64,000 nt of DNA, taken from NCBI GenBank assembly GCA_002772535.1, contig PFDP01000014.1, forward strand, positions 1 through 64,000, given 5' to 3'. How positions within the stretch are numbered: the stretch's first letter is position 1; every line of letters begins with the position of its first letter. This document shows, in pieces, positions 1 to 64,000 of this stretch. Under the pieces are notes generated by a model. It saw only the letters and a program-made list of their open reading frames with translations. It did no database searches and was not told where the DNA came from. The DNA comes from Candidatus Peregrinibacteria bacterium CG10_big_fil_rev_8_21_14_0_10_36_19. GTDB lineage: Bacteria; Patescibacteriota; Gracilibacteria; UBA1369; LOWO2-01-FULL-3. Position numbers and translations under genes: made by a program.

Positions 1-140
1 TGAGAATTCAACCCTAAAACGCCATAAAAGCCCTCTGACGCGCGCCCCCCACATACTTCCATCAAAAAACTCAAAAAATCTAACTTTGCCCCCATTTCCC
101 CACGAAGAAAATCGCCAAAATCCATCACAACCCAAAAATC

Positions 141-270
141 CCATCCCCGGGGATATGTTAGGTATTTCCGCCAAAACATTGCATAATCACCTTCATTAAA
201 ATCCGCCCACACCCCACACCCCACACCCCACACCCCACACCACAAATCCGCCCGCCATCCCCGGGGATAT
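141..270. repeat. Duplicated segment with ATCCCCGGGGAT palindrome
   Basis: The 16-bp segment CCATCCCCGGGGATAT occurs at 141-156 and 255-270. In both places it is followed by related sequence (CGCCAAAA, then CATT-G/A-CATAATC). The central 12 bp are a perfect palindrome and so could be a protein-binding site. The GC-rich palindrome is striking against the AT-rich surroundings. Confidence 0.7.
209..241. repeat. Tandem repeat of ACACCCC, about 4.7 copies
   Basis: Four perfect ACACCCC units run from 209 to 236, followed by a partial unit to 241. The array lies between the two copies of the ATCCCCGGGGAT palindrome. Perfect short units suggest recent slippage. No function can be read from it. Confidence 0.85.
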
Positions 271-334
271 CCTCGCCAAAAACTCTAAAACATTACATAA
301 TCTAACTACACCAACCAACACCTCAAAAAAAGCC

Positions 335-363
335 TTGCAAAACCTATCAAAACACAATAAAAT
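335..363 (+). promoter_or_regulatory. Promoter of rpmA
   Basis: A -35 TTGCAA (335-340) is separated by 17 bp from a -10 TAAAAT (358-363), 26 bp before the rpmA start codon. The same pair of hexamers occurs in front of tRNA-Leu in this window, which supports it. Confidence 0.6.
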
Positions 364-389
364 CACATGGCAAATTAAATTAAAAGCAC

Positions 390-665
390 ATGTCACATAA
401 GAAAGCAGCAGGTTCGACCAAGAACGGAAGAGATTCCGTCGCGAAGCGCCTTGGGGTAAAAGTATATGGTGGCCAAAAAGTTACAGCAGGTTCAATCATT
501 GTTCGTCAAAGAGGAACAAAGTTTTTTCCAGGTGCTAACGCTGGTATGGGTAAAGACCACACTATATATTCATTAGTAGACGGAGAAGTTTACTTTACTG
601 AAAAAGCTCTAACAAAATTCGACGGTCGTATTTACAAAGATAAAATCGTAAATATAAAGTCTTAA
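390..665 (+). CDS. rpmA: 50S ribosomal protein L27
   Basis: Large-subunit ribosomal protein whose N-terminal tail reaches towards the peptidyl-transferase centre. The 91-aa protein begins [16 protein letters not shown], the family's signature N-terminus, followed by the conserved [19 protein letters not shown] core and [12 protein letters not shown]. Length is normal. The ATG sits directly at the conserved N-terminus, so there is no cleaved pre-sequence as in Firmicutes. It is probably co-transcribed with the gene 7 bp downstream. A promoter with 17-bp spacing precedes it. Confidence 0.97.
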
Positions 666-672
666 ATTTAAA

Positions 673-1398
673 ATGTCTTTAGAATCATTTATTGGGATGG
701 ATTCCGGAGAGGGGATGTCGGAATCCTCTCTTGAGCAATTACGCGAAAGAATGAAAGCGGCTGCAGCTCAGATAGCAGCCATAAGAAAAGAAGAGAAAAA
801 ACAAAAACAAAAAGAAGACGATCTTCTCAAAATCCTACTAAAATTCATCCAACATAGCCATAAAAGCGAGTTGGTTCTTTTGATATCACGCGCCCTTGAA
901 CAAAACATTCCAGCAGGATTTGTCTTGGCCATTGTTTTACTTGGAAATCTAGAAATTCAACACCATATGCAAACACTGTTGGCACCTAAGGAAGCTCATC
1001 CAGATCAAAAAGCTCTTATTTTTTTTAATCAGCAAGATCAATCCCTTCCACTTAAAATCCGTATAGAACTAGATAATTGGATTAAAAACATTCTTGAATC
1101 GGCTGATGCAACACCACACAAGCTTCTCAAATATGCATATAAGATAGAAAAAATAGAAATAGAATCATCTTCACACTTTGAAGAGGCTGAATATAAAGAA
1201 GAAAAAGTGATAAAAGATGCCATAGTTCAATTAGGAGCCTTTGTGATCAGAGATTTTCTCATGCAAAACAACCTAGATGAACCGCTGCCAAAACTCCAAG
1301 AATTTGCAAGATTCATACTAAACGGAATTCTAGAAAAAACTCAGGAAAATCTAGATAACAGAGTTACCCTTACTGGAGAGTCTAGCGACATCATTTAA
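673..1398 (+). CDS. Conserved-looking protein of unknown function, 241 aa
   Basis: I do not recognise a family. The N-terminal ~60 residues are strongly charged and helical (AAAQIAAIRKEEKKQKQKE), suggesting a short coiled coil. The rest is predicted mostly helical, with a hydrophobic stretch around LVLLISRALEQNIPAGFVLAIVLL that looks amphipathic or buried rather than a clear membrane segment. There is no signal peptide. It follows rpmA by 7 bp, so it is likely in the same transcript. Its 3' end overlaps the convergent gene at 1351 by 48 bp, an unusually long tail-to-tail overlap. Confidence 0.75.
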   Translation: MSLESFIGMDSGEGMSESSLEQLRERMKAAAAQIAAIRKEEKKQKQKEDDLLKILLKFIQHSHKSELVLLISRALEQNIPAGFVLAIVLLGNLEIQHHMQTLLAPKEAHPDQKALIFFNQQDQSLPLKIRIELDNWIKNILESADATPHKLLKYAYKIEKIEIESSSHFEEAEYKEEKVIKDAIVQLGAFVIRDFLMQNNLDEPLPKLQEFARFILNGILEKTQENLDNRVTLTGESSDII

Positions 1399-1956
1399 AG
1401 GTATTATACCATAGTAAATATTGCCATTAATTTCCTGTCTAGAAACAGTAAAGCCATGCTCAGATAAGCACCTTCTCATAACTTTTAAATTTGTTGCTAT
1501 CAAGGTACCAGTTACATTTAAAGTACTACAAATAAACCTAGTAGGCAGTAGTGTTGACGAAGGGTTTTTAATTGCATGTTTGGCCAAGAAAAGGGTTAAA
1601 ACATATCTTTTCCATACAAAAGGTGCATTATAATGTGCATCGCCTCCTCTAAGATCTTGCTTACAGCTAATAACAATTTGCCCCAACGGGTGATCTCTTA
1701 CCTCCTCTTCAAGCTTTTCATATCCCATCATAGTAGGTTCTAGTGTTTCGGGTTTTAATAAGCCCATCACCTCAGTAATTCTAGAATTTATTAGACTATC
1801 ATCTGTAATTTTCGACAGATCTCTAAGTCTAGAAATTCCCTCATCAACACTTAAAAGCTTATTTCTTACATTAAATATTACTAATCTAATCTCTGGAATA
1901 ATTGCAGCACAAACATTTAAACTGTAATCAATGCTTTCTAGGTCTCTGTGACTCAT
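1351..1956 (-). CDS. Protein of unknown function, possible winged-helix C-terminus, 201 aa
   Basis: No family is recognised. The C-terminal third (about residues 145-195) has the pattern of a winged helix: a helix around NVTGTLIATNLKVMRRCLSEHG, then two strands in FTVSRQEINGNIYYGIIPL. A DNA-binding role is therefore possible but unproven. The protein is soluble with no signal peptide. A consensus promoter (-35 TTGACA) lies just upstream and is divergent from the promoter of the gene at 2083. Its 3' end overlaps the convergent gene ending at 1398. Confidence 0.7.
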   Translation of the reverse strand: MSHRDLESIDYSLNVCAAIIPEIRLVIFNVRNKLLSVDEGISRLRDLSKITDDSLINSRITEVMGLLKPETLEPTMMGYEKLEEEVRDHPLGQIVISCKQDLRGGDAHYNAPFVWKRYVLTLFLAKHAIKNPSSTLLPTRFICSTLNVTGTLIATNLKVMRRCLSEHGFTVSRQEINGNIYYGIIPLNDVARLSSKGNSVI

Positions 1957-1974
1957 AAAATTTATTAAGGCAGA

Positions 1975-2003
1975 AATCTACAGAATGAAAAAAGTGTTGT
2001 CAA
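1975..2003 (-). promoter_or_regulatory. Promoter of the gene at 1956
   Basis: On the minus strand, TTGACA (2003-1998) and TAGATT (1980-1975) are spaced by 17 bp. The predicted transcript starts about 12 nt before the ATG at 1956. Confidence 0.6.
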
Positions 2004-2008
2004 CGATA

Positions 2009-2037
2009 TTGATTTTTTTTGCAAAGTTTGGTATAAT
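2009..2037 (+). promoter_or_regulatory. Extended -10 promoter of the 736-aa gene
   Basis: TTGATT (2009-2014) and TATAAT (2032-2037) are 17 bp apart, and the -10 is preceded by TGG, giving the extended -10 form TGnTATAAT. It is divergent from the minus-strand promoter at 1975-2003. The 5' leader would be about 38 nt. Confidence 0.75.
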
Positions 2038-2082
2038 GATATGAAAACTTTATAAATAACATAAAAATAAAAACAAAATACC

Positions 2083-4293
2083 ATGTCAGATAAAGCACCA
2101 AATTCATTACCAAATAACTCTTTAGATAGAGGGCGTAATGTACCAAATAGGAGAGCGGAAGCTCAAAAAGCCGCCAAAGAACAAAGGGAGGCAATGAAAC
2201 CATCTCGCGAAGTTTTTGTAAAAAATACAGGTTTTGCGCTTGGTTCAGCTGAGCTGCCAAAAGGAGCAAAAACTATTGAAAATCTTGATAAATATGAAGG
2301 TGTTGTTTTGTGGGGTGGTGCTGACAAAACTACATTCACGGAAAAGCCAAAATCTGATCAATGGTACAAAAAAATGGTAAATGTTGCCAAAGAGTATAAA
2401 AAAATCAGAGATCTTGGTAAATTAAGAGTGAATCTTTCCGGTGAAGATAAAGATGCTGTAAACAAAGTTATTGATATGTTAGCATCACAAGATGCTACAA
2501 AAATTAATGCTACATCTTGGAAATCACAAATTGAAGGCATTAATAAAGAAAATATATATGGTTCAATGGGTGCATATAACGCACTTGTTGCTTTTGAAAG
2601 AGCCCTTATAAAGAAGAGGGGGCAAATGAGAAATCTTTCAGAAAAAGATTTTAAACCAGAAAACTTTATTTCAAACGCTAAGGTGGAGAGAGTTGAATTG
2701 GTTCTTAATGATAAAAAGGCAAATGGTTTATATAGAAACCAAACTATCGAAGGTGTGAAGATCACTGATTCCGAAAGAGCAAGAAGAGAAATTCTTCTTT
2801 CACACAGTGAGGAAAGAGACAAAGCATTTAGAGATGCAAAAGAAAAAGCCAATCGCAAGTTAAATGAAATGATTGATTTTTATGAATCAGATCTCAGAGA
2901 CGGTCTAAAATCTCATCCATGGGCACAAATTAGAAAAAGCTCAGATTCGCCATCACTAACAGTAGTTGATGGTCGCAATGGAAAAACAGTTGGTAAGGTA
3001 GAAGTTAGAAGAGAAAAAAGCGGTGAAGTAGTATTTTATGCTCACCAATCTCAAGGAGGTCCTAAAAAATTCGCCATTCCGGCAGATTTAGTTTCTGCTG
3101 ACGGCATTTGGGGCAAAGAACAAAATGTTAAGTATATTGAGCTTTCAAGAGCTGTTACTCAACATGTTGTGGATGGATTTAAAGCCTATAATGAAAATGA
3201 AGATGCCCTAAGAGTTGAAGCCATCAAAGAATGGAAAGAAAATGTTCAAAAATTCTTTGATACAGTTCAGCTTTCTGCAGAGAAGGAAGGAGTTAAAATG
3301 TATTTCACAGAAGACAAAGGAACTACAACTCCAAATGATAAAGATACCTACACTGCTGAAATCATTTATGCAGGAACTACAAGGTTTCTAGACATCAAAA
3401 TTGATGCTGCAAACAAGAGAGCAATTATTAAAGACGCTAAATCTAAAAAAGAAGTAGGACAACTACTAGTTGAAATTTCAAACCCAAACTCGTTTGCTAA
3501 AAAACTAATTGAAATTGCAAAAAACATTCAAGGAGCAAAAGCGGAAGTTCCGAAAGCTCCAAAAAATGTAGATCCAGTGATTCTGGCTAGTAATCCAAAT
3601 GTTACGGAAGTAGCAGGAATTGTCCGTGAGCAAGAAAGACAAGAAGACTTAAGAAACGAAAAAGCATTTGATGATGCAGTTAAGTCTGTTGCAAATAAAT
3701 ATGCACAAAATGGAGTAGAATGGAAAAAGGGTGAAATCTCTATTAAGGGAGAAACAATTCTTTTTTATAGCTACGACGCAAAAACAAAAAAGTTTGATCT
3801 AGGAGAAGCTCAAGTTGAGAATAGTAAATTAAAGACATTTAATAGTATTAACTCAGCTATTAGAGCCATAGAAGATGTACTTACAAAGGTACTTTCTGGT
3901 CAAAGACCAATGGAAAATATCAACAAGGAAGCAGAAAAAGCCCTAGATAGTGCTAAAACTTCATTATACATGAAGGAGTTGCTTCCGAGAGTTAATACAA
4001 TTCTAGACAGAAGTAAGGACGCAAAGGATCTAAAATTTTCCGCAAGAGTAAAAGGTTCATCAGTACAAATTCTAGATTCAAAAGGGAATGTAGTACTAGA
4101 AAAGAATGCAAAAAACTTTGCTGATCAAGGTGAATTCTTAATCGCCATGATGGATTCTGTAAACTCAACTGCTTCAAAAGCAAGAGAAGAAGCCATTATG
4201 AACCAAGCAGAAAAAGAATTTAAACAAGCCGCAGTTGATGACAAGCTTGATGCTTTAATCAAAAAGGCTAGAAAAAATGGTAAGAGCTCATAA
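2083..4293 (+). CDS. Large hydrophilic protein of unknown function, 736 aa
   Basis: No family is recognised. The protein is very rich in Lys, Glu, Ala and Asn, with long predicted helices (QKAAKEQREAMK near the N-terminus, KAREEAIMNQAEKEFKQAA near the end) and several short beta-rich segments between them. There is no signal peptide or membrane segment, so it is probably cytoplasmic. No Shine-Dalgarno is visible before the ATG. It stands alone under a strong promoter and converges on the aminotransferase-like gene, 6 bp away. Its size and composition resemble the unknown proteins at 14758-24538, which may act in the same process (inference). Confidence 0.85.
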   Translation: MSDKAPNSLPNNSLDRGRNVPNRRAEAQKAAKEQREAMKPSREVFVKNTGFALGSAELPKGAKTIENLDKYEGVVLWGGADKTTFTEKPKSDQWYKKMVNVAKEYKKIRDLGKLRVNLSGEDKDAVNKVIDMLASQDATKINATSWKSQIEGINKENIYGSMGAYNALVAFERALIKKRGQMRNLSEKDFKPENFISNAKVERVELVLNDKKANGLYRNQTIEGVKITDSERARREILLSHSEERDKAFRDAKEKANRKLNEMIDFYESDLRDGLKSHPWAQIRKSSDSPSLTVVDGRNGKTVGKVEVRREKSGEVVFYAHQSQGGPKKFAIPADLVSADGIWGKEQNVKYIELSRAVTQHVVDGFKAYNENEDALRVEAIKEWKENVQKFFDTVQLSAEKEGVKMYFTEDKGTTTPNDKDTYTAEIIYAGTTRFLDIKIDAANKRAIIKDAKSKKEVGQLLVEISNPNSFAKKLIEIAKNIQGAKAEVPKAPKNVDPVILASNPNVTEVAGIVREQERQEDLRNEKAFDDAVKSVANKYAQNGVEWKKGEISIKGETILFYSYDAKTKKFDLGEAQVENSKLKTFNSINSAIRAIEDVLTKVLSGQRPMENINKEAEKALDSAKTSLYMKELLPRVNTILDRSKDAKDLKFSARVKGSSVQILDSKGNVVLEKNAKNFADQGEFLIAMMDSVNSTASKAREEAIMNQAEKEFKQAAVDDKLDALIKKARKNGKSS

Positions 4294-4299
4294 GTTCAA

Positions 4300-5940
4300 T
4301 TAACCAATCTTTACCATCCAATCATTTAGAGTCGCATCCTCATGGGTGCGGCTCATTATTTTTGCCAAATCTTCCTTCAGCATTGTTCCAACTCTTCCCA
4401 TAACAGAAGAGTTTTTACTTACAATTGTCTCTCCTTCACTCTGTAGTACTCCATCAACAACAACTCCAGTTTTTTTCACTTCTCCAATACCTCTCACATT
4501 CATTGCAGTTCCTGTCATTAAAATTTCATCGGCAGTTGCCAAGTCTTCAAGAGTTACATCGCATTCGCGAACCTCTATTCCGTGATTCTTGCACAAGTCC
4601 ATTACAGCCATTGCAGTTACACTTGGAAGTATGTCTTTGTGAGCATAACTAGGTACTAACAGTAAATCTGATCCATTTTCTCCAGCTCCATATTTTACAA
4701 ATACCACATTGGCAGCCAACCCCTCTTGTACCCTTCCAGAATCACTATATATCATTTCGTCGTACCTTCCTGTTTTTGCATATGGGGTTAAATCACTTAC
4801 AGCGTCATTATAGTTTGAAGATAATTTGTGAAAAGCCGTTTGTGCGGCTACTGGCCTTGGTTTATCCATCCATACAACGGTAAGCATTTCCTTATCTTTA
4901 TAGGGACCAACCGGCATTCCCATAATTCTCACCTCTTTGCTATCTCCAGCAAGTGGGGGACCAATAACAGTATTTTTACCAACCATACGCACGTAATATC
5001 TATTACCAGCAACATTACCCGTATTCGGGATCCATCTTTGATCAGCTTTTACTTGTGCAGATAGGCCGATAGCCAAAGCTTCTTCATCCAAATGTTTAAT
5101 CCCTACATGACCACCATCCCTAGAAGCTCTTACTAAATGATCGTTTAGCCTAAAGGCATAAATACCATCTTTGCCTTTATAAACAGGTATTCCGGTAATA
5201 AATCCACCAGCATAGCTATCACTAGCCACCATTGGTGATTCAGCATAAAGACCATCAGGTAAAACTTCGTACACCCACTTGCCATCCACAAACTGCATTA
5301 TAGTAGTTGTATCTGTCGTGTGAGCTTCAAAAGCTAGTGGGGTATTATTTAAATCAGATTCTGTGATGGGACTACTCATGCCAGGTACGGTTTTCCCAAC
5401 ATACTTTGCGGGAGTTTTACCAATTTCAGCACCAGTCATCATTCCGGGTGTTAGTGGCTGTACTGCTCTTGACGCCATATTTAATCTCAAAATTTTATCA
5501 TTATCAGTTATCAAACCGTGATTCTCAAAATTAGTTCTTGGTACTAAGCCAAAATCATTCTCATCGGTACGAGATCCAATTGTTGCGAATACTTTGCTAG
5601 CAGTAGAGGAGTCTGGATACTCTGTTGCAATGCCAGGCGATATGAATCTCAAAGCATCCATATTACCAAAAGAGTTACTACCTCTTAAAAGCATCTGATC
5701 ACCAGTTGCAGCATTTTTAACAAAATCTCGAATTCTATGATTTAAACCAACTATATCGTTATTCAATCTACCTCTCAGCTCAGGAATCCACTCACCATTA
5801 ACACTTCTGTAGCAATAAATTGTTTGAGCATCAGTATTAGTAATTCTATCTTTACCACTTTCACCAACTTCACTAATCGAAACGTATTTCCTTTCTACTG
5901 CCTTGTCCATCTTTAGATTTGCATCTGGTATTTTATTCAT
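4300..5940 (-). CDS. Class IV (branched-chain-type) aminotransferase-fold protein with long N-terminal extension
   Basis: Probable PLP-dependent enzyme, 546 aa against roughly 300 for usual BCAT proteins. Residues about 260-510 follow the fold-type IV pattern: FRLNDHLVR near 263-271, then HKLSSNY with K372 in the place of the PLP-binding Lys (compare KxGGNY in IlvE), then VQEGLAANVVFVK with E406 matching the EGxxxN segment, then DILPSVTAMAVMDL and ADEILMTGTA, matching the LPGIT and TADEVFxTGTAA segments. The first ~200 residues have no family I recognise. The substrate cannot be predicted, and no Ile/Leu/Val genes are nearby. It lies immediately outside the mobile element's left end. Confidence 0.8.
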   Translation of the reverse strand: MNKIPDANLKMDKAVERKYVSISEVGESGKDRITNTDAQTIYCYRSVNGEWIPELRGRLNNDIVGLNHRIRDFVKNAATGDQMLLRGSNSFGNMDALRFISPGIATEYPDSSTASKVFATIGSRTDENDFGLVPRTNFENHGLITDNDKILRLNMASRAVQPLTPGMMTGAEIGKTPAKYVGKTVPGMSSPITESDLNNTPLAFEAHTTDTTTIMQFVDGKWVYEVLPDGLYAESPMVASDSYAGGFITGIPVYKGKDGIYAFRLNDHLVRASRDGGHVGIKHLDEEALAIGLSAQVKADQRWIPNTGNVAGNRYYVRMVGKNTVIGPPLAGDSKEVRIMGMPVGPYKDKEMLTVVWMDKPRPVAAQTAFHKLSSNYNDAVSDLTPYAKTGRYDEMIYSDSGRVQEGLAANVVFVKYGAGENGSDLLLVPSYAHKDILPSVTAMAVMDLCKNHGIEVRECDVTLEDLATADEILMTGTAMNVRGIGEVKKTGVVVDGVLQSEGETIVSKNSSVMGRVGTMLKEDLAKIMSRTHEDATLNDWMVKIG

Positions 5941-6008
5941 ATGTCAAAAATTAATAGAGCTAAATCTATCGAATCAAAGGAAAAAAAGCAAACTTAAAAA
6001 AGATTTAT

Positions 6009-6019
6009 ATGGGGTGACT
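6009..6019. repeat. Left attachment repeat (att core)
   Basis: ATGGGGTGACT is identical to 14461-14471. Read on the minus strand it is AGTCACCCCAT, the end of tRNA-His with CCA, followed by a T-rich run at 6008-5990 that could have been the original tRNA's 3' flank. This supports it being the host half displaced by insertion. Confidence 0.8.
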
Positions 6020-6151
6020 TATTGGACTTGTTCCTAAACCTCAAAATAGATTTTAAAGTCAACACGGAAAACATTCAAAGTCTTTTAGCTTTGTAGGTTA
6101 GCTAGACTATTTGCAAGATTGCATTTCTATCGTTTTATTTAAGTGTGAAAA

Positions 6152-7456
6152 GTGAGTATAATAAGAGCTGAAAAAGTCAAAATACTAAAATGTAATGAAA
6201 TGATTAAGCAAGGTAGTGATGTTATTAAGAATATAGAGCAAAGCGAAAATAACCCTTTTGAGGGCTATATAGGAAACGATCTAGCCCTAATTACTATTCT
6301 TCTTTTAATCGAATTTGCTAAGGAAGATAGGGAGGTTGTTACTTTTAATGAATTTACCAAGTTCTTGAGCGATAAAGGTCGTGTTGATTTGAATAAATTT
6401 GATGGACTTCATGATTATATGAATCAATGTGATTTCATCTTATCTATTATAAGGGAATTAGATTTTGTTAAGGTTGATAAAGTTTATTTTGATGAAAAAT
6501 ATTGCTTACCTAAGCTTTTGAAATATCTTGTTAGAGAAACAAAGGATATTCCAGATTATGATGTTGATGGGTTTATTGAATCTTTTGGGTTTGATTTGAA
6601 TTATTATCTTGGAATTAAGCAGAATGCTTTAAACTTAAAGTTTAAACTAGATAGATTTGAGGATTATGGTATTGAAAATTTTAATGATTGTTTTGAAACT
6701 GAATTTGACAAAGTAAAGGGTGATTATCTCAATGATTTGCTACTTTACGCAGGGGAATCAATTGCTCTTAGCTTTTCTTTTGATAAGAATAAAGCTCTTT
6801 TCTTTGAAAAAGGTTTCAACAAGTACTTCATCAAGGAATTTAAGGATTTTTACGGACAAGATGACTCAATTTTTATTGAAGAAAAACTGGTTGATTTTAA
6901 ATTCATAAATGGCGCTATTAGAATCCCACTTGAGCTTTTTAATAGTGAAGATTTTGATGTTATAGCTATTCTCAAATATCTAGATATTAAAAAACGGGTA
7001 GCAATTAAAAAATGGGGCGCTCCTTCTAAGTACTGGGAAGCAAAATTACTCAAGAAAGATTTATTAGCCCTTTTTGTGCCTAATCCAGAGGCGTTTTTGA
7101 AGAATCATGTTGCGGATAAAATCAATATATCTTTAGATTTGAAGGCTAAAATTCTTACTGTTAATAATGCTAACATTGATCTTAAAAAGGCAAAATTCCA
7201 GTTTGATTTATTTGAGGTACTAATGAAGGAAAAACCAATTGATTTTGACTTGAGCTTTTCTGAAATTGCCGAAAGCATAGATCATTCTTATGAGTCTTTA
7301 GGGAAAGAAGGTCAAGTAAAATTGAATAAGCGTTATTCCAATTCATCTTTCCAGCTGTCTAGAAAAATAGGATTTGAGGCAGGAATAAAAAACATAATTC
7401 TTATGTCAAAAAATGAGGTTCGCTTTAATCCCAAATATAAGCTTAATTTTATGTAA
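6152..7456 (+). CDS. Orphan protein of unknown function in the mobile element, 434 aa
   Basis: No family is recognised. The protein is soluble and acidic, rich in Phe, Asp, Lys and Ile, with no signal peptide or membrane segment. The C-terminal ~100 residues (FDLFEVLMKEKPIDFDLSF, SEIAESIDHS, then SRKIGFEAG and a strand pair) could form a winged helix, as in some response-regulator-like DNA-binding domains. This is only a suggestion. The longest reading frame begins with GTG at 6152. An ATG at 6200 (residue 17) is an alternative, and neither has a clear Shine-Dalgarno. It is the first gene inside the left end of the element, a position that often carries accessory cargo. Confidence 0.7.
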   Translation: MSIIRAEKVKILKCNEMIKQGSDVIKNIEQSENNPFEGYIGNDLALITILLLIEFAKEDREVVTFNEFTKFLSDKGRVDLNKFDGLHDYMNQCDFILSIIRELDFVKVDKVYFDEKYCLPKLLKYLVRETKDIPDYDVDGFIESFGFDLNYYLGIKQNALNLKFKLDRFEDYGIENFNDCFETEFDKVKGDYLNDLLLYAGESIALSFSFDKNKALFFEKGFNKYFIKEFKDFYGQDDSIFIEEKLVDFKFINGAIRIPLELFNSEDFDVIAILKYLDIKKRVAIKKWGAPSKYWEAKLLKKDLLALFVPNPEAFLKNHVADKINISLDLKAKILTVNNANIDLKKAKFQFDLFEVLMKEKPIDFDLSFSEIAESIDHSYESLGKEGQVKLNKRYSNSSFQLSRKIGFEAGIKNIILMSKNEVRFNPKYKLNFM

Positions 7457-7540
7457 TTAACTCTTCATAGCTCAGATACTACTTGGAAGATTTAACTGAA
7501 CAATTAAGCGAATGATGGAAGCCAGAGTATGAATTTAATA

Positions 7541-7570
7541 TTGAAGCACTCCTTATATATATAGTATAGT
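7541..7570 (+). promoter_or_regulatory. Promoter of the RHH/membrane protein pair
   Basis: TTGAAG (7541-7546) and TATAGT (7565-7570) are 18 bp apart, 23 bp before the ATG at 7594. It lies in the AT-rich gap after the 434-aa gene. Confidence 0.45.
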
Positions 7571-7593
7571 AGGTCTAGAATAAATACCCCACA

Positions 7594-7872
7594 ATGGCTA
7601 TAAATGAAGGAGAAATACAGAAAAAAATCGAAGGAGAAGACTCTCTAGCTATTGAATTTGACAATGGGGATTTAAAAGCACTGAATGATATTCAGCAAAA
7701 ATGGAAATTCAAGGATAAATCTAGCCTTCTTAAGTTTGCTATGGCTGTTTTATTGAAAGCCGAAAAGAATACACTTAAGATTTCGGTTGACGGTAGCGAA
7801 ACAGAGGTTTTTCCAAAAGAGGATTTACTTATAACAGACCAAATCAGCCATGGGAAACAACAAGAAGGATGA
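7594..7872 (+). CDS. Possible ribbon-helix-helix protein, 92 aa
   Basis: The segment LAIEFDNGDLKALNDIQQKW, followed by KDKSSLLKFAMAVLLKAE (residues about 18-55), has the strand-helix-helix layout of ribbon-helix-helix DNA-binding proteins such as plasmid copy-control and antitoxin proteins. A beta-rich tail follows. Its last 23 bp overlap the start of the next gene in another frame, implying translational coupling. It could be an antitoxin or repressor for the downstream membrane protein (inference). Confidence 0.65.
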   Translation: MAINEGEIQKKIEGEDSLAIEFDNGDLKALNDIQQKWKFKDKSSLLKFAMAVLLKAEKNTLKISVDGSETEVFPKEDLLITDQISHGKQQEG

Positions 7873-8188
7873 TATTTTTAGTACAGAAGAATTTTTGGGT
7901 TTAAAAAGTGCTCAAGAAAAAATTGAACGACCAGATCAATTTGCTGAAGTGTTTTGTGCAGCGGCAAAAACCCAAACATCCGTGAAGGATTTACTAAGAG
8001 AGCTCCTTCAAGAAATTATAGCCACAGACCCCAAAGCTAGGGAATCATTGAATGGACTTATTAAAGAGGTTTTTCAGCAAGACTGGAAGGCGTTTGTAAG
8101 GTCAGCATGGGGTAAGTTCGCTTTATTATCGTGGACACTTGTAGCTGCAGGTATAGGAGCTTGGGTAAAAACACTATTTGATAAATAA
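7850..8188 (+). CDS. Small protein with C-terminal membrane anchor, 112 aa
   Basis: No family is recognised. Residues 1-85 are helical and charged. Near the C-terminus (about residues 88-106) FALLSWTLVAAGIGAWV is a single membrane-spanning segment, followed by the short tail KTLFDK, so the bulk would be cytoplasmic and the protein tail-anchored. It begins inside the preceding RHH-like gene (23-bp overlap). Such a pair could be a toxin-antitoxin module, a surface-exclusion factor or a plasmid-maintenance pair. Nothing in the sequence decides between these. Confidence 0.65.
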   Translation: MGNNKKDDIFSTEEFLGLKSAQEKIERPDQFAEVFCAAAKTQTSVKDLLRELLQEIIATDPKARESLNGLIKEVFQQDWKAFVRSAWGKFALLSWTLVAAGIGAWVKTLFDK

Positions 8189-8220
8189 ATAAGTCAGCTT
8201 AAGTAGATCAGACAATATAG

Positions 8221-8249
8221 TGCTTACATAACTAAATAAATTGTAAGCA
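8221..8249. repeat. Inverted repeat upstream of the replication genes
   Basis: TGCTTACA (8221-8228) and TGTAAGCA (8242-8249) form a perfect 8-bp inverted repeat with a 13-nt loop, followed by TTTT. It could be a weak terminator for the pair upstream, an operator, or part of the replication origin recognised by the Rep protein encoded downstream. Confidence 0.5.
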
Positions 8250-8251
8250 TT

Positions 8252-8422
8252 TTGAACGATTCTTGCTCTTCAAAGCAAATTCCACAAGAACATAATATCT
8301 TATCTGCTCAACAGGATTCAGTTTGCAAAACGCCAGCAGAAAAGGCACGGCTTTTAAAGTTATTCCAAATATTTATTGAAATAGATCAAAATTTAAAAAA
8401 GAAAAATAATGCAAACAGTTAG
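8252..8422 (+). CDS. Small ORF with TTG start, 56 aa, coupled to the SpoVG-like gene
   Basis: An uninterrupted frame from TTG at 8252 runs to TAG at 8420-8422. It contains PAEKARLLKLFQIFIEIDQNLKKK, a plausible amphipathic helix with protein-like composition. Its end overlaps the ATG of the SpoVG-like gene (8409) by 14 bp, the same overlapping style used by the next two genes. No Shine-Dalgarno is visible and no ATG lies upstream in frame, so the start is uncertain. It may instead be the remnant of a longer gene. Confidence 0.45.
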   Translation: MNDSCSSKQIPQEHNILSAQQDSVCKTPAEKARLLKLFQIFIEIDQNLKKKNNANS

Positions 8423-8711
8423 CGAAATACAGATCACACCAGTAAAGCCGAATAATGGCTTAAGAGCCTTTTGCAGTTTCGTCCTGTATGAAGCGATTTA
8501 TTGTAGCTCAATAGCATTGTTTACAAGACAAGACGGAACAATAAGGCTTGTTTATCCAACAAAAAAACTAGGTTCAAAGGATTTAAATATTTTTCATCCT
8601 ATCAGTCAGCAGATAGGTAAATTCATTGAAGCCGAAGTTAGTAAAAAATTTAAAGATGTAATGAAAAATGATAGACACAGTATCAATAACACTATCGGAA
8701 ACGGATTATAG
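8409..8711 (+). CDS. SpoVG-like protein, 100 aa
   Basis: Resembles the SpoVG family, small dimeric nucleic-acid-binding regulators. The hallmarks are ITPVKPNNGLRAFCSFVLYE at the start (the strand that in SpoVG reads roughly KAIVSVTFDD), then GTIRLVYPTKK (compare GLFIAMPSRK) and FHPISQQIGKFIEAEV (compare AHPINSEAREKI). Length matches. The gene overlaps the small ORF before it and, by 44 bp, the replication gene after it. SpoVG-like proteins beside Rep genes are seen on other mobile elements, so a role in control of replication or gene expression is likely. Confidence 0.75.
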   Translation: MQTVSEIQITPVKPNNGLRAFCSFVLYEAIYCSSIALFTRQDGTIRLVYPTKKLGSKDLNIFHPISQQIGKFIEAEVSKKFKDVMKNDRHSINNTIGNGL

Positions 8712-9816
8712 AATCCTAGATCATAACAAGTTTTCGCCTTGCACGAAAAACCTCTATGAACCGCCATACATCAAGGTAACTGGCAGATCACCATTTAAGG
8801 CAATCAATAATCCAACGAAAGATGAAACATTGAAATACGGCTATTTGCCAAGATTGACATTGATGAAGGCTTTAAGGGCTGGAGGATTCATGATCTTTTT
8901 AAAAGTGGAATTTTCCGTACCAAAGTTATTATACGGGAATAATTTTAATGAAGTGGAAGAGCCGAATTTTGGGGATATATGCTGGAAGCTCAAAAACGCT
9001 CTTTATATTATGGGAGTAGAGGTGAAAGACATAAAAAAGCTTGCAAATGCAAACATTTCAACAATTCACTACTCAAAAAACATCATCCTAACAGATCATT
9101 CAACGCCTTACACATACCTAAAAGAATTTCAGAAAATCAATGTCAATCAATGGTTTGATACGAATCAAACGGATTTTAGGAATGAAGGGCATTCCATAAA
9201 GTACAGAAGCAATGACTACGAAGTTACCATTTACGATAAGCTGAAAGATTTAGAACAGGCTAAAAAATCTGACAAAAAAGCTATTGAAAAAGACAACTGC
9301 ACGCAATTAAGCCTATTTGATACATACGAAGTAAAGCAGCCCTTTGAAGTGCTTAGAATTGAAGTAAGAATAGGAAGCAGGAAAAAACTGCAACAAATAT
9401 TGAAAAAGTATCATTTGCAAGGGAAGGAAAGGAATTTTAACGATTTGTTCAGCAAAGAAGTATCAAGAGAGGTATTATTATCAACTATTGATGATATTGA
9501 AAGGATATATCCAAAAATATTAACAACAGAATGCGACACATTGCAAAAATTTACAATTGACTTGGAGATCAACAATCCAAAATTGAAATATAGCCAATTA
9601 TTGAAATTGATAGGAGCAAAAGCCTTAATACAAGAAATAGGGGTAAGGGAATTTAGAAAAATAACAAGCAGACACGGAAAGACGCAATGGTATAGATTAA
9701 ACAAAGAAATGCAGGCTTTAAAATACGGCAAAAGTAATGATATATTTAAAACCGTAAGGGAAGCCGTAGAAGCTTTTGAAACAATTAAACTTGATAATTA
9801 CAAAGATAAAATGTAA
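8668..9816 (+). CDS. Probable replication initiation protein (phage GPII-like), 382 aa
   Basis: The N-terminus MIDTVSITLSETDYRILDHN and the following PRLTLMKAL, FMIFLKVEFSVPKLLYGNNF and STIHYSKNIIL segments match the pattern of plasmid and phage replication proteins of the filamentous-phage gpII type (rolling-circle initiators, which nick at an origin through Tyr). YEVTIYDKLKDLEQAKK near residue 190 fits the helix carrying catalytic Tyr in such proteins; I could not fix the residue with certainty. It begins 44 bp inside the SpoVG-like gene. Its presence implies the excised element can replicate as a circle (inference). Confidence 0.7.
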   Translation: MIDTVSITLSETDYRILDHNKFSPCTKNLYEPPYIKVTGRSPFKAINNPTKDETLKYGYLPRLTLMKALRAGGFMIFLKVEFSVPKLLYGNNFNEVEEPNFGDICWKLKNALYIMGVEVKDIKKLANANISTIHYSKNIILTDHSTPYTYLKEFQKINVNQWFDTNQTDFRNEGHSIKYRSNDYEVTIYDKLKDLEQAKKSDKKAIEKDNCTQLSLFDTYEVKQPFEVLRIEVRIGSRKKLQQILKKYHLQGKERNFNDLFSKEVSREVLLSTIDDIERIYPKILTTECDTLQKFTIDLEINNPKLKYSQLLKLIGAKALIQEIGVREFRKITSRHGKTQWYRLNKEMQALKYGKSNDIFKTVREAVEAFETIKLDNYKDKM

Positions 9817-9847
9817 TTTGGTGTTAAACAATGATAAATAAGCAAAT

Positions 9848-10009
9848 ATGGAGCAATACTATTCAATAGAGGAAGTCGCCAAAATGCTAAAGGTAGCCTA
9901 TCTAACTGTTTATAGGTGGATTCGGGCTGGTAAAATTAAGTCCGTAAAGGCTGGTAGACAATACAGAATAACACAGTCTGAATTAGATAAATTTTTAAAC
10001 TCCAAATAA
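9848..10009 (+). CDS. MerR/excisionase-type helix-turn-helix protein, 53 aa
   Basis: ATG at 9848 to TAA at 10007-10009 encodes a typical HTH_17 domain: YYSIEEVAKMLKVAYLTVYRW, then IRAGKIKSVKAGRQYRITQSELDKFL. This single-domain form is common for recombination directionality factors (excisionases) and small regulators on mobile elements. It lies 2 bp before the nuclease-methylase gene, so it may be co-transcribed with it as a controller, or it may assist excision by the serine recombinase. The sequence alone does not decide. Confidence 0.85.
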   Translation: MEQYYSIEEVAKMLKVAYLTVYRWIRAGKIKSVKAGRQYRITQSELDKFLNSK

Positions 10010-10011
10010 AT

Positions 10012-11907
10012 ATGACCAAAAATGAAAAAAAACTAGATTTTCACATAGGCAATCTTTTAAGGTCTGCTGAAATTGAATTTACCCCAAACGGAAGTAATAT
10101 TGCAGAAATACATGAAGCACTTAAAACTTCGTCTAAAAAAGGTACTGGCAGGGTTGGATTTCCAGAATTTACGGCAAAATCAGGCGATTTCATTTTGGTT
10201 ATAGAAGACAAAGCTGACTTGAATAAACAAGCAAACTACATAGATGAAAGTGAAACAGAGTTAGCAATGGATACTAAGTCAATTACTGATTATGCTGAGA
10301 ATGGTGCGTTACATTATGCCAAAGAGATGGTTGCTAAAACAAACTTTAAAAAGGTATTTGCTTTTGGTTGTACTGGTGATGAAAAACATCATGTGATTAG
10401 ACCGATATTTGTAAATTCTGATGGTTATGAAATCTTACAACAAGTAGAGAATTTTGAGAACTTTTCAGTGGAAAATATCGAAAAGTATTATAAATATGAA
10501 GTACTAAAAGAAACACCCCCAGAAACAGTTGAATTAGAAGAAATACTAAAAAAATCAGCAGAACTTCACGAACATCTACGAAATTATGGGCAGTTAGGGG
10601 ATTCAGAAAAACCGTTGGTTGTGTCAGCGATACTGCTTGCACTTAGAGAAAATTCAAACATTTCCAGTTCTCTTAAAGGTGATAGCGTGAAAACAGACGG
10701 TAGTATAATTTTTGATGCACTATCTACACATATGACACGTGTAGAGGTGAAACCAGAAACTAAAAAAGAACAGGTATTAAGCCAGTTTAATATTATAAAA
10801 GACCGAACGATTCTTAACCAAGTTGATGAAAGATTGCAGAAAACGCCTCTTAAATACTTTACTGAATACTTAAAGCAGAATGTGTACGCAAGCGTAGTTG
10901 CAAATACTAAAGAGGATGTTTTAGGGCGATTCTATGGTGAATTTATCCGTTACAGCGGAGGCGATGGACAAACTTTGGGCGTGGTGCTTACACCAAGTCA
11001 CATTACCGAGCTGTTTTGTGATTTAATTGATTTAAAGCCAGAGGATATAGTCTTTGATCCAACTTGTGGTACGGGAGGCTTTTTGATTACTGCTATGCAC
11101 AAAATGTTAGAACAGGCTGATGAAAGTGAAGTGGAAACAATCAAGAAAGACAGAATACATGGCATAGAGATTAGAGAAGACATGTTTTCTATTGCCACTA
11201 CCAATATGATTTTGCGAGGTGATGGTAAGAGTAATTTACTAAAAGATGATTTTTTAAGAAGAAATGTAGAGGAAATGAGAGCTAATAACTATTCAGTGGG
11301 CTTGATGAATCCGCCATATTCACAAGCGAAAGGCAAAGATACAGCGTATTTGTCGGAAATCCATTTTATAGAACATTTGCTTGATGGCTTGGCAGACAAA
11401 GGGCGTGCGGTTGTTATCGTGCCACAATCAACTATGGTTGGAAAAACAAGTGCAGATAAACAAGTCAAAAAAAGGCTATTAAAAAAGCACACTCTTGAAG
11501 GCGTAGTTACTTTGAATAAAAACACTTTTTATGGTGTAGGTACAAATGCTTGTATTGCCGTATTTACAGCTCATGTACCGCACAATCCGTTGAAGCATTG
11601 TAAGTTTATTAACTTTGAAGATGATGGATTTATTGTAAGTAAGCATATAGGGCTTATAGAAACCGAAAGAGCCAAAGAAAAAAAAGCGCACTTGCTTAGT
11701 TGCTGGTTACACGGTGCACCTGCTGATACTAAATTTATGGTTACAACCACGATTGAGCCAGATGATGAATGGTTACACTCTTTCTACTATTTCAATGATG
11801 AGATACCAAAACCAGAGGATTTTGAACAGACAATAGGTGATTATCTTACCTTTGAATTTAATATGATTATGCAAGGTAGAGAATATTTATTTGAAGATAA
11901 TAAGTAA
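10012..11907 (+). CDS. BcgI-like fused restriction nuclease and N6-adenine methyltransferase
   Basis: Single-chain restriction-modification enzyme, 631 aa. The N-terminal region holds a PD-(D/E)XK-type site: P51-E52, then GDFILVIEDK with E65 and K67. The spacing PE-x12-ExK matches, from memory, that reported for BcgI. The central and C-terminal region is an N-6 adenine methyltransferase: motif I DPTCGTGGF (349-357) and catalytic NPPY (433-436), as in HsdM. The specificity gene follows, with no hsdR in the element, so nuclease and methylase act in one polypeptide with a separate S subunit. It protects the element or host against foreign DNA and may stabilise the element. Confidence 0.9.
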   Translation: MTKNEKKLDFHIGNLLRSAEIEFTPNGSNIAEIHEALKTSSKKGTGRVGFPEFTAKSGDFILVIEDKADLNKQANYIDESETELAMDTKSITDYAENGALHYAKEMVAKTNFKKVFAFGCTGDEKHHVIRPIFVNSDGYEILQQVENFENFSVENIEKYYKYEVLKETPPETVELEEILKKSAELHEHLRNYGQLGDSEKPLVVSAILLALRENSNISSSLKGDSVKTDGSIIFDALSTHMTRVEVKPETKKEQVLSQFNIIKDRTILNQVDERLQKTPLKYFTEYLKQNVYASVVANTKEDVLGRFYGEFIRYSGGDGQTLGVVLTPSHITELFCDLIDLKPEDIVFDPTCGTGGFLITAMHKMLEQADESEVETIKKDRIHGIEIREDMFSIATTNMILRGDGKSNLLKDDFLRRNVEEMRANNYSVGLMNPPYSQAKGKDTAYLSEIHFIEHLLDGLADKGRAVVIVPQSTMVGKTSADKQVKKRLLKKHTLEGVVTLNKNTFYGVGTNACIAVFTAHVPHNPLKHCKFINFEDDGFIVSKHIGLIETERAKEKKAHLLSCWLHGAPADTKFMVTTTIEPDDEWLHSFYYFNDEIPKPEDFEQTIGDYLTFEFNMIMQGREYLFEDNK

Positions 11908-11908
11908 T

Positions 11909-12955
11909 ATGAAATTAGATTTACAAAATAAGGAATGGAAAGAATTTGAAATAGGTGTTGAATTTTTAGTAAAAAATTCTAAGGCTTATCACAAAACTGA
12001 GCTGAAGGAGTCTAAAGCTAGAGGGTTGGCGTATGTATCAAGAACTAATAATAATAATGGCATTGAATCAATTGTAGTTGAAGATAAAAATTTTAAAATA
12101 AATCCCCCAAATACAATCGTTTTTGGGGCAGAAAATGCTACTTTTTTCTACCAGTCTGGCAAATATATTACTGGTAATAAAATGTATTATATTCAAAATA
12201 AATTGCTAACAAAACAATCAGGTCTATTTGTGCAAATGATGCTGAACCAGAGTATTAAAAATTGCGGTTTTGGATATGGCAAAGGCTTGACTGGAACAAG
12301 AGTAATAAATAGAATCGTAAATTTACCGATTGATTCAAGAGGTAATCCAGACTATGCCTTTATGGAAGCCTACATGAAGCAGAAAGAACAAGGAAAACTG
12401 GATGAGTATAGACAGTTTGTAAAAAAGCGACTTCCAGAGTTGCAGGGTTATAAAGAAGTAGAAGCGTTGGAAAATAAAGAATGGAATGAGTTTGAAATAG
12501 AAGATGTAGCAGAAATTGAATCAGGTCGTGATATTTACGAGAAAGAAAGAATTAGTGGAAATATCCCTTATGTTTCTGCGACAGCAAATAATAACGGGAT
12601 TGGGTATTTTGTTGGTAATGACAACAATACCAAGGAATTAGGTTGTCTATCGGTAAATAGGAATGGCTCAGTTGGATATTCTTTCTATCACCCATACAGT
12701 GCTTTATTTTCAAATGATTGCAGGAAATTAAGATTAAAAAGCCCTTCTAAACATGTGGGGATATTTATTTCACAGCAAATTACAAGACAAAGAGGTAAGT
12801 ATGGTTATGGTTATAAAATGGGAACTGCAAGATTAAAAAAACAAAAAATAATGCTCCCAGTGAACCAAGCAAATGAGCCAGACTATAAGTATATGGAAAA
12901 CTATATTAAACGGCTAGAATATCAAAAATTAAGTAAATATTTGAGCTTAAAATAA
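11909..12955 (+). CDS. Specificity subunit (HsdS-like) of the BcgI-like system
   Basis: Directs the nuclease-methylase to its target sequence. It has two half-repeats, each starting NKEWxEFEI (near residues 7 and 191), each carrying a target-recognition domain (with TNNNNGI in the first and TANNNGIG in the second) and each ending in a helix with DYxxMExYxK. This is the two-TRD layout of type I and BcgI-type S proteins, implying a bipartite recognition site. I place the start at ATG 11909, 1 bp after the methylase stop; the frame is open upstream from TTG at 11891. Length is 348 aa. Confidence 0.88.
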   Translation: MKLDLQNKEWKEFEIGVEFLVKNSKAYHKTELKESKARGLAYVSRTNNNNGIESIVVEDKNFKINPPNTIVFGAENATFFYQSGKYITGNKMYYIQNKLLTKQSGLFVQMMLNQSIKNCGFGYGKGLTGTRVINRIVNLPIDSRGNPDYAFMEAYMKQKEQGKLDEYRQFVKKRLPELQGYKEVEALENKEWNEFEIEDVAEIESGRDIYEKERISGNIPYVSATANNNGIGYFVGNDNNTKELGCLSVNRNGSVGYSFYHPYSALFSNDCRKLRLKSPSKHVGIFISQQITRQRGKYGYGYKMGTARLKKQKIMLPVNQANEPDYKYMENYIKRLEYQKLSKYLSLK

Positions 12956-12973
12956 AACCGATCAGGAAATATT

Positions 12974-14473
12974 ATGAGGAAAGCAATAATACTAGCCAGA
13001 GTTTCAACAAAAGAACAGGAAGCAACAGGGCTTTCACTAGACAAGATACAAATTCCACAAATGCGACAGTATGCAAAATATAACGATTTTGAAATCGTTA
13101 AGGAATTTGTGTTTCAAGAAACAGCAAATCAAAAATTAAGAAAGAGGTTTGATGAAATGATTGCATATATAAAGGCTCAAAAGGGCATTGTAGCAATCAT
13201 TGCTTATAGGGTTGATAGGATGACAAGAAATTACAGGGATGCCGTTGAAATGGATAAATTAAGGATAGAACACGGGAAGGAGTTACATTTTGTAAATGAC
13301 AGATTAGTACTTACAGAAAATAGTTACGGCAGGGATATACAGGACTGGGATTTAAAAGTTTTCCTTGCTAAACAGCACATAAACAGATGTCAAGAAGACA
13401 CCCACACAACAATAACGAGTAAACTTAAATCAGGTGAGCAGTACGGACTAGCTCCTTTTGGATACAGAAATGTAAGAGATGAAAAAGGGAAGACAACAGT
13501 CATAGTTGATGATTTCGAAGCAGGGATAGTAAAAAAAGCCTTTGACCTTTATACCATAGGAACGCATTCATATTTGAGCATTGCGGAAAAGTTAAACAAA
13601 GAGTATCCGAGTTTGAAACTAAACAAAAGAAAAATGGAATTTATAATCAAGAACCCATACTATTACGGTGAAAGAGAGTATAAAGGGGCTTGGTATCCGC
13701 ATATATATACACAAATTATAACGAAGGAAATCTTTGAAATGGCTACCGACATAAGAAACGGAAGGACTAGATCAAATAAGAAAGGAAAACTACTAGGAAA
13801 AACAGGCTTATATAGGGGATTGATATATTGTAATGAATGCGGTTGTGCTTTCAGTCCATCAAAAAACCGACACAAGAAGCTCGGGAGGGAAGTTCAAAGT
13901 GATTGTTACTACTATTGCACAAATGCAAAAGTAAAGCATAAAAACAAGCCCAAAGGAACGAACGATAAAGAAATAACAAAAGAGCTGGCAAAAAAGTTTA
14001 AAGCAATGCAAATACCTAAAAAAGACCTTGAGTACCTCACTAATACATTAAGGGAATCGCACGAAGGCAAAAAGGAATTTACTGAAACAGAAAAAAAACA
14101 TTGCAGAAGGCAGATTGATATGTATCAAAACAGAATTGAAAAAGCCTATGAAGATAAATTGGACGGCAGTATTACTACGGAACAATATGACAATTTACGA
14201 ACACAATGGCTAAAGAAGAAGAAGGAATACGAAGCCAAATCAGAGAGGATAAGCAAAGCAGACGAAGAATACTATATTACCGCTTCTTACCTGTTAGAAC
14301 TGGCTTCTAGGAGTTATGAGCTGTTTATGGGTTCTGAACCCGAACAAAAAAGGGCAATTATCGCCTTAACACTTCAAAACCTTAAAATAAAAGACGGAAA
14401 GGTGCTAACAGACTGGCAAAAACCGTTTGATAGTATCTTCATTTCAGCCGAACGACACAAATGGGGTGACTGA
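12974..14473 (+). CDS. Large serine recombinase (integrase of the element), 499 aa
   Basis: Catalyses integration and excision through a Ser-DNA covalent intermediate. The N-terminal resolvase domain has ARVSTKEQ with catalytic S11 and AYRVDRMTRNYRDA with active-site Arg residues near 79-86. A recombinase domain follows (YGLAPFGYR, ISKxxF-like segments), then a zinc ribbon with C286, C289 and C311/C315 (YCNECGCAF...CYYYC), then a coiled-coil region (about 365-430) as in phiC31-type integrases. An AGGA lies upstream of the ATG. The last codons (KWGD-stop) lie inside the att core, and the stop TGA overlaps the tRNA-His gene. Serine integrases rarely use tRNA genes as targets. Confidence 0.93.
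   Translation: MRKAIILARVSTKEQEATGLSLDKIQIPQMRQYAKYNDFEIVKEFVFQETANQKLRKRFDEMIAYIKAQKGIVAIIAYRVDRMTRNYRDAVEMDKLRIEHGKELHFVNDRLVLTENSYGRDIQDWDLKVFLAKQHINRCQEDTHTTITSKLKSGEQYGLAPFGYRNVRDEKGKTTVIVDDFEAGIVKKAFDLYTIGTHSYLSIAEKLNKEYPSLKLNKRKMEFIIKNPYYYGEREYKGAWYPHIYTQIITKEIFEMATDIRNGRTRSNKKGKLLGKTGLYRGLIYCNECGCAFSPSKNRHKKLGREVQSDCYYYCTNAKVKHKNKPKGTNDKEITKELAKKFKAMQIPKKDLEYLTNTLRESHEGKKEFTETEKKHCRRQIDMYQNRIEKAYEDKLDGSITTEQYDNLRTQWLKKKKEYEAKSERISKADEEYYITASYLLELASRSYELFMGSEPEQKRAIIALTLQNLKIKDGKVLTDWQKPFDSIFISAERHKWGD
14461..14471. repeat. Right attachment repeat (att core) within tRNA-His and the recombinase gene
   Basis: ATGGGGTGACT, identical to 6009-6019. It serves three roles at once: attachment core, 3' end of tRNA-His with its encoded CCA, and codons for the recombinase C-terminus. 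Confidence 0.8.
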
Positions 14474-14539
14474 TGGGGTTCGAACCCACGACCCTCGGAA
14501 CCACAACCCGATGCTCTAACCAACTGAGCTACAGTCACC
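14462..14539 (-). tRNA. tRNA-His (anticodon GUG) with encoded CCA
   Basis: The minus strand folds into a complete cloverleaf: acceptor GTGACTG/CAGTCAC, D arm GCTC...GAGC, anticodon stem TCGGG/TCCGA with loop TTGTGGT (anticodon GTG), and T arm GTGGG-TTCGAAC-CCCAT. An extra 5' G (14539) faces C73 (14465), the G-1:C73 identity pair of tRNA-His, so the isotype is firm. CCA is encoded at 14464-14462. The mobile element abuts its 3' end and restores the gene. Confidence 0.96.
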
Positions 14540-14560
14540 ATAATATACTTAACGAAACAC

Positions 14561-14588
14561 ATTCTACCAACAAAAGCAAAAAACTCAA
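14561..14588 (-). promoter_or_regulatory. Promoter of tRNA-His
   Basis: On the minus strand, TTGAGT (14588-14583) and TAGAAT (14566-14561) are 16 bp apart. The -10 ends 22 bp before the tRNA start. The terminator just upstream makes an independent promoter necessary. Confidence 0.5.
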
Positions 14589-14600
14589 CCAAAAACATAA

Positions 14601-14631
14601 TTAAAAAACTCCCCAACACTTGGTCGGGGAG
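14601..14631 (-). terminator. Rho-independent terminator of the small RNA
   Basis: On the minus strand, CTCCCC (14631-14626) pairs with GGGGAG (14614-14609) across an 11-nt loop, followed directly by six T (14608-14603). It separates the small RNA from tRNA-His. Confidence 0.85.
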
Positions 14632-14715
14632 ATCTTGTAAGACTTAGGAGTACCAACGCCCTAGAAAAGCCTTTGTATCCTAATCTTTGAAATTTAGGAG
14701 CTAGAAAGCTCCAAC
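14603..14715 (-). ncRNA. Candidate small RNA of about 113 nt, unknown family
   Basis: A promoter and a terminator bracket a stretch with no ORF. Inside, GGAGC (14712-14708) pairs with GCTCC (14701-14697). TTAGGA can pair either with an upstream TCCTAA-like arm (CCTAA) or with a downstream TCCTAA, so two structures exclude each other. The sequence does not match tmRNA, RNase P, SRP or 5S signatures that I know. It could be a trans-acting RNA or the attenuated leader of a lost gene. It lies downstream of the five-gene operon ending at 14758 and could also be read as that operon's 3' region. Confidence 0.6.
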
Positions 14716-14721
14716 AGGTCA

Positions 14722-14750
14722 ACGATACAGTCTTATGAATGAAAAGTCAA
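14722..14750 (-). promoter_or_regulatory. Promoter of the candidate small RNA
   Basis: On the minus strand, TTGACT (14750-14745) and TATCGT (14727-14722) are exactly 17 bp apart. It begins 8 bp after the stop of the 81-aa gene. The predicted start is near 14715. Confidence 0.65.
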
Positions 14751-14757
14751 GCAAATT

Positions 14758-15003
14758 TTATTTAGACATTCTATCGAAAACCATCTTATATTTAAACTCC
14801 AATCTCTTAGCCTTTTTATCGAGATTCCTTAGTTTTTCATTTTCAATTTTTAATGCATCAAGAACGCTAGTCAGGTTCTCAATTTCCATTACTGGTAGGA
14901 GTATTTTTGTCATTGCCTTTTCGTGTAATGGAATACCAGAGGTTTTTAAAAGCTCCAAAATTTCTAACTCTAATTGTTTTCTATTTTTTTCCATATAGTA
15001 CAT
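14758..15003 (-). CDS. Small coiled-coil protein, 81 aa
   Basis: No family is recognised. Residues about 38-75 (MEIENLTSVLDALKIENEKL, followed by RNLDKKAKRLEFKYK) have heptad spacing typical of a coiled coil. It is the last gene of the five-gene operon and overlaps the preceding gene by 23 bp, so translation is probably coupled. A second ATG at 14994 (residue 4) is an alternative start. It may be an oligomerising partner of the larger coiled-coil proteins upstream (inference). Confidence 0.7.
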   Translation of the reverse strand: MYYMEKNRKQLELEILELLKTSGIPLHEKAMTKILLPVMEIENLTSVLDALKIENEKLRNLDKKAKRLEFKYKMVFDRMSK

Positions 15004-15841
15004 TAATTAGTTCAGGGACATCACGCACATCCACCAGAAAAACCAATTCTGTAAACTCTTTTGCAGTAATTGCCTTATCGTTTCTATCGGCAAAATCTTT
15101 AATCATTTTTATTAATTGAACAACATTAGCCTTTTCAGTGTGTTTAAGATGTTTTTCCTTCACCATATCTGCAGCATTTTTAAGCATCCAATCCCCAACA
15201 ACAAGCTTTAACTTACTTTTAAGACCACCCAAGTCCAAAGCCGAATTAAACAGCTTATTTAGTGGGTAATTAGCAAAACGAGGTTGACCTAAAAGTGCAG
15301 CCAATCTTTTTTCAAACTCCACCTTATTGCTACCCTCACGCATCTTAAGTAGCGTTTCTACAACAACCCCAGACATTGCCTTTAAATCTTCTTTTTCACA
15401 CTTTACATCATCGTTTTTTGTATGTAAAACAATGGCAGTAAAACCTCTTTGCGCCTTTTGTTTAGTTTCTGTATCAAGTGCTTCATATACGCTTTTACCC
15501 AATAGAAAATCATCTAAATCTGCCTCAGCAGTTTCAGTATCCTTAGCAGGGGAGTTGTTAACTTCAAATTCTTTAGCAACCGTTTCAACGGCCTTTTCAT
15601 TAACTTCACTTACTGCCTCCGAAGCCTCATTTGTAGCCTCCTCTTTTTCCTTCTCAATCCACCCCATCTCAGAGGCAAAAGTTTTCATAGCAAGTAGCCA
15701 TCTTTCAAAAACACCTCGCTTCTTAGTTTTACCCTCCTCAAGTTTATCAAAAGCTTTTGTGGCAGCTGTAAGGACTAGAGTACTATTTTTCAGTGAGTCC
15801 GGCACCATTCCGCCTAGTTTTGATAACATTTCGTTTAGCAT
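14981..15841 (-). CDS. Helical protein of unknown function, 286 aa
   Basis: No family is recognised. The N-terminal ~75 residues carry LTAATKAFDKLEEGKTKKRG and a Trp-containing segment (RWLLAMKTFASEMGWIEKE), followed by an acidic linker rich in Glu, Ala and Val (about 75-105). The rest is a compact helical region with an alternating hydrophobic pattern. No signal peptide or membrane segment is seen. It starts 17 bp after the 1397-aa gene and overlaps the 81-aa gene. The opening MLNEMLSKLGGMVPDSLKN resembles the ELLGVDSLPESLKN opening of the 293-aa protein, hinting that the two share an N-terminal module. Confidence 0.8.
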   Translation of the reverse strand: MLNEMLSKLGGMVPDSLKNSTLVLTAATKAFDKLEEGKTKKRGVFERWLLAMKTFASEMGWIEKEKEEATNEASEAVSEVNEKAVETVAKEFEVNNSPAKDTETAEADLDDFLLGKSVYEALDTETKQKAQRGFTAIVLHTKNDDVKCEKEDLKAMSGVVVETLLKMREGSNKVEFEKRLAALLGQPRFANYPLNKLFNSALDLGGLKSKLKLVVGDWMLKNAADMVKEKHLKHTEKANVVQLIKMIKDFADRNDKAITAKEFTELVFLVDVRDVPELINVLYGKK

Positions 15842-15858
15842 ATTAAAGTTTACATAGA

Positions 15859-18800
15859 TTATTCACCCAATTCTTCAAAAAGATCATCCACCTCTTTTTT
15901 TGTTTTAGTGGTGGTAGTAGATGGGGTTGTATCATCAATTTTTTCTAATACTTTTTTCTTAACGTTTTCTTCGGTTTCAGCTTCTTGAGCATTTTCTTCG
16001 GCATTTTCTTCAGATGCATTTGCCTTTCTATAGTTTGAAATTTGTTGAACAATCAAACCACTACCATACCATAAGGCAGCGACAACAATTACATCACCCG
16101 CAAGCCTTCTCCATTTTTGACTCTTGAGAATTTCAACAGAAGCAGCAATGTTCACATTTCCAGTGCCTTCAATAAATGATTTTAATTTAGAGAGACTAGA
16201 CTTTATATTTGCAAGTTCCGTAGACGGGGCGGATAAAGGAGTATATTCAGACGTTAGTCTATTAACATCCTTATCCGCAGTTTCCAATTCTTGCTTCACC
16301 TTTTCATATTTCTTCTCAATAGCAGCAAAATTGCCTTTATCTGTAGATATTGATTGTCTTAATTTGAGAAGTTCAATTTGAGCTTTGGCATCATAATTTT
16401 TGGGATCAGTAGGTAAATTAGATTCCATGTCTTTAGAGGCATCATATTTAGCCTTTGCAGAGTTATACTCACCCTCTAAAGTTTCAAAGCTTGCTTTTAA
16501 TGCATCTCGCTTTGCAATTGCTGCATCAAGCTCAGCCCTTTTTCCAGCAGAGGCATCTACACCTCTTGATTTTTTAATAGCCTCAGTAGCATCATTTCTC
16601 GCTTTTGTTGCATTCTCAAGGTCTGTGCGGGCTGTATTTAAAGCCGCTTCAGCAGTAGTATATTCCGTTTCAGCTGTGCTATAATCTCTAGAAAATTGAG
16701 ATAATTTCCCGTCTGCCTCTAAAAACAATCTATTAATTGCGTCGTACTCTGTTTGCAATTTTGCAATATTTGATAGTGTTTTAGCCAAATCACTATTCTT
16801 ACTACTCATTAAATTTTCCAAATTCGGATGAGCTGCCTCTAGTTTTTCAATTTTTTTCTTTAAATCACCAACTTCAATTTTCAAATCTTCTTTCATTTCC
16901 AGATTTTCTTCTGTTGTATCGCTACCTAGAGATTCCAGTTGTGCAAGTCGTCTCTCAGAATCTGACAAGCTACTTCTTAAATTCTGATATTCTACATAAT
17001 TTGGATTAAGTAGTTCGTTCTTAATTTGATCTTTCTTAGCATTTGCTTCATCAAGCTTTTTTGAAACTTTATCCAATCTCGTTTTAGCTGAATTCTTTTC
17101 AGCGGTAGCAGTGTCTTTAGCTTTTCTTGCTGTTTCTTTAGCCCTTTTATGTTCTTTCAAATTTTCAATGGCTTGAGTTAAATTCCTCCTAGAATTTTCA
17201 AAATTTTCAAATACACTTTCGTCAACACCCACAGCTCTTGCCTTAGATTTTCTAAATTCTTGAATTGAATTTCTTAAAGCAGTTAAATGAATTTCAAGAT
17301 TCGTAGTGTGATCTCTCATTTCATCCACTTCACCAAGTTTTGCAAAATTGTCTAAATTATTTAGTAAAGCACGTTCATAACGATTTTTACCAAGCCTCAA
17401 ATCTGCAAGTTCAGGTTCCTCTGCAATTAATTTATCAATCTCTCTCGCAACAGAAACTACAATATCTTTAGCCCTTAAGTACATTTCTCTAATTTTTCCT
17501 CTACGAGAAATTGATTCTTTTGGATCTTCATTGCCTCTAATTTTTTCAGTAGCTCTTAAGTACATTTCTCTAATTTTTCCTCTACGAGAAATTGATTCTT
17601 TTGGATCTTCATTGCCTCTAATTTTTTCAGTATTACGAGCCCTTGCAACAAGATTATCTAATACTGCAACAGGCTTACCAGGAAGGCGGTTCCATTTATT
17701 CGCCCAGATATTTAAATTATCGGAAACGGAAGTATCTTCAGCACCGTTAGGATCATTTTTAGCCAATGACCTGTTTATTAAACCAATACCAAGCTTCAAT
17801 ATTGCAGCTTTCACTTTACCAAGTGCAAAACCTGCAGCATCAATAGGATTTACACCCCTCATAGAAAGCTCTGAACCAGTTCTTTTTAGTACATATGATC
17901 CCGTTAAAATTGGTACAATTAATTTCAAAGCAAGATTGGTACCATCTACCCAAGCCATACTTGGATTATCCCAATACTCAGCCGCTTTGATCATTACATC
18001 ATCAGAGCTAACTCCAAGAAATTCAAAAGCAAAAACCTCTGATGGATAAAGCATTATTGCCGAAAGTATTCCGGCAACTTTTTTATTTCTCAAAAGAGCA
18101 TCAGATATTTCAGAGGCCTTAATACCAAGACTCTTCATTCTTGGATCATTTGCTATACGTTCAGTAAGAATGCGGGTCAATTTTTCAATATTTTTCTTTG
18201 TTCCCAGTCTGGCAATCGAAGGCATCTTAGCCAAGATATCCATTAGAATTTCTCCTTTATTTGGTATGTTAGACTTAGTAACAGCCTCAGATAATGATTT
18301 GAACTCCTTTAAGCTCAGATTTATTGTGTCTTTATTTTTTGATATATCCTCAAGTTTTTCTAGATCAGACATAGCCTCTTTAAAGAAGCTGCCACCCTTA
18401 TTCAATTTCTCCTTCGCAACCCCTTCAGATTGTTCTGATCTCTGTGCCACACCATCAAGTTCAACTTTACTCTTTATAGAATTTCTCATTTTTCCAATTG
18501 TCTCAACCGCTTCTCTTGCAGCCGGTAAAACAATTCTTTTGCCGGCAAATGTTGCAACTCCTTTGCTAATATGTAAAGCACCTACAGTTATAAGAACATG
18601 TAATAACTCTCTATCACTAATAAATAAATTGAGCTCCTTATGTGCCCAAGAATTTTCCATGGCAGTTACCGCCAGCATAGTAGCAAGCTCAGCACTCCCA
18701 TGTGCAGCAAGGCTACCAATTTTGGCAATTAGTGGGTGGTTTATAGCAGTTATAGGAAACCTACTTTTCAAAGCTTCACACACTTTAGTAGCTGTTCCGG

Positions 18801-20052
18801 AACCAAATTTAAATGCACCTAAAACGGCAGCATTATGAAGAGCGGCATTAATAAAATCCTGTCCAGTCATTTTATAAACATCTCCACTCAAAACAGAACT
18901 AGTTGCAGTAAAAATTGAAGTTTCCAGAGCAAAACCGGAAGCCTTCGCTCCAGCCATTACTATATCTCCCCATGCTCCAATAGATTTCAGTGCTCTTTCT
19001 CCATTTTTTCCATACCCAACATAAAGCCCCACTTTGGAAAGCTTATCACCATACTTAATAGCATTACTCGCTACAATTCGGCTAACTACAGATCTCACTA
19101 TTCCTCCAACAGCTCCTGAAGCCAATATTAACGGAGCATTAGCCACCAATTCATCAACGATCATATCTGTGGTTGAATCAGAAAAATCGTGTTCATTTAT
19201 ACCAATAACTCTTTTATATGAATCCAGAATTTGAGCATCAACCCTATTATTACTTCTGAAATTATTTATATTGCCTTGTGCGACTGCAAAATTCTTCATT
19301 CTCAAAGCCAACTCTTCTTTTGAAGATTCCAAATACAAATTATATCTAATGTTAAATTCTTCATCACTAAGATCTTTCCCAGACTCTCTTAGCTTTTTTC
19401 TAAACTCAGATTTAATTTGAGATTCTTGTGAAGAAAATTCTTTATCCACTAGCCTATGAGCTCTTTCCTCTATAGCTTTACCAATTGAGCTAGTGTCTAA
19501 AATTTTTCTATATCTATCAAAATCATCTTTAAAATAATAATCCTCTACAAAGCTGCGCGCCTGCTCGTAACCTCTAAATTTACGCATCATATCAACCGCA
19601 ATGCGAGATTGTAAATCGGCAACAGATTCATTTGAAGAATCATACAATAGGGTATTCATTCCCAATTCCTCTAAATCCTTCTTCTGTAAATCACTAAACA
19701 TGTCCACAACCTTCTTTCCGCCTAAAATAGCTTTTTCAGCACCTTCAAGTGCCTTAAGTAAGTTTTCAATCCTGCCAATCAACGCCACTTTTTTAACACT
19801 TGAACTATAAAATCTACTCAACCACTCTCCAGTAGATTTTTTATTAGTAATGTCATCAAGCTTAGCTTCAAGAGTATTTCTCAAAAAAGCAACTTGCCTC
19901 ATTCTATTCAGTTCAGCTTTTGTAGGCTGCTTCATGGATTCTTTTCCAATTGCCCTCAATAGATTTTTTACAACAGCATCATTCATCTTGCTAAGCTCCT
20001 GCAGCGAAGGGTTAGCATATGATTGTTCTAATTTTTCATTTAATCCGTCCAT
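15859..20052 (-). CDS. Very large membrane-associated coiled-coil protein, 1397 aa
   Basis: No family is recognised. Residues 1-300 are charged and helical. About 310-520 contains Ala/Gly-rich hydrophobic stretches (APLILASGAVGGIVRSVV, LLHVLITVGALHISKG) that may be buried helices or membrane contacts. An exact 27-residue tandem duplication lies near 806-860. About 880-1310 is a long coiled coil of Lys/Glu/Ala/Leu heptads, as in tethering or tape-measure-like proteins. One clear membrane span (VIVVAALWYGSGLIVQQI) lies near 1320-1338, followed by an acidic tail of about 60 residues. The topology suggests an inner-membrane-anchored rod. No Shine-Dalgarno: a (TTTA)n tract precedes the ATG. Confidence 0.9.
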   Translation of the reverse strand: MDGLNEKLEQSYANPSLQELSKMNDAVVKNLLRAIGKESMKQPTKAELNRMRQVAFLRNTLEAKLDDITNKKSTGEWLSRFYSSSVKKVALIGRIENLLKALEGAEKAILGGKKVVDMFSDLQKKDLEELGMNTLLYDSSNESVADLQSRIAVDMMRKFRGYEQARSFVEDYYFKDDFDRYRKILDTSSIGKAIEERAHRLVDKEFSSQESQIKSEFRKKLRESGKDLSDEEFNIRYNLYLESSKEELALRMKNFAVAQGNINNFRSNNRVDAQILDSYKRVIGINEHDFSDSTTDMIVDELVANAPLILASGAVGGIVRSVVSRIVASNAIKYGDKLSKVGLYVGYGKNGERALKSIGAWGDIVMAGAKASGFALETSIFTATSSVLSGDVYKMTGQDFINAALHNAAVLGAFKFGSGTATKVCEALKSRFPITAINHPLIAKIGSLAAHGSAELATMLAVTAMENSWAHKELNLFISDRELLHVLITVGALHISKGVATFAGKRIVLPAAREAVETIGKMRNSIKSKVELDGVAQRSEQSEGVAKEKLNKGGSFFKEAMSDLEKLEDISKNKDTINLSLKEFKSLSEAVTKSNIPNKGEILMDILAKMPSIARLGTKKNIEKLTRILTERIANDPRMKSLGIKASEISDALLRNKKVAGILSAIMLYPSEVFAFEFLGVSSDDVMIKAAEYWDNPSMAWVDGTNLALKLIVPILTGSYVLKRTGSELSMRGVNPIDAAGFALGKVKAAILKLGIGLINRSLAKNDPNGAEDTSVSDNLNIWANKWNRLPGKPVAVLDNLVARARNTEKIRGNEDPKESISRRGKIREMYLRATEKIRGNEDPKESISRRGKIREMYLRAKDIVVSVAREIDKLIAEEPELADLRLGKNRYERALLNNLDNFAKLGEVDEMRDHTTNLEIHLTALRNSIQEFRKSKARAVGVDESVFENFENSRRNLTQAIENLKEHKRAKETARKAKDTATAEKNSAKTRLDKVSKKLDEANAKKDQIKNELLNPNYVEYQNLRSSLSDSERRLAQLESLGSDTTEENLEMKEDLKIEVGDLKKKIEKLEAAHPNLENLMSSKNSDLAKTLSNIAKLQTEYDAINRLFLEADGKLSQFSRDYSTAETEYTTAEAALNTARTDLENATKARNDATEAIKKSRGVDASAGKRAELDAAIAKRDALKASFETLEGEYNSAKAKYDASKDMESNLPTDPKNYDAKAQIELLKLRQSISTDKGNFAAIEKKYEKVKQELETADKDVNRLTSEYTPLSAPSTELANIKSSLSKLKSFIEGTGNVNIAASVEILKSQKWRRLAGDVIVVAALWYGSGLIVQQISNYRKANASEENAEENAQEAETEENVKKKVLEKIDDTTPSTTTTKTKKEVDDLFEELGE
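17474..17635. repeat. In-frame tandem duplication, 2 x 81 bp
   Basis: Segments 17474-17554 and 17555-17635 are identical over their first 78 bp and differ only in the last 3. Each encodes 27 residues, including EKIRGNEDPKESISRRGK. Near identity at the DNA level means a recent event or a collapsed or expanded assembly. Confidence 0.95.
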
Positions 20053-20057
20053 ATTTG

Positions 20058-20085
20058 TTTATTTATTTATTTATTTATTTATTTT
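20058..20085. repeat. Tetranucleotide tract (TTTA)6
   Basis: Six perfect ATTT units plus flanking T residues span the stop codon of the 293-aa gene and the whole 18-bp gap before the ATG of the 1397-aa gene. Unit gain or loss would change the upstream gene's C-terminus and the spacing between the genes, so it could vary expression by slippage. Confidence 0.9.
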
Positions 20086-20952
20086 GATTTTTAGCCTTTT
20101 CAGCCTTCTCTCTCTCTCTTTCTCTTCTAACTTCTTCATCTCTTTAAGATAATGATAAGAAGCCCTTTCCGACTGATCTTTATAATAATCAGATTTTTCC
20201 ATTGCTTCTTTGTATTCTTTTGACTTCTTATCTATAACTTCTCCCAATTCTTTATATCTTTCAGGGAGCTCTAGATGAGACTCAAAAACTGATCTTTCTT
20301 TATTTAAAACATCAAGATCCTTTTTATACTTACTTTGTAAAGCTTTAAGACCCTTAAGCCTCTCAATTCTATCCTTTAACACAGAAATTTTCGGCTTCAA
20401 CCTTTTAATTCCATCCTCTGCATTTCTTCTTTTCTCCATTATTGAATCTCTTTCCTTCTTGGCTCTTTCTATATCAGTACTAAGTTCATCAGCAATTCCA
20501 TGCCAAATAAAATGATTCCTAATATGTTTTTTAAAAAGCAATGCGAAATATCTAATTCTATCTGCAGCCTTAGCCGCTGTATACAACTCATACTCCTTCT
20601 TTTTCCTAACCTTGAAATCTGCATCAGACTCTCCAGGCTTTTGAACTGCCTCTGGAATGTCAGGTTCACCTTTACTAATTAAAACATCAAATCCTTCCCA
20701 AAAAGAATCCCATGCAGCAGCAAATCCGCTACCCTTACCAAAGTTTTCTTTGGCCAGTCTTTTTAAGCTTTCTTCTGCACTAGCAACTCCATCCTTTAAT
20801 GTCTTAGCTGCCGCTTCAGAAGACTCCTTCAAGTATTCTTTTGCAGACTCTTTGATGGACTCTTTTATAGCATTTTTTAGCGACTCAGGCAGTGAATCAA
20901 CTCCTAAAAGCTCCGTAAGCTTTGATTCAAAATTTTCACTTCCTTCAGGCAT
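20071..20952 (-). CDS. Coiled-coil protein of unknown function, 293 aa
   Basis: No family is recognised. The start is placed at ATG 20952, 1 bp after the upstream stop; the frame is open to TTG 20970. An N-terminal module (ELLGVDSLPESLKNAIKESI) is followed by amphipathic helices, then a Trp/Phe-rich segment (GFAAAWDSFWEGFDVL) and a coiled coil over the C-terminal half (about 155-290). The last residues KIKINK are encoded by the (TTTA)n tract. No signal peptide or membrane span is seen. Tight linkage to its neighbours suggests the five products work together. Confidence 0.8.
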   Translation of the reverse strand: MPEGSENFESKLTELLGVDSLPESLKNAIKESIKESAKEYLKESSEAAAKTLKDGVASAEESLKRLAKENFGKGSGFAAAWDSFWEGFDVLISKGEPDIPEAVQKPGESDADFKVRKKKEYELYTAAKAADRIRYFALLFKKHIRNHFIWHGIADELSTDIERAKKERDSIMEKRRNAEDGIKRLKPKISVLKDRIERLKGLKALQSKYKKDLDVLNKERSVFESHLELPERYKELGEVIDKKSKEYKEAMEKSDYYKDQSERASYHYLKEMKKLEEKERERRLKRLKIKINK

Positions 20953-20953
20953 C

Positions 20954-23900
20954 TTAAAAAAAGTTAACAATTTTATACTTCAAAACTTCCCACTGAGTTT
21001 CAACATCTATCCCCGGAAAACATCTTTCATCAGCCAAAATTGCTTTACCGATAGTTTCAAATTGAGTTTTCATAAATGTATCTTGCTCAACTTTCAGTTT
21101 CATTTTAGTCATTTTTTTACAGTCGCTGGTCTTTTGGAAAACCCTGACATCTTTAAGATATTCCTCAATAGCTTCTCTATTTCCTCCTTCAACTTCAAAC
21201 AAAGTATCCCTCAACTCATCAAGTTTTTTATCATAAAGCTTTTTTAATGAGGCAAGTCCAAGTGGGGGAACGTCCTCTAGAGGTTCAATACCTTTGATTT
21301 GTCTTCTATCAGAATTAACCCATTCGTCGTATCTCATTAAATTTGCATCCGGACTATTCAAAATCTCATCACGCAAATATCTAAGATAACCGGCCTTCAA
21401 AAATGGTTCTTTATCTTTCGCTTTATCAGATCCGGCAATTGCTATAGCAGTAGCCTTATTTAAATCATCTCCTTCTACATCAGATGCATAATCAGCAAAT
21501 CTCTTCATAGACCTTAATTTGTCAGTTCTACCTCCATGCATTATTTCGCTACCTTCACCATATTTGGCTCTCAAAGCAGCATCTAAAGACATAAGTGCTT
21601 GTGCATAACGATCACTTACACCAGCTTTAAATATTGGCTCAAGTACATCTTGTGCAAACTTTTCCGGAGTCCAGTGATCACCGGTTCTCTTAAAAGTTTC
21701 ATTCTGTGTCGCCATTTTTTGAGCAACTTTTTCTAGAGAATCTAAAGCAGATTTAAGCTTCGCACTTTGGATCTTTTCAGCATCTTCAAAAGTTGCAGCT
21801 TCAGAAAGTCTTCCACTAAAAGTGGCCAACATTTCAGCTTTTTTAAACTCTAAAATATAGTTTACATAGTATTCTTTCACACTTCCGTCCATGAAATCAG
21901 CATTTAAACCAGCCAGCCAGTTGTTAGACTGAGCGCCAGTTACAAATTTCTTCGCACTTTCCCCGGCATTGATAATAAAACTTTCCGGAGCATCTTCTAC
22001 AAGTCTCCTTAGATTTGTAAAAGTCCTATTTACTCTCTCATTTTCATTAAAACTTTCAGCATATTCACTTCTAAATTCATTACTCTTAAGTAAATCAGCC
22101 TGCGCTTCTTTAGTTATTGAGAATTTACTAGTGGCTTTATCAAAAGACACTTCCACATCTTTTCCAACAATTTTTACAAGGAACTTAGGCTCCTCTAAAT
22201 CCTTTTGGAAAGTTATAAGACCTTTTCTAGCCAATGGAGCTAAAATAGCCATATCTCTTTGTGAAGAAAGTCTATTAATTAAAGTTTTAGCATTTAAGCT
22301 ATCAATAACACCTTCTTTACTTGCAGTTACATCAACATTATCTCCTTCAATATTTACAGACATCATTCCGTTTTCCCTAGGAACAACCATAACATTAACA
22401 GTTCTTTCAGGAATGTTATACCTCTTATTTTCCTTTAGAGTTACTGTTGAAGTCCAATTTTTTCCATCAAATACCGGTGGTGTGAAAACTAATCCACCAT
22501 CACCATTCTCAATCATTTTATTTTTAACCTTATCAGAAAGCTTTCTAATAGCCTCATCTGCTTTTACAGCAGTGTAAAGACCTTTTTCCGCAGGTACTTC
22601 CGTTAAGAAGCCAGTACCGGGTTGAGTTTTTCCACCATAGTTTTCTTTCAAGTAAATTCTATAGTTGTCGCCATTTTCCACGAACATTACAGGCATACCC
22701 ATAAAGTAACCAGGATAATGTCCAGCTTCACCGGCTTCAACTCTAATATTTGCATTTTTACCTTCAAAAGCAGCATCAAGAGCTTTTTGAGCATCTTCAA
22801 CACCCGCCTTGCTAAGCATTCCTTTTTCACGGACACTATTTGTATATTTAGAAACTCCAAAGCTTAAATGTCTAAGTTTAGCCAACTTTCTCGCCCCAGA
22901 AGAGGTGATTGCTTGCTCGTAAGTCATTCCTAAGTAAGGAGAGCTTGGATCAACTTGCAATGTTTTTTGATAAACAGTTGGCGCAGCTTTAGCTATAAGA
23001 TAAAGCTGTCTTCCAAGTTTAATAACTTCTCTCTGTTTAGCACTATAACTCAAATTCACATTACCTGTGTTGTCATCAAGTCCTTTTTCACCAATTCCCT
23101 TATCAAATGGTCCAACCTCAGCTGCAACCGGGAAAATATCGGCAAAATTTACAGGATCAATATATTGAATCCCATCTTTATCGCTTTTCTTAAACAAATC
23201 ATGCAATTTAAGTAGATTTACTTCAGAAGAACGTAATAGAATTTCGGAATCAATTTCTTTACCTTTAAACTCAGGATCATTATCTATAAGCTTTTTAAAT
23301 CCCTCAAGAGGAGTACCTTTAACTTCGGCATTTTTATCTTTTAGTCCTGTCATTTTCAAAACATCGTATCCAGCATTCTTTAAGAAAGAATGTCCTACAT
23401 AAGCCGCAGCAACATAAGCAAAATATTTAGTCATAGAGCCTTCCGCATTGCCTGAGCCTATAACTCCTAATTTAGTTAAACTCTTCCAAATTGCCCAAAC
23501 ACCAACCGCATACATACCAGCAGTTGCGTAATCTCTATCCTGAATAGCCTTTTTAAATTTATCTACATTTGCACTTACAAAATCAGTAACTTTGTGTGCA
23601 ATAGGATCAGAATCCAAAGCTTGTTGTTTTTCAAGCGTTGCCAGTTGCTTCGATTTTAAAACAAGAATTTGACCTCTAAGATTTTGCAACTCTTTAAATG
23701 CTTCAAAAAACTGAGCACCTTCGGCACTCAAACCTTGCAATTCTTTCGCGTGACTAGCTGGATTTATAAACCAAGCCCTCTGAACATCATTAGATAAATG
23801 CTTATTTTTAGCAGGATCAACACCATTTTTGAGTCTAGAAAATACAGTTTGATACATTGGGTCGTTCACAGGTAGACCAACGCTTGCACATTCCTTTGCC

Positions 23901-24538
23901 GCAGCAATTACACCATCTGGTGTTGTAATATTCCAAGCATCTGGATTAACACTCAAATCGTCTTCCACATGGGGATTAAGAGATAAAGAGTCAATCATAA
24001 ATGGATTGCTCAATTCAAGATTTTTACTGAAAACTGCAGGCGCAAGAGGTGGAATCTCAGGAATTCTAACAGTCTCAATGCTAATCATTTGTTTTAATCT
24101 ATCCCTTTTTCCTGCTCCAGAAGGATTTAATTCAGATCTCATAGCATCAAGCTCCTCATATGCTTGGTTTACCATAGTAGCAGAAGGCATTTTCTCATCT
24201 GCAATTGTAAAAAGTAAATCTTCAAATTTTTGAGACCTTTTTTTAGCAGCCAGAAGCACTAATTCTTTCGAAATTGGCCTTGGCATCCCTTTAAGAGCGC
24301 TCAACACTTTTGTTTCTAACTCAGCCCATTTCCAAGCAATATACTCATAACTACGAGTTTTTTCAGCTTTTCCGGCAAATTTTGCATCTAAATCATTAGT
24401 AACATCTACAGCATCATCACCCTTAAGAGGATTCTTTAAATACTCTGAATATGGATTGTTTTTATAGTCATTCGCCGCTCTCTCAAGGGCAAAACTTGGG
24501 TTTTCTCCTCCGGTATTATTTGTATTTTTGTTATTCAT
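20954..24538 (-). CDS. Very large protein of unknown function, 1194 aa, first gene of operon
   Basis: No family is recognised. The N-terminal ~320 residues are soluble and helical. Around residues 335-390 two hydrophobic stretches (GMYAVGVWAIWKSL and YFAYVAAAYVGHSFL) may be membrane helices or a hydrophobic hairpin. After that the protein alternates helical regions with beta-rich parts (FMGMPVMFVENGDNYRIYLK, MVVPRENGMMSVNIEGD). A similar GMPV- and Y-rich motif appears in the aminotransferase-like protein at 4300-5940 (IMGMPVGPY), perhaps by chance. It has its own promoter with 17-bp spacing and leads the five-gene set. Confidence 0.9.
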   Translation of the reverse strand: MNNKNTNNTGGENPSFALERAANDYKNNPYSEYLKNPLKGDDAVDVTNDLDAKFAGKAEKTRSYEYIAWKWAELETKVLSALKGMPRPISKELVLLAAKKRSQKFEDLLFTIADEKMPSATMVNQAYEELDAMRSELNPSGAGKRDRLKQMISIETVRIPEIPPLAPAVFSKNLELSNPFMIDSLSLNPHVEDDLSVNPDAWNITTPDGVIAAAKECASVGLPVNDPMYQTVFSRLKNGVDPAKNKHLSNDVQRAWFINPASHAKELQGLSAEGAQFFEAFKELQNLRGQILVLKSKQLATLEKQQALDSDPIAHKVTDFVSANVDKFKKAIQDRDYATAGMYAVGVWAIWKSLTKLGVIGSGNAEGSMTKYFAYVAAAYVGHSFLKNAGYDVLKMTGLKDKNAEVKGTPLEGFKKLIDNDPEFKGKEIDSEILLRSSEVNLLKLHDLFKKSDKDGIQYIDPVNFADIFPVAAEVGPFDKGIGEKGLDDNTGNVNLSYSAKQREVIKLGRQLYLIAKAAPTVYQKTLQVDPSSPYLGMTYEQAITSSGARKLAKLRHLSFGVSKYTNSVREKGMLSKAGVEDAQKALDAAFEGKNANIRVEAGEAGHYPGYFMGMPVMFVENGDNYRIYLKENYGGKTQPGTGFLTEVPAEKGLYTAVKADEAIRKLSDKVKNKMIENGDGGLVFTPPVFDGKNWTSTVTLKENKRYNIPERTVNVMVVPRENGMMSVNIEGDNVDVTASKEGVIDSLNAKTLINRLSSQRDMAILAPLARKGLITFQKDLEEPKFLVKIVGKDVEVSFDKATSKFSITKEAQADLLKSNEFRSEYAESFNENERVNRTFTNLRRLVEDAPESFIINAGESAKKFVTGAQSNNWLAGLNADFMDGSVKEYYVNYILEFKKAEMLATFSGRLSEAATFEDAEKIQSAKLKSALDSLEKVAQKMATQNETFKRTGDHWTPEKFAQDVLEPIFKAGVSDRYAQALMSLDAALRAKYGEGSEIMHGGRTDKLRSMKRFADYASDVEGDDLNKATAIAIAGSDKAKDKEPFLKAGYLRYLRDEILNSPDANLMRYDEWVNSDRRQIKGIEPLEDVPPLGLASLKKLYDKKLDELRDTLFEVEGGNREAIEEYLKDVRVFQKTSDCKKMTKMKLKVEQDTFMKTQFETIGKAILADERCFPGIDVETQWEVLKYKIVNFF

Positions 24539-24569
24539 TTTGTTTAAGCAAGAATAAAATTATCATACT

Positions 24570-24598
24570 ATTATATCAAAAAACGGACAAAAAGACAA
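24570..24598 (-). promoter_or_regulatory. Promoter of the 24538-14758 operon
   Basis: On the minus strand, TTGTCT (24598-24593) and TATAAT (24575-24570) are 17 bp apart. The leader is about 25 nt. No other convincing promoter is seen until the small RNA promoter, so the five genes probably form one transcript of about 9.8 kb. Confidence 0.7.
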
Positions 24599-24620
24599 TA
24601 GCTTAAGGCAACTTTTAGTC

Positions 24621-24649
24621 TTGTACCAAAAAGTCAAAACAGTTAAGAT
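24621..24649 (+). promoter_or_regulatory. Promoter of tig
   Basis: TTGTAC (24621-24626) and TAAGAT (24644-24649) are 17 bp apart, 27 bp before the ATG, divergent from the operon promoter at 24570-24598. Confidence 0.5.
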
Positions 24650-24676
24650 TTGCGAAAAGTCAAGTAACCCTAAATC

Positions 24677-25948
24677 ATGGACTACCAAATTAAAAAACTA
24701 GAAAAGTCAGAATTAGAAATAACAATTACAGTGCCAGAAGAAGCATATGAAAAGGCAAGAGCAAGAGCTGCGGAAGAAGTATCAAAACAAGTTAAAGTAA
24801 AAGGATTCAGGCCAGGACACGTGCCACTTAACATCCTAGAGCAGCATGTTGACCCAAAATACATCGACGCCCACGCTCAAGAAATTGCAATTCAAAAAAC
24901 ATATGCTGAAGTCGTAATTAAAGAGAAACTCCAGGTTGTATCAAGACCAACAGTAAAAATTGAAACAGAGTCGCCTCTAAAATACACAGCAAAAGTATCT
25001 GTGCTACCAGAAGTGGAAATTAAAGATCACAAAGCCATTAAAGTAAAAAAAGAAGAAGTAAAAGTGACAAAAAAAGAGATTGAGGACATCGTAAAAGAGC
25101 TTCAAAGCAAAGTTACAGACTACAAAGATGTAGATAGAGCAGCAAAAATGGGGGATAGAGCAGAAATAGATTTTGATGGTTTTGATGAAAAAGGGGAATC
25201 GGTTCCAAATACATCATCAAAAAACCACCCAATAGTTCTAGGACAAAACACATTAATTCCAGGATTTGAGGAAGAAGTAGTTGGTTTAAAAGTTGGTGAA
25301 GAGAAAGAGTTTGATATTACTTTCCCTAAAGATTACGGACAAAAAGACTTCCAAGGAAAAAAACTAAAGTTCAAGATCAAATTAAATAGACTAGAGGAGC
25401 CAACAGAAGTAAAAATAGACGAAGACTTCGTAGAAAAAATTACCGGCAAAAAGGACACAGTTCAAAGTCTATACGATGAAATTGAAGAAAATATCAAAAA
25501 CAAGAAGGAAACAGAAAGTAAGCAAGAAATGGAAAATACATATATTGAAGAACTGCTTAAGAGAACTAAAGTAGAGCTACCTGAAAGTCTAATTCATGAA
25601 GAAGCTCATCATATTTTAGAAGATATGCGTCAAAACCTAGAAATGAAGGGGCAAGAATTTGACAAATTCCTAGAAAAGGCAAAAACAACAGAAGAAGAGC
25701 TACATAAAAAATATCAAGTAGAAGCAGAAAGAAGGTTAAAAGTAAGACTCGCTTTACAAAAATTAATGGAACTTGAAGAAATAAAAGTTGAAGATGAGGA
25801 AATTATGGCCGAATTTGAAAAAATTAAAGCTATGTATCCACCAACCAGCCATGCTGAGTTGCAGAAAGAATTTGATCAAGGAAGTATTAGAACTCAACTA
25901 GGTAATAAAATTGCCCTGTCTAAGCTGTTTGATAAGGTGTTGGCTTAA
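24677..25948 (+). CDS. tig: Trigger factor, ribosome-associated chaperone
   Basis: Binds L23 at the ribosome exit tunnel and shields nascent chains, with peptidyl-prolyl isomerase activity. The 423-aa protein has the N-terminal ribosome-binding signature VKGFRPGHVPLNILEQ (about 43-58), a FKBP domain near 160-240 (DRAEIDFDGF...LIPGFEEEVVGLKVGEEKEF) and a helical C-terminal chaperone domain. Length and order are normal. It is a single-gene unit with its own promoter. clpP and clpX, frequent neighbours of tig in other bacteria, are absent here. Confidence 0.97.
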   Translation: MDYQIKKLEKSELEITITVPEEAYEKARARAAEEVSKQVKVKGFRPGHVPLNILEQHVDPKYIDAHAQEIAIQKTYAEVVIKEKLQVVSRPTVKIETESPLKYTAKVSVLPEVEIKDHKAIKVKKEEVKVTKKEIEDIVKELQSKVTDYKDVDRAAKMGDRAEIDFDGFDEKGESVPNTSSKNHPIVLGQNTLIPGFEEEVVGLKVGEEKEFDITFPKDYGQKDFQGKKLKFKIKLNRLEEPTEVKIDEDFVEKITGKKDTVQSLYDEIEENIKNKKETESKQEMENTYIEELLKRTKVELPESLIHEEAHHILEDMRQNLEMKGQEFDKFLEKAKTTEEELHKKYQVEAERRLKVRLALQKLMELEEIKVEDEEIMAEFEKIKAMYPPTSHAELQKEFDQGSIRTQLGNKIALSKLFDKVLA

Positions 25949-25994
25949 AGCTCGTACAAAAAAATATTGCAAAGGTTCTAAAAAGAATGTAGTT

Positions 25995-26024
25995 TTGAGT
26001 TGCAATGTATACAATTTGTATACG
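25995..26024 (+). promoter_or_regulatory. Promoter with palindromic operator for the winged-helix regulator
   Basis: TTGAGT (25995-26000) and TATACG (26019-26024) are 18 bp apart. A perfect inverted repeat, GTATACAA-T-TTGTATAC (26007-26023), fills the spacer and the -10. Such placement is typical of an autoregulatory operator that blocks RNA polymerase. Confidence 0.65.
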
Positions 26025-26049
26025 TTTGTGGGCAAACTAATCTAGGGCA

Positions 26050-26601
26050 ATGTTAAAAAGGCTTTTTACGTCAAACACGCGTATCAAGCTTCTTACTATC
26101 TTTCTTACGAATCCTGAAGAGGAGTACTTTATAAGGGAGCTTACAAGAAGACTTGATGAACAAATTAATTCGATTCGTCGTGAATTGGATAATCTTAAAA
26201 AAGCTGGATTACTTAAGACCAAAACTAAAAATCGTAAAAAATACTACTACATCAATACGGAGTTTATTCTTATTGATGAGCTTACAAGTATGTTTAAAAA
26301 AGCCATGTCAAACGACCAAACAATGGCGAAAGATATTTCAAAACTGGGAAATATCAAACTGTTAGCTCTTTCTGGGCAATTTGTAGATATGGAAACAGAG
26401 TCTGTTGATATGCTCATAGTGGGGGATATAGATAAAGATAAGCTATCTGAATACCTAAACCAACAAGTTAGATCTCAAAGACCAGTTCGCTACACAACAA
26501 TGACTCCGGAGGATTATCAATACCGCCTAGACTGCAAAGACAAATTTGTGCATGACATCATCACAAATCCAAAAAACAAGATTCCTATCAAGAAAATATA
26601 A
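26050..26601 (+). CDS. Winged-helix transcriptional regulator with nucleotidyltransferase-like C-terminus, 183 aa
   Basis: Residues about 8-75 form an ArsR/MarR-like winged helix (FLTNPEEEYFIRELTRRL, then INSIRRELDNLKKAGLL, then a wing of TKNRKKYYYIN). The remainder (ALSGQFVDMETESVDMLIVG, then VRYTTMTPEDYQYRLDCKD) follows the layout of MNT-type nucleotidyltransferases. The GSxx(D/E)-type catalytic motif is not intact (SGQFVDM), so it is likely a sensing rather than a catalytic domain. The 17-bp palindrome over its promoter suggests autorepression. Its other targets are unknown. Confidence 0.8.
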   Translation: MLKRLFTSNTRIKLLTIFLTNPEEEYFIRELTRRLDEQINSIRRELDNLKKAGLLKTKTKNRKKYYYINTEFILIDELTSMFKKAMSNDQTMAKDISKLGNIKLLALSGQFVDMETESVDMLIVGDIDKDKLSEYLNQQVRSQRPVRYTTMTPEDYQYRLDCKDKFVHDIITNPKNKIPIKKI

Positions 26602-26608
26602 AATTCCC

Positions 26609-26637
26609 TTGATTTAAGGCTACATCTTCTATATATT
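26609..26637 (+). promoter_or_regulatory. Promoter of rplS
   Basis: TTGATT (26609-26614) and TATATT (26632-26637) are 17 bp apart. The leader is about 20 nt to ATG 26663. Confidence 0.6.
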
Positions 26638-26662
26638 TCACAAGCATTTAATCAAAAGTAAA

Positions 26663-27226
26663 ATGAATCTTTTACAAGAGGTACAAAAAATGGCTGTAAT
26701 CAAAAGACTTCCAGAGATCCGCACTGGTTATACAGTTCGTGTACACCAAAAAATTAAGGAAGGAGATAAACAAAGAATCCAAATATATGAAGGTTTAGTG
26801 ATTAGAATTAACAGCGGATACGGAGCAGATAAAACAATTACAGTAAGAAAAGTTGTTGATGGTATCGGTGTAGAAAAAATTCTACCTCTACATTCAACAA
26901 ATATTGAAAAAATTGAAGTAATTAAGACTTCTAAAGTTCGCCAATCTAGACTTTTCTACATGCGTGAAAGGTTTGGTAAATCAGCTCGTATGAAGGAAAC
27001 TCTAGTTTCTGCAAAACTACAAGCTGAAGCTATGGCTGAGCAAGAAGCACAGCACCAAGCTGGTATTGATGCAGCAAATGAAAAAGCTGCAGCAGAATTG
27101 AATGAAGAAACAAACGAGGTTGTAGAAGAAACAACTGTAGAAGAAACAGCAGAAGCTCCAGAAGAAACTGTTGTAGAAGAAGCTCCAGAAGCAGAAGTTG
27201 CAGAAGACTCTAGTAAAGAAGAATAG
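26663..27226 (+). CDS. rplS: 50S ribosomal protein L19 with acidic C-terminal tail
   Basis: Large-subunit protein at the 30S-50S interface. Residues 1-115 show the family core: LPEIRTGYTVRVHQKIKEGDKQRIQIYEGLVI in two parts, then RKVVDGIGVEKILPLHS and a KVRQSRLFYMRER end. The usual protein is about 115 aa. Here a tail of some 70 residues, very rich in Glu, Ala, Val and Thr, is added (about 118-187). Acidic or low-complexity tails on ribosomal proteins occur in other reduced genomes. rnhB follows 26 bp downstream, as in many bacteria. Confidence 0.95.
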   Translation: MNLLQEVQKMAVIKRLPEIRTGYTVRVHQKIKEGDKQRIQIYEGLVIRINSGYGADKTITVRKVVDGIGVEKILPLHSTNIEKIEVIKTSKVRQSRLFYMRERFGKSARMKETLVSAKLQAEAMAEQEAQHQAGIDAANEKAAAELNEETNEVVEETTVEETAEAPEETVVEEAPEAEVAEDSSKEE

Positions 27227-27252
27227 TCTTAAGACTTCAGTAGACTATAAAT

Positions 27253-27846
27253 ATGTCAAAATTTATACCAATTGAGTCCGAGCTTAGAAAGTCCGGACTC
27301 TTTTTTGTTGCAGGCATCGATGAGGCTGGTAGAGGGCCTTTAGCAGGACCGCTAGTTTGTGCAGCGGTTATTTTAAAACCAAACGCTAGGCTGCCAAAGT
27401 TGGATGACAGTAAAAAACTCAGTAAAAAAACTCGTGAAACCCTATTTACAAAAATAATAGAGAACAGTTTAGACTATGCAATTACTATAGTTTCACATAG
27501 TACAATAGATGATATTAATATTGTAAATGCGGTAAAGTTTGGAAATCAACAATGCGTAAAGCGACTAACCATAAAACCAGATATGGTCTTAATAGATGGT
27601 AGAGATAAGCAAATTATAGATATACCGTTTCAAACAATCATAAAGGGCGACCAAAAAGTAAAAACTATCGCAGCAGCTTCGGTACTAGCAAAAGTAACTC
27701 GGGATCGAATAATGGAAAGGTACCACGAAGAATTTCCCCAATATAACTTCAATAAACATATGGGATATGGCACCAAAGATCATCGTTCAAATATTAGAAA
27801 ACACGGAGTAACAGAGATACATCGCACATCATACACCCTACTTTAA
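27253..27846 (+). CDS. rnhB: Ribonuclease HII
   Basis: Removes ribonucleotides from DNA and cleaves RNA in RNA-DNA hybrids. The 197-aa protein carries the signature GIDEAGRGPLAGP (D23, E24) and later acidic residues in PDMVLIDG. The C-terminal GYGTKDH and HRTSY segments match the family. Length is normal. It is probably co-transcribed with rplS, a common pairing. Its 3' end overlaps the convergent rfbA gene by 4 bp. Confidence 0.97.
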   Translation: MSKFIPIESELRKSGLFFVAGIDEAGRGPLAGPLVCAAVILKPNARLPKLDDSKKLSKKTRETLFTKIIENSLDYAITIVSHSTIDDINIVNAVKFGNQQCVKRLTIKPDMVLIDGRDKQIIDIPFQTIIKGDQKVKTIAAASVLAKVTRDRIMERYHEEFPQYNFNKHMGYGTKDHRSNIRKHGVTEIHRTSYTLL

Positions 27847-28646
27847 GCCTCAATCTTGTGAATAACAGATTGTTCGCTAATACCAGAGTGGTCTCTTTCA
27901 ATTCTCAAATAGTTTTCATTTATCAGTGCAAGGTGAGATCCCTGTACCAGCCTTGCAGCCTCCATTAAGCTATCAAAAGATTCTCCACAATCTCCCCAAA
28001 AACCCTTTAATATATCAAAAGTAAGATCACCTCTTTCTAAATAGTAATTATTAACATCTGTAATTTCCAATTCGCCTCTTCCAGATGGTTTCAATGTTTT
28101 CACAATGTCAAACACGCTGCTGTCATACATGTAGCAACCCGTTACAGCTAGATCAGAGATAGGGTTAAGTGGTTTTTCTACAATTTTTGAAATCTTACCA
28201 TTTTCCATTTCAGCCACGCCATAAGCTCTTGGATCGGAAACACTCTTAATCATAATTTTTGCTCCGCTTTTTTGGACTTTAAAGTTTTCAACAGCAGTAG
28301 TTAAATCATCCTCAAAAATATTATCTGCCAAAAGTACAATAATTTTTTCTTTATTAGAAAAATTCTCTGCCAAACCAAGTGCCTGCGCAATTCCTCCAGC
28401 TTCCTCTTGCACTTCATAAGAAATTTTCATGCCAAAATGAGAGCCTGACCCCAGTAGTTCCAAAAAATCGCCAGCATGACCTTTACCAGACACAATCATC
28501 ACATCCTTAATGCCAGCCTTTCTCAAGGCAAAAATAGGATAATAAATCATCGGCTTATTATAAACCGGCAATAAATGCTTATTTGTAACCTTTGTTAGGG
28601 GATGGAGCCTGCTGCCAGTTCCACCTGCCAAAATAATTCCTTTCAT
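27843..28646 (-). CDS. rfbA: Glucose-1-phosphate thymidylyltransferase
   Basis: Makes dTDP-glucose from dTTP and glucose 1-phosphate, the first step of dTDP-sugar synthesis. The 267-aa protein starts KGIILAGGTGSRLHPLTKVT with nucleotide-binding loop and NKHLLPVYNKPMIYYP, and has LADNIFEDDL for metal binding. It is about 20 residues shorter than typical RmlA. It ends a minus-strand run with rfbD, proS, rfbB, a FdtA-like cupin and infB. The product likely feeds a surface polysaccharide or glycoprotein. Confidence 0.92.
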   Translation of the reverse strand: MKGIILAGGTGSRLHPLTKVTNKHLLPVYNKPMIYYPIFALRKAGIKDVMIVSGKGHAGDFLELLGSGSHFGMKISYEVQEEAGGIAQALGLAENFSNKEKIIVLLADNIFEDDLTTAVENFKVQKSGAKIMIKSVSDPRAYGVAEMENGKISKIVEKPLNPISDLAVTGCYMYDSSVFDIVKTLKPSGRGELEITDVNNYYLERGDLTFDILKGFWGDCGESFDSLMEAARLVQGSHLALINENYLRIERDHSGISEQSVIHKIEA

Positions 28647-28683
28647 AACCCAATTAAACAGGAAGTAAGGACATATATCAAGT

Positions 28684-29574
28684 TTACTTCAAGTAAGCCT
28701 TCAGCGCATCTTTCCAGCTCCTCATTTTAAAATCAAACTTGGTACTCAAAAGGGCTGAATTATGCGGCCGCTTCGCCGGCCGCCCAAACTCATCACTGGA
28801 AATATCCACAACATTCACATCAACATCTTTCAATCTAAAAATTTCTCTAGCAAAATCACTCCAACTAACAGTTTCACTGTTGGTGATATGGTAAATTCCA
28901 AAAGGCATTTTTGCATGAAAATTAACAGAATCACTTATGCTGTGTTCATGAGATTTCTTAATTCCAGACAAAAAAGGGTGTAAAAAATATTCTAAAACTT
29001 TTAGGCATAAATCATGCGTGTAAGTAGGAGAACCAATCTGATCTGAGACAATTTTTAAAGACTTATGATTTTCAGAAAGGCTAATCATAGTATCAACAAA
29101 ATTTTTACCACCATCTCCAAATAACCAAGAGGTTCGAACAATATAGTAATCCACACCAGACTCCACAATAGCAGTCTCTCCAGCCAATTTTGATTCCCCA
29201 TATATATTTATAGGGCTTGTATTATCATTTTCTGCAAAGGCGGCTTTTTCACCATTAAAAACATAGTCAGTACTAAAATGCATCAATACAGCATTCTCAC
29301 GAATACAAGCCACAGATAAATTTTTAACGGCTTCATAATTCACTTCAAACGCCTCTTCACTATTACTTTCTGCATCATCAACAGCTGTATAGGCCGAGCA
29401 ATTTATTACAAAATCTGGTGAAATATCAGTAAAAATTTTATTTAACGCAACCTCATCGGTTACATCAAGTTCTTTACGGCCAAAAGCGTACATCTCAAAA
29501 TCCTCATCCGAAGAAAGCATTTTAAAGAAGCAAGAACCAAGCATTCCGGTTTTACCTATTAGCAATATTTTCAT
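28684..29574 (-). CDS. rfbD: dTDP-4-dehydrorhamnose reductase-like protein
   Basis: Short-chain dehydrogenase-type reductase acting last in dTDP-L-rhamnose synthesis. Evidence: the Rossmann start ILLIGKTGMLGSCF, NCSAYTAVDDAE (family hallmark), STDYVFNGE and YGESKLAGE with the Tyr-x3-Lys pair. It is 296 aa, normal length. It follows proS by 1 bp. No rfbC epimerase is present in the window; a FdtA-like cupin occupies the set instead, so the true substrate may be a different 4-keto sugar. Confidence 0.88.
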   Translation of the reverse strand: MKILLIGKTGMLGSCFFKMLSSDEDFEMYAFGRKELDVTDEVALNKIFTDISPDFVINCSAYTAVDDAESNSEEAFEVNYEAVKNLSVACIRENAVLMHFSTDYVFNGEKAAFAENDNTSPINIYGESKLAGETAIVESGVDYYIVRTSWLFGDGGKNFVDTMISLSENHKSLKIVSDQIGSPTYTHDLCLKVLEYFLHPFLSGIKKSHEHSISDSVNFHAKMPFGIYHITNSETVSWSDFAREIFRLKDVDVNVVDISSDEFGRPAKRPHNSALLSTKFDFKMRSWKDALKAYLK

Positions 29575-29575
29575 A

Positions 29576-31306
29576 TTAGTTTGCTAAAAAATCAGCTAAC
29601 TTAGTTTCAAGCTCACTTAGAGCTACAATTTCAGGCTCGCTTCCAGCAGAGCGTAATTTCCACTCAACTCCACCAGCTTCAAGACTACGAGAACTCACAA
29701 CCAGTCTTAAAGGCATTCCCATTAGATCAGCATCTTTAAATTTAGAGCCCGGTCTCTCATCTCTATCATCATAAAAAACTTCAACACCACTAGCAGTTAA
29801 GTTTTTATAAAGCTCATCTGCTTTAGCAATAACTTCTTCATCATTTCCAACACTAGCAAGATACACATGAAAAGGTGCAACATTTTTTGGCCACACTAAA
29901 CCATTTTCATCATTAAAAACCTCAGCAATTGTTGCCATTGTACGACCAATACCTATACCATAGCACCCCATGTAAAAAGGTTGCCCCATACCTGTATCAT
30001 CAACAAAACTAGCTCCCGACATTTTGTTTGAATAATGATATCCAAGCTGAAAAATATTTCCAACTTCAATACCCTTATCCTCATTTAATGGACGTTTTCC
30101 AGCTTCATCTAAAAATCCAGCTTCTGCCATCGCAATATCAGCCTCTATATCAACATTATAATCTCTACCTATATTTACATTTAGAAGATCAACATTTTTC
30201 GCATTTGCTCCACCATAAGCATTTTTAACAGTTCTAAGTGATGTATCACCAACAATCACAAGCTCAACACCATCTTTAAGTCCATTTCTAATACCAACAG
30301 GGGATATAAAACCCGGTTCAGAACCTAGATCACTTCTAATTTCTTCATCATGAGCTGGTCTTAAATCATAAGCATCAACAGCGTGCTTAAGCTTAACCTC
30401 ATTTACATCAAAATCACCTCTAATTACTGCCAAAATATAACGACCTTTATCATCTACAAAAACAACATCTTTGATCTGTTGCCATAATGGTAGATTATGA
30501 AATTTAACACCGTCTTCCATAGTATTCCCGCGAACGGCATCAACCTCTTCTAAATCCAATTCGTCATCGCTTGAGTTTTTATCCTCTTTATAAAATTTTG
30601 CAACATCTTCGTGTGCTGCGTATTCACCATCCTCTGTCATTAAAAACCTGCTTTCTCCAGCCTCTGATACCACAACAAATTCGTGACAATAATCTCCACC
30701 AATGTATCCATTATCGGATTCAACCACCACACATTTAAGCCCAAGTTTCTCAAAAATTCTCACATAGGCATCCCACATTTTTTTATACTCAAGCTTAAAA
30801 TCTTCTTCGTTAGTGTGGAAAGAGTATGCATCTTTCATTATGAATTCCCTTACTCTTAAAAGTCCACCACGCGCTCTCATTTCATCACGAAATTTTAGTG
30901 AAAACTGGTAAATATTAAATGGAAGATCCTTATAGCTAATTTGAAATTTGCGAACAACATCAACAAACATTTCCTCAGCCGTTCCACCTAGCGCAAAGGC
31001 CGCACCTCGGCGGTCTTCAATTTTCATTAACTCAAAACCTGCAGAATTGTCTCTATTAGTTTCTTGCCAAAGACTTAACGGATGTAAAACAGGGGCAAGC
31101 ATTTCCTGCGCACCAGCTGCATCCATTTCCTCACGTACAACATTTATAATTTTGTTTTGAACCCTGTTCCCTAGAGGTAAGAAAAAATATCTTCCAGCAT
31201 TTGATTCTCTAATATAACCAGCCTGATGTAACAATTTGTGTGATATCAAACTAGCATCACTAGGTACCTCCTTCTGTGTCTTCGCGAACAATTTTGAATA
31301 TCTCAT
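29576..31306 (-). CDS. proS: Prolyl-tRNA synthetase
   Basis: Class II synthetase charging tRNA-Pro. The 576-aa length and the N-terminal MRYSKLFAKTQKEVPSDASL fit the bacterial type that carries an editing insertion. Class II motifs are seen in GYIRESNAGRYFFLPLG, FKFRDEMRARGGLLRVREF (motif 2, written here as FSLKFRDEMRARGG then LLRVREF) and MGCYGIGIGRTMA (motif 3). The anticodon-binding domain follows (VYLASVGNDEEV, YDDRDERPGSKFKDADLMG). It lies inside the dTDP-sugar gene run, 1 bp from rfbD and 9 bp after rfbB. Confidence 0.97.
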   Translation of the reverse strand: MRYSKLFAKTQKEVPSDASLISHKLLHQAGYIRESNAGRYFFLPLGNRVQNKIINVVREEMDAAGAQEMLAPVLHPLSLWQETNRDNSAGFELMKIEDRRGAAFALGGTAEEMFVDVVRKFQISYKDLPFNIYQFSLKFRDEMRARGGLLRVREFIMKDAYSFHTNEEDFKLEYKKMWDAYVRIFEKLGLKCVVVESDNGYIGGDYCHEFVVVSEAGESRFLMTEDGEYAAHEDVAKFYKEDKNSSDDELDLEEVDAVRGNTMEDGVKFHNLPLWQQIKDVVFVDDKGRYILAVIRGDFDVNEVKLKHAVDAYDLRPAHDEEIRSDLGSEPGFISPVGIRNGLKDGVELVIVGDTSLRTVKNAYGGANAKNVDLLNVNIGRDYNVDIEADIAMAEAGFLDEAGKRPLNEDKGIEVGNIFQLGYHYSNKMSGASFVDDTGMGQPFYMGCYGIGIGRTMATIAEVFNDENGLVWPKNVAPFHVYLASVGNDEEVIAKADELYKNLTASGVEVFYDDRDERPGSKFKDADLMGMPLRLVVSSRSLEAGGVEWKLRSAGSEPEIVALSELETKLADFLAN

Positions 31307-31315
31307 AGGGTATGG

Positions 31316-32350
31316 TTAAACTCTAGTAGTAGTGAGTGGGGTTTTAGAGACCTTTTTGTGCTTTCTCTCTTCCATATTGTCCATCAATTTTTGACTCCAC
31401 TCTTTATGATCTCTATACCAATTGAAAGTCATTTGAATTCCTTCAGCAAAATTTACAGAAGGCTCCCATCCAAGTTCATTTTTCATTTTGCTTGCATCAA
31501 TAGCATAGCGTCTATCATGAGCTAGTCTATCGTCAACATACACAATTAAACTCTCATCTCTACCTAGAAATTCCAACAAAAATTTTGTAATTTCCAAATT
31601 TGTTTTTTCATTATTTCCGCCAATATTATAAACTTCACCAATTTTTCCTTTGGCTACAATAAGATCGATTGCTTTGCAGTGATCCAATACATAAAGCCAA
31701 TCGCGGACATTCTTGCCATCTCCATAAACAGGTACAGGCTTATCTTCAGAAATCAATTTAAAGAAGTAGGGAATTAGTTTCTCCGGGAACTGATATGGAC
31801 CATAGTTATTACTACATCTACTAATAGTTGCAGGAAAATTATATGTCTCAACATAACTTCTAACCATTAAATCCGCAGATGCCTTTGAAGCAGCATAAGG
31901 GCAATTTGGTGCAAGGGGTGTTTGTTCAGTAAATAAATCAGTAGAATCTGTTCCAAGATCTCCATATACCTCATCTGTTGAAACTTGGTGAAAACGCATA
32001 ACACCATTCTGACGGCTCGCTTCAAGCAAATTATGAGTTCCAACCACATTTGTTAAAACAAAAATGCTAGGCCCAGTAATGCTTCTATCAACATGAGTTT
32101 CAGCAGCAAAGTTAACTACAATATCAAACTTTTCTTTTTCAAAAAGAGCATCGACAAAATCTTTATCAGCAATATCACCTTGTACAAAGTGTACTCTGTC
32201 TTCATTAATAATCTCAGTTAAATTATCTAAATTGCCAGCATAAGTAAGTTTGTCCAATATGTAGATTTCATCCTCCCCATAGTTCTGAAATCTAAAGTGA
32301 GCATAATTACTTCCAATAAAGCCAGCACCACCAGTTATAAGAATTTTCAT
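31316..32350 (-). CDS. rfbB: dTDP-glucose 4,6-dehydratase
   Basis: NAD-dependent extended SDR enzyme that turns dTDP-glucose into dTDP-4-keto-6-deoxyglucose. The 344-aa protein shows ILITGGAGFIGSNYAHF, STDEVYGDLG, PYAASKASADL (catalytic Tyr and Lys) and SRCSNNYGPYQFPEKLIP, all hallmarks of the family. Its ATG overlaps the cupin gene's TGA by 4 bp (ATGA). It supplies the 4-keto intermediate to both the cupin and RfbD. Confidence 0.96.
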   Translation of the reverse strand: MKILITGGAGFIGSNYAHFRFQNYGEDEIYILDKLTYAGNLDNLTEIINEDRVHFVQGDIADKDFVDALFEKEKFDIVVNFAAETHVDRSITGPSIFVLTNVVGTHNLLEASRQNGVMRFHQVSTDEVYGDLGTDSTDLFTEQTPLAPNCPYAASKASADLMVRSYVETYNFPATISRCSNNYGPYQFPEKLIPYFFKLISEDKPVPVYGDGKNVRDWLYVLDHCKAIDLIVAKGKIGEVYNIGGNNEKTNLEITKFLLEFLGRDESLIVYVDDRLAHDRRYAIDASKMKNELGWEPSVNFAEGIQMTFNWYRDHKEWSQKLMDNMEERKHKKVSKTPLTTTRV

Positions 32351-32742
32351 TTCTTCACATAGTTAATAAATTCATCAAGATCATAAATATAATCCTCGGC
32401 TACAAAGTTTACCGAAGAAATTGCCATAAGTACAGCATCCTCACTAAAATTGTAAAACTCCCGAAAACACATTTCTTTCATCACAATAGCATCATCTGGA
32501 CCCTTCATTTCAAATTCAATCCATTTTTCTCCATCATGAAATTTAGCCATGCAACTTCCATACTGGCAAACATACATCTTCTTTTCGTGTTTTACAGCAT
32601 GTCCTCCACGCGCGGCCTTCACATCAGTAACATAGTAGATTCTCTTAACTTCAAAATCCAAAAAATCCTTAAGTTCAATAACTGTAAGCGGGCCGCGCTC
32701 ATCCTTAAATGTAGGCAGCTTTATTTGCTCAACTTTATTCAT
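32347..32742 (-). CDS. FdtA/WxcM-like cupin, probable dTDP-4-keto-6-deoxyglucose isomerase
   Basis: Cupin of 131 aa resembling 3,4-ketoisomerases such as FdtA: DERGPLTVIELKDFLDFEVKRIYYV, split by the family's pattern RG-L-IE...IKRVYY, then RGGHAVKHEKKMYVCQYGSC, FHDG and FYNFSEDAVLMAISS. FdtA carries HAH at the active site; here the triplet is HAV followed by KH, so one catalytic His is displaced or lost. Its ATG overlaps the infB stop by 1 bp and its TGA overlaps the rfbB start, implying tight coupling. It could alternatively act as a 3,5-epimerase substitute. Confidence 0.75.
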   Translation of the reverse strand: MNKVEQIKLPTFKDERGPLTVIELKDFLDFEVKRIYYVTDVKAARGGHAVKHEKKMYVCQYGSCMAKFHDGEKWIEFEMKGPDDAIVMKEMCFREFYNFSEDAVLMAISSVNFVAEDYIYDLDEFINYVKK

Positions 32743-34829
32743 TATTCAAGGGTTCTAATTTTTTCTTCCTCTATGTATGCCTGTAAAATATCACCTTCCA
32801 ACACCTCAACATCACCAACAAATTTAATACCACACTCATTACCTTCACCAATTTCTTTAACCACCTCATCAACTTTTCTCAAAGAATCGATTACACCTTT
32901 TCCAACCACATTATCCGCATCTTCAGAGTTTCTTCCTCTAATAATTCTTATCTTAGCTTTGTTTTGTAATTTTCCAGTAAGGACTCTACAACCAATAATC
33001 ATTTCCTTCTTTTTTGTAAGGAAGATTTGTCTCACTTCAGCTCTACCAATTACTACTTCTAAAACTTCGGGTTCAAGAAGTCCGCTTAAAATTCTCTTAA
33101 TATCCTCAAGTAGATCGTAAATTACTTTATATTTTTTTACCTCAACCCCTTCTCTTTCTGCTGTTTTTTGAACATAAGGAGAATCAAAGTCTGTATGGAA
33201 AGCCGCAATCATACCTCTACTTGCACTAGCCATCATGATATCAGATTTTGTAACAGAACCAACACCTCCATGAATTATCTTAACAGCAACTTCTTCATCT
33301 TTAATTTTAGCAACAGACTGTCTAATAGCCTCAAGAGACCCTTTTGCATCTGCTTTAATAACAATTTTTAATGTCTTATCAGATTTAACACTTGAAATAA
33401 GTTGATTAATTCCAGACATTTTTTCGTTATCTCTTTCCTTTGAAAGTAGATTTATTTCTTCAGCTTTAGTGCGGGCTGTTTTTTCATCTTTTACTACTTG
33501 TAAAATATCACCACTCTTTGGGGTTTCACTAAGACCTGCAATTAATACAGGTGTGGAAGGCCCAGCAAGTCTAATGTTTTTTCCATTATGGTCCTTCATT
33601 AATTTTATACGACCATAAGTGTTACCAACCACAACATTGTGCATGATTTTTAATGTACCAGTGTTCACAAGTATAGTTGCCACAGGTCCCAGACTATTAT
33701 CTAAATGTGCTTCAACAACAGTACCAACCGCTTCACGATTTGGGTTTGCCTTCAAGTTTTCCATCTCGGCAGTCAAAAGAATCATATCAAGAAGTTCATC
33801 TACACCAGCTCCTGTCATAGCAGATACCGGAACACAAACAGTAGTTCCACCCCAATCTTCAGGCTGAAGACCGTGTTCTGTTAATTCACCCTTTAGCTTT
33901 TCTAAGTTTGCTTCAGGCTTATCTATTTTATTCATTGCCACAATTATTGGCACTCCAGCTTCTTTTGCATGGTTCATAGCCTCAATTGTTTGAGGTTTAA
34001 TTCCTTCATCAGCAGCAACAACAAGAATTGCAATATCAGTAACTTTTGCTCCACGTGCTCTCATAGCAGTAAAAGCCTCATGGCCAGGTGTGTCCAAAAA
34101 TGTAATAGCCTTTCCTTTCTTAGTTACCTGATAGGCACCAATATGCTGTGTAATGCCACCAGACTCACCAGAAACAACATCGGCTTCCCTGATAGAATCT
34201 AAAAGTTTCGTTTTACCGTGGTCTACGTGCCCCATCACACAAACAACTGCAGGCCTTTCAACCAAAGCATCTTTATCATCTTCCTCGATCATTCGAGAAA
34301 GATCACCAGACATAAACTCTTCGGCGTCACCAGCAACGCGAATCCTTTTTACCTTCACTCCCATATCCTCAGCAATAATCTGAGCAGTCTCAAAATCAAT
34401 TTGTTGATTAATATTCGCTAAAATACCGTTTTTCATTAATTCACCAATGATTTTTGCAATTTTAATCCCAGTCTTTTCCGCAAACTCTTTTACAGAAATT
34501 GTTTCACCAATCTCTACAACATCTCCAACGCTAACAGTTGTGTCAGTTTTTGTAACTTTCTGTTTCGAATCTTTACCAGCCATTTTCTTTCTCTGACTCT
34601 TAACAATTTCTCTTTCCCTCTCAGCAGCAATCATTTCATCATAAAGATTAGCAACATCGTTGCTATCTCCAGATGCATTAGAAAGCTCTTCCAATATTAA
34701 TTCTGCAACATCATCTTCAATAGTTTTTGCCTTATCTGCAACGTCAAAACCTAGCTCAATAATTTTTTCTTTGAGCTCTTTAACATCCATTCCAAGTTGT
34801 TCAGCCAAATCGGCTAATTTTTTAGACAT
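32742..34829 (-). CDS. infB: Translation initiation factor IF-2
   Basis: GTPase that brings fMet-tRNA to the 30S subunit. GHVDHGKT (G1) lies near residues 200-207, followed by DTPGHEAF (G3) and NKID (G4), then the EF-Tu-like and C-terminal IF2 domains. The N-terminal region is short, with a domain resembling IF2_N. The start is placed at ATG 34829 ([13 protein letters not shown], about 695 aa); the frame is open from TTG 34841, which lies within the -10. First gene of the run with the dTDP-sugar genes. Confidence 0.96.
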
Positions 34830-34840
34830 AATTGGCTTCA

Positions 34841-34869
34841 ATACTACGCAAAAAATAGCTTAAAGTAAA
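34841..34869 (-). promoter_or_regulatory. Promoter of infB and the dTDP-sugar run
   Basis: On the minus strand, TTTACT (34869-34864) and TAGTAT (34846-34841) are 17 bp apart. Transcription would start about 5 nt before ATG 34829, giving a nearly leaderless mRNA. Confidence 0.4.
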
Positions 34870-34879
34870 GACCCAAAAG

Positions 34880-35992
34880 ATGTATATTGTGCTCATGGAA
34901 AATATACTTCTCATTCTCAGCATCGGAATAATAATTTTTATGGGTTTCCTCGTGGTAAAACTCAAAGATATGAGCGGATCCAAAAGCGACGAAAAATTAC
35001 TTTTTGACTACATCGAGGCACTCAGAAAAGAAATTAGAGATTCCAACAACGAAAATAGAAGGGACTCACTTGAAAGGTTAGATCGCCTAGACGATAGATT
35101 AACAAAAGGCTTAAAGTTTTCCTCTGAAACTCTTCAAAAGCAATTTTCCCAAAGTTCGGAACTAATCCAAGAGGTTACAAAAAGATTAACAAAGCTGGAT
35201 GAGACAAATAAACAGGTTTTAAATTTTTCAGAACAGATGCAAAGTCTTGAAAATATTCTCAAAAATCCAAAGCAAAGGGGGATATTAGGGGAATACTTTC
35301 TTGAATCGTTACTTTCACAGGTATTAGCTCCAAACCAGTATCAAATGCAATATAAATTCAAAGACGATGTCATAGTTGATGCAGCTATTTTTTTTAAGGA
35401 CAAAATCATACCTATTGATGCAAAGTTTTCACTGGAAAAGTATAATAAAATAATGGAAGAAAATGATGCTGACAAAAGAGATAAACTGGAAAAGGAGTTT
35501 CGTGTAGATATTAAAAACCGCATCGACGAAACCTCTAAGTACATTAAGCCAAACGAAAATACTACTGATTTTGCCTTTATGTTTATTCCTGCAGAAGGTA
35601 TTTATTATAATCTTCTCATATACAAGACAGGTGCCGTGCAAGTTAATTCACATGATCTAATTGAATATGCTTTCAAGAAACATGTTATAATTGTTTCACC
35701 AACATCATTCTATGCCTATCTTGAAACTGTGATGCAGGGGCTTAAAGCCTTAAAAATGGAAGAGTCGGTTAAGGAAATAATTTTGAAGGTAGGGGATTTA
35801 GGTAGACACTTAAGTAGCTATGAATCTTATCTAGAAAAGCTTGGTAACAATTTAGGAACTACAGTAAATATGTATAATAGTGCATATAAGGAATTTAAAA
35901 AGGTGGATAAGGATATTTATAAAATTACAGATGGTGAAGCCGGTGGTTCGGCAGAACTTATAACAGTAGATAAACCAAATTTAGAAGCATAA
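34880..35992 (+). CDS. rmuC: RmuC-family DNA recombination protein
   Basis: Membrane-anchored protein of the RmuC family, thought to limit inversions and to carry a PD-(D/E)XK-like core. Residues 1-28 form a membrane anchor (ILLILSIGIIIFMGFLVV), about 40-130 a coiled coil (LERLDRLDDRLTKGLKFSS), then the conserved QRGILGEYFLESLL, PIDAKFSLEKYNK and FMFIPAEGIYYNLL segments, and YLETVMQGLK. The 370-aa length is normal. ATG 34895 (MENILL) is an alternative start that removes five residues. Confidence 0.93.
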   Translation: MYIVLMENILLILSIGIIIFMGFLVVKLKDMSGSKSDEKLLFDYIEALRKEIRDSNNENRRDSLERLDRLDDRLTKGLKFSSETLQKQFSQSSELIQEVTKRLTKLDETNKQVLNFSEQMQSLENILKNPKQRGILGEYFLESLLSQVLAPNQYQMQYKFKDDVIVDAAIFFKDKIIPIDAKFSLEKYNKIMEENDADKRDKLEKEFRVDIKNRIDETSKYIKPNENTTDFAFMFIPAEGIYYNLLIYKTGAVQVNSHDLIEYAFKKHVIIVSPTSFYAYLETVMQGLKALKMEESVKEIILKVGDLGRHLSSYESYLEKLGNNLGTTVNMYNSAYKEFKKVDKDIYKITDGEAGGSAELITVDKPNLEA

Positions 35993-36002
35993 CCCAAAAC
36001 AT

Positions 36003-36488
36003 ATGAATACATATTATAAAGGAATTTTTACATTTTTACTTGTTGGAGTAGTTGTTGGTGGAATGTACTTACAAAACTCCAATCCAGCACTTTTTAAAGG
36101 TTTTATTGGACAGAAGTCCCTTAACGACAGTGAGAATGTTCAAACTGCATTAGCAGACTTGAAAGCAAGTGTTGATGTTATAGCACCAACAATAGGCGAC
36201 GAAGATATGAAAATTAACGCATCAATTGAAAACGTTGGTGAAGGCGCGATACAACAAGGACAGCCATTTAAATATTCAATTTTTGTTAATGATGTAGAGG
36301 TATTCACAAATACAGACTCCTATACATCAATGGAGCCAGGGGATAGTTTTAGCTTTGAATATCCAGTGCCAAAAAGTATTTACCAATATCCACCAGAGGG
36401 TTCAGTAAGATTTGTTATTGATCCAGAAAACAATATCTCCGAAAGTAATGAAGAGAATAATGAGGCAGTAAGTGCATATTTATACTAA
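36003..36488 (+). CDS. Membrane-anchored CARDB-type surface protein, 161 aa
   Basis: Residues about 6-24 (GIFTFLLVGVVVGGMYL) form an uncleaved signal anchor or signal peptide. The rest is a single Ig-like beta domain of CARDB type: INASIENVGEGAI, FKYSIFVNDVEV and FVIDPENNISESNEENNEA, the last being the typical CARDB closing motif. It is exposed outside the membrane and probably involved in adhesion or protein binding. It follows rmuC by 10 bp and overlaps the convergent helicase gene by 4 bp. Confidence 0.85.
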   Translation: MNTYYKGIFTFLLVGVVVGGMYLQNSNPALFKGFIGQKSLNDSENVQTALADLKASVDVIAPTIGDEDMKINASIENVGEGAIQQGQPFKYSIFVNDVEVFTNTDSYTSMEPGDSFSFEYPVPKSIYQYPPEGSVRFVIDPENNISESNEENNEAVSAYLY

Positions 36489-39289
36489 GCGGCCGGGCAA
36501 ATTAGTCTAAAATCACAAAAACTACAAGGAAATCCGGGAGTTGGTGCAAAATCCGACTCGCGGATTTTTGAAACTGTCTCAAGTATTTTAACTCTAGCCT
36601 TTGGAACATCTAATTCCTCCACACTAATTGATATTTTCTTATTATCTTCCAAATAATAGAGACTAGCCTTTGAAACTCTCAAATTGAAGACTTCTTGAGC
36701 AGCAATTACATAAAGAGCCAATTGAGTGTTTCCCTTCAATTTTAAATCATCTTTGAGCCTTCCAGTTTTGTAATCTATTACTTCGTAAGTGCCATCGCTA
36801 AGCTTATCAATTCTATCAACTCTTCCGGTAAACCAATTGTCGTTTAACTTAATACTAAAGGGTCTTTCCAAATATGCTGGCTTTATCCACGGATCTGAAT
36901 TTGTTTTATAAAACTCTTCAAGTTGTTCCCATCCTTTTTTCTTTCTCTCTGCAGCGTGTTCTAAACTATCATATCCATGTGGTAGCCAATTTTTTTCATA
37001 TAATTCCTTCATTAGTTCAATGCTCACAGCTTGGGAAGATTTCAAAACTTTATAAAAATCATGCAAGGTTCCATGTATGCTATTTCCAAAATTAGCAGCA
37101 TGTCCTTGAGAAACTGGAATATTTAGTAAGTATTGATAATTAAATTTTAATGGACATGTATTAAATGTTTCTATCTTAGAATGGCTCAGTCTTGATAGGT
37201 TGTATTTTGGCAGCTCAAATATTGGTTCAGCTGGCTTTTTAAATTTACGCAAATTATCAACCACATCGATACTCTCTTCATGTTCAATCATTTTTACACC
37301 ATCAACCTCCAAAATTTCTTTAACAAAAGGGGAAACTTTCCAAACCTTATTGCCTTCATACTTTTTACTCATTGTTATGTATAGATTGCTTCTAGCGCGA
37401 GTAATGGCTACATAAAAAAGCCTTCTTTCTTCTTGTCTATGTACATCACCCTCAGGAACAATCTCTTTACTCAATTCAACGGGAATCTCAAATTTTTCAC
37501 TTCTATTTGTACCAGGAAACCTATGGTCAACAGCACTGATTACAAATACAGCATCAAATTCTAGGCCTTTACTAGAATGAACAGACAGTATTTGAACAGA
37601 ATCTCTATCATAGTTGAAATCAGAAGCCATTACGGAATTACTTTCCTCCAGAAGATTTAAATATTCAACAAAATCGATAACCGACTTTTCCTCATGATCT
37701 TTTTCAAATCTGGAAACCTGTTTGGCAAACTGATTAACATGGTACATTTCTTCAAACATATCCTTCTCAACCATATAATCTAAATATCCAGATTCCCTCA
37801 AAAATTCATTAAAAACTTCACCTATAGAAGACTTTTTTGAAAATTCTATTAAGTGTTCAAGGAGGTCGGATATTTTCTTTATTCCCTCTTCAGTACCTGG
37901 GATACTCAGATTGTCAACATCCACACCCTTTCTTAAAGCATTGATGATGTGGGTATTTGATCCACTGTTAAGCAATTTTAAAATATCGGACATTGGGACT
38001 GCAAAAACATCCATCTTCAAAATCCTTAGAACTGAAATGTCGTCATATGGATTTGCTAAGGCTCGTGCCACACTAACCAAATCCTTAATTTCCTCAAGCA
38101 TCAAAATACCTTTAGAGTCCTTTACCTGATAGGGAATATTTAGTGGTTTTAAGGCGTCAATTATTGGATGTACATGTTGATTACTTCTCGACAAAATAGC
38201 CATACTCCCATAATTCACACCTTTTTCATGTAGTTCTTTTATTTGTTCAGCTACAAAATTTGCTTCCTCAAGATAGGTTGGAAAACTGTGACACTCTACA
38301 CACCCAGACTCATCTCTAGTCGCTCTAAGTTTTTTACTAATTCCACTGCGTGACTCAAGCCTATCAGGATTATTATTTTGAATTAATGAATACGATGCAT
38401 CTAGTACCTCCTGACAACTTCTATAGTTATCTGTTAAAACAACCTTCTTAAGATTCTTAAAATCATTTTCAAACTGTAATATGTTACTTAAACTTGCTCC
38501 TCTCCATTTATAAATGCTTTGGTCATCATCACCAACAACAACCAAATTTTCAGACTCAGCAGTGATCATTTTAACTAGTGCATATTGAGAGTAGTTTGTG
38601 TCTTGAAACTCATCAACCATCACAAATTTAAATCTTTCCCTATATTTTTTTAAGACAGACTCACGCCTTGAAAAAAGCCTTAAAGTGTAAAATATCAAAT
38701 CGGAAAAATCCAAATAGTTCTTCTCAATCATTACTTCAAAGTATTTTTTATACGCATTAGCTAGTTCTAAAGTTTTTTCTCCTTCTTCACCATCAAGTTT
38801 TTTTGCATATTCAATATATTCATCAGGCTCAATCAGTTCTTCTTTTAAACGACCAAAATGTTTAAGCAAATCATTTATAAAGCTGTTTGGATTGCCGAGT
38901 GGTCGATAGTAGTTTAGTTCAAATTTAAAAAGATTTTTTTTAAAAAAAAGCCACTTCTCAACATCATCAAGTAGCTTATAGCCAGGATCAAGACCAATTT
39001 CAGAACCTGACTCCCTCAAAATTCCATCACAAAATCCATGAAAGGTTTTTACACAGATTTCTTCATAACTAAGAGGCATACCTTCGTCTATTCTTTCAGC
39101 CATTTCGCTTGCTGCCTTTTCAGTAAATGTTAATGCCAATATCTCAGTAGTACGCGCTTTGCCAGTTGAAATTAACTGCAAAATTCTCGATGTAATAACT
39201 CTTGTTTTTCCAGTTCCGGCACCAGCAATTATTAATAACGGCCCCTCTACATGGTTTACTGCCTGATTTTGAGATTCGTTTAAATCCAT
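36485..39289 (-). CDS. UvrD/RecB-like helicase fused to a PD-(D/E)XK nuclease
   Basis: Superfamily 1A helicase for DNA repair or recombination, 934 aa. Walker A AGAGTGKTRVI lies near 21-31, VDEFQDTNYSQY (motif II) and VGDDDQSIYKWRGA (motif III) follow, and the VAITRARSNLYI motif lies near residue 630. The last ~240 residues are a RecB/AddB-type nuclease with EVIDYKTGR near 833 and four Cys (one in FNTCPLKF, three in PCSFCDFRLIC) arranged as in iron-sulfur nucleases. The plan resembles AdnA/AdnB or AddB-like subunits. No partner subunit or Chi-related gene is adjacent. Confidence 0.92.
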   Translation of the reverse strand: MDLNESQNQAVNHVEGPLLIIAGAGTGKTRVITSRILQLISTGKARTTEILALTFTEKAASEMAERIDEGMPLSYEEICVKTFHGFCDGILRESGSEIGLDPGYKLLDDVEKWLFFKKNLFKFELNYYRPLGNPNSFINDLLKHFGRLKEELIEPDEYIEYAKKLDGEEGEKTLELANAYKKYFEVMIEKNYLDFSDLIFYTLRLFSRRESVLKKYRERFKFVMVDEFQDTNYSQYALVKMITAESENLVVVGDDDQSIYKWRGASLSNILQFENDFKNLKKVVLTDNYRSCQEVLDASYSLIQNNNPDRLESRSGISKKLRATRDESGCVECHSFPTYLEEANFVAEQIKELHEKGVNYGSMAILSRSNQHVHPIIDALKPLNIPYQVKDSKGILMLEEIKDLVSVARALANPYDDISVLRILKMDVFAVPMSDILKLLNSGSNTHIINALRKGVDVDNLSIPGTEEGIKKISDLLEHLIEFSKKSSIGEVFNEFLRESGYLDYMVEKDMFEEMYHVNQFAKQVSRFEKDHEEKSVIDFVEYLNLLEESNSVMASDFNYDRDSVQILSVHSSKGLEFDAVFVISAVDHRFPGTNRSEKFEIPVELSKEIVPEGDVHRQEERRLFYVAITRARSNLYITMSKKYEGNKVWKVSPFVKEILEVDGVKMIEHEESIDVVDNLRKFKKPAEPIFELPKYNLSRLSHSKIETFNTCPLKFNYQYLLNIPVSQGHAANFGNSIHGTLHDFYKVLKSSQAVSIELMKELYEKNWLPHGYDSLEHAAERKKKGWEQLEEFYKTNSDPWIKPAYLERPFSIKLNDNWFTGRVDRIDKLSDGTYEVIDYKTGRLKDDLKLKGNTQLALYVIAAQEVFNLRVSKASLYYLEDNKKISISVEELDVPKARVKILETVSKIRESDFAPTPGFPCSFCDFRLICPAA

Positions 39290-39308
39290 AGTGGTGTCAT
39301 TCTATAAC

Positions 39309-39338
39309 AAAAAGAGCCCTTAAAGTAAGGGCTCTTTT
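39309..39338 (-). terminator. Bidirectional rho-independent terminator after rpsA
   Basis: AAAAGAGCCCTTA (39310-39322) pairs with TAAGGGCTCTTTT (39326-39338) across a 3-nt loop, with A/T runs on both sides. It lies 18 bp after the rpsA stop and 20 bp before the helicase start, so it ends the S1 transcript. Confidence 0.93.
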
Positions 39339-39355
39339 AAAATTCTAATTAAACA

Positions 39356-40504
39356 TTATTCTTCAGTCGTTTCCTCTTCAGCAGCAGCCTTTTTTGATTT
39401 TTTTGGCTCTTCAGTAAGCGCTTTGATAGAAAGACCAACACGGTGATCCTCAGGATCAATAGCAATTACTTTTGCTTTAATTTTATCACCAACATTCAAA
39501 GTTGTATTTGGTGTAGCACCTTCTTCACCACCCTCAGAAATTTCACTTACATGTATTAGACCATTAATATCGTCATCAAGTTTGATGAAAGCTCCAAATT
39601 GAGTCACTCTACTTACTTCACCTTCAACAACAGCTCCAACCTTGTATTTTTTAGTAGCCTCAACCCAAGGGTCTGGAACTAGTCTCTTCATTGAAAGGCT
39701 AATTTTATCTTTATCTTTTCCGATAACCATGATGTCAACAGGATCTCCAAGTTTACCGTAGTCGTTAGGGTCTTTAACGTGTCCCCAAGCAATTTCAGAG
39801 ATATGTACAAGTCCTTCAAGTCCATCAAATGTAACGAAGATACCAAACTTAACAATACCACTGATTTTACCCTTCACAACATCACCTGTGTTTAAATCAC
39901 CAAGTGCACCCTTTCTAGCATCTGCTTCAGCAGCCTTTTCAGATAAGATAAGTTTTCCACCTTCTCTATCAAGATTGATAATTCTAACATCAAGCTCAAC
40001 ACCAACTAGTTTTTGAAGTCTAGTTAGAATTTGGCTAGAATCAGCACCGTCAACACGTGGATAGTGAAGTGGAGCCAATTGTGAAACAGGGATAAATCCT
40101 TTAATTCCATCAATATTTAGAAGTAGACCACCTTTGTTTGCTTCACTAGCAGCCACTTTAATTGTTTTTTGTGATTCATGAGCATCAAGAAATTTATTCC
40201 AAGTTTTTTCTTGGCTTGCTTTTCTCAGTGATAGTTCAACAAGACCGTCATCATTTTCTTCATCCAATACGTATGCAGAAACAAGATCACCAGCCTTAAG
40301 ATCATCAATCGTACCTACGCTATCGTGAGCTTCTTGCCCAGTAATAATACCAGTAGACGCACCACCTAGATCAACTAGGATTTTCTTTTTATCAATATAA
40401 ACAACAGTCCCTTCAACCAAATCTCCAGTTCTAGGAAGTTTGAACGAATCGACATCTTTCAGCAAGTCTTCCATAACGGAACTTGCAATATATGCGTTAG
40501 CCAT
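39356..40504 (-). CDS. rpsA: 30S ribosomal protein S1
   Basis: Binds mRNA on the small subunit and helps initiation, likely important here because Shine-Dalgarno sequences are scarce. The 382-aa protein has four S1/OB repeats (about 24-93, 108-190, 207-276 and 291-362); the third has the textbook FGIFVTFDGLEGLVHISEIAW and the fourth FGAFIKLDDDINGLIHVSEIS. A Lys/Ala/Glu-rich tail follows. Four repeats fit small-S1 types of Gram-positives and CPR, against six in E. coli. Strong promoter, structured leader and own terminator make it a single-gene unit. Confidence 0.95.
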   Translation of the reverse strand: MANAYIASSVMEDLLKDVDSFKLPRTGDLVEGTVVYIDKKKILVDLGGASTGIITGQEAHDSVGTIDDLKAGDLVSAYVLDEENDDGLVELSLRKASQEKTWNKFLDAHESQKTIKVAASEANKGGLLLNIDGIKGFIPVSQLAPLHYPRVDGADSSQILTRLQKLVGVELDVRIINLDREGGKLILSEKAAEADARKGALGDLNTGDVVKGKISGIVKFGIFVTFDGLEGLVHISEIAWGHVKDPNDYGKLGDPVDIMVIGKDKDKISLSMKRLVPDPWVEATKKYKVGAVVEGEVSRVTQFGAFIKLDDDINGLIHVSEISEGGEEGATPNTTLNVGDKIKAKVIAIDPEDHRVGLSIKALTEEPKKSKKAAAEEETTEE

Positions 40505-40515
40505 AAACAGTTACC

Positions 40516-40564
40516 AGCAAGATATCTTAATAATAATAGTCGGTGGGGAATATCACATCTTGCT
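40516..40564 (-). promoter_or_regulatory. Structured 5' leader of rpsA
   Basis: In the roughly 88-nt leader, AGCAAGAT (40564-40557) can pair with ATCTTGCT (40523-40516), the 3' arm ending 11 nt before the ATG. A second small hairpin CCAC-AAGTC-GTGG lies near the transcript start. Folding could occlude the start region. S1 autoregulation through its leader is known in other bacteria. Confidence 0.5.
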
Positions 40565-40598
40565 AATGGAATCGATCAACTCAACCCACGACTTGTGG

Positions 40599-40627
40599 AT
40601 TATATTAACAAACATTGGCTGTGTCAA
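40599..40627 (-). promoter_or_regulatory. Consensus promoter of rpsA
   Basis: On the minus strand, perfect TTGACA (40627-40622) and perfect TATAAT (40604-40599) are separated by 17 bp, the strongest promoter in the window. It lies 5 bp beyond the clpC stop codon. Confidence 0.92.
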
Positions 40628-40631
40628 GGCT

Positions 40632-43229
40632 TTAAGACTTAGTTAATTCAAGCTTTTTGCCTTTTTTGACAATTTTAACCGAATCGCCATCGCTAAACTT
40701 TCCTTCAAGGAACTTTGCAGTCAATGGATCCTCAACTAAATCTTGAATTGCTCGTCTTACAGGTCTTGCACCATACTTAGGATCAAAACCTACCTCAGAG
40801 ATAAAATCAAGTGCCTCTGGGGTTGCCTCAATCTTAATATTTCTGTGGTTAAGTCTTGTTTGTAGGTTGTGTAAGTTCAGCTTAACAATCTCTTTTATGT
40901 TATCGCTTGTTAGTGCGTGGAATACAACAACTTTATCAATACGATTTAAAAATTCTGGTCTAAAATGATCTTTCAAGTCATTCAAAATTTCCTTTTTTGT
41001 GTTATCAAAATCTTTTTCAGCCCTTTCTTGCTCGTTTGCACTCGCAGCAAATCCAATTGGTGCAGCAGAATCAGTAAGACGCTTAGCTCCAATGTTTGAG
41101 GTTAGAACAATTATTGTGTTTCTAAAATCAATTCTTCTACCTTTTGCGTCAGTAAGTTCACCATCTTCAAGGATTTGTAGCAACAAATTAAACACATCTG
41201 GATGAGCCTTTTCAATCTCATCAAACAAAATTACACTATAAGGTTTTCTTCTTACAGCTTCAGTCAATTGACCACCATCTTCATACCCAACATAACCAGC
41301 AGTAGCTCCGACAAGTCTTGAAGTATTATGTCTTTCCATGAACTCACTCATATCTATTTTGATCAGAGCATTTCTGTCATTAAAGACTTCCTCAGCCAAA
41401 CTTTTAACAAGCTCAGTTTTTCCAACTCCAGTTGGCCCCATAAAAATAAATGATCCAATAGGTCTTCTTTCATCAGCAAAGCCAGCTCTAGATCTTCTGA
41501 TAGCCTTTGAAACAGCTTCAATGGCTTCTTCTTGACCAATAATTTTTTCCTTTAACGTATTTTCAAGGCTTTGAAGTTTATCAATGTCATCTTTTACAAG
41601 TTTTGTAACAGGTACTCCTGTCATTGTTGATACTACAACAGCAATATCCTCATCTGTTACTTTTTCTCTCTTCTCTCGTGGAACTTTAATATATTTTTGT
41701 TCTTCGATAAGTTTTAAAACATCCAACTCTTCGTTTCTGTATTCAGCAGCCTTTTCATAATCTTGTTTTGCAACGCAACTCTCTTTTTTCTTAATAATAG
41801 ACTCAAGCCTTTTTTGTAATTTCTTGATTTCTTCGTTGTTTGTCGATGTTTTTATTCTTTTCTTAGCGCTGGCCTCATCAATTAGATCAATAGCTTTATC
41901 AGGTAAAAATCTATCATTCAAATAACGCTTTGAAAGTTTAATAGATGCCTCAAGTGCAGCATCTTCAATGATTAAATTGTGGTGATCCTCAAAAGATTCT
42001 CTTATTCCATATAAAATTTCTAAGGTTTCTTCAGCAGTAGTTTCCTCAACTACGATAGATTGAAATCTTCTTTCAAGAGCAGGATCCTTTTCTATATGTT
42101 TGCGGAATTCAGTTGTAGTTGTTGCACCAATAATTCTAATCAAACCTCTAGATAAAGCAGGTTTTAGAATATTGGCAGCATCTAAACTACCTTCGGCACT
42201 TCCAGCTCCCATAACAGTATGAAGTTCATCAATAAATAGTACTACATTGTCTTGAGAAGATGCTTCATCAATAATTTGTTTAATTCTTTCTTCAAATTCA
42301 CCTCTGTATTTAGTTCCAGCGACAACAGAAGCCATAGAAAGAGAAAGAATTCTCATGTCAGACAAATTATCAGGCACTGCGTCTTTAGCAATTGCGAGAG
42401 CAAGACCCTCACAAACTGCTGTCTTACCAACTCCAGACTCACCAATTAAAACTGGATTGTTTTTAGTTTTGCGAGAAAGAATACTAATCATGCGCTCAAT
42501 CTCTCTAGAACGACCAATAACAGGGTTTATTTTTCCCTTTTTGGCTTCGTCACACATATCTGTCGTAAAGTAGTCTAAAGCGGGAGTACCAGTTTTTTTA
42601 TCTTCAGGCTCCTTCTTTTTAAAATTTTCTTTTGGACCAGTATAACCATCTTTTTGATTGTTCATAACACCTTGAAGTCCAGTAAGAAAAAATTCAATTG
42701 GATTCATCATCTGTCCATTTTTTGGAGTTTGAGTCGCAACATCGGCTGATGAATTATTTTTTGGCACCTGTTTAGCTCTTTCAAAAATATCAAGTATTTG
42801 ATCCTTAACATCCTGAGGTGAAACTTTCATATTCTCAAGAATAACTGTTGCTGCAGTATTGTCTTGCGAAACAAGAGAAAATAATAAGTGTTCAGTACCT
42901 ACAAAAGAATGACCATATTCATGGGCTATTTTTACAGAGTTCTCGATTACTTCTTTTGCAAAACCACTTAAGCCACTAGTGTCATCTGATGTAGATTTTG
43001 GCACATTTGTTCTTCCTACTGTCTTTAAAACTAATTCCACATTATTCAAAGAAACTCCAAAATTTAACAAAATAGAGGAACCTAATGAATTTTCCTGAGC
43101 CAAAATACCCATCAACATATGCTCAGTGCCAACATAAGCCAGCCCAGCATCCTTTGCTCTTTCTTGAGCGATAATTAACGCCCTCTTTGCCTCTTTCGTA
43201 AACTTATTAAAGTGATCAAATTCAGTCAT
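40632..43229 (-). CDS. clpC: ATP-dependent Clp protease ATP-binding subunit ClpC
   Basis: Unfoldase of the ClpCP machine, 865 aa. Clp N-domain double repeat (about 5-145), a linker, AAA1 with Walker A GESGVGKTA near 262, a middle region with a UVR motif (VAKQDYEKAAEYRNEEL near 485) that marks ClpC rather than ClpB, TMTGVPVTKL, and AAA2 with Walker A GPTGVGKTE near 597. A CIRCE element sits over its promoter, so heat-shock control by HrcA is expected. clpP, mcsA/B and ctsR are not in the window. Confidence 0.95.
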   Translation of the reverse strand: MTEFDHFNKFTKEAKRALIIAQERAKDAGLAYVGTEHMLMGILAQENSLGSSILLNFGVSLNNVELVLKTVGRTNVPKSTSDDTSGLSGFAKEVIENSVKIAHEYGHSFVGTEHLLFSLVSQDNTAATVILENMKVSPQDVKDQILDIFERAKQVPKNNSSADVATQTPKNGQMMNPIEFFLTGLQGVMNNQKDGYTGPKENFKKKEPEDKKTGTPALDYFTTDMCDEAKKGKINPVIGRSREIERMISILSRKTKNNPVLIGESGVGKTAVCEGLALAIAKDAVPDNLSDMRILSLSMASVVAGTKYRGEFEERIKQIIDEASSQDNVVLFIDELHTVMGAGSAEGSLDAANILKPALSRGLIRIIGATTTTEFRKHIEKDPALERRFQSIVVEETTAEETLEILYGIRESFEDHHNLIIEDAALEASIKLSKRYLNDRFLPDKAIDLIDEASAKKRIKTSTNNEEIKKLQKRLESIIKKKESCVAKQDYEKAAEYRNEELDVLKLIEEQKYIKVPREKREKVTDEDIAVVVSTMTGVPVTKLVKDDIDKLQSLENTLKEKIIGQEEAIEAVSKAIRRSRAGFADERRPIGSFIFMGPTGVGKTELVKSLAEEVFNDRNALIKIDMSEFMERHNTSRLVGATAGYVGYEDGGQLTEAVRRKPYSVILFDEIEKAHPDVFNLLLQILEDGELTDAKGRRIDFRNTIIVLTSNIGAKRLTDSAAPIGFAASANEQERAEKDFDNTKKEILNDLKDHFRPEFLNRIDKVVVFHALTSDNIKEIVKLNLHNLQTRLNHRNIKIEATPEALDFISEVGFDPKYGARPVRRAIQDLVEDPLTAKFLEGKFSDGDSVKIVKKGKKLELTKS

Positions 43230-43334
43230 TTTGTATTTTTAAAGATATTTTTAAAATCACCACATTTTAGCACATTTTAAGCTGATTTTAAAGTAGCTAT
43301 GCTTTACGGATAACAGAATAATGGTGTACTAAAA

Positions 43335-43361
43335 TTAGCACTCTGTATTATAGAGTGCTAA
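43335..43361 (-). promoter_or_regulatory. CIRCE operator (HrcA binding site) of clpC
   Basis: TTAGCACTC-N9-GAGTGCTAA matches the CIRCE consensus exactly in both arms. The clpC -10 hexamer lies in the 9-bp spacer, so HrcA binding would block the promoter directly. No hrcA, groE or dnaK is visible in the window. Confidence 0.96.
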
Positions 43362-43375
43362 TTAAATCTCGTCAA
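43347..43375 (-). promoter_or_regulatory. Heat-shock promoter of clpC
   Basis: On the minus strand, TTGACG (43375-43370) and TATAAT (43352-43347) are 17 bp apart. The -10 is inside the CIRCE spacer. The leader to the ATG at 43229 is about 110 nt. Confidence 0.9.
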
Positions 43376-43382
43376 ATAAATT

Positions 43383-44588
43383 TTATCGCTCTATGTGTTG
43401 AATGCTTTTAGCAATCGAAACTAAAAGTTTTTCCATGCTAGAAGGTCCACTAACTTCATAAGATTGGCCTTCAACCTTTGTGTAAACTCTTAGCACGGAG
43501 CCAGATGGAACTTTGCTAATTTGCCCTTCTGATACAGAGGAAGAAGCAAGTACATTAAGAGAAATTATTTCTTCACCATCAGCCTCTTCGCTAAATCCAT
43601 AGTGATGTAGTATTCCAGACTTAGAACCTTTAACACCAGTATAATACCAACTAGTAGGGTAGGAAGCCTTAAAATAATATGGCAAACTTTCAAAATGTGT
43701 CATTGAACTTGCGTCCACATCAGATGTGTCGATGGCCGAAGATGTTTTTAATGCTTCATTTGCCTTGTTCACTTCAGAAAGGTCAGTTTCACCTCCATTG
43801 TTTTCATTTACGGTAAATCCAAGAAATCTAAATTCAGCAACCATTTCGTTGAATATTTGTAAATTATCTTCGTCAAAATTTGTTGAAGGGATAAAGGATA
43901 ATTTATAAATCAAACCAGATCTGTAAACATAATAGTCAGCTCTACCAGCATCTTCATCAAATTTCAAAGCGCTCATTTCGTCCTTGCCAATTTTGCTTAA
44001 AAAGGCAGAAAAATTATTCAATGTAGGGAATTTTTCCTCAAAATAAGCCTTCAGTGCGGCATTTTCATCACTATTGGTTGCTTGTGGAGTAAAGTAAAAC
44101 GGTTCCTGGTCTATCATTACATAATCAGATTTTGCTCCTTCTTCTGTACTTGGAGCTACAAAACGCACAAAACCATCGCCTTCTTCAACTTTCCAGTCAG
44201 AATATATCATTGTTTCAAAGCCATAATCCGTATTTTTGTATTCAATAGCGTCGGCCGTTGACCCATGTCCATTCAGGACCTCTAAAACGGTAATTCCAGT
44301 TACTTCAAATACATCATCAGATCCCATTGAGCCATTAAGTTTAACTTTATTGTCTAGATAGTTTTTACCAGATAAATTTAAAGATAAACTTCTTACGGGG
44401 TATTCCATACCATCCTCATCTGTAAGAATGTGAGTTCCTGGCCTTGAGTCGGAATTGGGCTGAGCAGTAATAATACCAGAAATATCAGTAAAATTGGGTT
44501 CGTCCTTGAATTGTGAATTTAAACCACAGCCAGTAGTTAATACAACAGCAGCAAAAACAAAGCTAATCAGCGATGCGAGTTTTTTCAT
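43383..44588 (-). CDS. Lipoprotein of unknown function, 401 aa
   Basis: The N-terminus MKKLASLISFVFAAVVLTTGC is a lipoprotein signal with lipobox LTTG and C21, so the mature protein is anchored on the outer face of the membrane. Residues about 35-110 resemble a small beta domain (DISGIITAQPNSD, YLDNKVKLNGSM, FEVTGITVLEVLNG) with an OB-like feel. The rest holds two similar halves with YPTSWYYTG and YSDWKVEEGD, the pattern of a lipoprotein beta-sandwich repeat. No family name is certain. It stands alone, between ruvB and the clpC regulatory region. Confidence 0.85.
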   Translation of the reverse strand: MKKLASLISFVFAAVVLTTGCGLNSQFKDEPNFTDISGIITAQPNSDSRPGTHILTDEDGMEYPVRSLSLNLSGKNYLDNKVKLNGSMGSDDVFEVTGITVLEVLNGHGSTADAIEYKNTDYGFETMIYSDWKVEEGDGFVRFVAPSTEEGAKSDYVMIDQEPFYFTPQATNSDENAALKAYFEEKFPTLNNFSAFLSKIGKDEMSALKFDEDAGRADYYVYRSGLIYKLSFIPSTNFDEDNLQIFNEMVAEFRFLGFTVNENNGGETDLSEVNKANEALKTSSAIDTSDVDASSMTHFESLPYYFKASYPTSWYYTGVKGSKSGILHHYGFSEEADGEEIISLNVLASSSVSEGQISKVPSGSVLRVYTKVEGQSYEVSGPSSMEKLLVSIAKSIQHIER

Positions 44589-44614
44589 GAATAGAAAAGG
44601 TTATATACAAGTAC

Positions 44615-44643
44615 ATTATAGTAATTTTCCTTTAAAAAATCAA
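44615..44643 (-). promoter_or_regulatory. Promoter of the lipoprotein gene
   Basis: On the minus strand, TTGATT (44643-44638) and TATAAT (44620-44615) are 17 bp apart. The -35 overlaps the ruvB stop codon. Confidence 0.75.
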
Positions 44644-45650
44644 AACTTTCCCAAATGCTTATATGCTCTTTCGGTAGCAATGCGTCCACTGTGGGTACGT
44701 TTCAAGAAGCCAAGTTTAATCAAAAATGGTTCATATATATCCTCAATTGTGGACTGTTCCTCACTTATAGCCGCAGATAAAGTATTTAAACCAACAGGAC
44801 CACCTTTAAATTTATCGATAATAACTGCCAAAATTTCTCTATCAACTTGGTCAAGACCAAGGCCATCAACTCCCATAGCATTAAGTGCATCAGATACAAC
44901 TATTTCATCGATTATCGAATTATTTCTAACATCAGCAAAGTCCCTAACTCTTTTTAGTAATCTGTTTGCGATACGAGGAGTTTGTCTGGCGGAGCGGGCA
45001 ATTAAATGAGCAATATGTTCTTGAAGATTGCAATTTAAAAGTCCAGCAGATCTCATTACAATGTCTCTCACATCTTCATCACTATAAAAATCTAGCTTAA
45101 AAAGGCTACCAAATCTGCTTCTAAGCGGAGCAGAGAGCATGCTTATTTTTGTTGTGGCTCCGATTAAAGTAAATTTAGGAAGATTTATCCTCATGTTTCT
45201 CGCAGAGGGACCTTTACCAATTATTATATCAATTCCAAAATCCTCCATTGCTGTATACAAAACCTCTTCCACAACTGGTTTTAATCTATGAATTTCATCA
45301 ATAAACAAAATATCTCCTTCTTCAAGATTAGAGATTATAGAGGCTATATCTCCCTGCTTTTCTAAGGCAGGGCCAGAAGTTATCTTAATATTCACACCTG
45401 CTTCATTTGCAATAACATTTGCAAGTGTAGTTTTACCCAGTCCAGGAGCACCATGGAGTAAAATATGGTCTAAGTATTCACCTCTACCTTTTGCTGCTTG
45501 AATTGCAATTTGCAGATTGTCCTTAAGTGAGCTCTGTCCAATGTACTCGTGAAAAAGCTTAGGCCTTAGAGCATTTTCAAACTGTGAAATATCCTTACCA
45601 GCAGTGGGGGATATAACTCTTTCCAAATTTTCTGCTTCACTTTCTATCAT
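44640..45650 (-). CDS. ruvB: Holliday junction branch-migration helicase RuvB
   Basis: AAA+ motor that drives branch migration with RuvA. The 336-aa protein has LRPKLFHEYIGQ, Walker A HGAPGLGKTTLANVIA (G67-T74), LFIDEIHRL (Walker B), GATTKISMLSAPLRSRFG (sensor 1 and Arg finger) and the C-terminal winged helix (GGPVGLNTLSAAI). Length is normal. Its ATG overlaps the PH-domain gene's TGA (ATGA), so the two are co-translated. ruvA and ruvC are not in the window. Confidence 0.98.
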   Translation of the reverse strand: MIESEAENLERVISPTAGKDISQFENALRPKLFHEYIGQSSLKDNLQIAIQAAKGRGEYLDHILLHGAPGLGKTTLANVIANEAGVNIKITSGPALEKQGDIASIISNLEEGDILFIDEIHRLKPVVEEVLYTAMEDFGIDIIIGKGPSARNMRINLPKFTLIGATTKISMLSAPLRSRFGSLFKLDFYSDEDVRDIVMRSAGLLNCNLQEHIAHLIARSARQTPRIANRLLKRVRDFADVRNNSIIDEIVVSDALNAMGVDGLGLDQVDREILAVIIDKFKGGPVGLNTLSAAISEEQSTIEDIYEPFLIKLGFLKRTHSGRIATERAYKHLGKF

Positions 45651-46129
45651 GTATTTCCCTTTATGTGATAAATATAAGCTCTAATTCCTTCTGGGTCAGG
45701 AGCGTTATCAAAAAATATAGTAATATGAGAAGAGGATGTATCAATCTTCAAACTCCCATAATCAAAAAAATTCAAGCTAGCCAGAAAACCATTTTCATGA
45801 GTATGAATATCTTGAATGTCATCTAGTAAAGCCTCAGATTCATCTCTTACAGTTAAATATTTCCAGTTAATAAAAATAACACGCTTATTAGTTACAATTA
45901 ATTTATCAAGCCAGTAAACTAAAGTTATATATATTGAAACTAAAGCAAAAAGAAAAAATATAAACATATGAACTGCAACATATGTAGATTGCGAAATGGA
46001 TGATCTAAAAAGAAAAGTTAAAAAGAAAAATGGGAATGCACCAAGCAAAACTTGAAACAATTTTGACAAATAGGGAGTGAAATGATGTCTGTAAACCTTT
46101 AATGTTCTTTCGCCTTCACGTAAATCCAT
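45647..46129 (-). CDS. Membrane protein with bacterial PH domain, 160 aa
   Basis: Residues about 20-42 (LSKLFQVLLGAFPFFFLTFLF) and 50-74 (VAVHMFIFFLFALVSIYITLVYW, two parts) are membrane spans. The C-terminal part is a bPH_2 (YdbS-like) domain: KLIVTNKRVIFINWKY, the family's TNKRv signature, then DDIQDIHTHENGFLASLNFFDYG. Topology suggests a cytoplasmic PH domain. Function is unknown for the family. The link to ruvB is positional only. Confidence 0.88.
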   Translation of the reverse strand: MDLREGERTLKVYRHHFTPYLSKLFQVLLGAFPFFFLTFLFRSSISQSTYVAVHMFIFFLFALVSIYITLVYWLDKLIVTNKRVIFINWKYLTVRDESEALLDDIQDIHTHENGFLASLNFFDYGSLKIDTSSSHITIFFDNAPDPEGIRAYIYHIKGNT

Positions 46130-46138
46130 AATATTTGT

Positions 46139-46168
46139 AGTATATAGTTAATCCTATCATTATTCTAA
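46139..46168 (-). promoter_or_regulatory. Possible promoter of the PH-domain/ruvB pair
   Basis: On the minus strand, TTAGAA (46168-46163) and TATACT (46144-46139) are 18 bp apart. The leader would be only a few nucleotides. Confidence 0.35.
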
Positions 46169-46171
46169 CCT

Positions 46172-46885
46172 ATGAAAAACTATTTTCAAGCGCCATGGTC
46201 TCTAAGGCAGTTATTCTACACATTTTTAACTCTCATAGTTTTAGGAGTAATCACTATATGGATTGGACATAGTATTATAGAGTACAAAAATTACAACAAG
46301 GATGGTTTAGGTGTAATTATATTAAGTTTTCTTATCCAGTGGATAGTGATTGGGTTTTCGTTTTTTCTCTTTAGTCCTAAAAAGAGTTTGAAATTAAAGT
46401 ACTGGCTAATAAATAAAGTTCCTGCCTTAATAACTTTAAAAACAATTGTAAAAAGTTACCTGTTGTACTTTGGCATTATGTTTACAATTTTGTTGGTAAT
46501 GCAGATTACTGGCATCAAAATACCAGGATTTCAACCTCAAGATGATTTATTTAATCTTGGAAATAGCACCACTCTTTCTTTAATCGCACTAGGTTTTATA
46601 ATTGCAATAATAGCTCCAGTATTTGAAGAGATTTTTTTTAGAGGTTTTGTGCTACAAACATTAGTAGATAGAATAGGCGTAAGGTGGGGGAATGTTGTTA
46701 CGGCTGGTGTATTTGCAATTTTTCATATGCAACCACAGGCATTTTTCCCACTTTTCATAATAGGGTTAATTATTAACAACATAGCAATTAAAAACAAAAG
46801 TATAATTCCCTCCATTGCATTTCACTGTTTTAACAATACGCTAGCATTCTCCCTACAAGTTCTTATATCAAAAAATCTCCTTTAG
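46172..46885 (+). CDS. CPBP-family intramembrane metalloprotease, 237 aa
   Basis: Rce1/CAAX-protease-like membrane enzyme. Motif 1 APVFEEIFFRGF supplies E152, E153 and R157, motif 2 FAIFHMQ supplies H near 184, and motif 3 FHCFNNT supplies H and N near 217. Six or so membrane helices are visible (for example LRQLFYTFLTLIVLGVITIW and YFGIMFTILLVMQIT). In other bacteria such proteins process peptides or act in bacteriocin immunity; the substrate here is unknown. It is a stand-alone gene between the divergent PH/ruvB pair and tRNA-Arg. Confidence 0.93.
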   Translation: MKNYFQAPWSLRQLFYTFLTLIVLGVITIWIGHSIIEYKNYNKDGLGVIILSFLIQWIVIGFSFFLFSPKKSLKLKYWLINKVPALITLKTIVKSYLLYFGIMFTILLVMQITGIKIPGFQPQDDLFNLGNSTTLSLIALGFIIAIIAPVFEEIFFRGFVLQTLVDRIGVRWGNVVTAGVFAIFHMQPQAFFPLFIIGLIINNIAIKNKSIIPSIAFHCFNNTLAFSLQVLISKNLL

Positions 46886-46887
46886 TC

Positions 46888-46916
46888 TTGCGAAAAAGAT
46901 TCATCAAAGGTATAAA
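46888..46916 (+). promoter_or_regulatory. Promoter of tRNA-Arg
   Basis: TTGCGA (46888-46893) and TATAAA (46911-46916) are 17 bp apart. It starts 2 bp after the protease stop codon and 20 bp before the tRNA. Confidence 0.7.
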
Positions 46917-46936
46917 GAATATCGTACAAATCACTG

Positions 46937-47013
46937 GCCCGAGTAGCTCAGCTGGATAGAGCAGCGCCCTTCTAAGGCGAAGGTCACAGGTTCGAATCCT
47001 GTCTCGGGCACCA
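46937..47013 (+). tRNA. tRNA-Arg (anticodon UCU) with encoded CCA
   Basis: Acceptor GCCCGAG/CTCGGGC, D arm GCTC...GAGC, anticodon loop CTTCTAA with TCT at the anticodon, T arm ACAGG-TTCGAAT-CCTGT, discriminator A and encoded CCA. The top anticodon-stem pair (G27-A43) is mismatched, the only blemish. Reads AGA and AGG. Part of its 3' half recurs 183 bp downstream. Confidence 0.95.
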
Positions 47014-47014
47014 T
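46996..47014. repeat. 19-bp tRNA-Arg tail repeat, copy 1
   Basis: The tRNA's T-loop end, acceptor strand and CCA (ATCCTGTCTCGGGCACCAT) recur exactly at 47179-47197. Confidence 0.95.
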
Positions 47015-47025
47015 AAAAAAGTGGA

Positions 47026-47052
47026 CTCACCAAAAAGTGAGAACAGTTTTTT
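47026..47052 (+). terminator. Likely terminator of tRNA-Arg
   Basis: CTCAC (47026-47030) pairs with GTGAG (47037-47041) over a 6-nt A-rich loop. A T6 run at 47047-47052 follows after 5 nt. The stem is short, so strength is uncertain. Confidence 0.5.
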
Positions 47053-47094
47053 AAATTACCTTCATGCAAGATGAGAACCGACAGTTGCACAGCA

Positions 47095-47197
47095 ACAGGT
47101 TCGATTCGAAAAACGAAACGAAGTGAGTATTTGAGAACTCGATCCCGCACCCGCCAAAGGCGGGGAGGACGGAAGAGTATCCTGTCTCGGGCACCAT
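47095..47197. repeat. Interrupted second copy of the tRNA-Arg T arm and tail
   Basis: ACAGGTTCGA (47095-47104) copies the tRNA's T-stem 5' side and loop. The exact remainder, 19 bp, appears at 47179-47197 after a 74-bp insert. Joined, the two pieces restore the tRNA-Arg T arm, acceptor strand and CCA. No 5' half of a tRNA is present upstream. The insert contains CCCGC-rich hairpin sequence (CCCGC...GCGGG). This looks like a tRNA remnant split by an insertion or the scar of an excised element. Confidence 0.75.
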
Positions 47198-47203
47198 TTA
47201 AAG

Positions 47204-47851
47204 TTACTCACCATCTTCCTCCAAAGGAGTGAACTTGGCAAACCACTCAGTCGAATAAGAGTCTCCTCTTGTGGTCATAGAATAGCTAGAAGTCTCTCTT
47301 GAGTAAAAATCTACCCGCCAACCAGCTCTAGCTGCAATTACGCCTAGCATGGTTTCATTCTCAAACAATTTTGGTTGATTTGGTATTTCAGTTGGCACTC
47401 TAGAACCAAAACCGTGCCATTCAGGATTCCTAACCATTCTATTAAACATACTGTATACTCTAGCATCATGAACTCTAACAGTTCCACCTTCAGCAGTAAT
47501 AGTACCTTCAGTAACTCCAGCAGATAACTGCTTGCTTAACCATTCACTTAAAATGTTCCAATTTGCATTTAATGATTCAAATCTTCCCCGATCTTTTTCA
47601 GCATCTCTTTTAGCCTTAAGAAAGGCAGGATTTGGTAATTCGCCATCCTGTAATACAGGGGCATCAACTAGAATATTTTGAACCAATCCATTCTGAGCCG
47701 CTTCCAAAAACGGATCAAAGGTTTTTCTGCTTTCCGCAATTAGTGCATCAATTTTATTTCTTAACTCCAAGTCCGCTCTTTCCTCTTCAAGTCTTCTTTT
47801 TTCTGCAATTTCCACACGCACACCGTCAAAATTCAATATATCTTTTGCCAT
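47204..47851 (-). CDS. Protein of unknown function, 215 aa
   Basis: No family is recognised. Residues 1-75 are helical and charged (EIAEKRRLEEERADLELRNK). The C-terminal half (about 130-215) is beta-rich and aromatic (YSMFNRMVRNPEWHGFGSR, GWRVDFYSRETSSYSM). No signal peptide. It is a single gene, ending just beyond the tRNA-Arg remnant. Composition is like the unknown proteins at 2083-5940, to which it may be related in function (weak inference). Confidence 0.75.
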   Translation of the reverse strand: MAKDILNFDGVRVEIAEKRRLEEERADLELRNKIDALIAESRKTFDPFLEAAQNGLVQNILVDAPVLQDGELPNPAFLKAKRDAEKDRGRFESLNANWNILSEWLSKQLSAGVTEGTITAEGGTVRVHDARVYSMFNRMVRNPEWHGFGSRVPTEIPNQPKLFENETMLGVIAARAGWRVDFYSRETSSYSMTTRGDSYSTEWFAKFTPLEEDGE

Positions 47852-47878
47852 AAAAATGAATTAAAAATAAGACACAAA

Positions 47879-47905
47879 AATATACCAGACCAAACCTTGT
47901 GTCAA
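47879..47905 (-). promoter_or_regulatory. Possible extended -10 promoter of the 215-aa gene
   Basis: On the minus strand, TTGACA (47905-47900) and TATATT (47884-47879) are only 15 bp apart, but TGG before the -10 supplies an extended -10. GACACAA/TTGTGTC (47871-47877 and 47897-47903) forms an inverted repeat across the promoter and could be an operator. Confidence 0.45.
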
Positions 47906-47918
47906 ATAAATAAGCGTA

Positions 47919-49379
47919 CTATTTAGCAATCAGAACTTGTGAACTACCATTCATTGGTAAGTATTCAGGGCCGCTCCAATCTCCAATACCGTTGTTAGAG
48001 AGATCAGACCAAATCAATGGCGTTTTTAAAGATTTGCCACTCGCATCAATCTTCGTATTAAGTTCTAAAATTTCTCCATCGCTAAGGCTTTTTACAACAT
48101 TTGCAAAAATAAAATCACTTACCAAAGACCAATCCTGATAATTGATTGTTGTGATAATAAAATCATCAGCCTCAGAATTTAAAACATCAGCTCTAAGTTC
48201 TAAGGTACCAGTTAAACCTTTTGGTAATATTAATGGCTCAGCAAATGCACAAACAATTTTTCCACTTTTCATATATTCACCATCCTCAAAATTAGAGTTT
48301 TTTCCTCCATCAGAGCAGAAATCAACGACAGTGGTTGCATCTACAGGACTTAGCATCTTTATAATTTGACCATTTTGATCATGAAGAGTGACATTTCTTA
48401 AATCAAGCTTTTTAAGAACACCAGCATCTTTTGATTGCAGAGAAAAAGATATTTTCCTTAAACCTATATCGCCAGCTTTATCAACTGAGACTGGGACTGG
48501 GAAAAGTACATTTTTACCATCTACAAGAGTTTTTTCGGGAATGCTGCCACCTGTTGCAAAATATGATTTTTTAAACAAATTGGATGAAGCCAAAGGGTAA
48601 TCACTAGAACCATTTTCTGCATAAATCTTACCACTTGTATTTACAGAGGTAATTTGGTCAAGAAAAAATCGGTCTAATGTTCCATATTTAGCACCGTCAA
48701 TAACTGAGTTATATTCGGCCATTAAATTAAAATCTACATCCTCACCTTTTTTCAAAGAAACGGACAAGTTATCAAACACTACAAAATCTCCACTAAATTT
48801 TACAGATGCCAGTTTTTTATCAATCTTGTTTTTATAAAGTATAAGATCAAAATTCTTAAAATTACCCTTATTTCCTTTTAAGCCATTAAATAAATTACTC
48901 CATTTGAAAACAATTTTTGTGATTTTTATATCATCTAGGGCTAAAACATTAACAACACCAAAACTGCTTTTATCACCCACAACCACAATATAGTATCCAC
49001 CCTTTTCACCAACATTACTTTCAGTTAATTTTGACACCTTTTCACATGGATCAACTTCCGCTGTTGACGAATAATTTCTAGGCTTTACAGGATAAGGATT
49101 GTTGTAACAAGGAACAGGAGGTGCAGCTTCCCCTGGCTTTGCCTCATCAGCAAAAGGTAATCTACGTGAGCTAGTTTCATCTCTCTTTAAAAAATCAAAA
49201 ACGTTATAAGCTTTTGGGGCTGTATCAACTTTTTCTCTTGGAATGTTTACCTCAGATCTTGGGTTAAGATTCAGATTACGAGCTACTCTTCCTTGCAGAA
49301 AAGAGCCGTTACCAAATGCCAAAAAACCAATTGATAAAAGCACAGCAGTAATCAGTAGAATATTAAAGATTTTTTTCAT
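47919..49379 (-). CDS. Secreted or membrane-anchored protein of unknown function, 486 aa
   Basis: The N-terminus KKIFNILLITAVLLSIGFLAFG is a signal peptide or anchor. The remainder is predicted beta-rich and extracellular, with several Ig/jelly-roll-like stretches (KIVFKWSNLFNGLKGN, VVFDNLSVSLKKGEDVDFNLMAEYN, LILPKGLTGTLELRADVLN). The last pattern is like domains found beside fasciclin or type IV pilus proteins, but I cannot name the family. It starts 1 bp after the M23-SLH gene and is probably co-transcribed, suggesting a joint role at the cell surface. Confidence 0.85.
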   Translation of the reverse strand: MKKIFNILLITAVLLSIGFLAFGNGSFLQGRVARNLNLNPRSEVNIPREKVDTAPKAYNVFDFLKRDETSSRRLPFADEAKPGEAAPPVPCYNNPYPVKPRNYSSTAEVDPCEKVSKLTESNVGEKGGYYIVVVGDKSSFGVVNVLALDDIKITKIVFKWSNLFNGLKGNKGNFKNFDLILYKNKIDKKLASVKFSGDFVVFDNLSVSLKKGEDVDFNLMAEYNSVIDGAKYGTLDRFFLDQITSVNTSGKIYAENGSSDYPLASSNLFKKSYFATGGSIPEKTLVDGKNVLFPVPVSVDKAGDIGLRKISFSLQSKDAGVLKKLDLRNVTLHDQNGQIIKMLSPVDATTVVDFCSDGGKNSNFEDGEYMKSGKIVCAFAEPLILPKGLTGTLELRADVLNSEADDFIITTINYQDWSLVSDFIFANVVKSLSDGEILELNTKIDASGKSLKTPLIWSDLSNNGIGDWSGPEYLPMNGSSQVLIAK

Positions 49380-49380
49380 A

Positions 49381-51291
49381 TTACTTCATTACTTGCATAA
49401 GTCTGTAAATTGCATCTGCAACTTCACCACGACTCATACCTTGGCTTGCTTGTAAGTATTTCACACTAGGATCAATAATTCCCAAATCTTTTGCATAGGC
49501 TGCATATGGGGCAAACCAGTCATCAGTTGCTACATCTAAAAATGGTTGCTCAGTAATGTTAGGATTAACATCTACGCCCATCCCGTTAAACAAAATTTTG
49601 TAAAATTCAGCTTTATTCACGGTTTGAGCAGGTTTAAATCTACCATCAGAATACCCATTAACCACGCCTTTAGAATAGGCTGTATAAAGATATTTAGCAT
49701 ACCAGTCAGATTCAGACACATCATTGAAAGGTAAATTCCCTTCATTTAAGGCTTCTTTAATACCTTCAAATATAAATTTCAAAGCCTCAACACGACTTAC
49801 AGTATTATTTGGTCTGAATGTTCCATCTGGATATCCATTTACAACACCAGCATCAACTAAATACATAATAGCTTCTTCGTTTTTGTTACCGGCTGGGACA
49901 TCGGCAAATTTAGAGCTTTTGTTTCCAATAATATCAAACCAAGAAGAATATGTAGATAAACCATTGTATTGAATATAAATCTTATCTTTACCTAGATTTA
50001 AATCACGCATTTTTCCTATATATTCACCGTTAGCGTCAAAATCAGCCATACTTAAAACAGGCTTAACTGCTTCAAAGTTGCCCTTAAAAGAGCTAATATT
50101 TATATCACCGTTAAGTTCGCCAGTAAATTTGCTACCGTCACTATTTTTCAAAGAAATCTTATACATTGAATCTTTTAATTGGTGGTACTGATTTTCAACC
50201 AACACCTCAAATTTAAGTATGTTTTTTTCTGCAACATCTTCAATTGCTACTTCTTCTACCGATTCAGGCTCGCTAACTTCTGTAGTTTCTTCAACAACAG
50301 CGTCAATAACTTCACTAGCAACAGAATCCGCAGAATCTGAAACAACAGGAGTTGCTGTTACAGGCCCCTCAGAGGCAACAACAGACGATGCAGAAGTGCT
50401 TGAGTTCGAACTCACGCCAGTATATCCAGACATATAAGACTGAACATATTTCATAGGATTAACAGTTGTCGAAAGTGCTTTTTCTCTACCAAGTCCAGTG
50501 TTGATTGCTGTAAAGAAATCTATCCCACCAGCTGCTTGTTGGTCATTCCAGTCAAAAGGCCAGAATGGATGCCATGGGGCATCATCTGTATCAATTTGAA
50601 AATGCAAATGTGGAGTTGTTGCTGTACCTGTAGATCCAGAAAGGGCGATTTGTTCACCTTTAGTGACAATCTGACCAGGAGAAACTAAAACGTCACTTAA
50701 GTGGCTATAACTTGAATAAAGCACTACCAAATTATTAGGGTCGTTAGCCGAAGGTACGTTGTTGTGTCTAACAACAATATGATGACCAAAACCACTACTT
50801 TGATTAGAGGCCTTAATAACAGTACCATTAGCAATTGCAAATATTGGCGTACCTGTTGGTATTTTAATATCAATAGCAGCATGAGAACCAGCATTTTCTA
50901 GGCCATCAAACATATAGTTTCCCATATATGGAACGGAATAGGTGATTTTAGTATTTCTTACATTATTATCAGCTTCACTACTCCAACTTAATCCATCTGT
51001 ACTTTTAGATATTACTGTAGGGTCATATTTTGGCGTTTCTACAAGCAATTCAGGTCTAAGTTCACTATAGGTCATTTTTCTCTCATCCGTTGTAAGTTTT
51101 ACCCAATTTGGAACTTTTTTAACTGGGTAAGTTGTACCATCAAAAGGTGCATGCTCAGGAAACCCAATCACACTTGTTCTAAGCATGTAAGATACTTGAT
51201 CAGAAAAATAAACCACGGTCGAAAGTGCTACTGTAAGAACAAGCACTAACGCGGATTTATAAGTTTTAAAATAATTACTATTATATTTCAC
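49381..51291 (-). CDS. M23 peptidoglycan endopeptidase with three SLH domains
   Basis: Surface enzyme of 636 aa. N-terminal membrane segment (ALVLVLTVALSTVVYF). M23 peptidase domain with HAAID near 138-142 and HLHF near 229-232, the zinc-binding pattern of lysostaphin-type enzymes. A Ser/Thr/Val/Glu-rich linker follows (about 295-350), then a beta domain, then three SLH repeats (about 465-630) with VNGYPDGTFRPNNTVSR and VNGYSDGRFKPAQTVNK, which attach proteins to cell-wall polymers under an S-layer. The start is GTG (CAC on the plus strand at 51289-51291), fixed by the promoter and signal segment. Confidence 0.94.
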   Translation of the reverse strand: MKYNSNYFKTYKSALVLVLTVALSTVVYFSDQVSYMLRTSVIGFPEHAPFDGTTYPVKKVPNWVKLTTDERKMTYSELRPELLVETPKYDPTVISKSTDGLSWSSEADNNVRNTKITYSVPYMGNYMFDGLENAGSHAAIDIKIPTGTPIFAIANGTVIKASNQSSGFGHHIVVRHNNVPSANDPNNLVVLYSSYSHLSDVLVSPGQIVTKGEQIALSGSTGTATTPHLHFQIDTDDAPWHPFWPFDWNDQQAAGGIDFFTAINTGLGREKALSTTVNPMKYVQSYMSGYTGVSSNSSTSASSVVASEGPVTATPVVSDSADSVASEVIDAVVEETTEVSEPESVEEVAIEDVAEKNILKFEVLVENQYHQLKDSMYKISLKNSDGSKFTGELNGDINISSFKGNFEAVKPVLSMADFDANGEYIGKMRDLNLGKDKIYIQYNGLSTYSSWFDIIGNKSSKFADVPAGNKNEEAIMYLVDAGVVNGYPDGTFRPNNTVSRVEALKFIFEGIKEALNEGNLPFNDVSESDWYAKYLYTAYSKGVVNGYSDGRFKPAQTVNKAEFYKILFNGMGVDVNPNITEQPFLDVATDDWFAPYAAYAKDLGIIDPSVKYLQASQGMSRGEVADAIYRLMQVMK

Positions 51292-51326
51292 CTTTATATT
51301 TGTTTTTGTTTTAATTTGATTATATC

Positions 51327-51355
51327 ATTATACCAAAATATGAAGAAACTTACAA
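51327..51355 (-). promoter_or_regulatory. Extended -10 promoter of the M23-SLH gene
   Basis: On the minus strand, TTGTAA (51355-51350) and TATAAT (51332-51327) are 17 bp apart, with TGG before the -10. The -35 lies inside the 5' end of tsaE. The leader is about 30 nt. Confidence 0.7.
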
Positions 51356-51753
51356 GCATTAAAGAAACGCAATCTATAGCTAATAAGCTAGCCCAAGATG
51401 TTAAAAACGGAGGGGTAATTTTGCTTTTTGGAAATTTAGGTAGTGGTAAAACAACATTAACCAAATTTATTGCCGAAGAATTTAATATTAGTCAGTTTTT
51501 AATAAAGAGCCCAACATATAACTACATCCGCAAATATAACGACAATTTTTACCACTTGGATCTTTATAGAATAGAGGAAATGGATGAAATTATGATCCAA
51601 GAAATTAGCGAAATCTGGGAAGACGACAAGAATGTTGTCATAATTGAATGGTCAGAAAGATTAGGGGATAATTTACCAAGCAAATACATTGCAGTTACAA
51701 TGGAATTTATTGATGAGGAATCGCGAGGCATAACAATAGAGTATGCAAATTAA
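51340..51753 (+). CDS. tsaE: tRNA threonylcarbamoyladenosine biosynthesis ATPase TsaE
   Basis: P-loop ATPase that works with TsaB/TsaD in t6A37 formation. Walker A LFGNLGSGKTTLTK lies near 28-41, followed by SPTYNYIRKY and FYHLDLYRI (the family's HxDxYR motif) and VVIIEWSERL. The start is ATG 51340 (MKKLTSIKETQ, 137 aa); an upstream TTG at 51316 is in frame but lies in the divergent promoter. Its 3' end overlaps the HD-domain gene by 11 bp. tsaB and tsaD are not in the window. Confidence 0.94.
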   Translation: MKKLTSIKETQSIANKLAQDVKNGGVILLFGNLGSGKTTLTKFIAEEFNISQFLIKSPTYNYIRKYNDNFYHLDLYRIEEMDEIMIQEISEIWEDDKNVVIIEWSERLGDNLPSKYIAVTMEFIDEESRGITIEYAN

Positions 51754-52330
51754 AGAAATCTACAAAAAATTTCACACACCAAAACATATCATTTCCCACA
51801 TGAAAACAGTAAAGCTTGTGTGCGAAATGTTGGTGTATTTGGCAAAAGAGAAAAAAATAAAAGTGGATGAAAAATCTTTATATAATGCCGCAATAATCCA
51901 CGATGCAGCTAGAGTTTGTGATTTTAAAGAGCTAAATCAGAAAAACTTTCCATATCCAATCTCCAATACCGATATAAAAATTTGGGAACAACTACGAGAA
52001 CAATATGGCAACCTAGGACATAATGTAATTTTAGCTAATTATCTTAACCAAATAGGGGAATCGGTAATAGCTAATTTAGTTTTGAAGCATGATTTTAAAC
52101 AAATCCAAAATCTCAACACAATTGAGGAAAAACTTCTTTATTATGCAGATAAAAGAGTTGAACAAGATGACATTGTTACACTACAAGAAAGGCTTGAAAA
52201 AGGAGACAAAAGAAATGCTAAAAAGAACGAATCACAAAAAGAAAAAGCCCAATTAAAAGAGGCAGTTTATAAGTTAGAACTTGAGCTGGAAGAACTTTTA
52301 GGAAAGGGAATTTATGAGCTTGATTGTTGA
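51743..52330 (+). CDS. HD-domain protein, probable phosphohydrolase, 195 aa
   Basis: Metal-dependent HD superfamily protein. The first conserved His lies in IISHMKTVKLVCEML (near 19), the HD pair in NAAIIHDAARV (near 53-54), a His in NLGHNVILANYL and an Asp in KLLYYADKRV. The C-terminus ends in a Lys/Glu-rich helix. The substrate is unknown. It overlaps tsaE by 11 bp in a different frame. It ends in TGA and overlaps the convergent 3D-domain gene by 33 bp. Confidence 0.88.
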   Translation: MQIKEIYKKFHTPKHIISHMKTVKLVCEMLVYLAKEKKIKVDEKSLYNAAIIHDAARVCDFKELNQKNFPYPISNTDIKIWEQLREQYGNLGHNVILANYLNQIGESVIANLVLKHDFKQIQNLNTIEEKLLYYADKRVEQDDIVTLQERLEKGDKRNAKKNESQKEKAQLKEAVYKLELELEELLGKGIYELDC

Positions 52331-53437
52331 AGGACCAACTCGCCCCGCACCCGAATCATCCTCAGAATCAACAAGCCCCTTCTCAATTTGAAACTTTAAC
52401 AAAGCTTCTTTTGTAGTGTCACCAAAATAATCTGTAATCAAAATACCATTAAAGTATCCTTGTGATTTCAAAAACTTTTGTAACTTTGAAACCTCTGGAT
52501 CAGAGATTCCATAGTCTAATTCTTTTGCAATCACAGCAACCTTTAATGACTCAGGATTAGCTTCAGCAACCAACACGTTTCTATAATTTCTTGCAGCTAC
52601 AAATCTATTCATTATAACTCGGGTTTGAGGCCCAAAAACACCAGCACCAACATCGTTTTTAGTTTTTACAATTCCTTGTGATTGTTGGAATTTAAAAACA
52701 GCGTGCTCGGTAAGCTCGCCGTAAAAACCAGTCACATCACCTCTATAATAGTTGAGTCGAGCTAATTCGTGCTGTAAATCAAAAACAGCAGAACCACTAG
52801 ATCCAATTGTTAGAGTAGAAGCAAGTTCTCCATTAGAAGTTTTTACAACAGGTTGTTTAGCATTAACCTTTGCAATTTCTACAGGATCATTTTGTTCCAT
52901 TACACAATCATTTGGAATGGCTTCATCTGGAGAATAACCAGGTAAAGTAATTGCCTCAACAATCGATTCATTAGGACCATATAGCGTAATGTCTACAACT
53001 CTCTTACCCCATTTTAATGCTCTTTCAAGCCCCTTATCACCATATCCCATCCAAACATCAAGTCTGTCATATTCTTCGCTACGTTCACCAGCATTTACGA
53101 TAGCCCCACCTCTATCATGCACGGCAGTCATACCTATTCCAGGAACCAGCATCTTTGTTCCAAATGCATAACTTCTCGGCGCGGCAACCATTCCAGCGTA
53201 AACAGGAGTTCCATCCGCGCCCCTCACACCGCTACCATTAAGCCTAATATCAGAATGATAATTACCAGTTGCATATCTTACTTGGCAAGGAAGTGGAGAG
53301 TAATAAGCAGAAACTTTAAAAGTTTTTGTGTATGGATATATTTCCTCGGAGTTTGCATTGTGTGCATCCAAGAAAATCACAGGAAACGCAATTGTAAAAG
53401 CTAATATAAATGAAGAGATCTTTTTTATTATTTTCAT
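52298..53437 (-). CDS. Secreted 3D-domain protein with two peptidoglycan-binding repeats
   Basis: Probable cell-wall hydrolase of 379 aa. Signal peptide (KISSFILAFTIAFPVIFLDAHA-like start). The 3D domain spans about 75-160, with FGTKMLVPGIG, VHDRGGAIV and DRLDVWMG holding the three conserved Asp that give the domain its name (as in MltA and YabE-type lytic enzymes). Two PG_binding_1 repeats follow (about 215-272 and 308-375): SSGSAVFDLQHELARLNYY and DPEVSKLQKFLKSQGYF. Its promoter overlaps the terminator of the gene upstream. Confidence 0.9.
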   Translation of the reverse strand: MKIIKKISSFILAFTIAFPVIFLDAHNANSEEIYPYTKTFKVSAYYSPLPCQVRYATGNYHSDIRLNGSGVRGADGTPVYAGMVAAPRSYAFGTKMLVPGIGMTAVHDRGGAIVNAGERSEEYDRLDVWMGYGDKGLERALKWGKRVVDITLYGPNESIVEAITLPGYSPDEAIPNDCVMEQNDPVEIAKVNAKQPVVKTSNGELASTLTIGSSGSAVFDLQHELARLNYYRGDVTGFYGELTEHAVFKFQQSQGIVKTKNDVGAGVFGPQTRVIMNRFVAARNYRNVLVAEANPESLKVAVIAKELDYGISDPEVSKLQKFLKSQGYFNGILITDYFGDTTKEALLKFQIEKGLVDSEDDSGAGRVGPSTIKLINSLS

Positions 53438-53460
53438 ATTTGTTTTTATTTTTTCATACC

Positions 53461-53489
53461 ATTATACCACAAAAAGCCCTCACCAAAAA
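53461..53489 (-). promoter_or_regulatory. Extended -10 promoter of the 3D-domain gene
   Basis: On the minus strand, TATAAT (53466-53461) is preceded by TGG, an extended -10. The -35 TTTTTG (53489-53484) at 17 bp is weak and lies within the terminator hairpin. Confidence 0.55.
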
Positions 53490-53502
53490 GGTTATAGGGC
53501 TT
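53470..53502 (-). terminator. Rho-independent terminator of the TraG-like gene
   Basis: On the minus strand, AAGCCCT (53502-53496) pairs with AGGGCTT (53480-53474), with an inner ACC/GGT pairing, followed by T5. It lies 18 bp past the stop of the ATPase gene. Confidence 0.8.
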
Positions 53503-53519
53503 GCGATATGTTAAAAATG

Positions 53520-56000
53520 TTATTTAGTACTAATAGCTCCTATTCTTCTTAAAATCTCCCTTTCAACAAACTCTCTATCTCTACCGTACTTAAGTCTAGA
53601 AAGTTGTTTATATGCTTCAGCCGCCTCTTTGTCTCCCTCCTCCTGATATGGATTAACAGGAATTATAGAAAATGGTCTACTAGGTTGAGTATCAATTGAA
53701 AGTTTCATAACGGCTTTATACTTATCAATATTTACCAAATCTTGATCACTAAACACAGGTGCCATCTCTTTAGCCATTTGCTCAGAATCTTGTGCACCAA
53801 TCTTATAACACATCATTGAACCCACATTACCAAACACAGCGTCTTTTAAGTTTACAGCACCTTTTTTGCCACCCTTATCATCAATTTGTGCAAGATATTG
53901 GTGGGCGATACTTAATCCGAGCCTATATTTTCTTGCTTCCGATAGTATTACTTCAATACTTTCAGTAACATAATTTTGGAACTCATCTATATACAAGAAA
54001 AAGTCCCTTCTATCTTCTTTTTTCTGGTTTTGCCTCTTTAAGGCTGCCATCTGTATTTTTTGTACAATAATCAAACCAAGTAACTTAGAATTAATTTCAC
54101 CAACACTACCTTTAGAAAGATTCATTAAAAGAATTTTTCCTTCATCCATAACCTTGGCAAAATCAAACGCAGATTTGGTTTGACCAATAATATTTCTCAT
54201 CATCGTGTTAGTAACAAATTGACCAAACTTAGCAGCAAAATAGGGGATCATTTCTTGTTTTTCCCTCGCACCTGTTTTTGCCATTTGGTCATCCCAAAAA
54301 GACGCAACCACTGGATTGGTAATATGTTGTCTCTTAATTCTTGCAAAATCATCATCAGTAAAGAGCCTTACTATATCAGTTAAGGAACCTCCGTTTGGAT
54401 CCGACATTAAGGTTAAACAACCATTACGGAAATAGTCTTGAATACGAGGCCCAAAAACCTCTTCATCAAAAAGCTTAATCATAATATTCATTGCATCAAG
54501 AGCAACAAGCTCTTTCTCCTCCCATGTTGAGCCTTCAAGAAGATTCAAACCAAGAGGCCTTTCCATATCGGCAGGGTCAAAATAAATAACATCATCAGCA
54601 CGTTCACGAGGAATAAAAGGTAGAATATCATCAATAAGGGATCCATGCGGATCAATAATTGCAAGCCCGTCTCCATTCTTTAAATCCTGTCTTATCATCA
54701 CCTGTAACACAGAAGATTTACCAGTACCGGTCTGACCAATAACATAAAAATGCCTAAACCTATCCTCACGCTTCATACGAATTTCAGTTTTGTGCCCTCT
54801 GTAGATATTATGACCAAGTAAAATACCATCCTTAGGGATATTAGAAGGAGCAGGGGCAATTTTATAGTTTTGCCAGGCAATAGAAGGGTATTTGTTAAAC
54901 CTAATATTAGGAACATGGAATAAGCTAGCTAACTCCTCGCATGACAAAATCATTTTCTTACCAAAATATTTTTGACTGTGTCCAACATCAAAATTTCGAA
55001 AAATAAAATTATTTACAAGTGCCTTGTTTGAATGCCACGCTGTGTAATCTAGAGTATTACCTCCAGGACTGCCATATTGATTAAAAGCGCTACGCATAGC
55101 TACCAAATTAGTTGTAGCTTCAGCCTTAGTTTTTGAAGAGGAAACAAGTCTAATAATCACTTTATAACCAGGTCCGGAGTTTTTTTCCTCCATAGCTTTT
55201 ACTTCTTCATCTGTTAGGGGAGTGGTTCGTTCAGCCGGCTCACTACTTGAGGAAGCCATTGCCTCTCCTTTAAACAACAACTCAAAAAAAGCTGCAACCC
55301 AACCAAGTGGATTATACCAAGCAAGTCCACCTCCTGACTTATTTTGAAAAATTTTGTTTGCTTCGTCTCTACCTTTTTTCTGCCAACCATCTTTTAGTGG
55401 TTTTACCATAATTTGAACAGCAGCCCCTTCATCAGCACCAATTTTAGATAGGGAATTGATTATATTATTCAAAGGATCAGCATTCATTCTATTATAAGTT
55501 TTGATCGGGTACCAAAACTCCCTAGTAGGAACTATGTGTGTAGATACTACCTTTCCATTTGGTTGAAAAATATTGTAGTCATCAACCTGCTCCACATAAC
55601 AATTAGGATAAAAAGCCGTTAACTGCTTTTCAACAAGTGGCAAAAGAGGTAGCGGACAAACAATAAAGAAGTGAACAATCCCATCTATTACCGCATATTC
55701 AAAAGAAATAAAATCTTGATCTGTAAAAAAGCTATACCACTCTCTTGTATAAATACTTGAAAGAGACTCGAAAAATTGCTTCATAATACCTCCTCCAATT
55801 TCTTTAAAATCCCTTTGTTGTCCATATTGTTCCCCCTCCACCTCTCTATCTTCTTTCGACTCCATTTTTGGTACTCGAACATCCAAAAAGACCATGTTAA
55901 AAGATCTTTTAAGATTCATTTTAGCTCTAACAAACCTCATTGTTGCATAAACTGCAAGCGCAGCTATAGCAATTACAATTGATATATAAAGGAAAATCAT
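53520..56000 (-). CDS. TraG/TrwB-like type IV secretion ATPase, 826 aa
   Basis: Membrane-anchored, coupling-protein-like ATPase. Residues 1-20 form a membrane anchor (IFLYISIVIAIAALAVYATM). A 400-residue N-terminal region of unknown type follows. The RecA-like core has Walker A IGQTGTGKSSVLQ near 421, IIDPHGSL, and Walker B FFLYIDEFQNYV near 667, then ARKYRLGLSIAHQYLAQI, typical of TrwB/TraD/HerA-family pumps. No other conjugation genes lie nearby, so it is probably a chromosomal DNA pump or part of a surface machine peculiar to these bacteria. It follows aspS by 33 bp. Confidence 0.88.
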   Translation of the reverse strand: MIFLYISIVIAIAALAVYATMRFVRAKMNLKRSFNMVFLDVRVPKMESKEDREVEGEQYGQQRDFKEIGGGIMKQFFESLSSIYTREWYSFFTDQDFISFEYAVIDGIVHFFIVCPLPLLPLVEKQLTAFYPNCYVEQVDDYNIFQPNGKVVSTHIVPTREFWYPIKTYNRMNADPLNNIINSLSKIGADEGAAVQIMVKPLKDGWQKKGRDEANKIFQNKSGGGLAWYNPLGWVAAFFELLFKGEAMASSSSEPAERTTPLTDEEVKAMEEKNSGPGYKVIIRLVSSSKTKAEATTNLVAMRSAFNQYGSPGGNTLDYTAWHSNKALVNNFIFRNFDVGHSQKYFGKKMILSCEELASLFHVPNIRFNKYPSIAWQNYKIAPAPSNIPKDGILLGHNIYRGHKTEIRMKREDRFRHFYVIGQTGTGKSSVLQVMIRQDLKNGDGLAIIDPHGSLIDDILPFIPRERADDVIYFDPADMERPLGLNLLEGSTWEEKELVALDAMNIMIKLFDEEVFGPRIQDYFRNGCLTLMSDPNGGSLTDIVRLFTDDDFARIKRQHITNPVVASFWDDQMAKTGAREKQEMIPYFAAKFGQFVTNTMMRNIIGQTKSAFDFAKVMDEGKILLMNLSKGSVGEINSKLLGLIIVQKIQMAALKRQNQKKEDRRDFFLYIDEFQNYVTESIEVILSEARKYRLGLSIAHQYLAQIDDKGGKKGAVNLKDAVFGNVGSMMCYKIGAQDSEQMAKEMAPVFSDQDLVNIDKYKAVMKLSIDTQPSRPFSIIPVNPYQEEGDKEAAEAYKQLSRLKYGRDREFVEREILRRIGAISTK

Positions 56001-56033
56001 AAGAATGAGTTATTCCCGAGAATATTAACACAC

Positions 56034-57794
56034 TTACTCTTTGACATCTACTTTAATATGCAGCTCTTCTACTTGATCATTTGGCATTTGAGAAGGAGCA
56101 CCAAGCATTAAATCCTTAGCTTTTTGATCCTTAGGGAATGCAATAACTTCTCTAATATTAGGCTCATTAGCAAATATCATAATAAGTCTATCAAGCCCCC
56201 ATGCAATTCCTCCATGTGGAGGAGCTCCATATTCAAAAGCTCTCAAAATATGACCAAATCTTCTATCTGCATCCTCATCAGAAATACCCAGAATTTCGAA
56301 AATTCTCTTTTGAACATCTCTTTCATGAATTCTTATTGAACCACCACCAATTTCAACACCATTAAGTACGATATCATATGCCTTTGCCAAGGCTGTTTCC
56401 GGAGTGTCCAGATCAGATAAACTATGTGGAGCAGTAAAAGGGTGATGAACGGCCGCCAAAGCTCCAGTTTCGTAGTCTTTTTCAAACATTGGAAAATCCT
56501 TTACCCAACAGAATGCAAAAATTTCATCATCCATTAGTCCAAGTTTTCTACCAACAGCAAGTCTAACTCTACCAAGAGATTCACAAGCAATTCCAAATCT
56601 ATCAGCTGAAAAGAAGATAATATCGCCAACTTTTGCTCCAGTATGAGCCAAGATTGAATCCAATTGTTCCTTTGTAAAGAACTTAACAATAGGTGATCTT
56701 AATTCATTTTCTTCAACAACAATGTACGCCAAACCTTTTGCTCCATATATTTTTGCAACTTCAGTAAAGTCATCTATATCTTTTCTAGAGAATTGAGCCC
56801 CACCATCAACTTTAAGAGCTTTCACAACTCCACCAGCCTCAATAGCAGATTTAAAAACTGAAAAATCAGCATCTTTTACAAGTTCGCTAACATCAGTAAG
56901 TTCAAGACCAAAACGAATATCCGGTGCATCAACTCCATAACGGTTTAAAGCCTCATGATATGTCATTACAGGAATAGGTTCAGCTAGAATTTTTTTATGA
57001 GGAACAAATTTCTTCACAACTTGAAGTAAAAGCTCTTCGTTAACCTTCATAATATCTTCCATTTCAACAAACGACATTTCCATATCTAATTGAGTGAATT
57101 CTGGCTGCCTGTCTCCTCTTTGATCCTCATCTCTAAAACAACGAGCGATTTGAAAGTATCTATCAAATCCAGCTACCATAAGAAGCTGTTTTAGCTGTTG
57201 TGGGGATTGAGGTAAAACATAGAAAGTTCCGGGATGAAGCCTAGCTGGCACCAAAAACTCTCTACTACCTTCAGGCGTACCCTTAATTAGTATCGGAGTT
57301 TCAACTTCAACAAAATTCACTGAGTCTAAGTAGTTTCTAATATGCTTAATAACTTCATGTCTTAAAACGATATTATTTTTCAGTCTATTTCTTCTTAGAT
57401 CCAAATATCTATAAGTCAATCTCACATCTTCACCAACTTCTTTATCTTGGTCAATTTCAAATGGGGGAGTCTTAGATTCATTTAATATTTCCATCTCAGA
57501 AATTAAAACCTCTATTTTACCACTATTCATACTAGCATTTTCATTTCCTGCAGGACGTGCTTGAACCTTACCAGTAACTTTTACAACATACTCACTCCTA
57601 ACAGTGTTCAAAATATTATGTGCATCCGCATAAAGCTCCGGATCAGAAACTGTTTGTGTAACCCCATAACGGTCACGAATATCAACAAATATAACTCCAC
57701 CATGGTCGCGCCTACGATGAACCCAGCCGCAAAGTGTTACTTCTTGGCCAATATTTTCTTCAGTTAGTTGATTGCAAGTATGTGTTCTATGCAT
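56034..57794 (-). CDS. aspS: Aspartyl-tRNA synthetase
   Basis: Class IIb synthetase, 586 aa, the bacterial type with a GAD insertion. The N-terminal OB-fold anticodon domain (QEVTLCGWVHRRRDHGGVIFVDIRDR, in two parts of the conserved pattern) is followed by motif 2 (FRDEDQRGDRQPEFTQLD) and motif 3 (GIAWGLDRLIMIF). GAD-domain residues (FSADRFGIACESLGRVR) are present. Length is normal. gatC/A/B are not seen, so whether it is discriminating cannot be told from neighbours. Confidence 0.97.
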   Translation of the reverse strand: MHRTHTCNQLTEENIGQEVTLCGWVHRRRDHGGVIFVDIRDRYGVTQTVSDPELYADAHNILNTVRSEYVVKVTGKVQARPAGNENASMNSGKIEVLISEMEILNESKTPPFEIDQDKEVGEDVRLTYRYLDLRRNRLKNNIVLRHEVIKHIRNYLDSVNFVEVETPILIKGTPEGSREFLVPARLHPGTFYVLPQSPQQLKQLLMVAGFDRYFQIARCFRDEDQRGDRQPEFTQLDMEMSFVEMEDIMKVNEELLLQVVKKFVPHKKILAEPIPVMTYHEALNRYGVDAPDIRFGLELTDVSELVKDADFSVFKSAIEAGGVVKALKVDGGAQFSRKDIDDFTEVAKIYGAKGLAYIVVEENELRSPIVKFFTKEQLDSILAHTGAKVGDIIFFSADRFGIACESLGRVRLAVGRKLGLMDDEIFAFCWVKDFPMFEKDYETGALAAVHHPFTAPHSLSDLDTPETALAKAYDIVLNGVEIGGGSIRIHERDVQKRIFEILGISDEDADRRFGHILRAFEYGAPPHGGIAWGLDRLIMIFANEPNIREVIAFPKDQKAKDLMLGAPSQMPNDQVEELHIKVDVKE

Positions 57795-57831
57795 AGTATT
57801 AGTTTAATTTGCCCACATCTTATACGAAAAA

Positions 57832-60800
57832 CTAGCTCTCCAAAAGGGATTTTACTTTACTTTTTAAATCATCAGTTAATTCAACGCCAAAAGGAAGCTT
57901 GATACGCTTGTTTGCAGCTATGAGATCAAGTTCTACAGGGAATTCTCCTTTATTTTCTATTAGTAAATCCTTAAGTTGTGTCATTTTCTCAGGAGAAGCA
58001 TCCTTAGGAACTTCGATCAGAAAACTTTCATCCTCCGCATCCTGATCGGCCAAAATGTCATCAATTAACCTTACTGAAAATGCAGATTTATCGTTTTCGT
58101 CAAACTGTCCAGCTTCTTTAGCATTTTGAACCATCGTGCTAATAGAAATTGCTTTCACTTGCTCACAAAGTATTTGGCACTGGCCGCGCTTGTCATCAAA
58201 TTTACCGCTAACAGATAGGACAATATCATCAGCAAGATCAACATTAATAGAATTCATTGTCTTAGGAAAAATTACGGCGTTAATTTTTCCACTCGGGTCT
58301 TCCAGGCTAAACATAGCCATATATCCGCCAGTTTTTGTCATCATTTTTCTAAGCCCACTAACTAAGCCAATTACCTTCACAACCTTTCCAACTTTTTTTC
58401 TTGTCAAATTACCAATTAAGGAGCCTTTTCTCGCAATATAAGGTCTTAATCCCTGCAAGGGGTGTCCGGAAACATACATGCCCAAAAATTCTTTTTCCCA
58501 CTTTAAATTTTCCATTCTTCCAGCTTTTGGAACATTTCTCATTTGGAAAGACTCAACCTCATCGTAATTTTCCATTATTCCAAAAATATCAGTCTGACCA
58601 TTACTAACAGATTGTTGATATCCTTTGGCATACTTAGAAATTTCCTCATAATTTTCGGCTATCTGCTTTCTGTCACCCCATTCATCCAGAGCTCCGCTAT
58701 AGGCAGCAGCCTGAATTAGTTTCTTATTTAAGTTTTTTGACGGAACTCTTCTAGCAAAATCATCAAGCGATTTAAACTTACCGTTTTTTTCTCTTTCCGC
58801 GATCACCTCTGATACAGGGCCATCTCCAATACCTTTGATGGCCAAAAGCCCAAATCTAATAGTTTTATCATCTACAACCGTGAAATTGGCAAAAGATTCG
58901 TTGATTGATGGGGGGAGAACATCAATACCCATTTCATTACATTCTTTGATTTCCAAAACAACTCTGTCTGTAACATTGGCATCACTACAAAGTAGGGCAT
59001 TCATAAATTCAACAGGGTAATGAGCCTTCAAATATGCAGTTTGGTAAGCAATCATTCCATAACACACAGCATGAGCCTTATTAAAACCGTATCCAGCAAA
59101 AGGCTCCACCACCTTTTCAAACACTTCCATGGCAAATTTCTCTTTATGTCCATTCTTAACGGATCCCTTAACGAACATTTCTCGTTGTTCAGCAAGCAGT
59201 TCTGGGATTTTTTTACCCACAGCCTTTCTCAAAAGATCAGCCTCACCTAATGAAAAACCGGCAAAATCACGCGCTAACTGAAGGATTTGTTCCTGATAAA
59301 CAGCAACTCCATAGGTGTTTTCCAAAATAGATTTAAAGGAAGGATCCAAATATTTAACCTTATCGGGATTATGCTTACCTTTAATGTAAGTTGGTATCCA
59401 TTCCATAGGACCAGGTCTATACAAAGCACCCATTGCCACTATATCATCAAAGATTGTAGGCTTAAGCTCTTTTAAATATCTCTTCATACCACCAGATTCA
59501 AGCTGGAACACACCGGTAGTATCTCCTTTCTGCAACAGCTTGAAAGTCGCTTCATCTTCAAGTGAGATGGTATTGATATCAACAATTTCACCACGCCTTC
59601 TCTTTACTGTTTCCACAGTGTTTTCAATAATTGTTAAATTACGAAGACCTAAAAAGTCCATTTTAAGCAGTCCCAAATCCTCAAGAGGTTTGGCAGAATA
59701 TTGGGTTACAATTTCGCCACCACCAGAAGCCCCATATTGCAAGGCAGTGTAGTGTGTAAGATCCTTTTCGGATATCACAACAGCACAGGCATGTGTTCCA
59801 ATATGGCGCACGGTACCTTCAAGTTTGATAGCATAGTCAAGCAAGGCCTTTGCCCTAGCATCGTTATTATACACTTTTTTAAGTTCAGGATCATTCTCCA
59901 CAGATTCCATTAGTGGAACTTGCTTTCCTAAAACAGGTGGCGGTATTGTCTTGGAAAGAGTATCAACTTCTTGGTAAGGGTAACCCAGTGCTCTACCAAC
60001 GTCTCTTACTGCAGCCCTCGGAGCCATTGTTCCGAATGTAAGAATTTGAGCAACTCGCTCTCTTCCGTATTTTTCAACTACATATGTTAAAACCTCATCT
60101 CTACGATGATCAGCAAAATCAATATCAATATCGGGCATACTAACACGCTCAGGGTTTAAAAATCTTTCAAAGAACAGACCATACTTAATAGGATCAACAT
60201 CTGTTATGTCTAAAACCCATGCAATAATTGATCCAGCCGCAGAACCACGACCAGGTCCAACAACTATACCCTTATCTTTTGCATACCTAACAAAATCCGA
60301 AACAATCAAGAAATAAGTATCAAAACCCATACTGTTAACCACACCAAGTTCAAAATCCAAACGCTCCTTGTAACCATCGGGTATTTCTACACCCTTAAAG
60401 CGGTTTATTAAGCCCTCTCCACAAAGAGTGCGAAGATAAATTGCAGCATCCTCGTTTTGAGGTGTGTTAAAAGACGGAATTAAATTAACACCAAATTCAA
60501 AATCCACATTACACATATCGGCAATTTTAAGGGTGTTGGTTATTGCCTCAGGACAGTCTGGAAAGGCTTTTTTTAAATCCTCAACCTCTCTTATTGAATA
60601 ATCGCCAGTATATCTCATTCTGTGCTCATCATGAACGGTAGAGCCAGTTTGTATACACAGCAATACATCATGAACCTCTTTATCAGATGGGCGAGCGTAA
60701 TGAGAATCACAACTAACCACAATTCCAAGTCCATACTCCTTTGCCAGCTCTTTTAATCTTTTATTAACAATTAATTGATTTTCTATCAGGGGCTGATCCT

Positions 60801-61323
60801 GCATTTCTAGGAAATAATTTTCTTTACCAAAAATTTCAATATGATTTTCAATGACCTTTTTAATATCTTCCTCGTTTCCACTTAAAATAGCTCTAGAAAG
60901 GTGGGAAGCTAAACAGCCGCTTAAAACAATCAACCCCTCGCTGTAAGTTTTAAGTAGCCCGTAGTCTACTCTCGGCTTATAGTAAAAACCTTCAAGATGA
61001 GCCTTAGTAGTAAGTTTTAATAAATTTTCATAACCAATATTATTTTTTGCAATAGCTGTAAGATGGTAAGGCTTAACATCAACTTTAGCCTCTTTATCAA
61101 ACCTAGTTCTAGTAGCAACATACAATTCGCAACCCAAAATAGGCTTCACTCCATGTTTTTTTCCTGCCTTAAAAAATTCCACTAGACCATATGTTACACC
61201 ATGGTCTGTTAAAGCCGCTGCGGGATAGCCTAACTCTTTTGATCTCAAAATGATACTTTCTGGGGAGCCAAAACCGTCCAAAAGACTGTAGTGAGAATGT
61301 GCATGAAGATTAACAAAAGACAT
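57832..61323 (-). CDS. dnaE: DNA polymerase III alpha subunit DnaE
   Basis: Main replicative polymerase, 1163 aa, normal for the DnaE1 type. N-terminal PHP domain (NLHAHSHYSLLDGFG and LTDHGVTYG), palm with PGRGSAAGS and catalytic PDIDIDFADHRRD near 394-406, QLESGGMKRYLKEL, the helix-hairpin-helix region (GLLAIKGIGDGPV) and a C-terminal OB-fold (KVVKVIGLVSGLRKMMTKTG). The His/Asp set in the PHP domain looks complete, leaving proofreading by PHP possible. It lies 2 bp after the HIT gene. Confidence 0.98.
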   Translation of the reverse strand: MSFVNLHAHSHYSLLDGFGSPESIILRSKELGYPAAALTDHGVTYGLVEFFKAGKKHGVKPILGCELYVATRTRFDKEAKVDVKPYHLTAIAKNNIGYENLLKLTTKAHLEGFYYKPRVDYGLLKTYSEGLIVLSGCLASHLSRAILSGNEEDIKKVIENHIEIFGKENYFLEMQDQPLIENQLIVNKRLKELAKEYGLGIVVSCDSHYARPSDKEVHDVLLCIQTGSTVHDEHRMRYTGDYSIREVEDLKKAFPDCPEAITNTLKIADMCNVDFEFGVNLIPSFNTPQNEDAAIYLRTLCGEGLINRFKGVEIPDGYKERLDFELGVVNSMGFDTYFLIVSDFVRYAKDKGIVVGPGRGSAAGSIIAWVLDITDVDPIKYGLFFERFLNPERVSMPDIDIDFADHRRDEVLTYVVEKYGRERVAQILTFGTMAPRAAVRDVGRALGYPYQEVDTLSKTIPPPVLGKQVPLMESVENDPELKKVYNNDARAKALLDYAIKLEGTVRHIGTHACAVVISEKDLTHYTALQYGASGGGEIVTQYSAKPLEDLGLLKMDFLGLRNLTIIENTVETVKRRRGEIVDINTISLEDEATFKLLQKGDTTGVFQLESGGMKRYLKELKPTIFDDIVAMGALYRPGPMEWIPTYIKGKHNPDKVKYLDPSFKSILENTYGVAVYQEQILQLARDFAGFSLGEADLLRKAVGKKIPELLAEQREMFVKGSVKNGHKEKFAMEVFEKVVEPFAGYGFNKAHAVCYGMIAYQTAYLKAHYPVEFMNALLCSDANVTDRVVLEIKECNEMGIDVLPPSINESFANFTVVDDKTIRFGLLAIKGIGDGPVSEVIAEREKNGKFKSLDDFARRVPSKNLNKKLIQAAAYSGALDEWGDRKQIAENYEEISKYAKGYQQSVSNGQTDIFGIMENYDEVESFQMRNVPKAGRMENLKWEKEFLGMYVSGHPLQGLRPYIARKGSLIGNLTRKKVGKVVKVIGLVSGLRKMMTKTGGYMAMFSLEDPSGKINAVIFPKTMNSINVDLADDIVLSVSGKFDDKRGQCQILCEQVKAISISTMVQNAKEAGQFDENDKSAFSVRLIDDILADQDAEDESFLIEVPKDASPEKMTQLKDLLIENKGEFPVELDLIAANKRIKLPFGVELTDDLKSKVKSLLES

Positions 61324-61325
61324 AT

Positions 61326-61643
61326 TTAAAATTTAGACAGCAAATGGATATGTAGATGAAAAATTTCCTGTCCACCATGTTCGCCAACATTTATTTTGAG
61401 TTGATAGCCAGGAAGTTTCAGCATTTCTCCAATTTTCTTACACACAAAAAGCAAATGGCCAAGTAAAAATTCATCACTTTCATCCGCTTCCATAATCGAA
61501 GGTATTGGCTTCTTTGGAACAATTAAAAGATGTGTCTTTTCTTTAGGATTTATATCCCTAAAAGCAACACAAATATCATCTTCATAGATAAACTCCGTTC
61601 CAAACTCTCCATCAATTATACGAGAAAAAATTGTATCACTCAT
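61326..61643 (-). CDS. HIT-family nucleotide hydrolase, 105 aa
   Basis: Histidine-triad protein that hydrolyses purine nucleoside phosphoramidates or dinucleotides. The opening DTIFSRIIDGE is typical of the HinT subgroup, and HLHIHLL at residues 96-102 carries the triad. Length is normal. It ends 2 bp before dnaE, suggesting co-transcription. Confidence 0.96.
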   Translation of the reverse strand: MSDTIFSRIIDGEFGTEFIYEDDICVAFRDINPKEKTHLLIVPKKPIPSIMEADESDEFLLGHLLFVCKKIGEMLKLPGYQLKINVGEHGGQEIFHLHIHLLSKF

Positions 61644-61686
61644 ATAACCAATCTACAAAAAATGGCTGGAAAATAAAAGGCTAAAA

Positions 61687-62763
61687 CTATTTTTTAGAAG
61701 CCTTTGTATTTAATTCATAAACTGCACGACCAACTCTCACGAAGTTAGGGTTTTTTTGCAGGTTCAAAGATATAGTACCTTTTTTGACATGTCTCTGGGC
61801 AAGAACACCATCAATAATTTCTTGCTTTGTTAATGGACTCTTTTTCTTTAATAAACCTTCAATTACATCAGAAACAGTACCTTTGTTATAACCAAACTCT
61901 TTAAGTGCATATAAACCTCGTCCAACAAGTACGAATTGATCATATCTAATTAACTCGTTATGAACGGCTTGGGTAGTAACTAATTTTTTATCAAACCCCG
62001 CCTCAGAAATTTTATTTGCGATTTCAACGAAGTGAAGAGGTTTTCTAAGAGATTTAAGAATGATATATGCTTTATCCCTAATACTTCTAGGGTTGATATG
62101 TCTCCATGTCATTAAACCAAAGCCTTCATCAGTTCTTTTAATTCTTTGATCAACCTCAAAAGAAGAAATCATCATAGGATCAGAAAAATCCTTAACCTTT
62201 TCAGCAAGTACTTGCCTTACAGCCACAACTAGCTTTGAATCAGGCATAACTTCAGCCTTCTTTTTTAGTATTTTAATAGCATTGTTTGCGATTGATGAAA
62301 CTGTTGAAAGATCAATGGATTTAATTCTCCAGAAAGGCTCATATACATTTGTTTTCTCAGCTTTATTGATTTCAGGATTAATATTGAGTGCAAGTCTAAT
62401 AATATTTGCATCAATATTATCCTCAGACTTAATTTCATTCAAAACAGCGCTCACAAGCTTTTTTTCAAGTAAAACTCCGCCATTTTCTCTAATCACTCTA
62501 TCCGCAATTTCATTAACAATATTTAATTTTGTAGTTTGAACAGTCCTTCTAAGCTTACTAAGGGCAATTTTTTCAATCTGTCTAATTCTTTCACGTGTAA
62601 CAGAAAACTGTTTTCCAATACTCTCTAAAGTTCTTCTTGGCTTATTATCAAGGCTAAACCTTTGCACGATAACGTCTTTTTCCTTAATAGACAAAACCAT
62701 AAACATCTCCTCGACAACTTCTGCAAGGTTTAAATCAGATATTGGTGCATTTTCAGTAGGCAT
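61687..62763 (-). CDS. Sigma-region-4/HARE-HTH fusion protein, 358 aa
   Basis: Probable RNA polymerase-associated regulator. Residues about 22-75 form a sigma70 region-4 helix-turn-helix (ERIRQIEKIALSKLRR, with RTLESIGKQFSVTR before it), but no region 2 exists to bind the -10 element, so it is not a complete sigma factor. About 220-285 is a HARE-HTH domain (IILKSLRKPLHFVEIANKIS), as in RpoE delta and eukaryotic HB1/ASXL proteins, and 290-350 looks like a second one (LLKKKSPLTKQEIIDGVLA). It has its own consensus -35 promoter. Confidence 0.88.
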   Translation of the reverse strand: MPTENAPISDLNLAEVVEEMFMVLSIKEKDVIVQRFSLDNKPRRTLESIGKQFSVTRERIRQIEKIALSKLRRTVQTTKLNIVNEIADRVIRENGGVLLEKKLVSAVLNEIKSEDNIDANIIRLALNINPEINKAEKTNVYEPFWRIKSIDLSTVSSIANNAIKILKKKAEVMPDSKLVVAVRQVLAEKVKDFSDPMMISSFEVDQRIKRTDEGFGLMTWRHINPRSIRDKAYIILKSLRKPLHFVEIANKISEAGFDKKLVTTQAVHNELIRYDQFVLVGRGLYALKEFGYNKGTVSDVIEGLLKKKSPLTKQEIIDGVLAQRHVKKGTISLNLQKNPNFVRVGRAVYELNTKASKK

Positions 62764-62795
62764 AGTCTATTAAATTAAAAACTTTGAACTGCTCC

Positions 62796-62824
62796 AACAT
62801 ATTTACTTTGCGTAAGATTGTCAA
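62796..62824 (-). promoter_or_regulatory. Promoter of the sigma4/HARE gene
   Basis: On the minus strand, TTGACA (62824-62819) and TATGTT (62801-62796) are 17 bp apart. It may also serve the HIT, dnaE and aspS genes downstream. The remaining 62825-62938 stretch is AT-rich with no ORF or structure seen. Confidence 0.7.
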
Positions 62825-62938
62825 GCAAGAAATTTGATAAAAAGGCAATTATGTTTTATAAAATATGTTGAAAGATAGAAAAAAATATATACCTAATAAA
62901 TTACACTGTCAAAAAAAAAGTGAAAAAAACATTTGAGG

Positions 62939-62966
62939 TTGCAATTTAAGTCCGTATTAGTAAAAT
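62939..62966 (+). promoter_or_regulatory. Promoter of tRNA-Leu
   Basis: TTGCAA (62939-62944) and TAAAAT (62961-62966) are 16 bp apart, 20 bp before the tRNA. Confidence 0.6.
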
Positions 62967-62986
62967 GTTAAAGCTTTATAGCACGT

Positions 62987-63070
62987 GGGCGAGTGGTGGA
63001 ATGGTAGACACGCTAGTCTTAGGAACTAGTGGCGCAAGTCGTGAGGGTTCAAGTCCCTCCTCGCCCACCA
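62987..63070 (+). tRNA. tRNA-Leu (anticodon UAG) with encoded CCA
   Basis: Acceptor GGGCGAG/CTCGCCC, D arm with GGTAGAC, anticodon stem CTAGT/ACTAG with loop CTTAGGA (anticodon TAG), a long variable arm (GGCGCAAGTCGTG) marking a class II tRNA, T arm GAGGG-TTCAAGT-CCCTC, A73 and encoded CCA. Reads CUN codons. No terminator is obvious before the convergent nadC end 7 bp away. Confidence 0.97.
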
Positions 63071-63076
63071 CAAAAG

Positions 63077-63976
63077 CTAAAACTCCATTGATATATCAAC
63101 TCCAGCTACGCCAGAGGTTAAAGAACCCATTGAAATAATATCAACTCCTGTTTTTGCATATTCAAAAAGATTCTGATCATTTATACCACCAGAAGCCTCA
63201 AACAAAATTGAGTCATAAAGCCCCATGCCTTTAACAGACGATAACGCTTCATTTATTAATTCAGGAGACATATTATCCATCATTACAACTCCAACGATAG
63301 GTAAATTAAAATCATTAAAAAGCTTACAAACCTCAATCACTTCAGTGATGCGTGAAACCTCTATTTCAGCAAAACGAAAGTCGATGCTTGAATTCTTAAG
63401 CTTAACAAAAAAATCATAAAAATTGCGACCATCAACATCTAAATGAGTATCTTTCAATAAAACAGCGTCAGACAAATTCAATCTATGTGTTCCAGTACCA
63501 CCAACATTACAAGCTCTCTTGTCCAGAAGACCCCACAATGTTTTTCTTGTCGGCGTAAGAAGTGCATCAAATTCTGAAGATATTGATACAGCCTTTGCTG
63601 CATTTGTTGCCACAGAAGACATTCTATTTAAAAGATTCAAAACAGTTCTCTCAACAGCCAGTATATCCTTTACTTCTCCATATATCTCAGCCAACACATC
63701 ACCTTTAGCAAAACCCGCCCCCTCTTTAACAAAAAATTTTACATCCAAACTTCCAACCAGTTTTTGCCTTAAATTAGTAGTTTTATCGGACAAAAAATAC
63801 TCAATTTCCTGTCTACCAGCCAAAATCCCATTACTTTTGGCCACAATTTTAAATCTTTCAGTTCTAGGGAAGGGAAAAGCTATATCACTTGTGATATCGC
63901 CATAAAGTCCCAAATCTTTTTCCAATTCAAGAAAGGTATATCTAAAAACCCACTGTTTATAAGTAGTGTTATCCAA
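63077..63976 (-). CDS. nadC: Nicotinate-nucleotide pyrophosphorylase (quinolinate phosphoribosyltransferase), possibly 5'-partial
   Basis: Converts quinolinate and PRPP to nicotinate mononucleotide in NAD synthesis. Matches: LYGDITSDIAF, VERTVLNLLNRMSSVAT, PTRKT, THRLNLSDAVLLKDTHLD, MMDNMSPELINEA and EASGGINDQN with GVDIISMGSLT. In typical NadC the middle motif reads GGGxNHRxxLxDxxLIKDNH; here GGTGTHR and KDTH deviate at two places. The stretch to TTG 63976 gives 299 aa. No in-frame stop occurs before the window edge, so the true start may lie further upstream. Confidence 0.88.
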   Translation of the reverse strand: MDNTTYKQWVFRYTFLELEKDLGLYGDITSDIAFPFPRTERFKIVAKSNGILAGRQEIEYFLSDKTTNLRQKLVGSLDVKFFVKEGAGFAKGDVLAEIYGEVKDILAVERTVLNLLNRMSSVATNAAKAVSISSEFDALLTPTRKTLWGLLDKRACNVGGTGTHRLNLSDAVLLKDTHLDVDGRNFYDFFVKLKNSSIDFRFAEIEVSRITEVIEVCKLFNDFNLPIVGVVMMDNMSPELINEALSSVKGMGLYDSILFEASGGINDQNLFEYAKTGVDIISMGSLTSGVAGVDISMEF

Positions 63977-64000
63977 ATTTAAAGAATTTCCAGAATCATG

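Follow-up and report, generated by a model that had tools for sequence, protein, structure and literature searches.

Giant proteins have been reported from Candidatus Peribacter riflensis (PMC4736985) and from Vampirococcus lugosii (PMC8080830), which belong to the same broad bacterial group as the organism considered here. In the portions of these accounts available to us, the large extracellular proteins of Ca. P. riflensis are described as cysteine-rich and mostly equipped with signal peptides, with several giants differing by small indels between strains (PMC4736985), and those of Vampirococcus as predicted giant membrane proteins (PMC8080830). The same portions make no mention of the operon described below, of its place beside tig (the gene for trigger factor) or of its N-terminal modules, and it is by description that the present proteins, likewise very large, are set apart from them. 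Preprints aside, the literature searched gave no account of trigger factor with gene clusters of the Candidate Phyla Radiation (CPR), nor of DUF5663, a family that is weakly matched by one gene of the locus in relatives.

The locus lies in a window of 64,000 nucleotides (that is, the whole stretch of DNA analysed, positions 1 to 64,000 of contig PFDP01000014.1) from the 1.07-Mb, 99% complete genome of a Candidatus Peregrinibacteria bacterium. Five open reading frames, P1 to P5, follow one another from 24538 to 14758 and encode proteins of 1194, 293, 1397, 286 and 81 amino acids (P1, 20954–24538; P2, 20071–20952; P3, 15859–20052; P4, 14981–15841; P5, 14758–15003), with gaps of 1 bp (P1/P2), 18 bp (P2/P3) and 17 bp (P3/P4). 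The overlap of P4 and P5 is 23 bp from the start of the 81-residue form and 14 bp from the ATG at 14994, which is probably the true start (78 amino acids), being the better fit to homologues. The ORF coordinates bear out the sizes and tight spacing given in the first-pass annotation and add that all five genes are on the minus strand, which it had left unstated. Its single promoter is less secure: a promoter-like site with an extended –10 element (TTGTCT-17-TATAAT with TG before the –10; 24570–24598, minus strand) does stand 31 nucleotides before the P1 ATG, but the region holds 29 such sites against 29.0 in shuffled sequence, and because the count equals that of the shuffles, it is by its position that the site is supported. 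At the other end, a terminator-like site (a 9-bp stem followed by TTTTTT; 14609–14631, minus strand) closes the operon ahead of the gene for tRNA-His (14462–14538, minus strand). Upstream, tig (24677–25948, plus strand) is divergent from P1 and forms the fixed anchor of the locus. Beyond the tRNA, plus-strand genes at 10012–14473 (a type I methylase-like gene identified by eye, one resembling a specificity gene, and one for a serine recombinase with matches to Resolvase at 3.3e-13 and Recombinase at 2.5e-9) end at tRNA-His and resemble an integrated restriction–modification island; that the operon holds a constant position next to tig in many genera speaks against its being part of a mobile element on that side. 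Elsewhere in the window, at 49381–51291 (minus strand), a protein combines S-layer homology domains (8.6e-32) with Peptidase_M23 (5.3e-24).

None of the five proteins matched Pfam, NCBIfam, PHROGs or PADLOC above cut-off, a search of PDB sequences with a 13-member P1 profile gave no match, and the 13 members scanned singly against Pfam gave none that convinced. The earlier description of these proteins as uncharacterised thus holds for every library searched, coiled-coil noise aside. The many sub-threshold Pfam names were discarded as reflecting composition, as was an identification of P3 with SMC, Rad50 or JetC: the matches (NCBIfam SMC at E 8e-8, but with a score of 30 against a cut-off of 567; PADLOC JetC3 at 8e-5) fall in the coiled-coil region only, and no ATPase head was matched. 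Type IV secretion families in Pfam and NCBIfam were likewise without a match to the operon proteins. The novelty of the locus therefore consists in there being no matching family or described system among those searched, and is independent of any function that we assign to it.

P1, encoded by the first gene and the most conserved of the giants, combines a hydrophobic hairpin with three β4–α units and a helical C-terminal module. The hairpin (residues 338–396, with the motif KNAGYD; 23351–23527, minus strand), noted in the first-pass annotation, is weak by hydropathy (peak 1.13); its standing comes rather from conservation in the family alignments, with a co-linear trace in family f10. AlphaFold gave a mean pLDDT of 53 for full-length P1 and of 70 for residues 588–862, in which the three successive β4–α units were modelled (residues 605–830; 22049–22726, minus strand). 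The full-length model had no fold match, which does not imply a novel fold. The fold search covered P1 among the five proteins. For residues 588–862 the best Foldseek match was MED14 (E 6.8e-3, rmsd 14), and the resemblance to RWD-like folds (MED14, Ctf19) was weak, the best Z score (5.0) being to another protein; we draw no inference from so weak a resemblance. In two assemblies (G020:C2:151240-154875 and G007:C82:10569-14137) P1 is broken by an in-frame stop or split, possibly through assembly error.

Among the 30 genomes of the family, P1 is present in 21 (15 of the 17 good ones) at approximately 18–34% identity, and the order P1–P2–P3–P4–P5, divergent from tig, is kept in many genera; one genome (G005) has the locus arranged differently. 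Since the gene order recurs so widely, the run is no chance arrangement of reading frames. Several relatives have two extra genes between tig and P1, namely X (approximately 925–1443 amino acids in complete copies) and Y (approximately 124–159 amino acids). Neither was detected in the present genome, of which 99.7% was read. Y is the gene that weakly matches DUF5663 (PF18908; E 0.0036 in the search of genome G036 and 0.14 for the protein of family f14), with all Y matches below the curated cut-off and no match among the window proteins. To follow P1 further, a family-only profile was run against the reading frames of other families together with reversed decoys, and it matched a giant divergent from tig in four more families of the order, f14 (6.3e-12), f13 (1.5e-5), f10 (2.9e-4 and 5.4e-4) and f15 (0.0034), against a best decoy of 0.17; these are weaker P1 relatives at the same spot, and in the f10 giant the matching parts, the hairpin and the C-terminal module, are co-linear with P1. 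The Y of f14 was matched at 4.8e-6. E-values for sequences already inside iterated profiles are inflated and were left out of the evidence. In other families, X-, Y- and giant-like reading frames occupy the same place, and no link by sequence to the operon genes was found for them; the f20 and f22 genomes examined have no such gene run. A scan of genome contigs with the single protein gave no match, and the 13-sequence alignment was too diverse to help; a tighter alignment led to five named loci, and the named relatives of P1 belong to Ca. Peregrinibacteria and Ca. Peribacteria metagenome-assembled genomes. Linked homologues in constant order and place beside tig were thus found in many genera, neither scattered without linkage nor matching unrelated known families, which supports the earlier supposition that genes kept together in so compact a genome share a job. 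We take the operon to be genuine and maintained by vertical descent, and its being a conserved apparatus is well supported.

Two further observations concern this neighbourhood. In family f7 (L085, L089) the tig-linked cluster is divided between strands, its second half being read from the other one; giants of 2069 and 2545 amino acids occur there, as does a protein of 86–90 amino acids that is weakly P5-like (E 0.02–0.04). In several other families, a gene resembling those for secreted zinc metallopeptidases (Peptidase_Mx) stands a short distance beyond the cluster on its downstream side (best 2.1e-7; L079:8160-9035, L082:9100-9909, L075:7494-8183, L092:8339-9232 and L081:10513-11415).

The genes have nevertheless changed quickly relative to their surroundings. 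Compared with the gene of the window, family homologues have a median identity of 54.5% for tig and of 56–66% for three other neighbours, against 24–26% for P1–P4 and 40% for the small P5, which is the best conserved of the five by sequence; the medians for P2–P4 count only loci that BLAST could align. On this measure, divergence within the operon runs at roughly double the rate of the neighbouring genes. Homology of the giants at the P3 position across genera is only partly shown: those of g3, g14 and L035 form one group (hhalign in local mode, probability 99–100), and the window P3 forms a second with L025 and L030, with a weak link between the two groups (probability 15, E 0.0018).

The first-pass annotation had also proposed that P2, a helical protein, and P4 open with similar N termini and that a shared N-terminal module be sought. 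That pairing failed, as profiles of P4 and of its N-terminal module do not match P2 in this genome, and a different kind of sharing came to light, in which two short modules recur at the start of other proteins. The first is a tag, FKExR[LF][VI][FY], with which P1, P2 and sometimes P3 of relatives open, and which is followed by an acidic or proline-rich stretch; it also opens a lysozyme/GDSL protein and other signal-less giants, two of them in the present genome, where P1–P4 themselves have no tag. A position-specific scoring matrix trained outside genus g14 and applied to the sequence read from genome G013 gave six N-terminal sites at threshold 12 against 0.96 expected; two are operon proteins and two look false (UvrC and a spurious 101-aa reading frame), false positives of a kind that the matrix does yield. 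The convincing cases outside the operon are giants of 2207 and 849 amino acids, to which inspection by eye adds a third of 1894 amino acids. In the present genome the top N-terminal scores fall to giants of 2579 amino acids (20.5; G000:C3:253315-261054, or L174:9315-17051, plus strand) and 849 amino acids (20.6; 380448–382997, or L180:16448-18994, plus strand), two seen against 0.17 expected, neither of which has a Pfam family; the former is encoded in the neighbourhood in which G013 has its 2207-aa gene. Across 145 genomes of the class, there were twelve tag matches outside the family at E ≤ 0.0022 where approximately 0.3 were expected, counted irrespective of their place in the reading frame; those from f19 are only partly independent, since one f19 sequence was included in the model. 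In L063, a case from another order whose start was read, the tag opens the protein. The 2579-aa gene of the present genome is followed by that of a 1562-aa protein with a signal-like N terminus, and a similar arrangement is seen in G013. In G013, moreover, the gene for the tagged 1894-aa giant is immediately preceded, and overlapped, by one for a weakly P5-like protein of 104 amino acids (E 0.0049), the pair (L120:9391-15373, minus strand) being perhaps a second module of a small and a giant protein.

The second module is the N-terminal part of P4 (residues 1–69, of which approximately the first 60 are shared with other proteins; 15635–15841, minus strand), and it is this module, together with the tag, that ties the operon to enzymes that cut peptidoglycan. 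The tagged 849-aa protein of G013 matches Phage_lysozyme2 (PF18013, 1.7e-6, over cut-off) and GDSL (PF13472, 1.3e-7, just under), and has relatives in 24 of the 30 family genomes. The tag opens its homologues in G022, G027, G029, G023, G006 and G004, the last three of which have no Pfam match. In genus g3, a profile built from P4 alone found the P4 module at the start of lysozyme genes (1e-8 to 1e-11) and of a tandem VanY gene (1e-12 to 1e-14), the enzyme matches spanning 1.5e-8 to 1.5e-14 and the nearest other match lying at 0.57; by Pfam these enzymes are Phage_lysozyme2 (1.8e-12) and VanY, a D-Ala-D-Ala carboxypeptidase (1.6e-15). The same kind of enzyme thus bears the tag or the P4 module according to genus. 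The present genome has this module once more, on a protein of 345 amino acids (C15:28204-29241; E 0.0054 with a wider profile, next real match 0.15, best decoy 1.2) that has no match in Pfam or the PDB; the C-terminal part of this protein (L220:8204-9238, plus strand) resembles a cysteine amidase by eye, with no confirmation from the libraries. The lysozyme/GDSL protein of this genome (C3:175277-177079) starts with neither tag nor P4 module, and because P1–P4 are also untagged, the link in this genome rests on the P4 module and that one 345-aa protein. We regard the link between operon and wall enzymes as moderate. The modules are short (approximately 7–10 residues for the tag and 60 for the P4 module), and short amphipathic segments may also appear or be disseminated from unrelated causes.

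The enzymes sharing these openings lack Sec signals, as do the large operon proteins of the window, for which hydropathy indicated no signal peptide. Taking the maximum hydropathy of the first 40 residues as the test and secreted metallopeptidases as controls, P1, P3 and P4 of the family reach at most 1.38 against 2.04–2.68 for the controls, the exceptions among relatives being one P2 (2.15) and one P5 (1.78). P3 has hydrophobic central stretches, a long coiled coil, a C-terminal membrane span (residues 1317–1335; 16048–16104, minus strand) and an acidic tail. The coiled coil and terminal span are as first annotated; that the span is single is uncertain, as further hydrophobic stretches lie near residues 301, 483, 662, 704 and 741. 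The initial suggestion of a surface or envelope-spanning apparatus is plausible in view of these segments, the P1 hairpin and the presence of the P4 module on peptidoglycan enzymes, but it has to accommodate the absence of Sec signals by hydropathy. Export draws no support from any structure or family, the AlphaFold models being poor to moderate, and no exporter was identified; a VirD4-like type IV secretion coupling protein in the same window (53520–56000, minus strand; TrwB_AAD_bind 1.1e-9, T4SS-DNA_transf 1.2e-8), an ATPase that is not part of the operon locus, is a possible candidate for exporting signal-less proteins.

Because peptidoglycan enzymes without Sec signals share their N termini with proteins of the operon in which membrane segments occur, a scaffold for docking, and perhaps for export, is the simplest account. 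We suggest, tentatively and at somewhat less than even confidence, that the five genes specify a scaffold associated with the envelope and peculiar to Peregrinibacteria, which holds enzymes that cut peptidoglycan in position and may also export them. P1, through its hairpin, and P3, through its membrane spans and coiled coil, would form the membrane-anchored scaffold, with P2, P4 and the small P5 as assembly or adaptor parts, and the Sec-less enzymes would join it through shared N-terminal address modules (that is, the P4 type in g3 and FKExR[LF][VI][FY] in other genera). The wall opened would most likely belong to a host or prey cell in contact, or else to the cell itself at the point of crossing by the device. 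That shared modules mean co-localisation is an inference, as are membrane topology, export and the target wall.

The lack of Sec signals by hydropathy, the coiled coil and membrane anchoring of P3 and the fast change in length and sequence would also suit a cytoskeletal or polar scaffold inside the cell, in which coiled-coil giants beneath the membrane serve shape, division or pole organisation, and modules dock proteins from within so that wall enzymes are positioned before release. Such a scaffold would act in the manner of the Mycoplasma terminal-organelle proteins, to which these proteins are unrelated. We consider it possible and rather doubtful, as the lysozyme/GDSL and VanY enzymes that begin with these modules depend on peptidoglycan as substrate, and peptidoglycan lies beyond the membrane. 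Rapid change, together with an in-frame 81-bp tandem duplication in P3 (27 residues twice, 98% matches; 17469–17632, minus strand), might instead mark surface adhesins or fibres that coat the cell for attachment, like the giants reported in both groups introduced above. This we judge unlikely: the Rifle proteins, in the portions of that account available to us, are cysteine-rich and mostly have signal peptides (PMC4736985), whereas P1–P4 of the window contain 0–3 cysteines each and no signal by hydropathy. The adjacency to tig, kept across most families examined, and the shortness of the modules, which are missing from several members, leave a small chance that the operon is conserved for another function (such as the folding of proteins, or stress at the membrane, in the vicinity of trigger factor) and that the sharing with wall enzymes is incidental; against this stand the out-of-sample E-values of the P4 module (1e-8 to 1e-14) and the occurrence of both module types on the same enzyme kind in different genera. 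Finally, a phage-derived device (for example, a reduced tail with the long, hydrophobically patched P3 as tape measure and a phage-tail lysozyme at its tip) is very improbable. In its favour are the Phage_lysozyme2 domain (PF18013, phage tail lysozyme), which is in an unlinked enzyme that shares the N-terminal modules and in no operon protein, and weak PHROG tail matches (0.015 for P3, in the coiled coil; 2.8e-4 for the lysozyme protein). Against it, no phage sheath family (PF04984) occurs in the genome in a search that detected its controls, and the locus, unlike a prophage, is fixed beside tig over many genera.

If the envelope-associated scaffold is the right reading, it may belong to something broader. 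It is conceivable, as a speculation that we hold to be on the unlikely side, that Peregrinibacteria, and perhaps the wider class, possess a Sec-independent route of export or delivery, in which the tag and the P4 module would be the address signals and the tig-linked operon would build the machine; the cargo, directed against a host or prey cell wall, would include giant coiled-coil proteins as well as a VanY carboxypeptidase and a phage-tail lysozyme/GDSL enzyme. A locus that is fixed across much of an order, consists of proteins unlike those described and is tied to peptidoglycan enzymes brings down to named genes and short sequences the question of how these small bacteria, most of them known only from their genomes, open a partner's wall or assemble a surface device. 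Should the tag prove to be an export signal, many unannotated giants of the class could be sorted by destination, and the locus, read as proposed here, would be a hint of an undescribed wall-crossing device.
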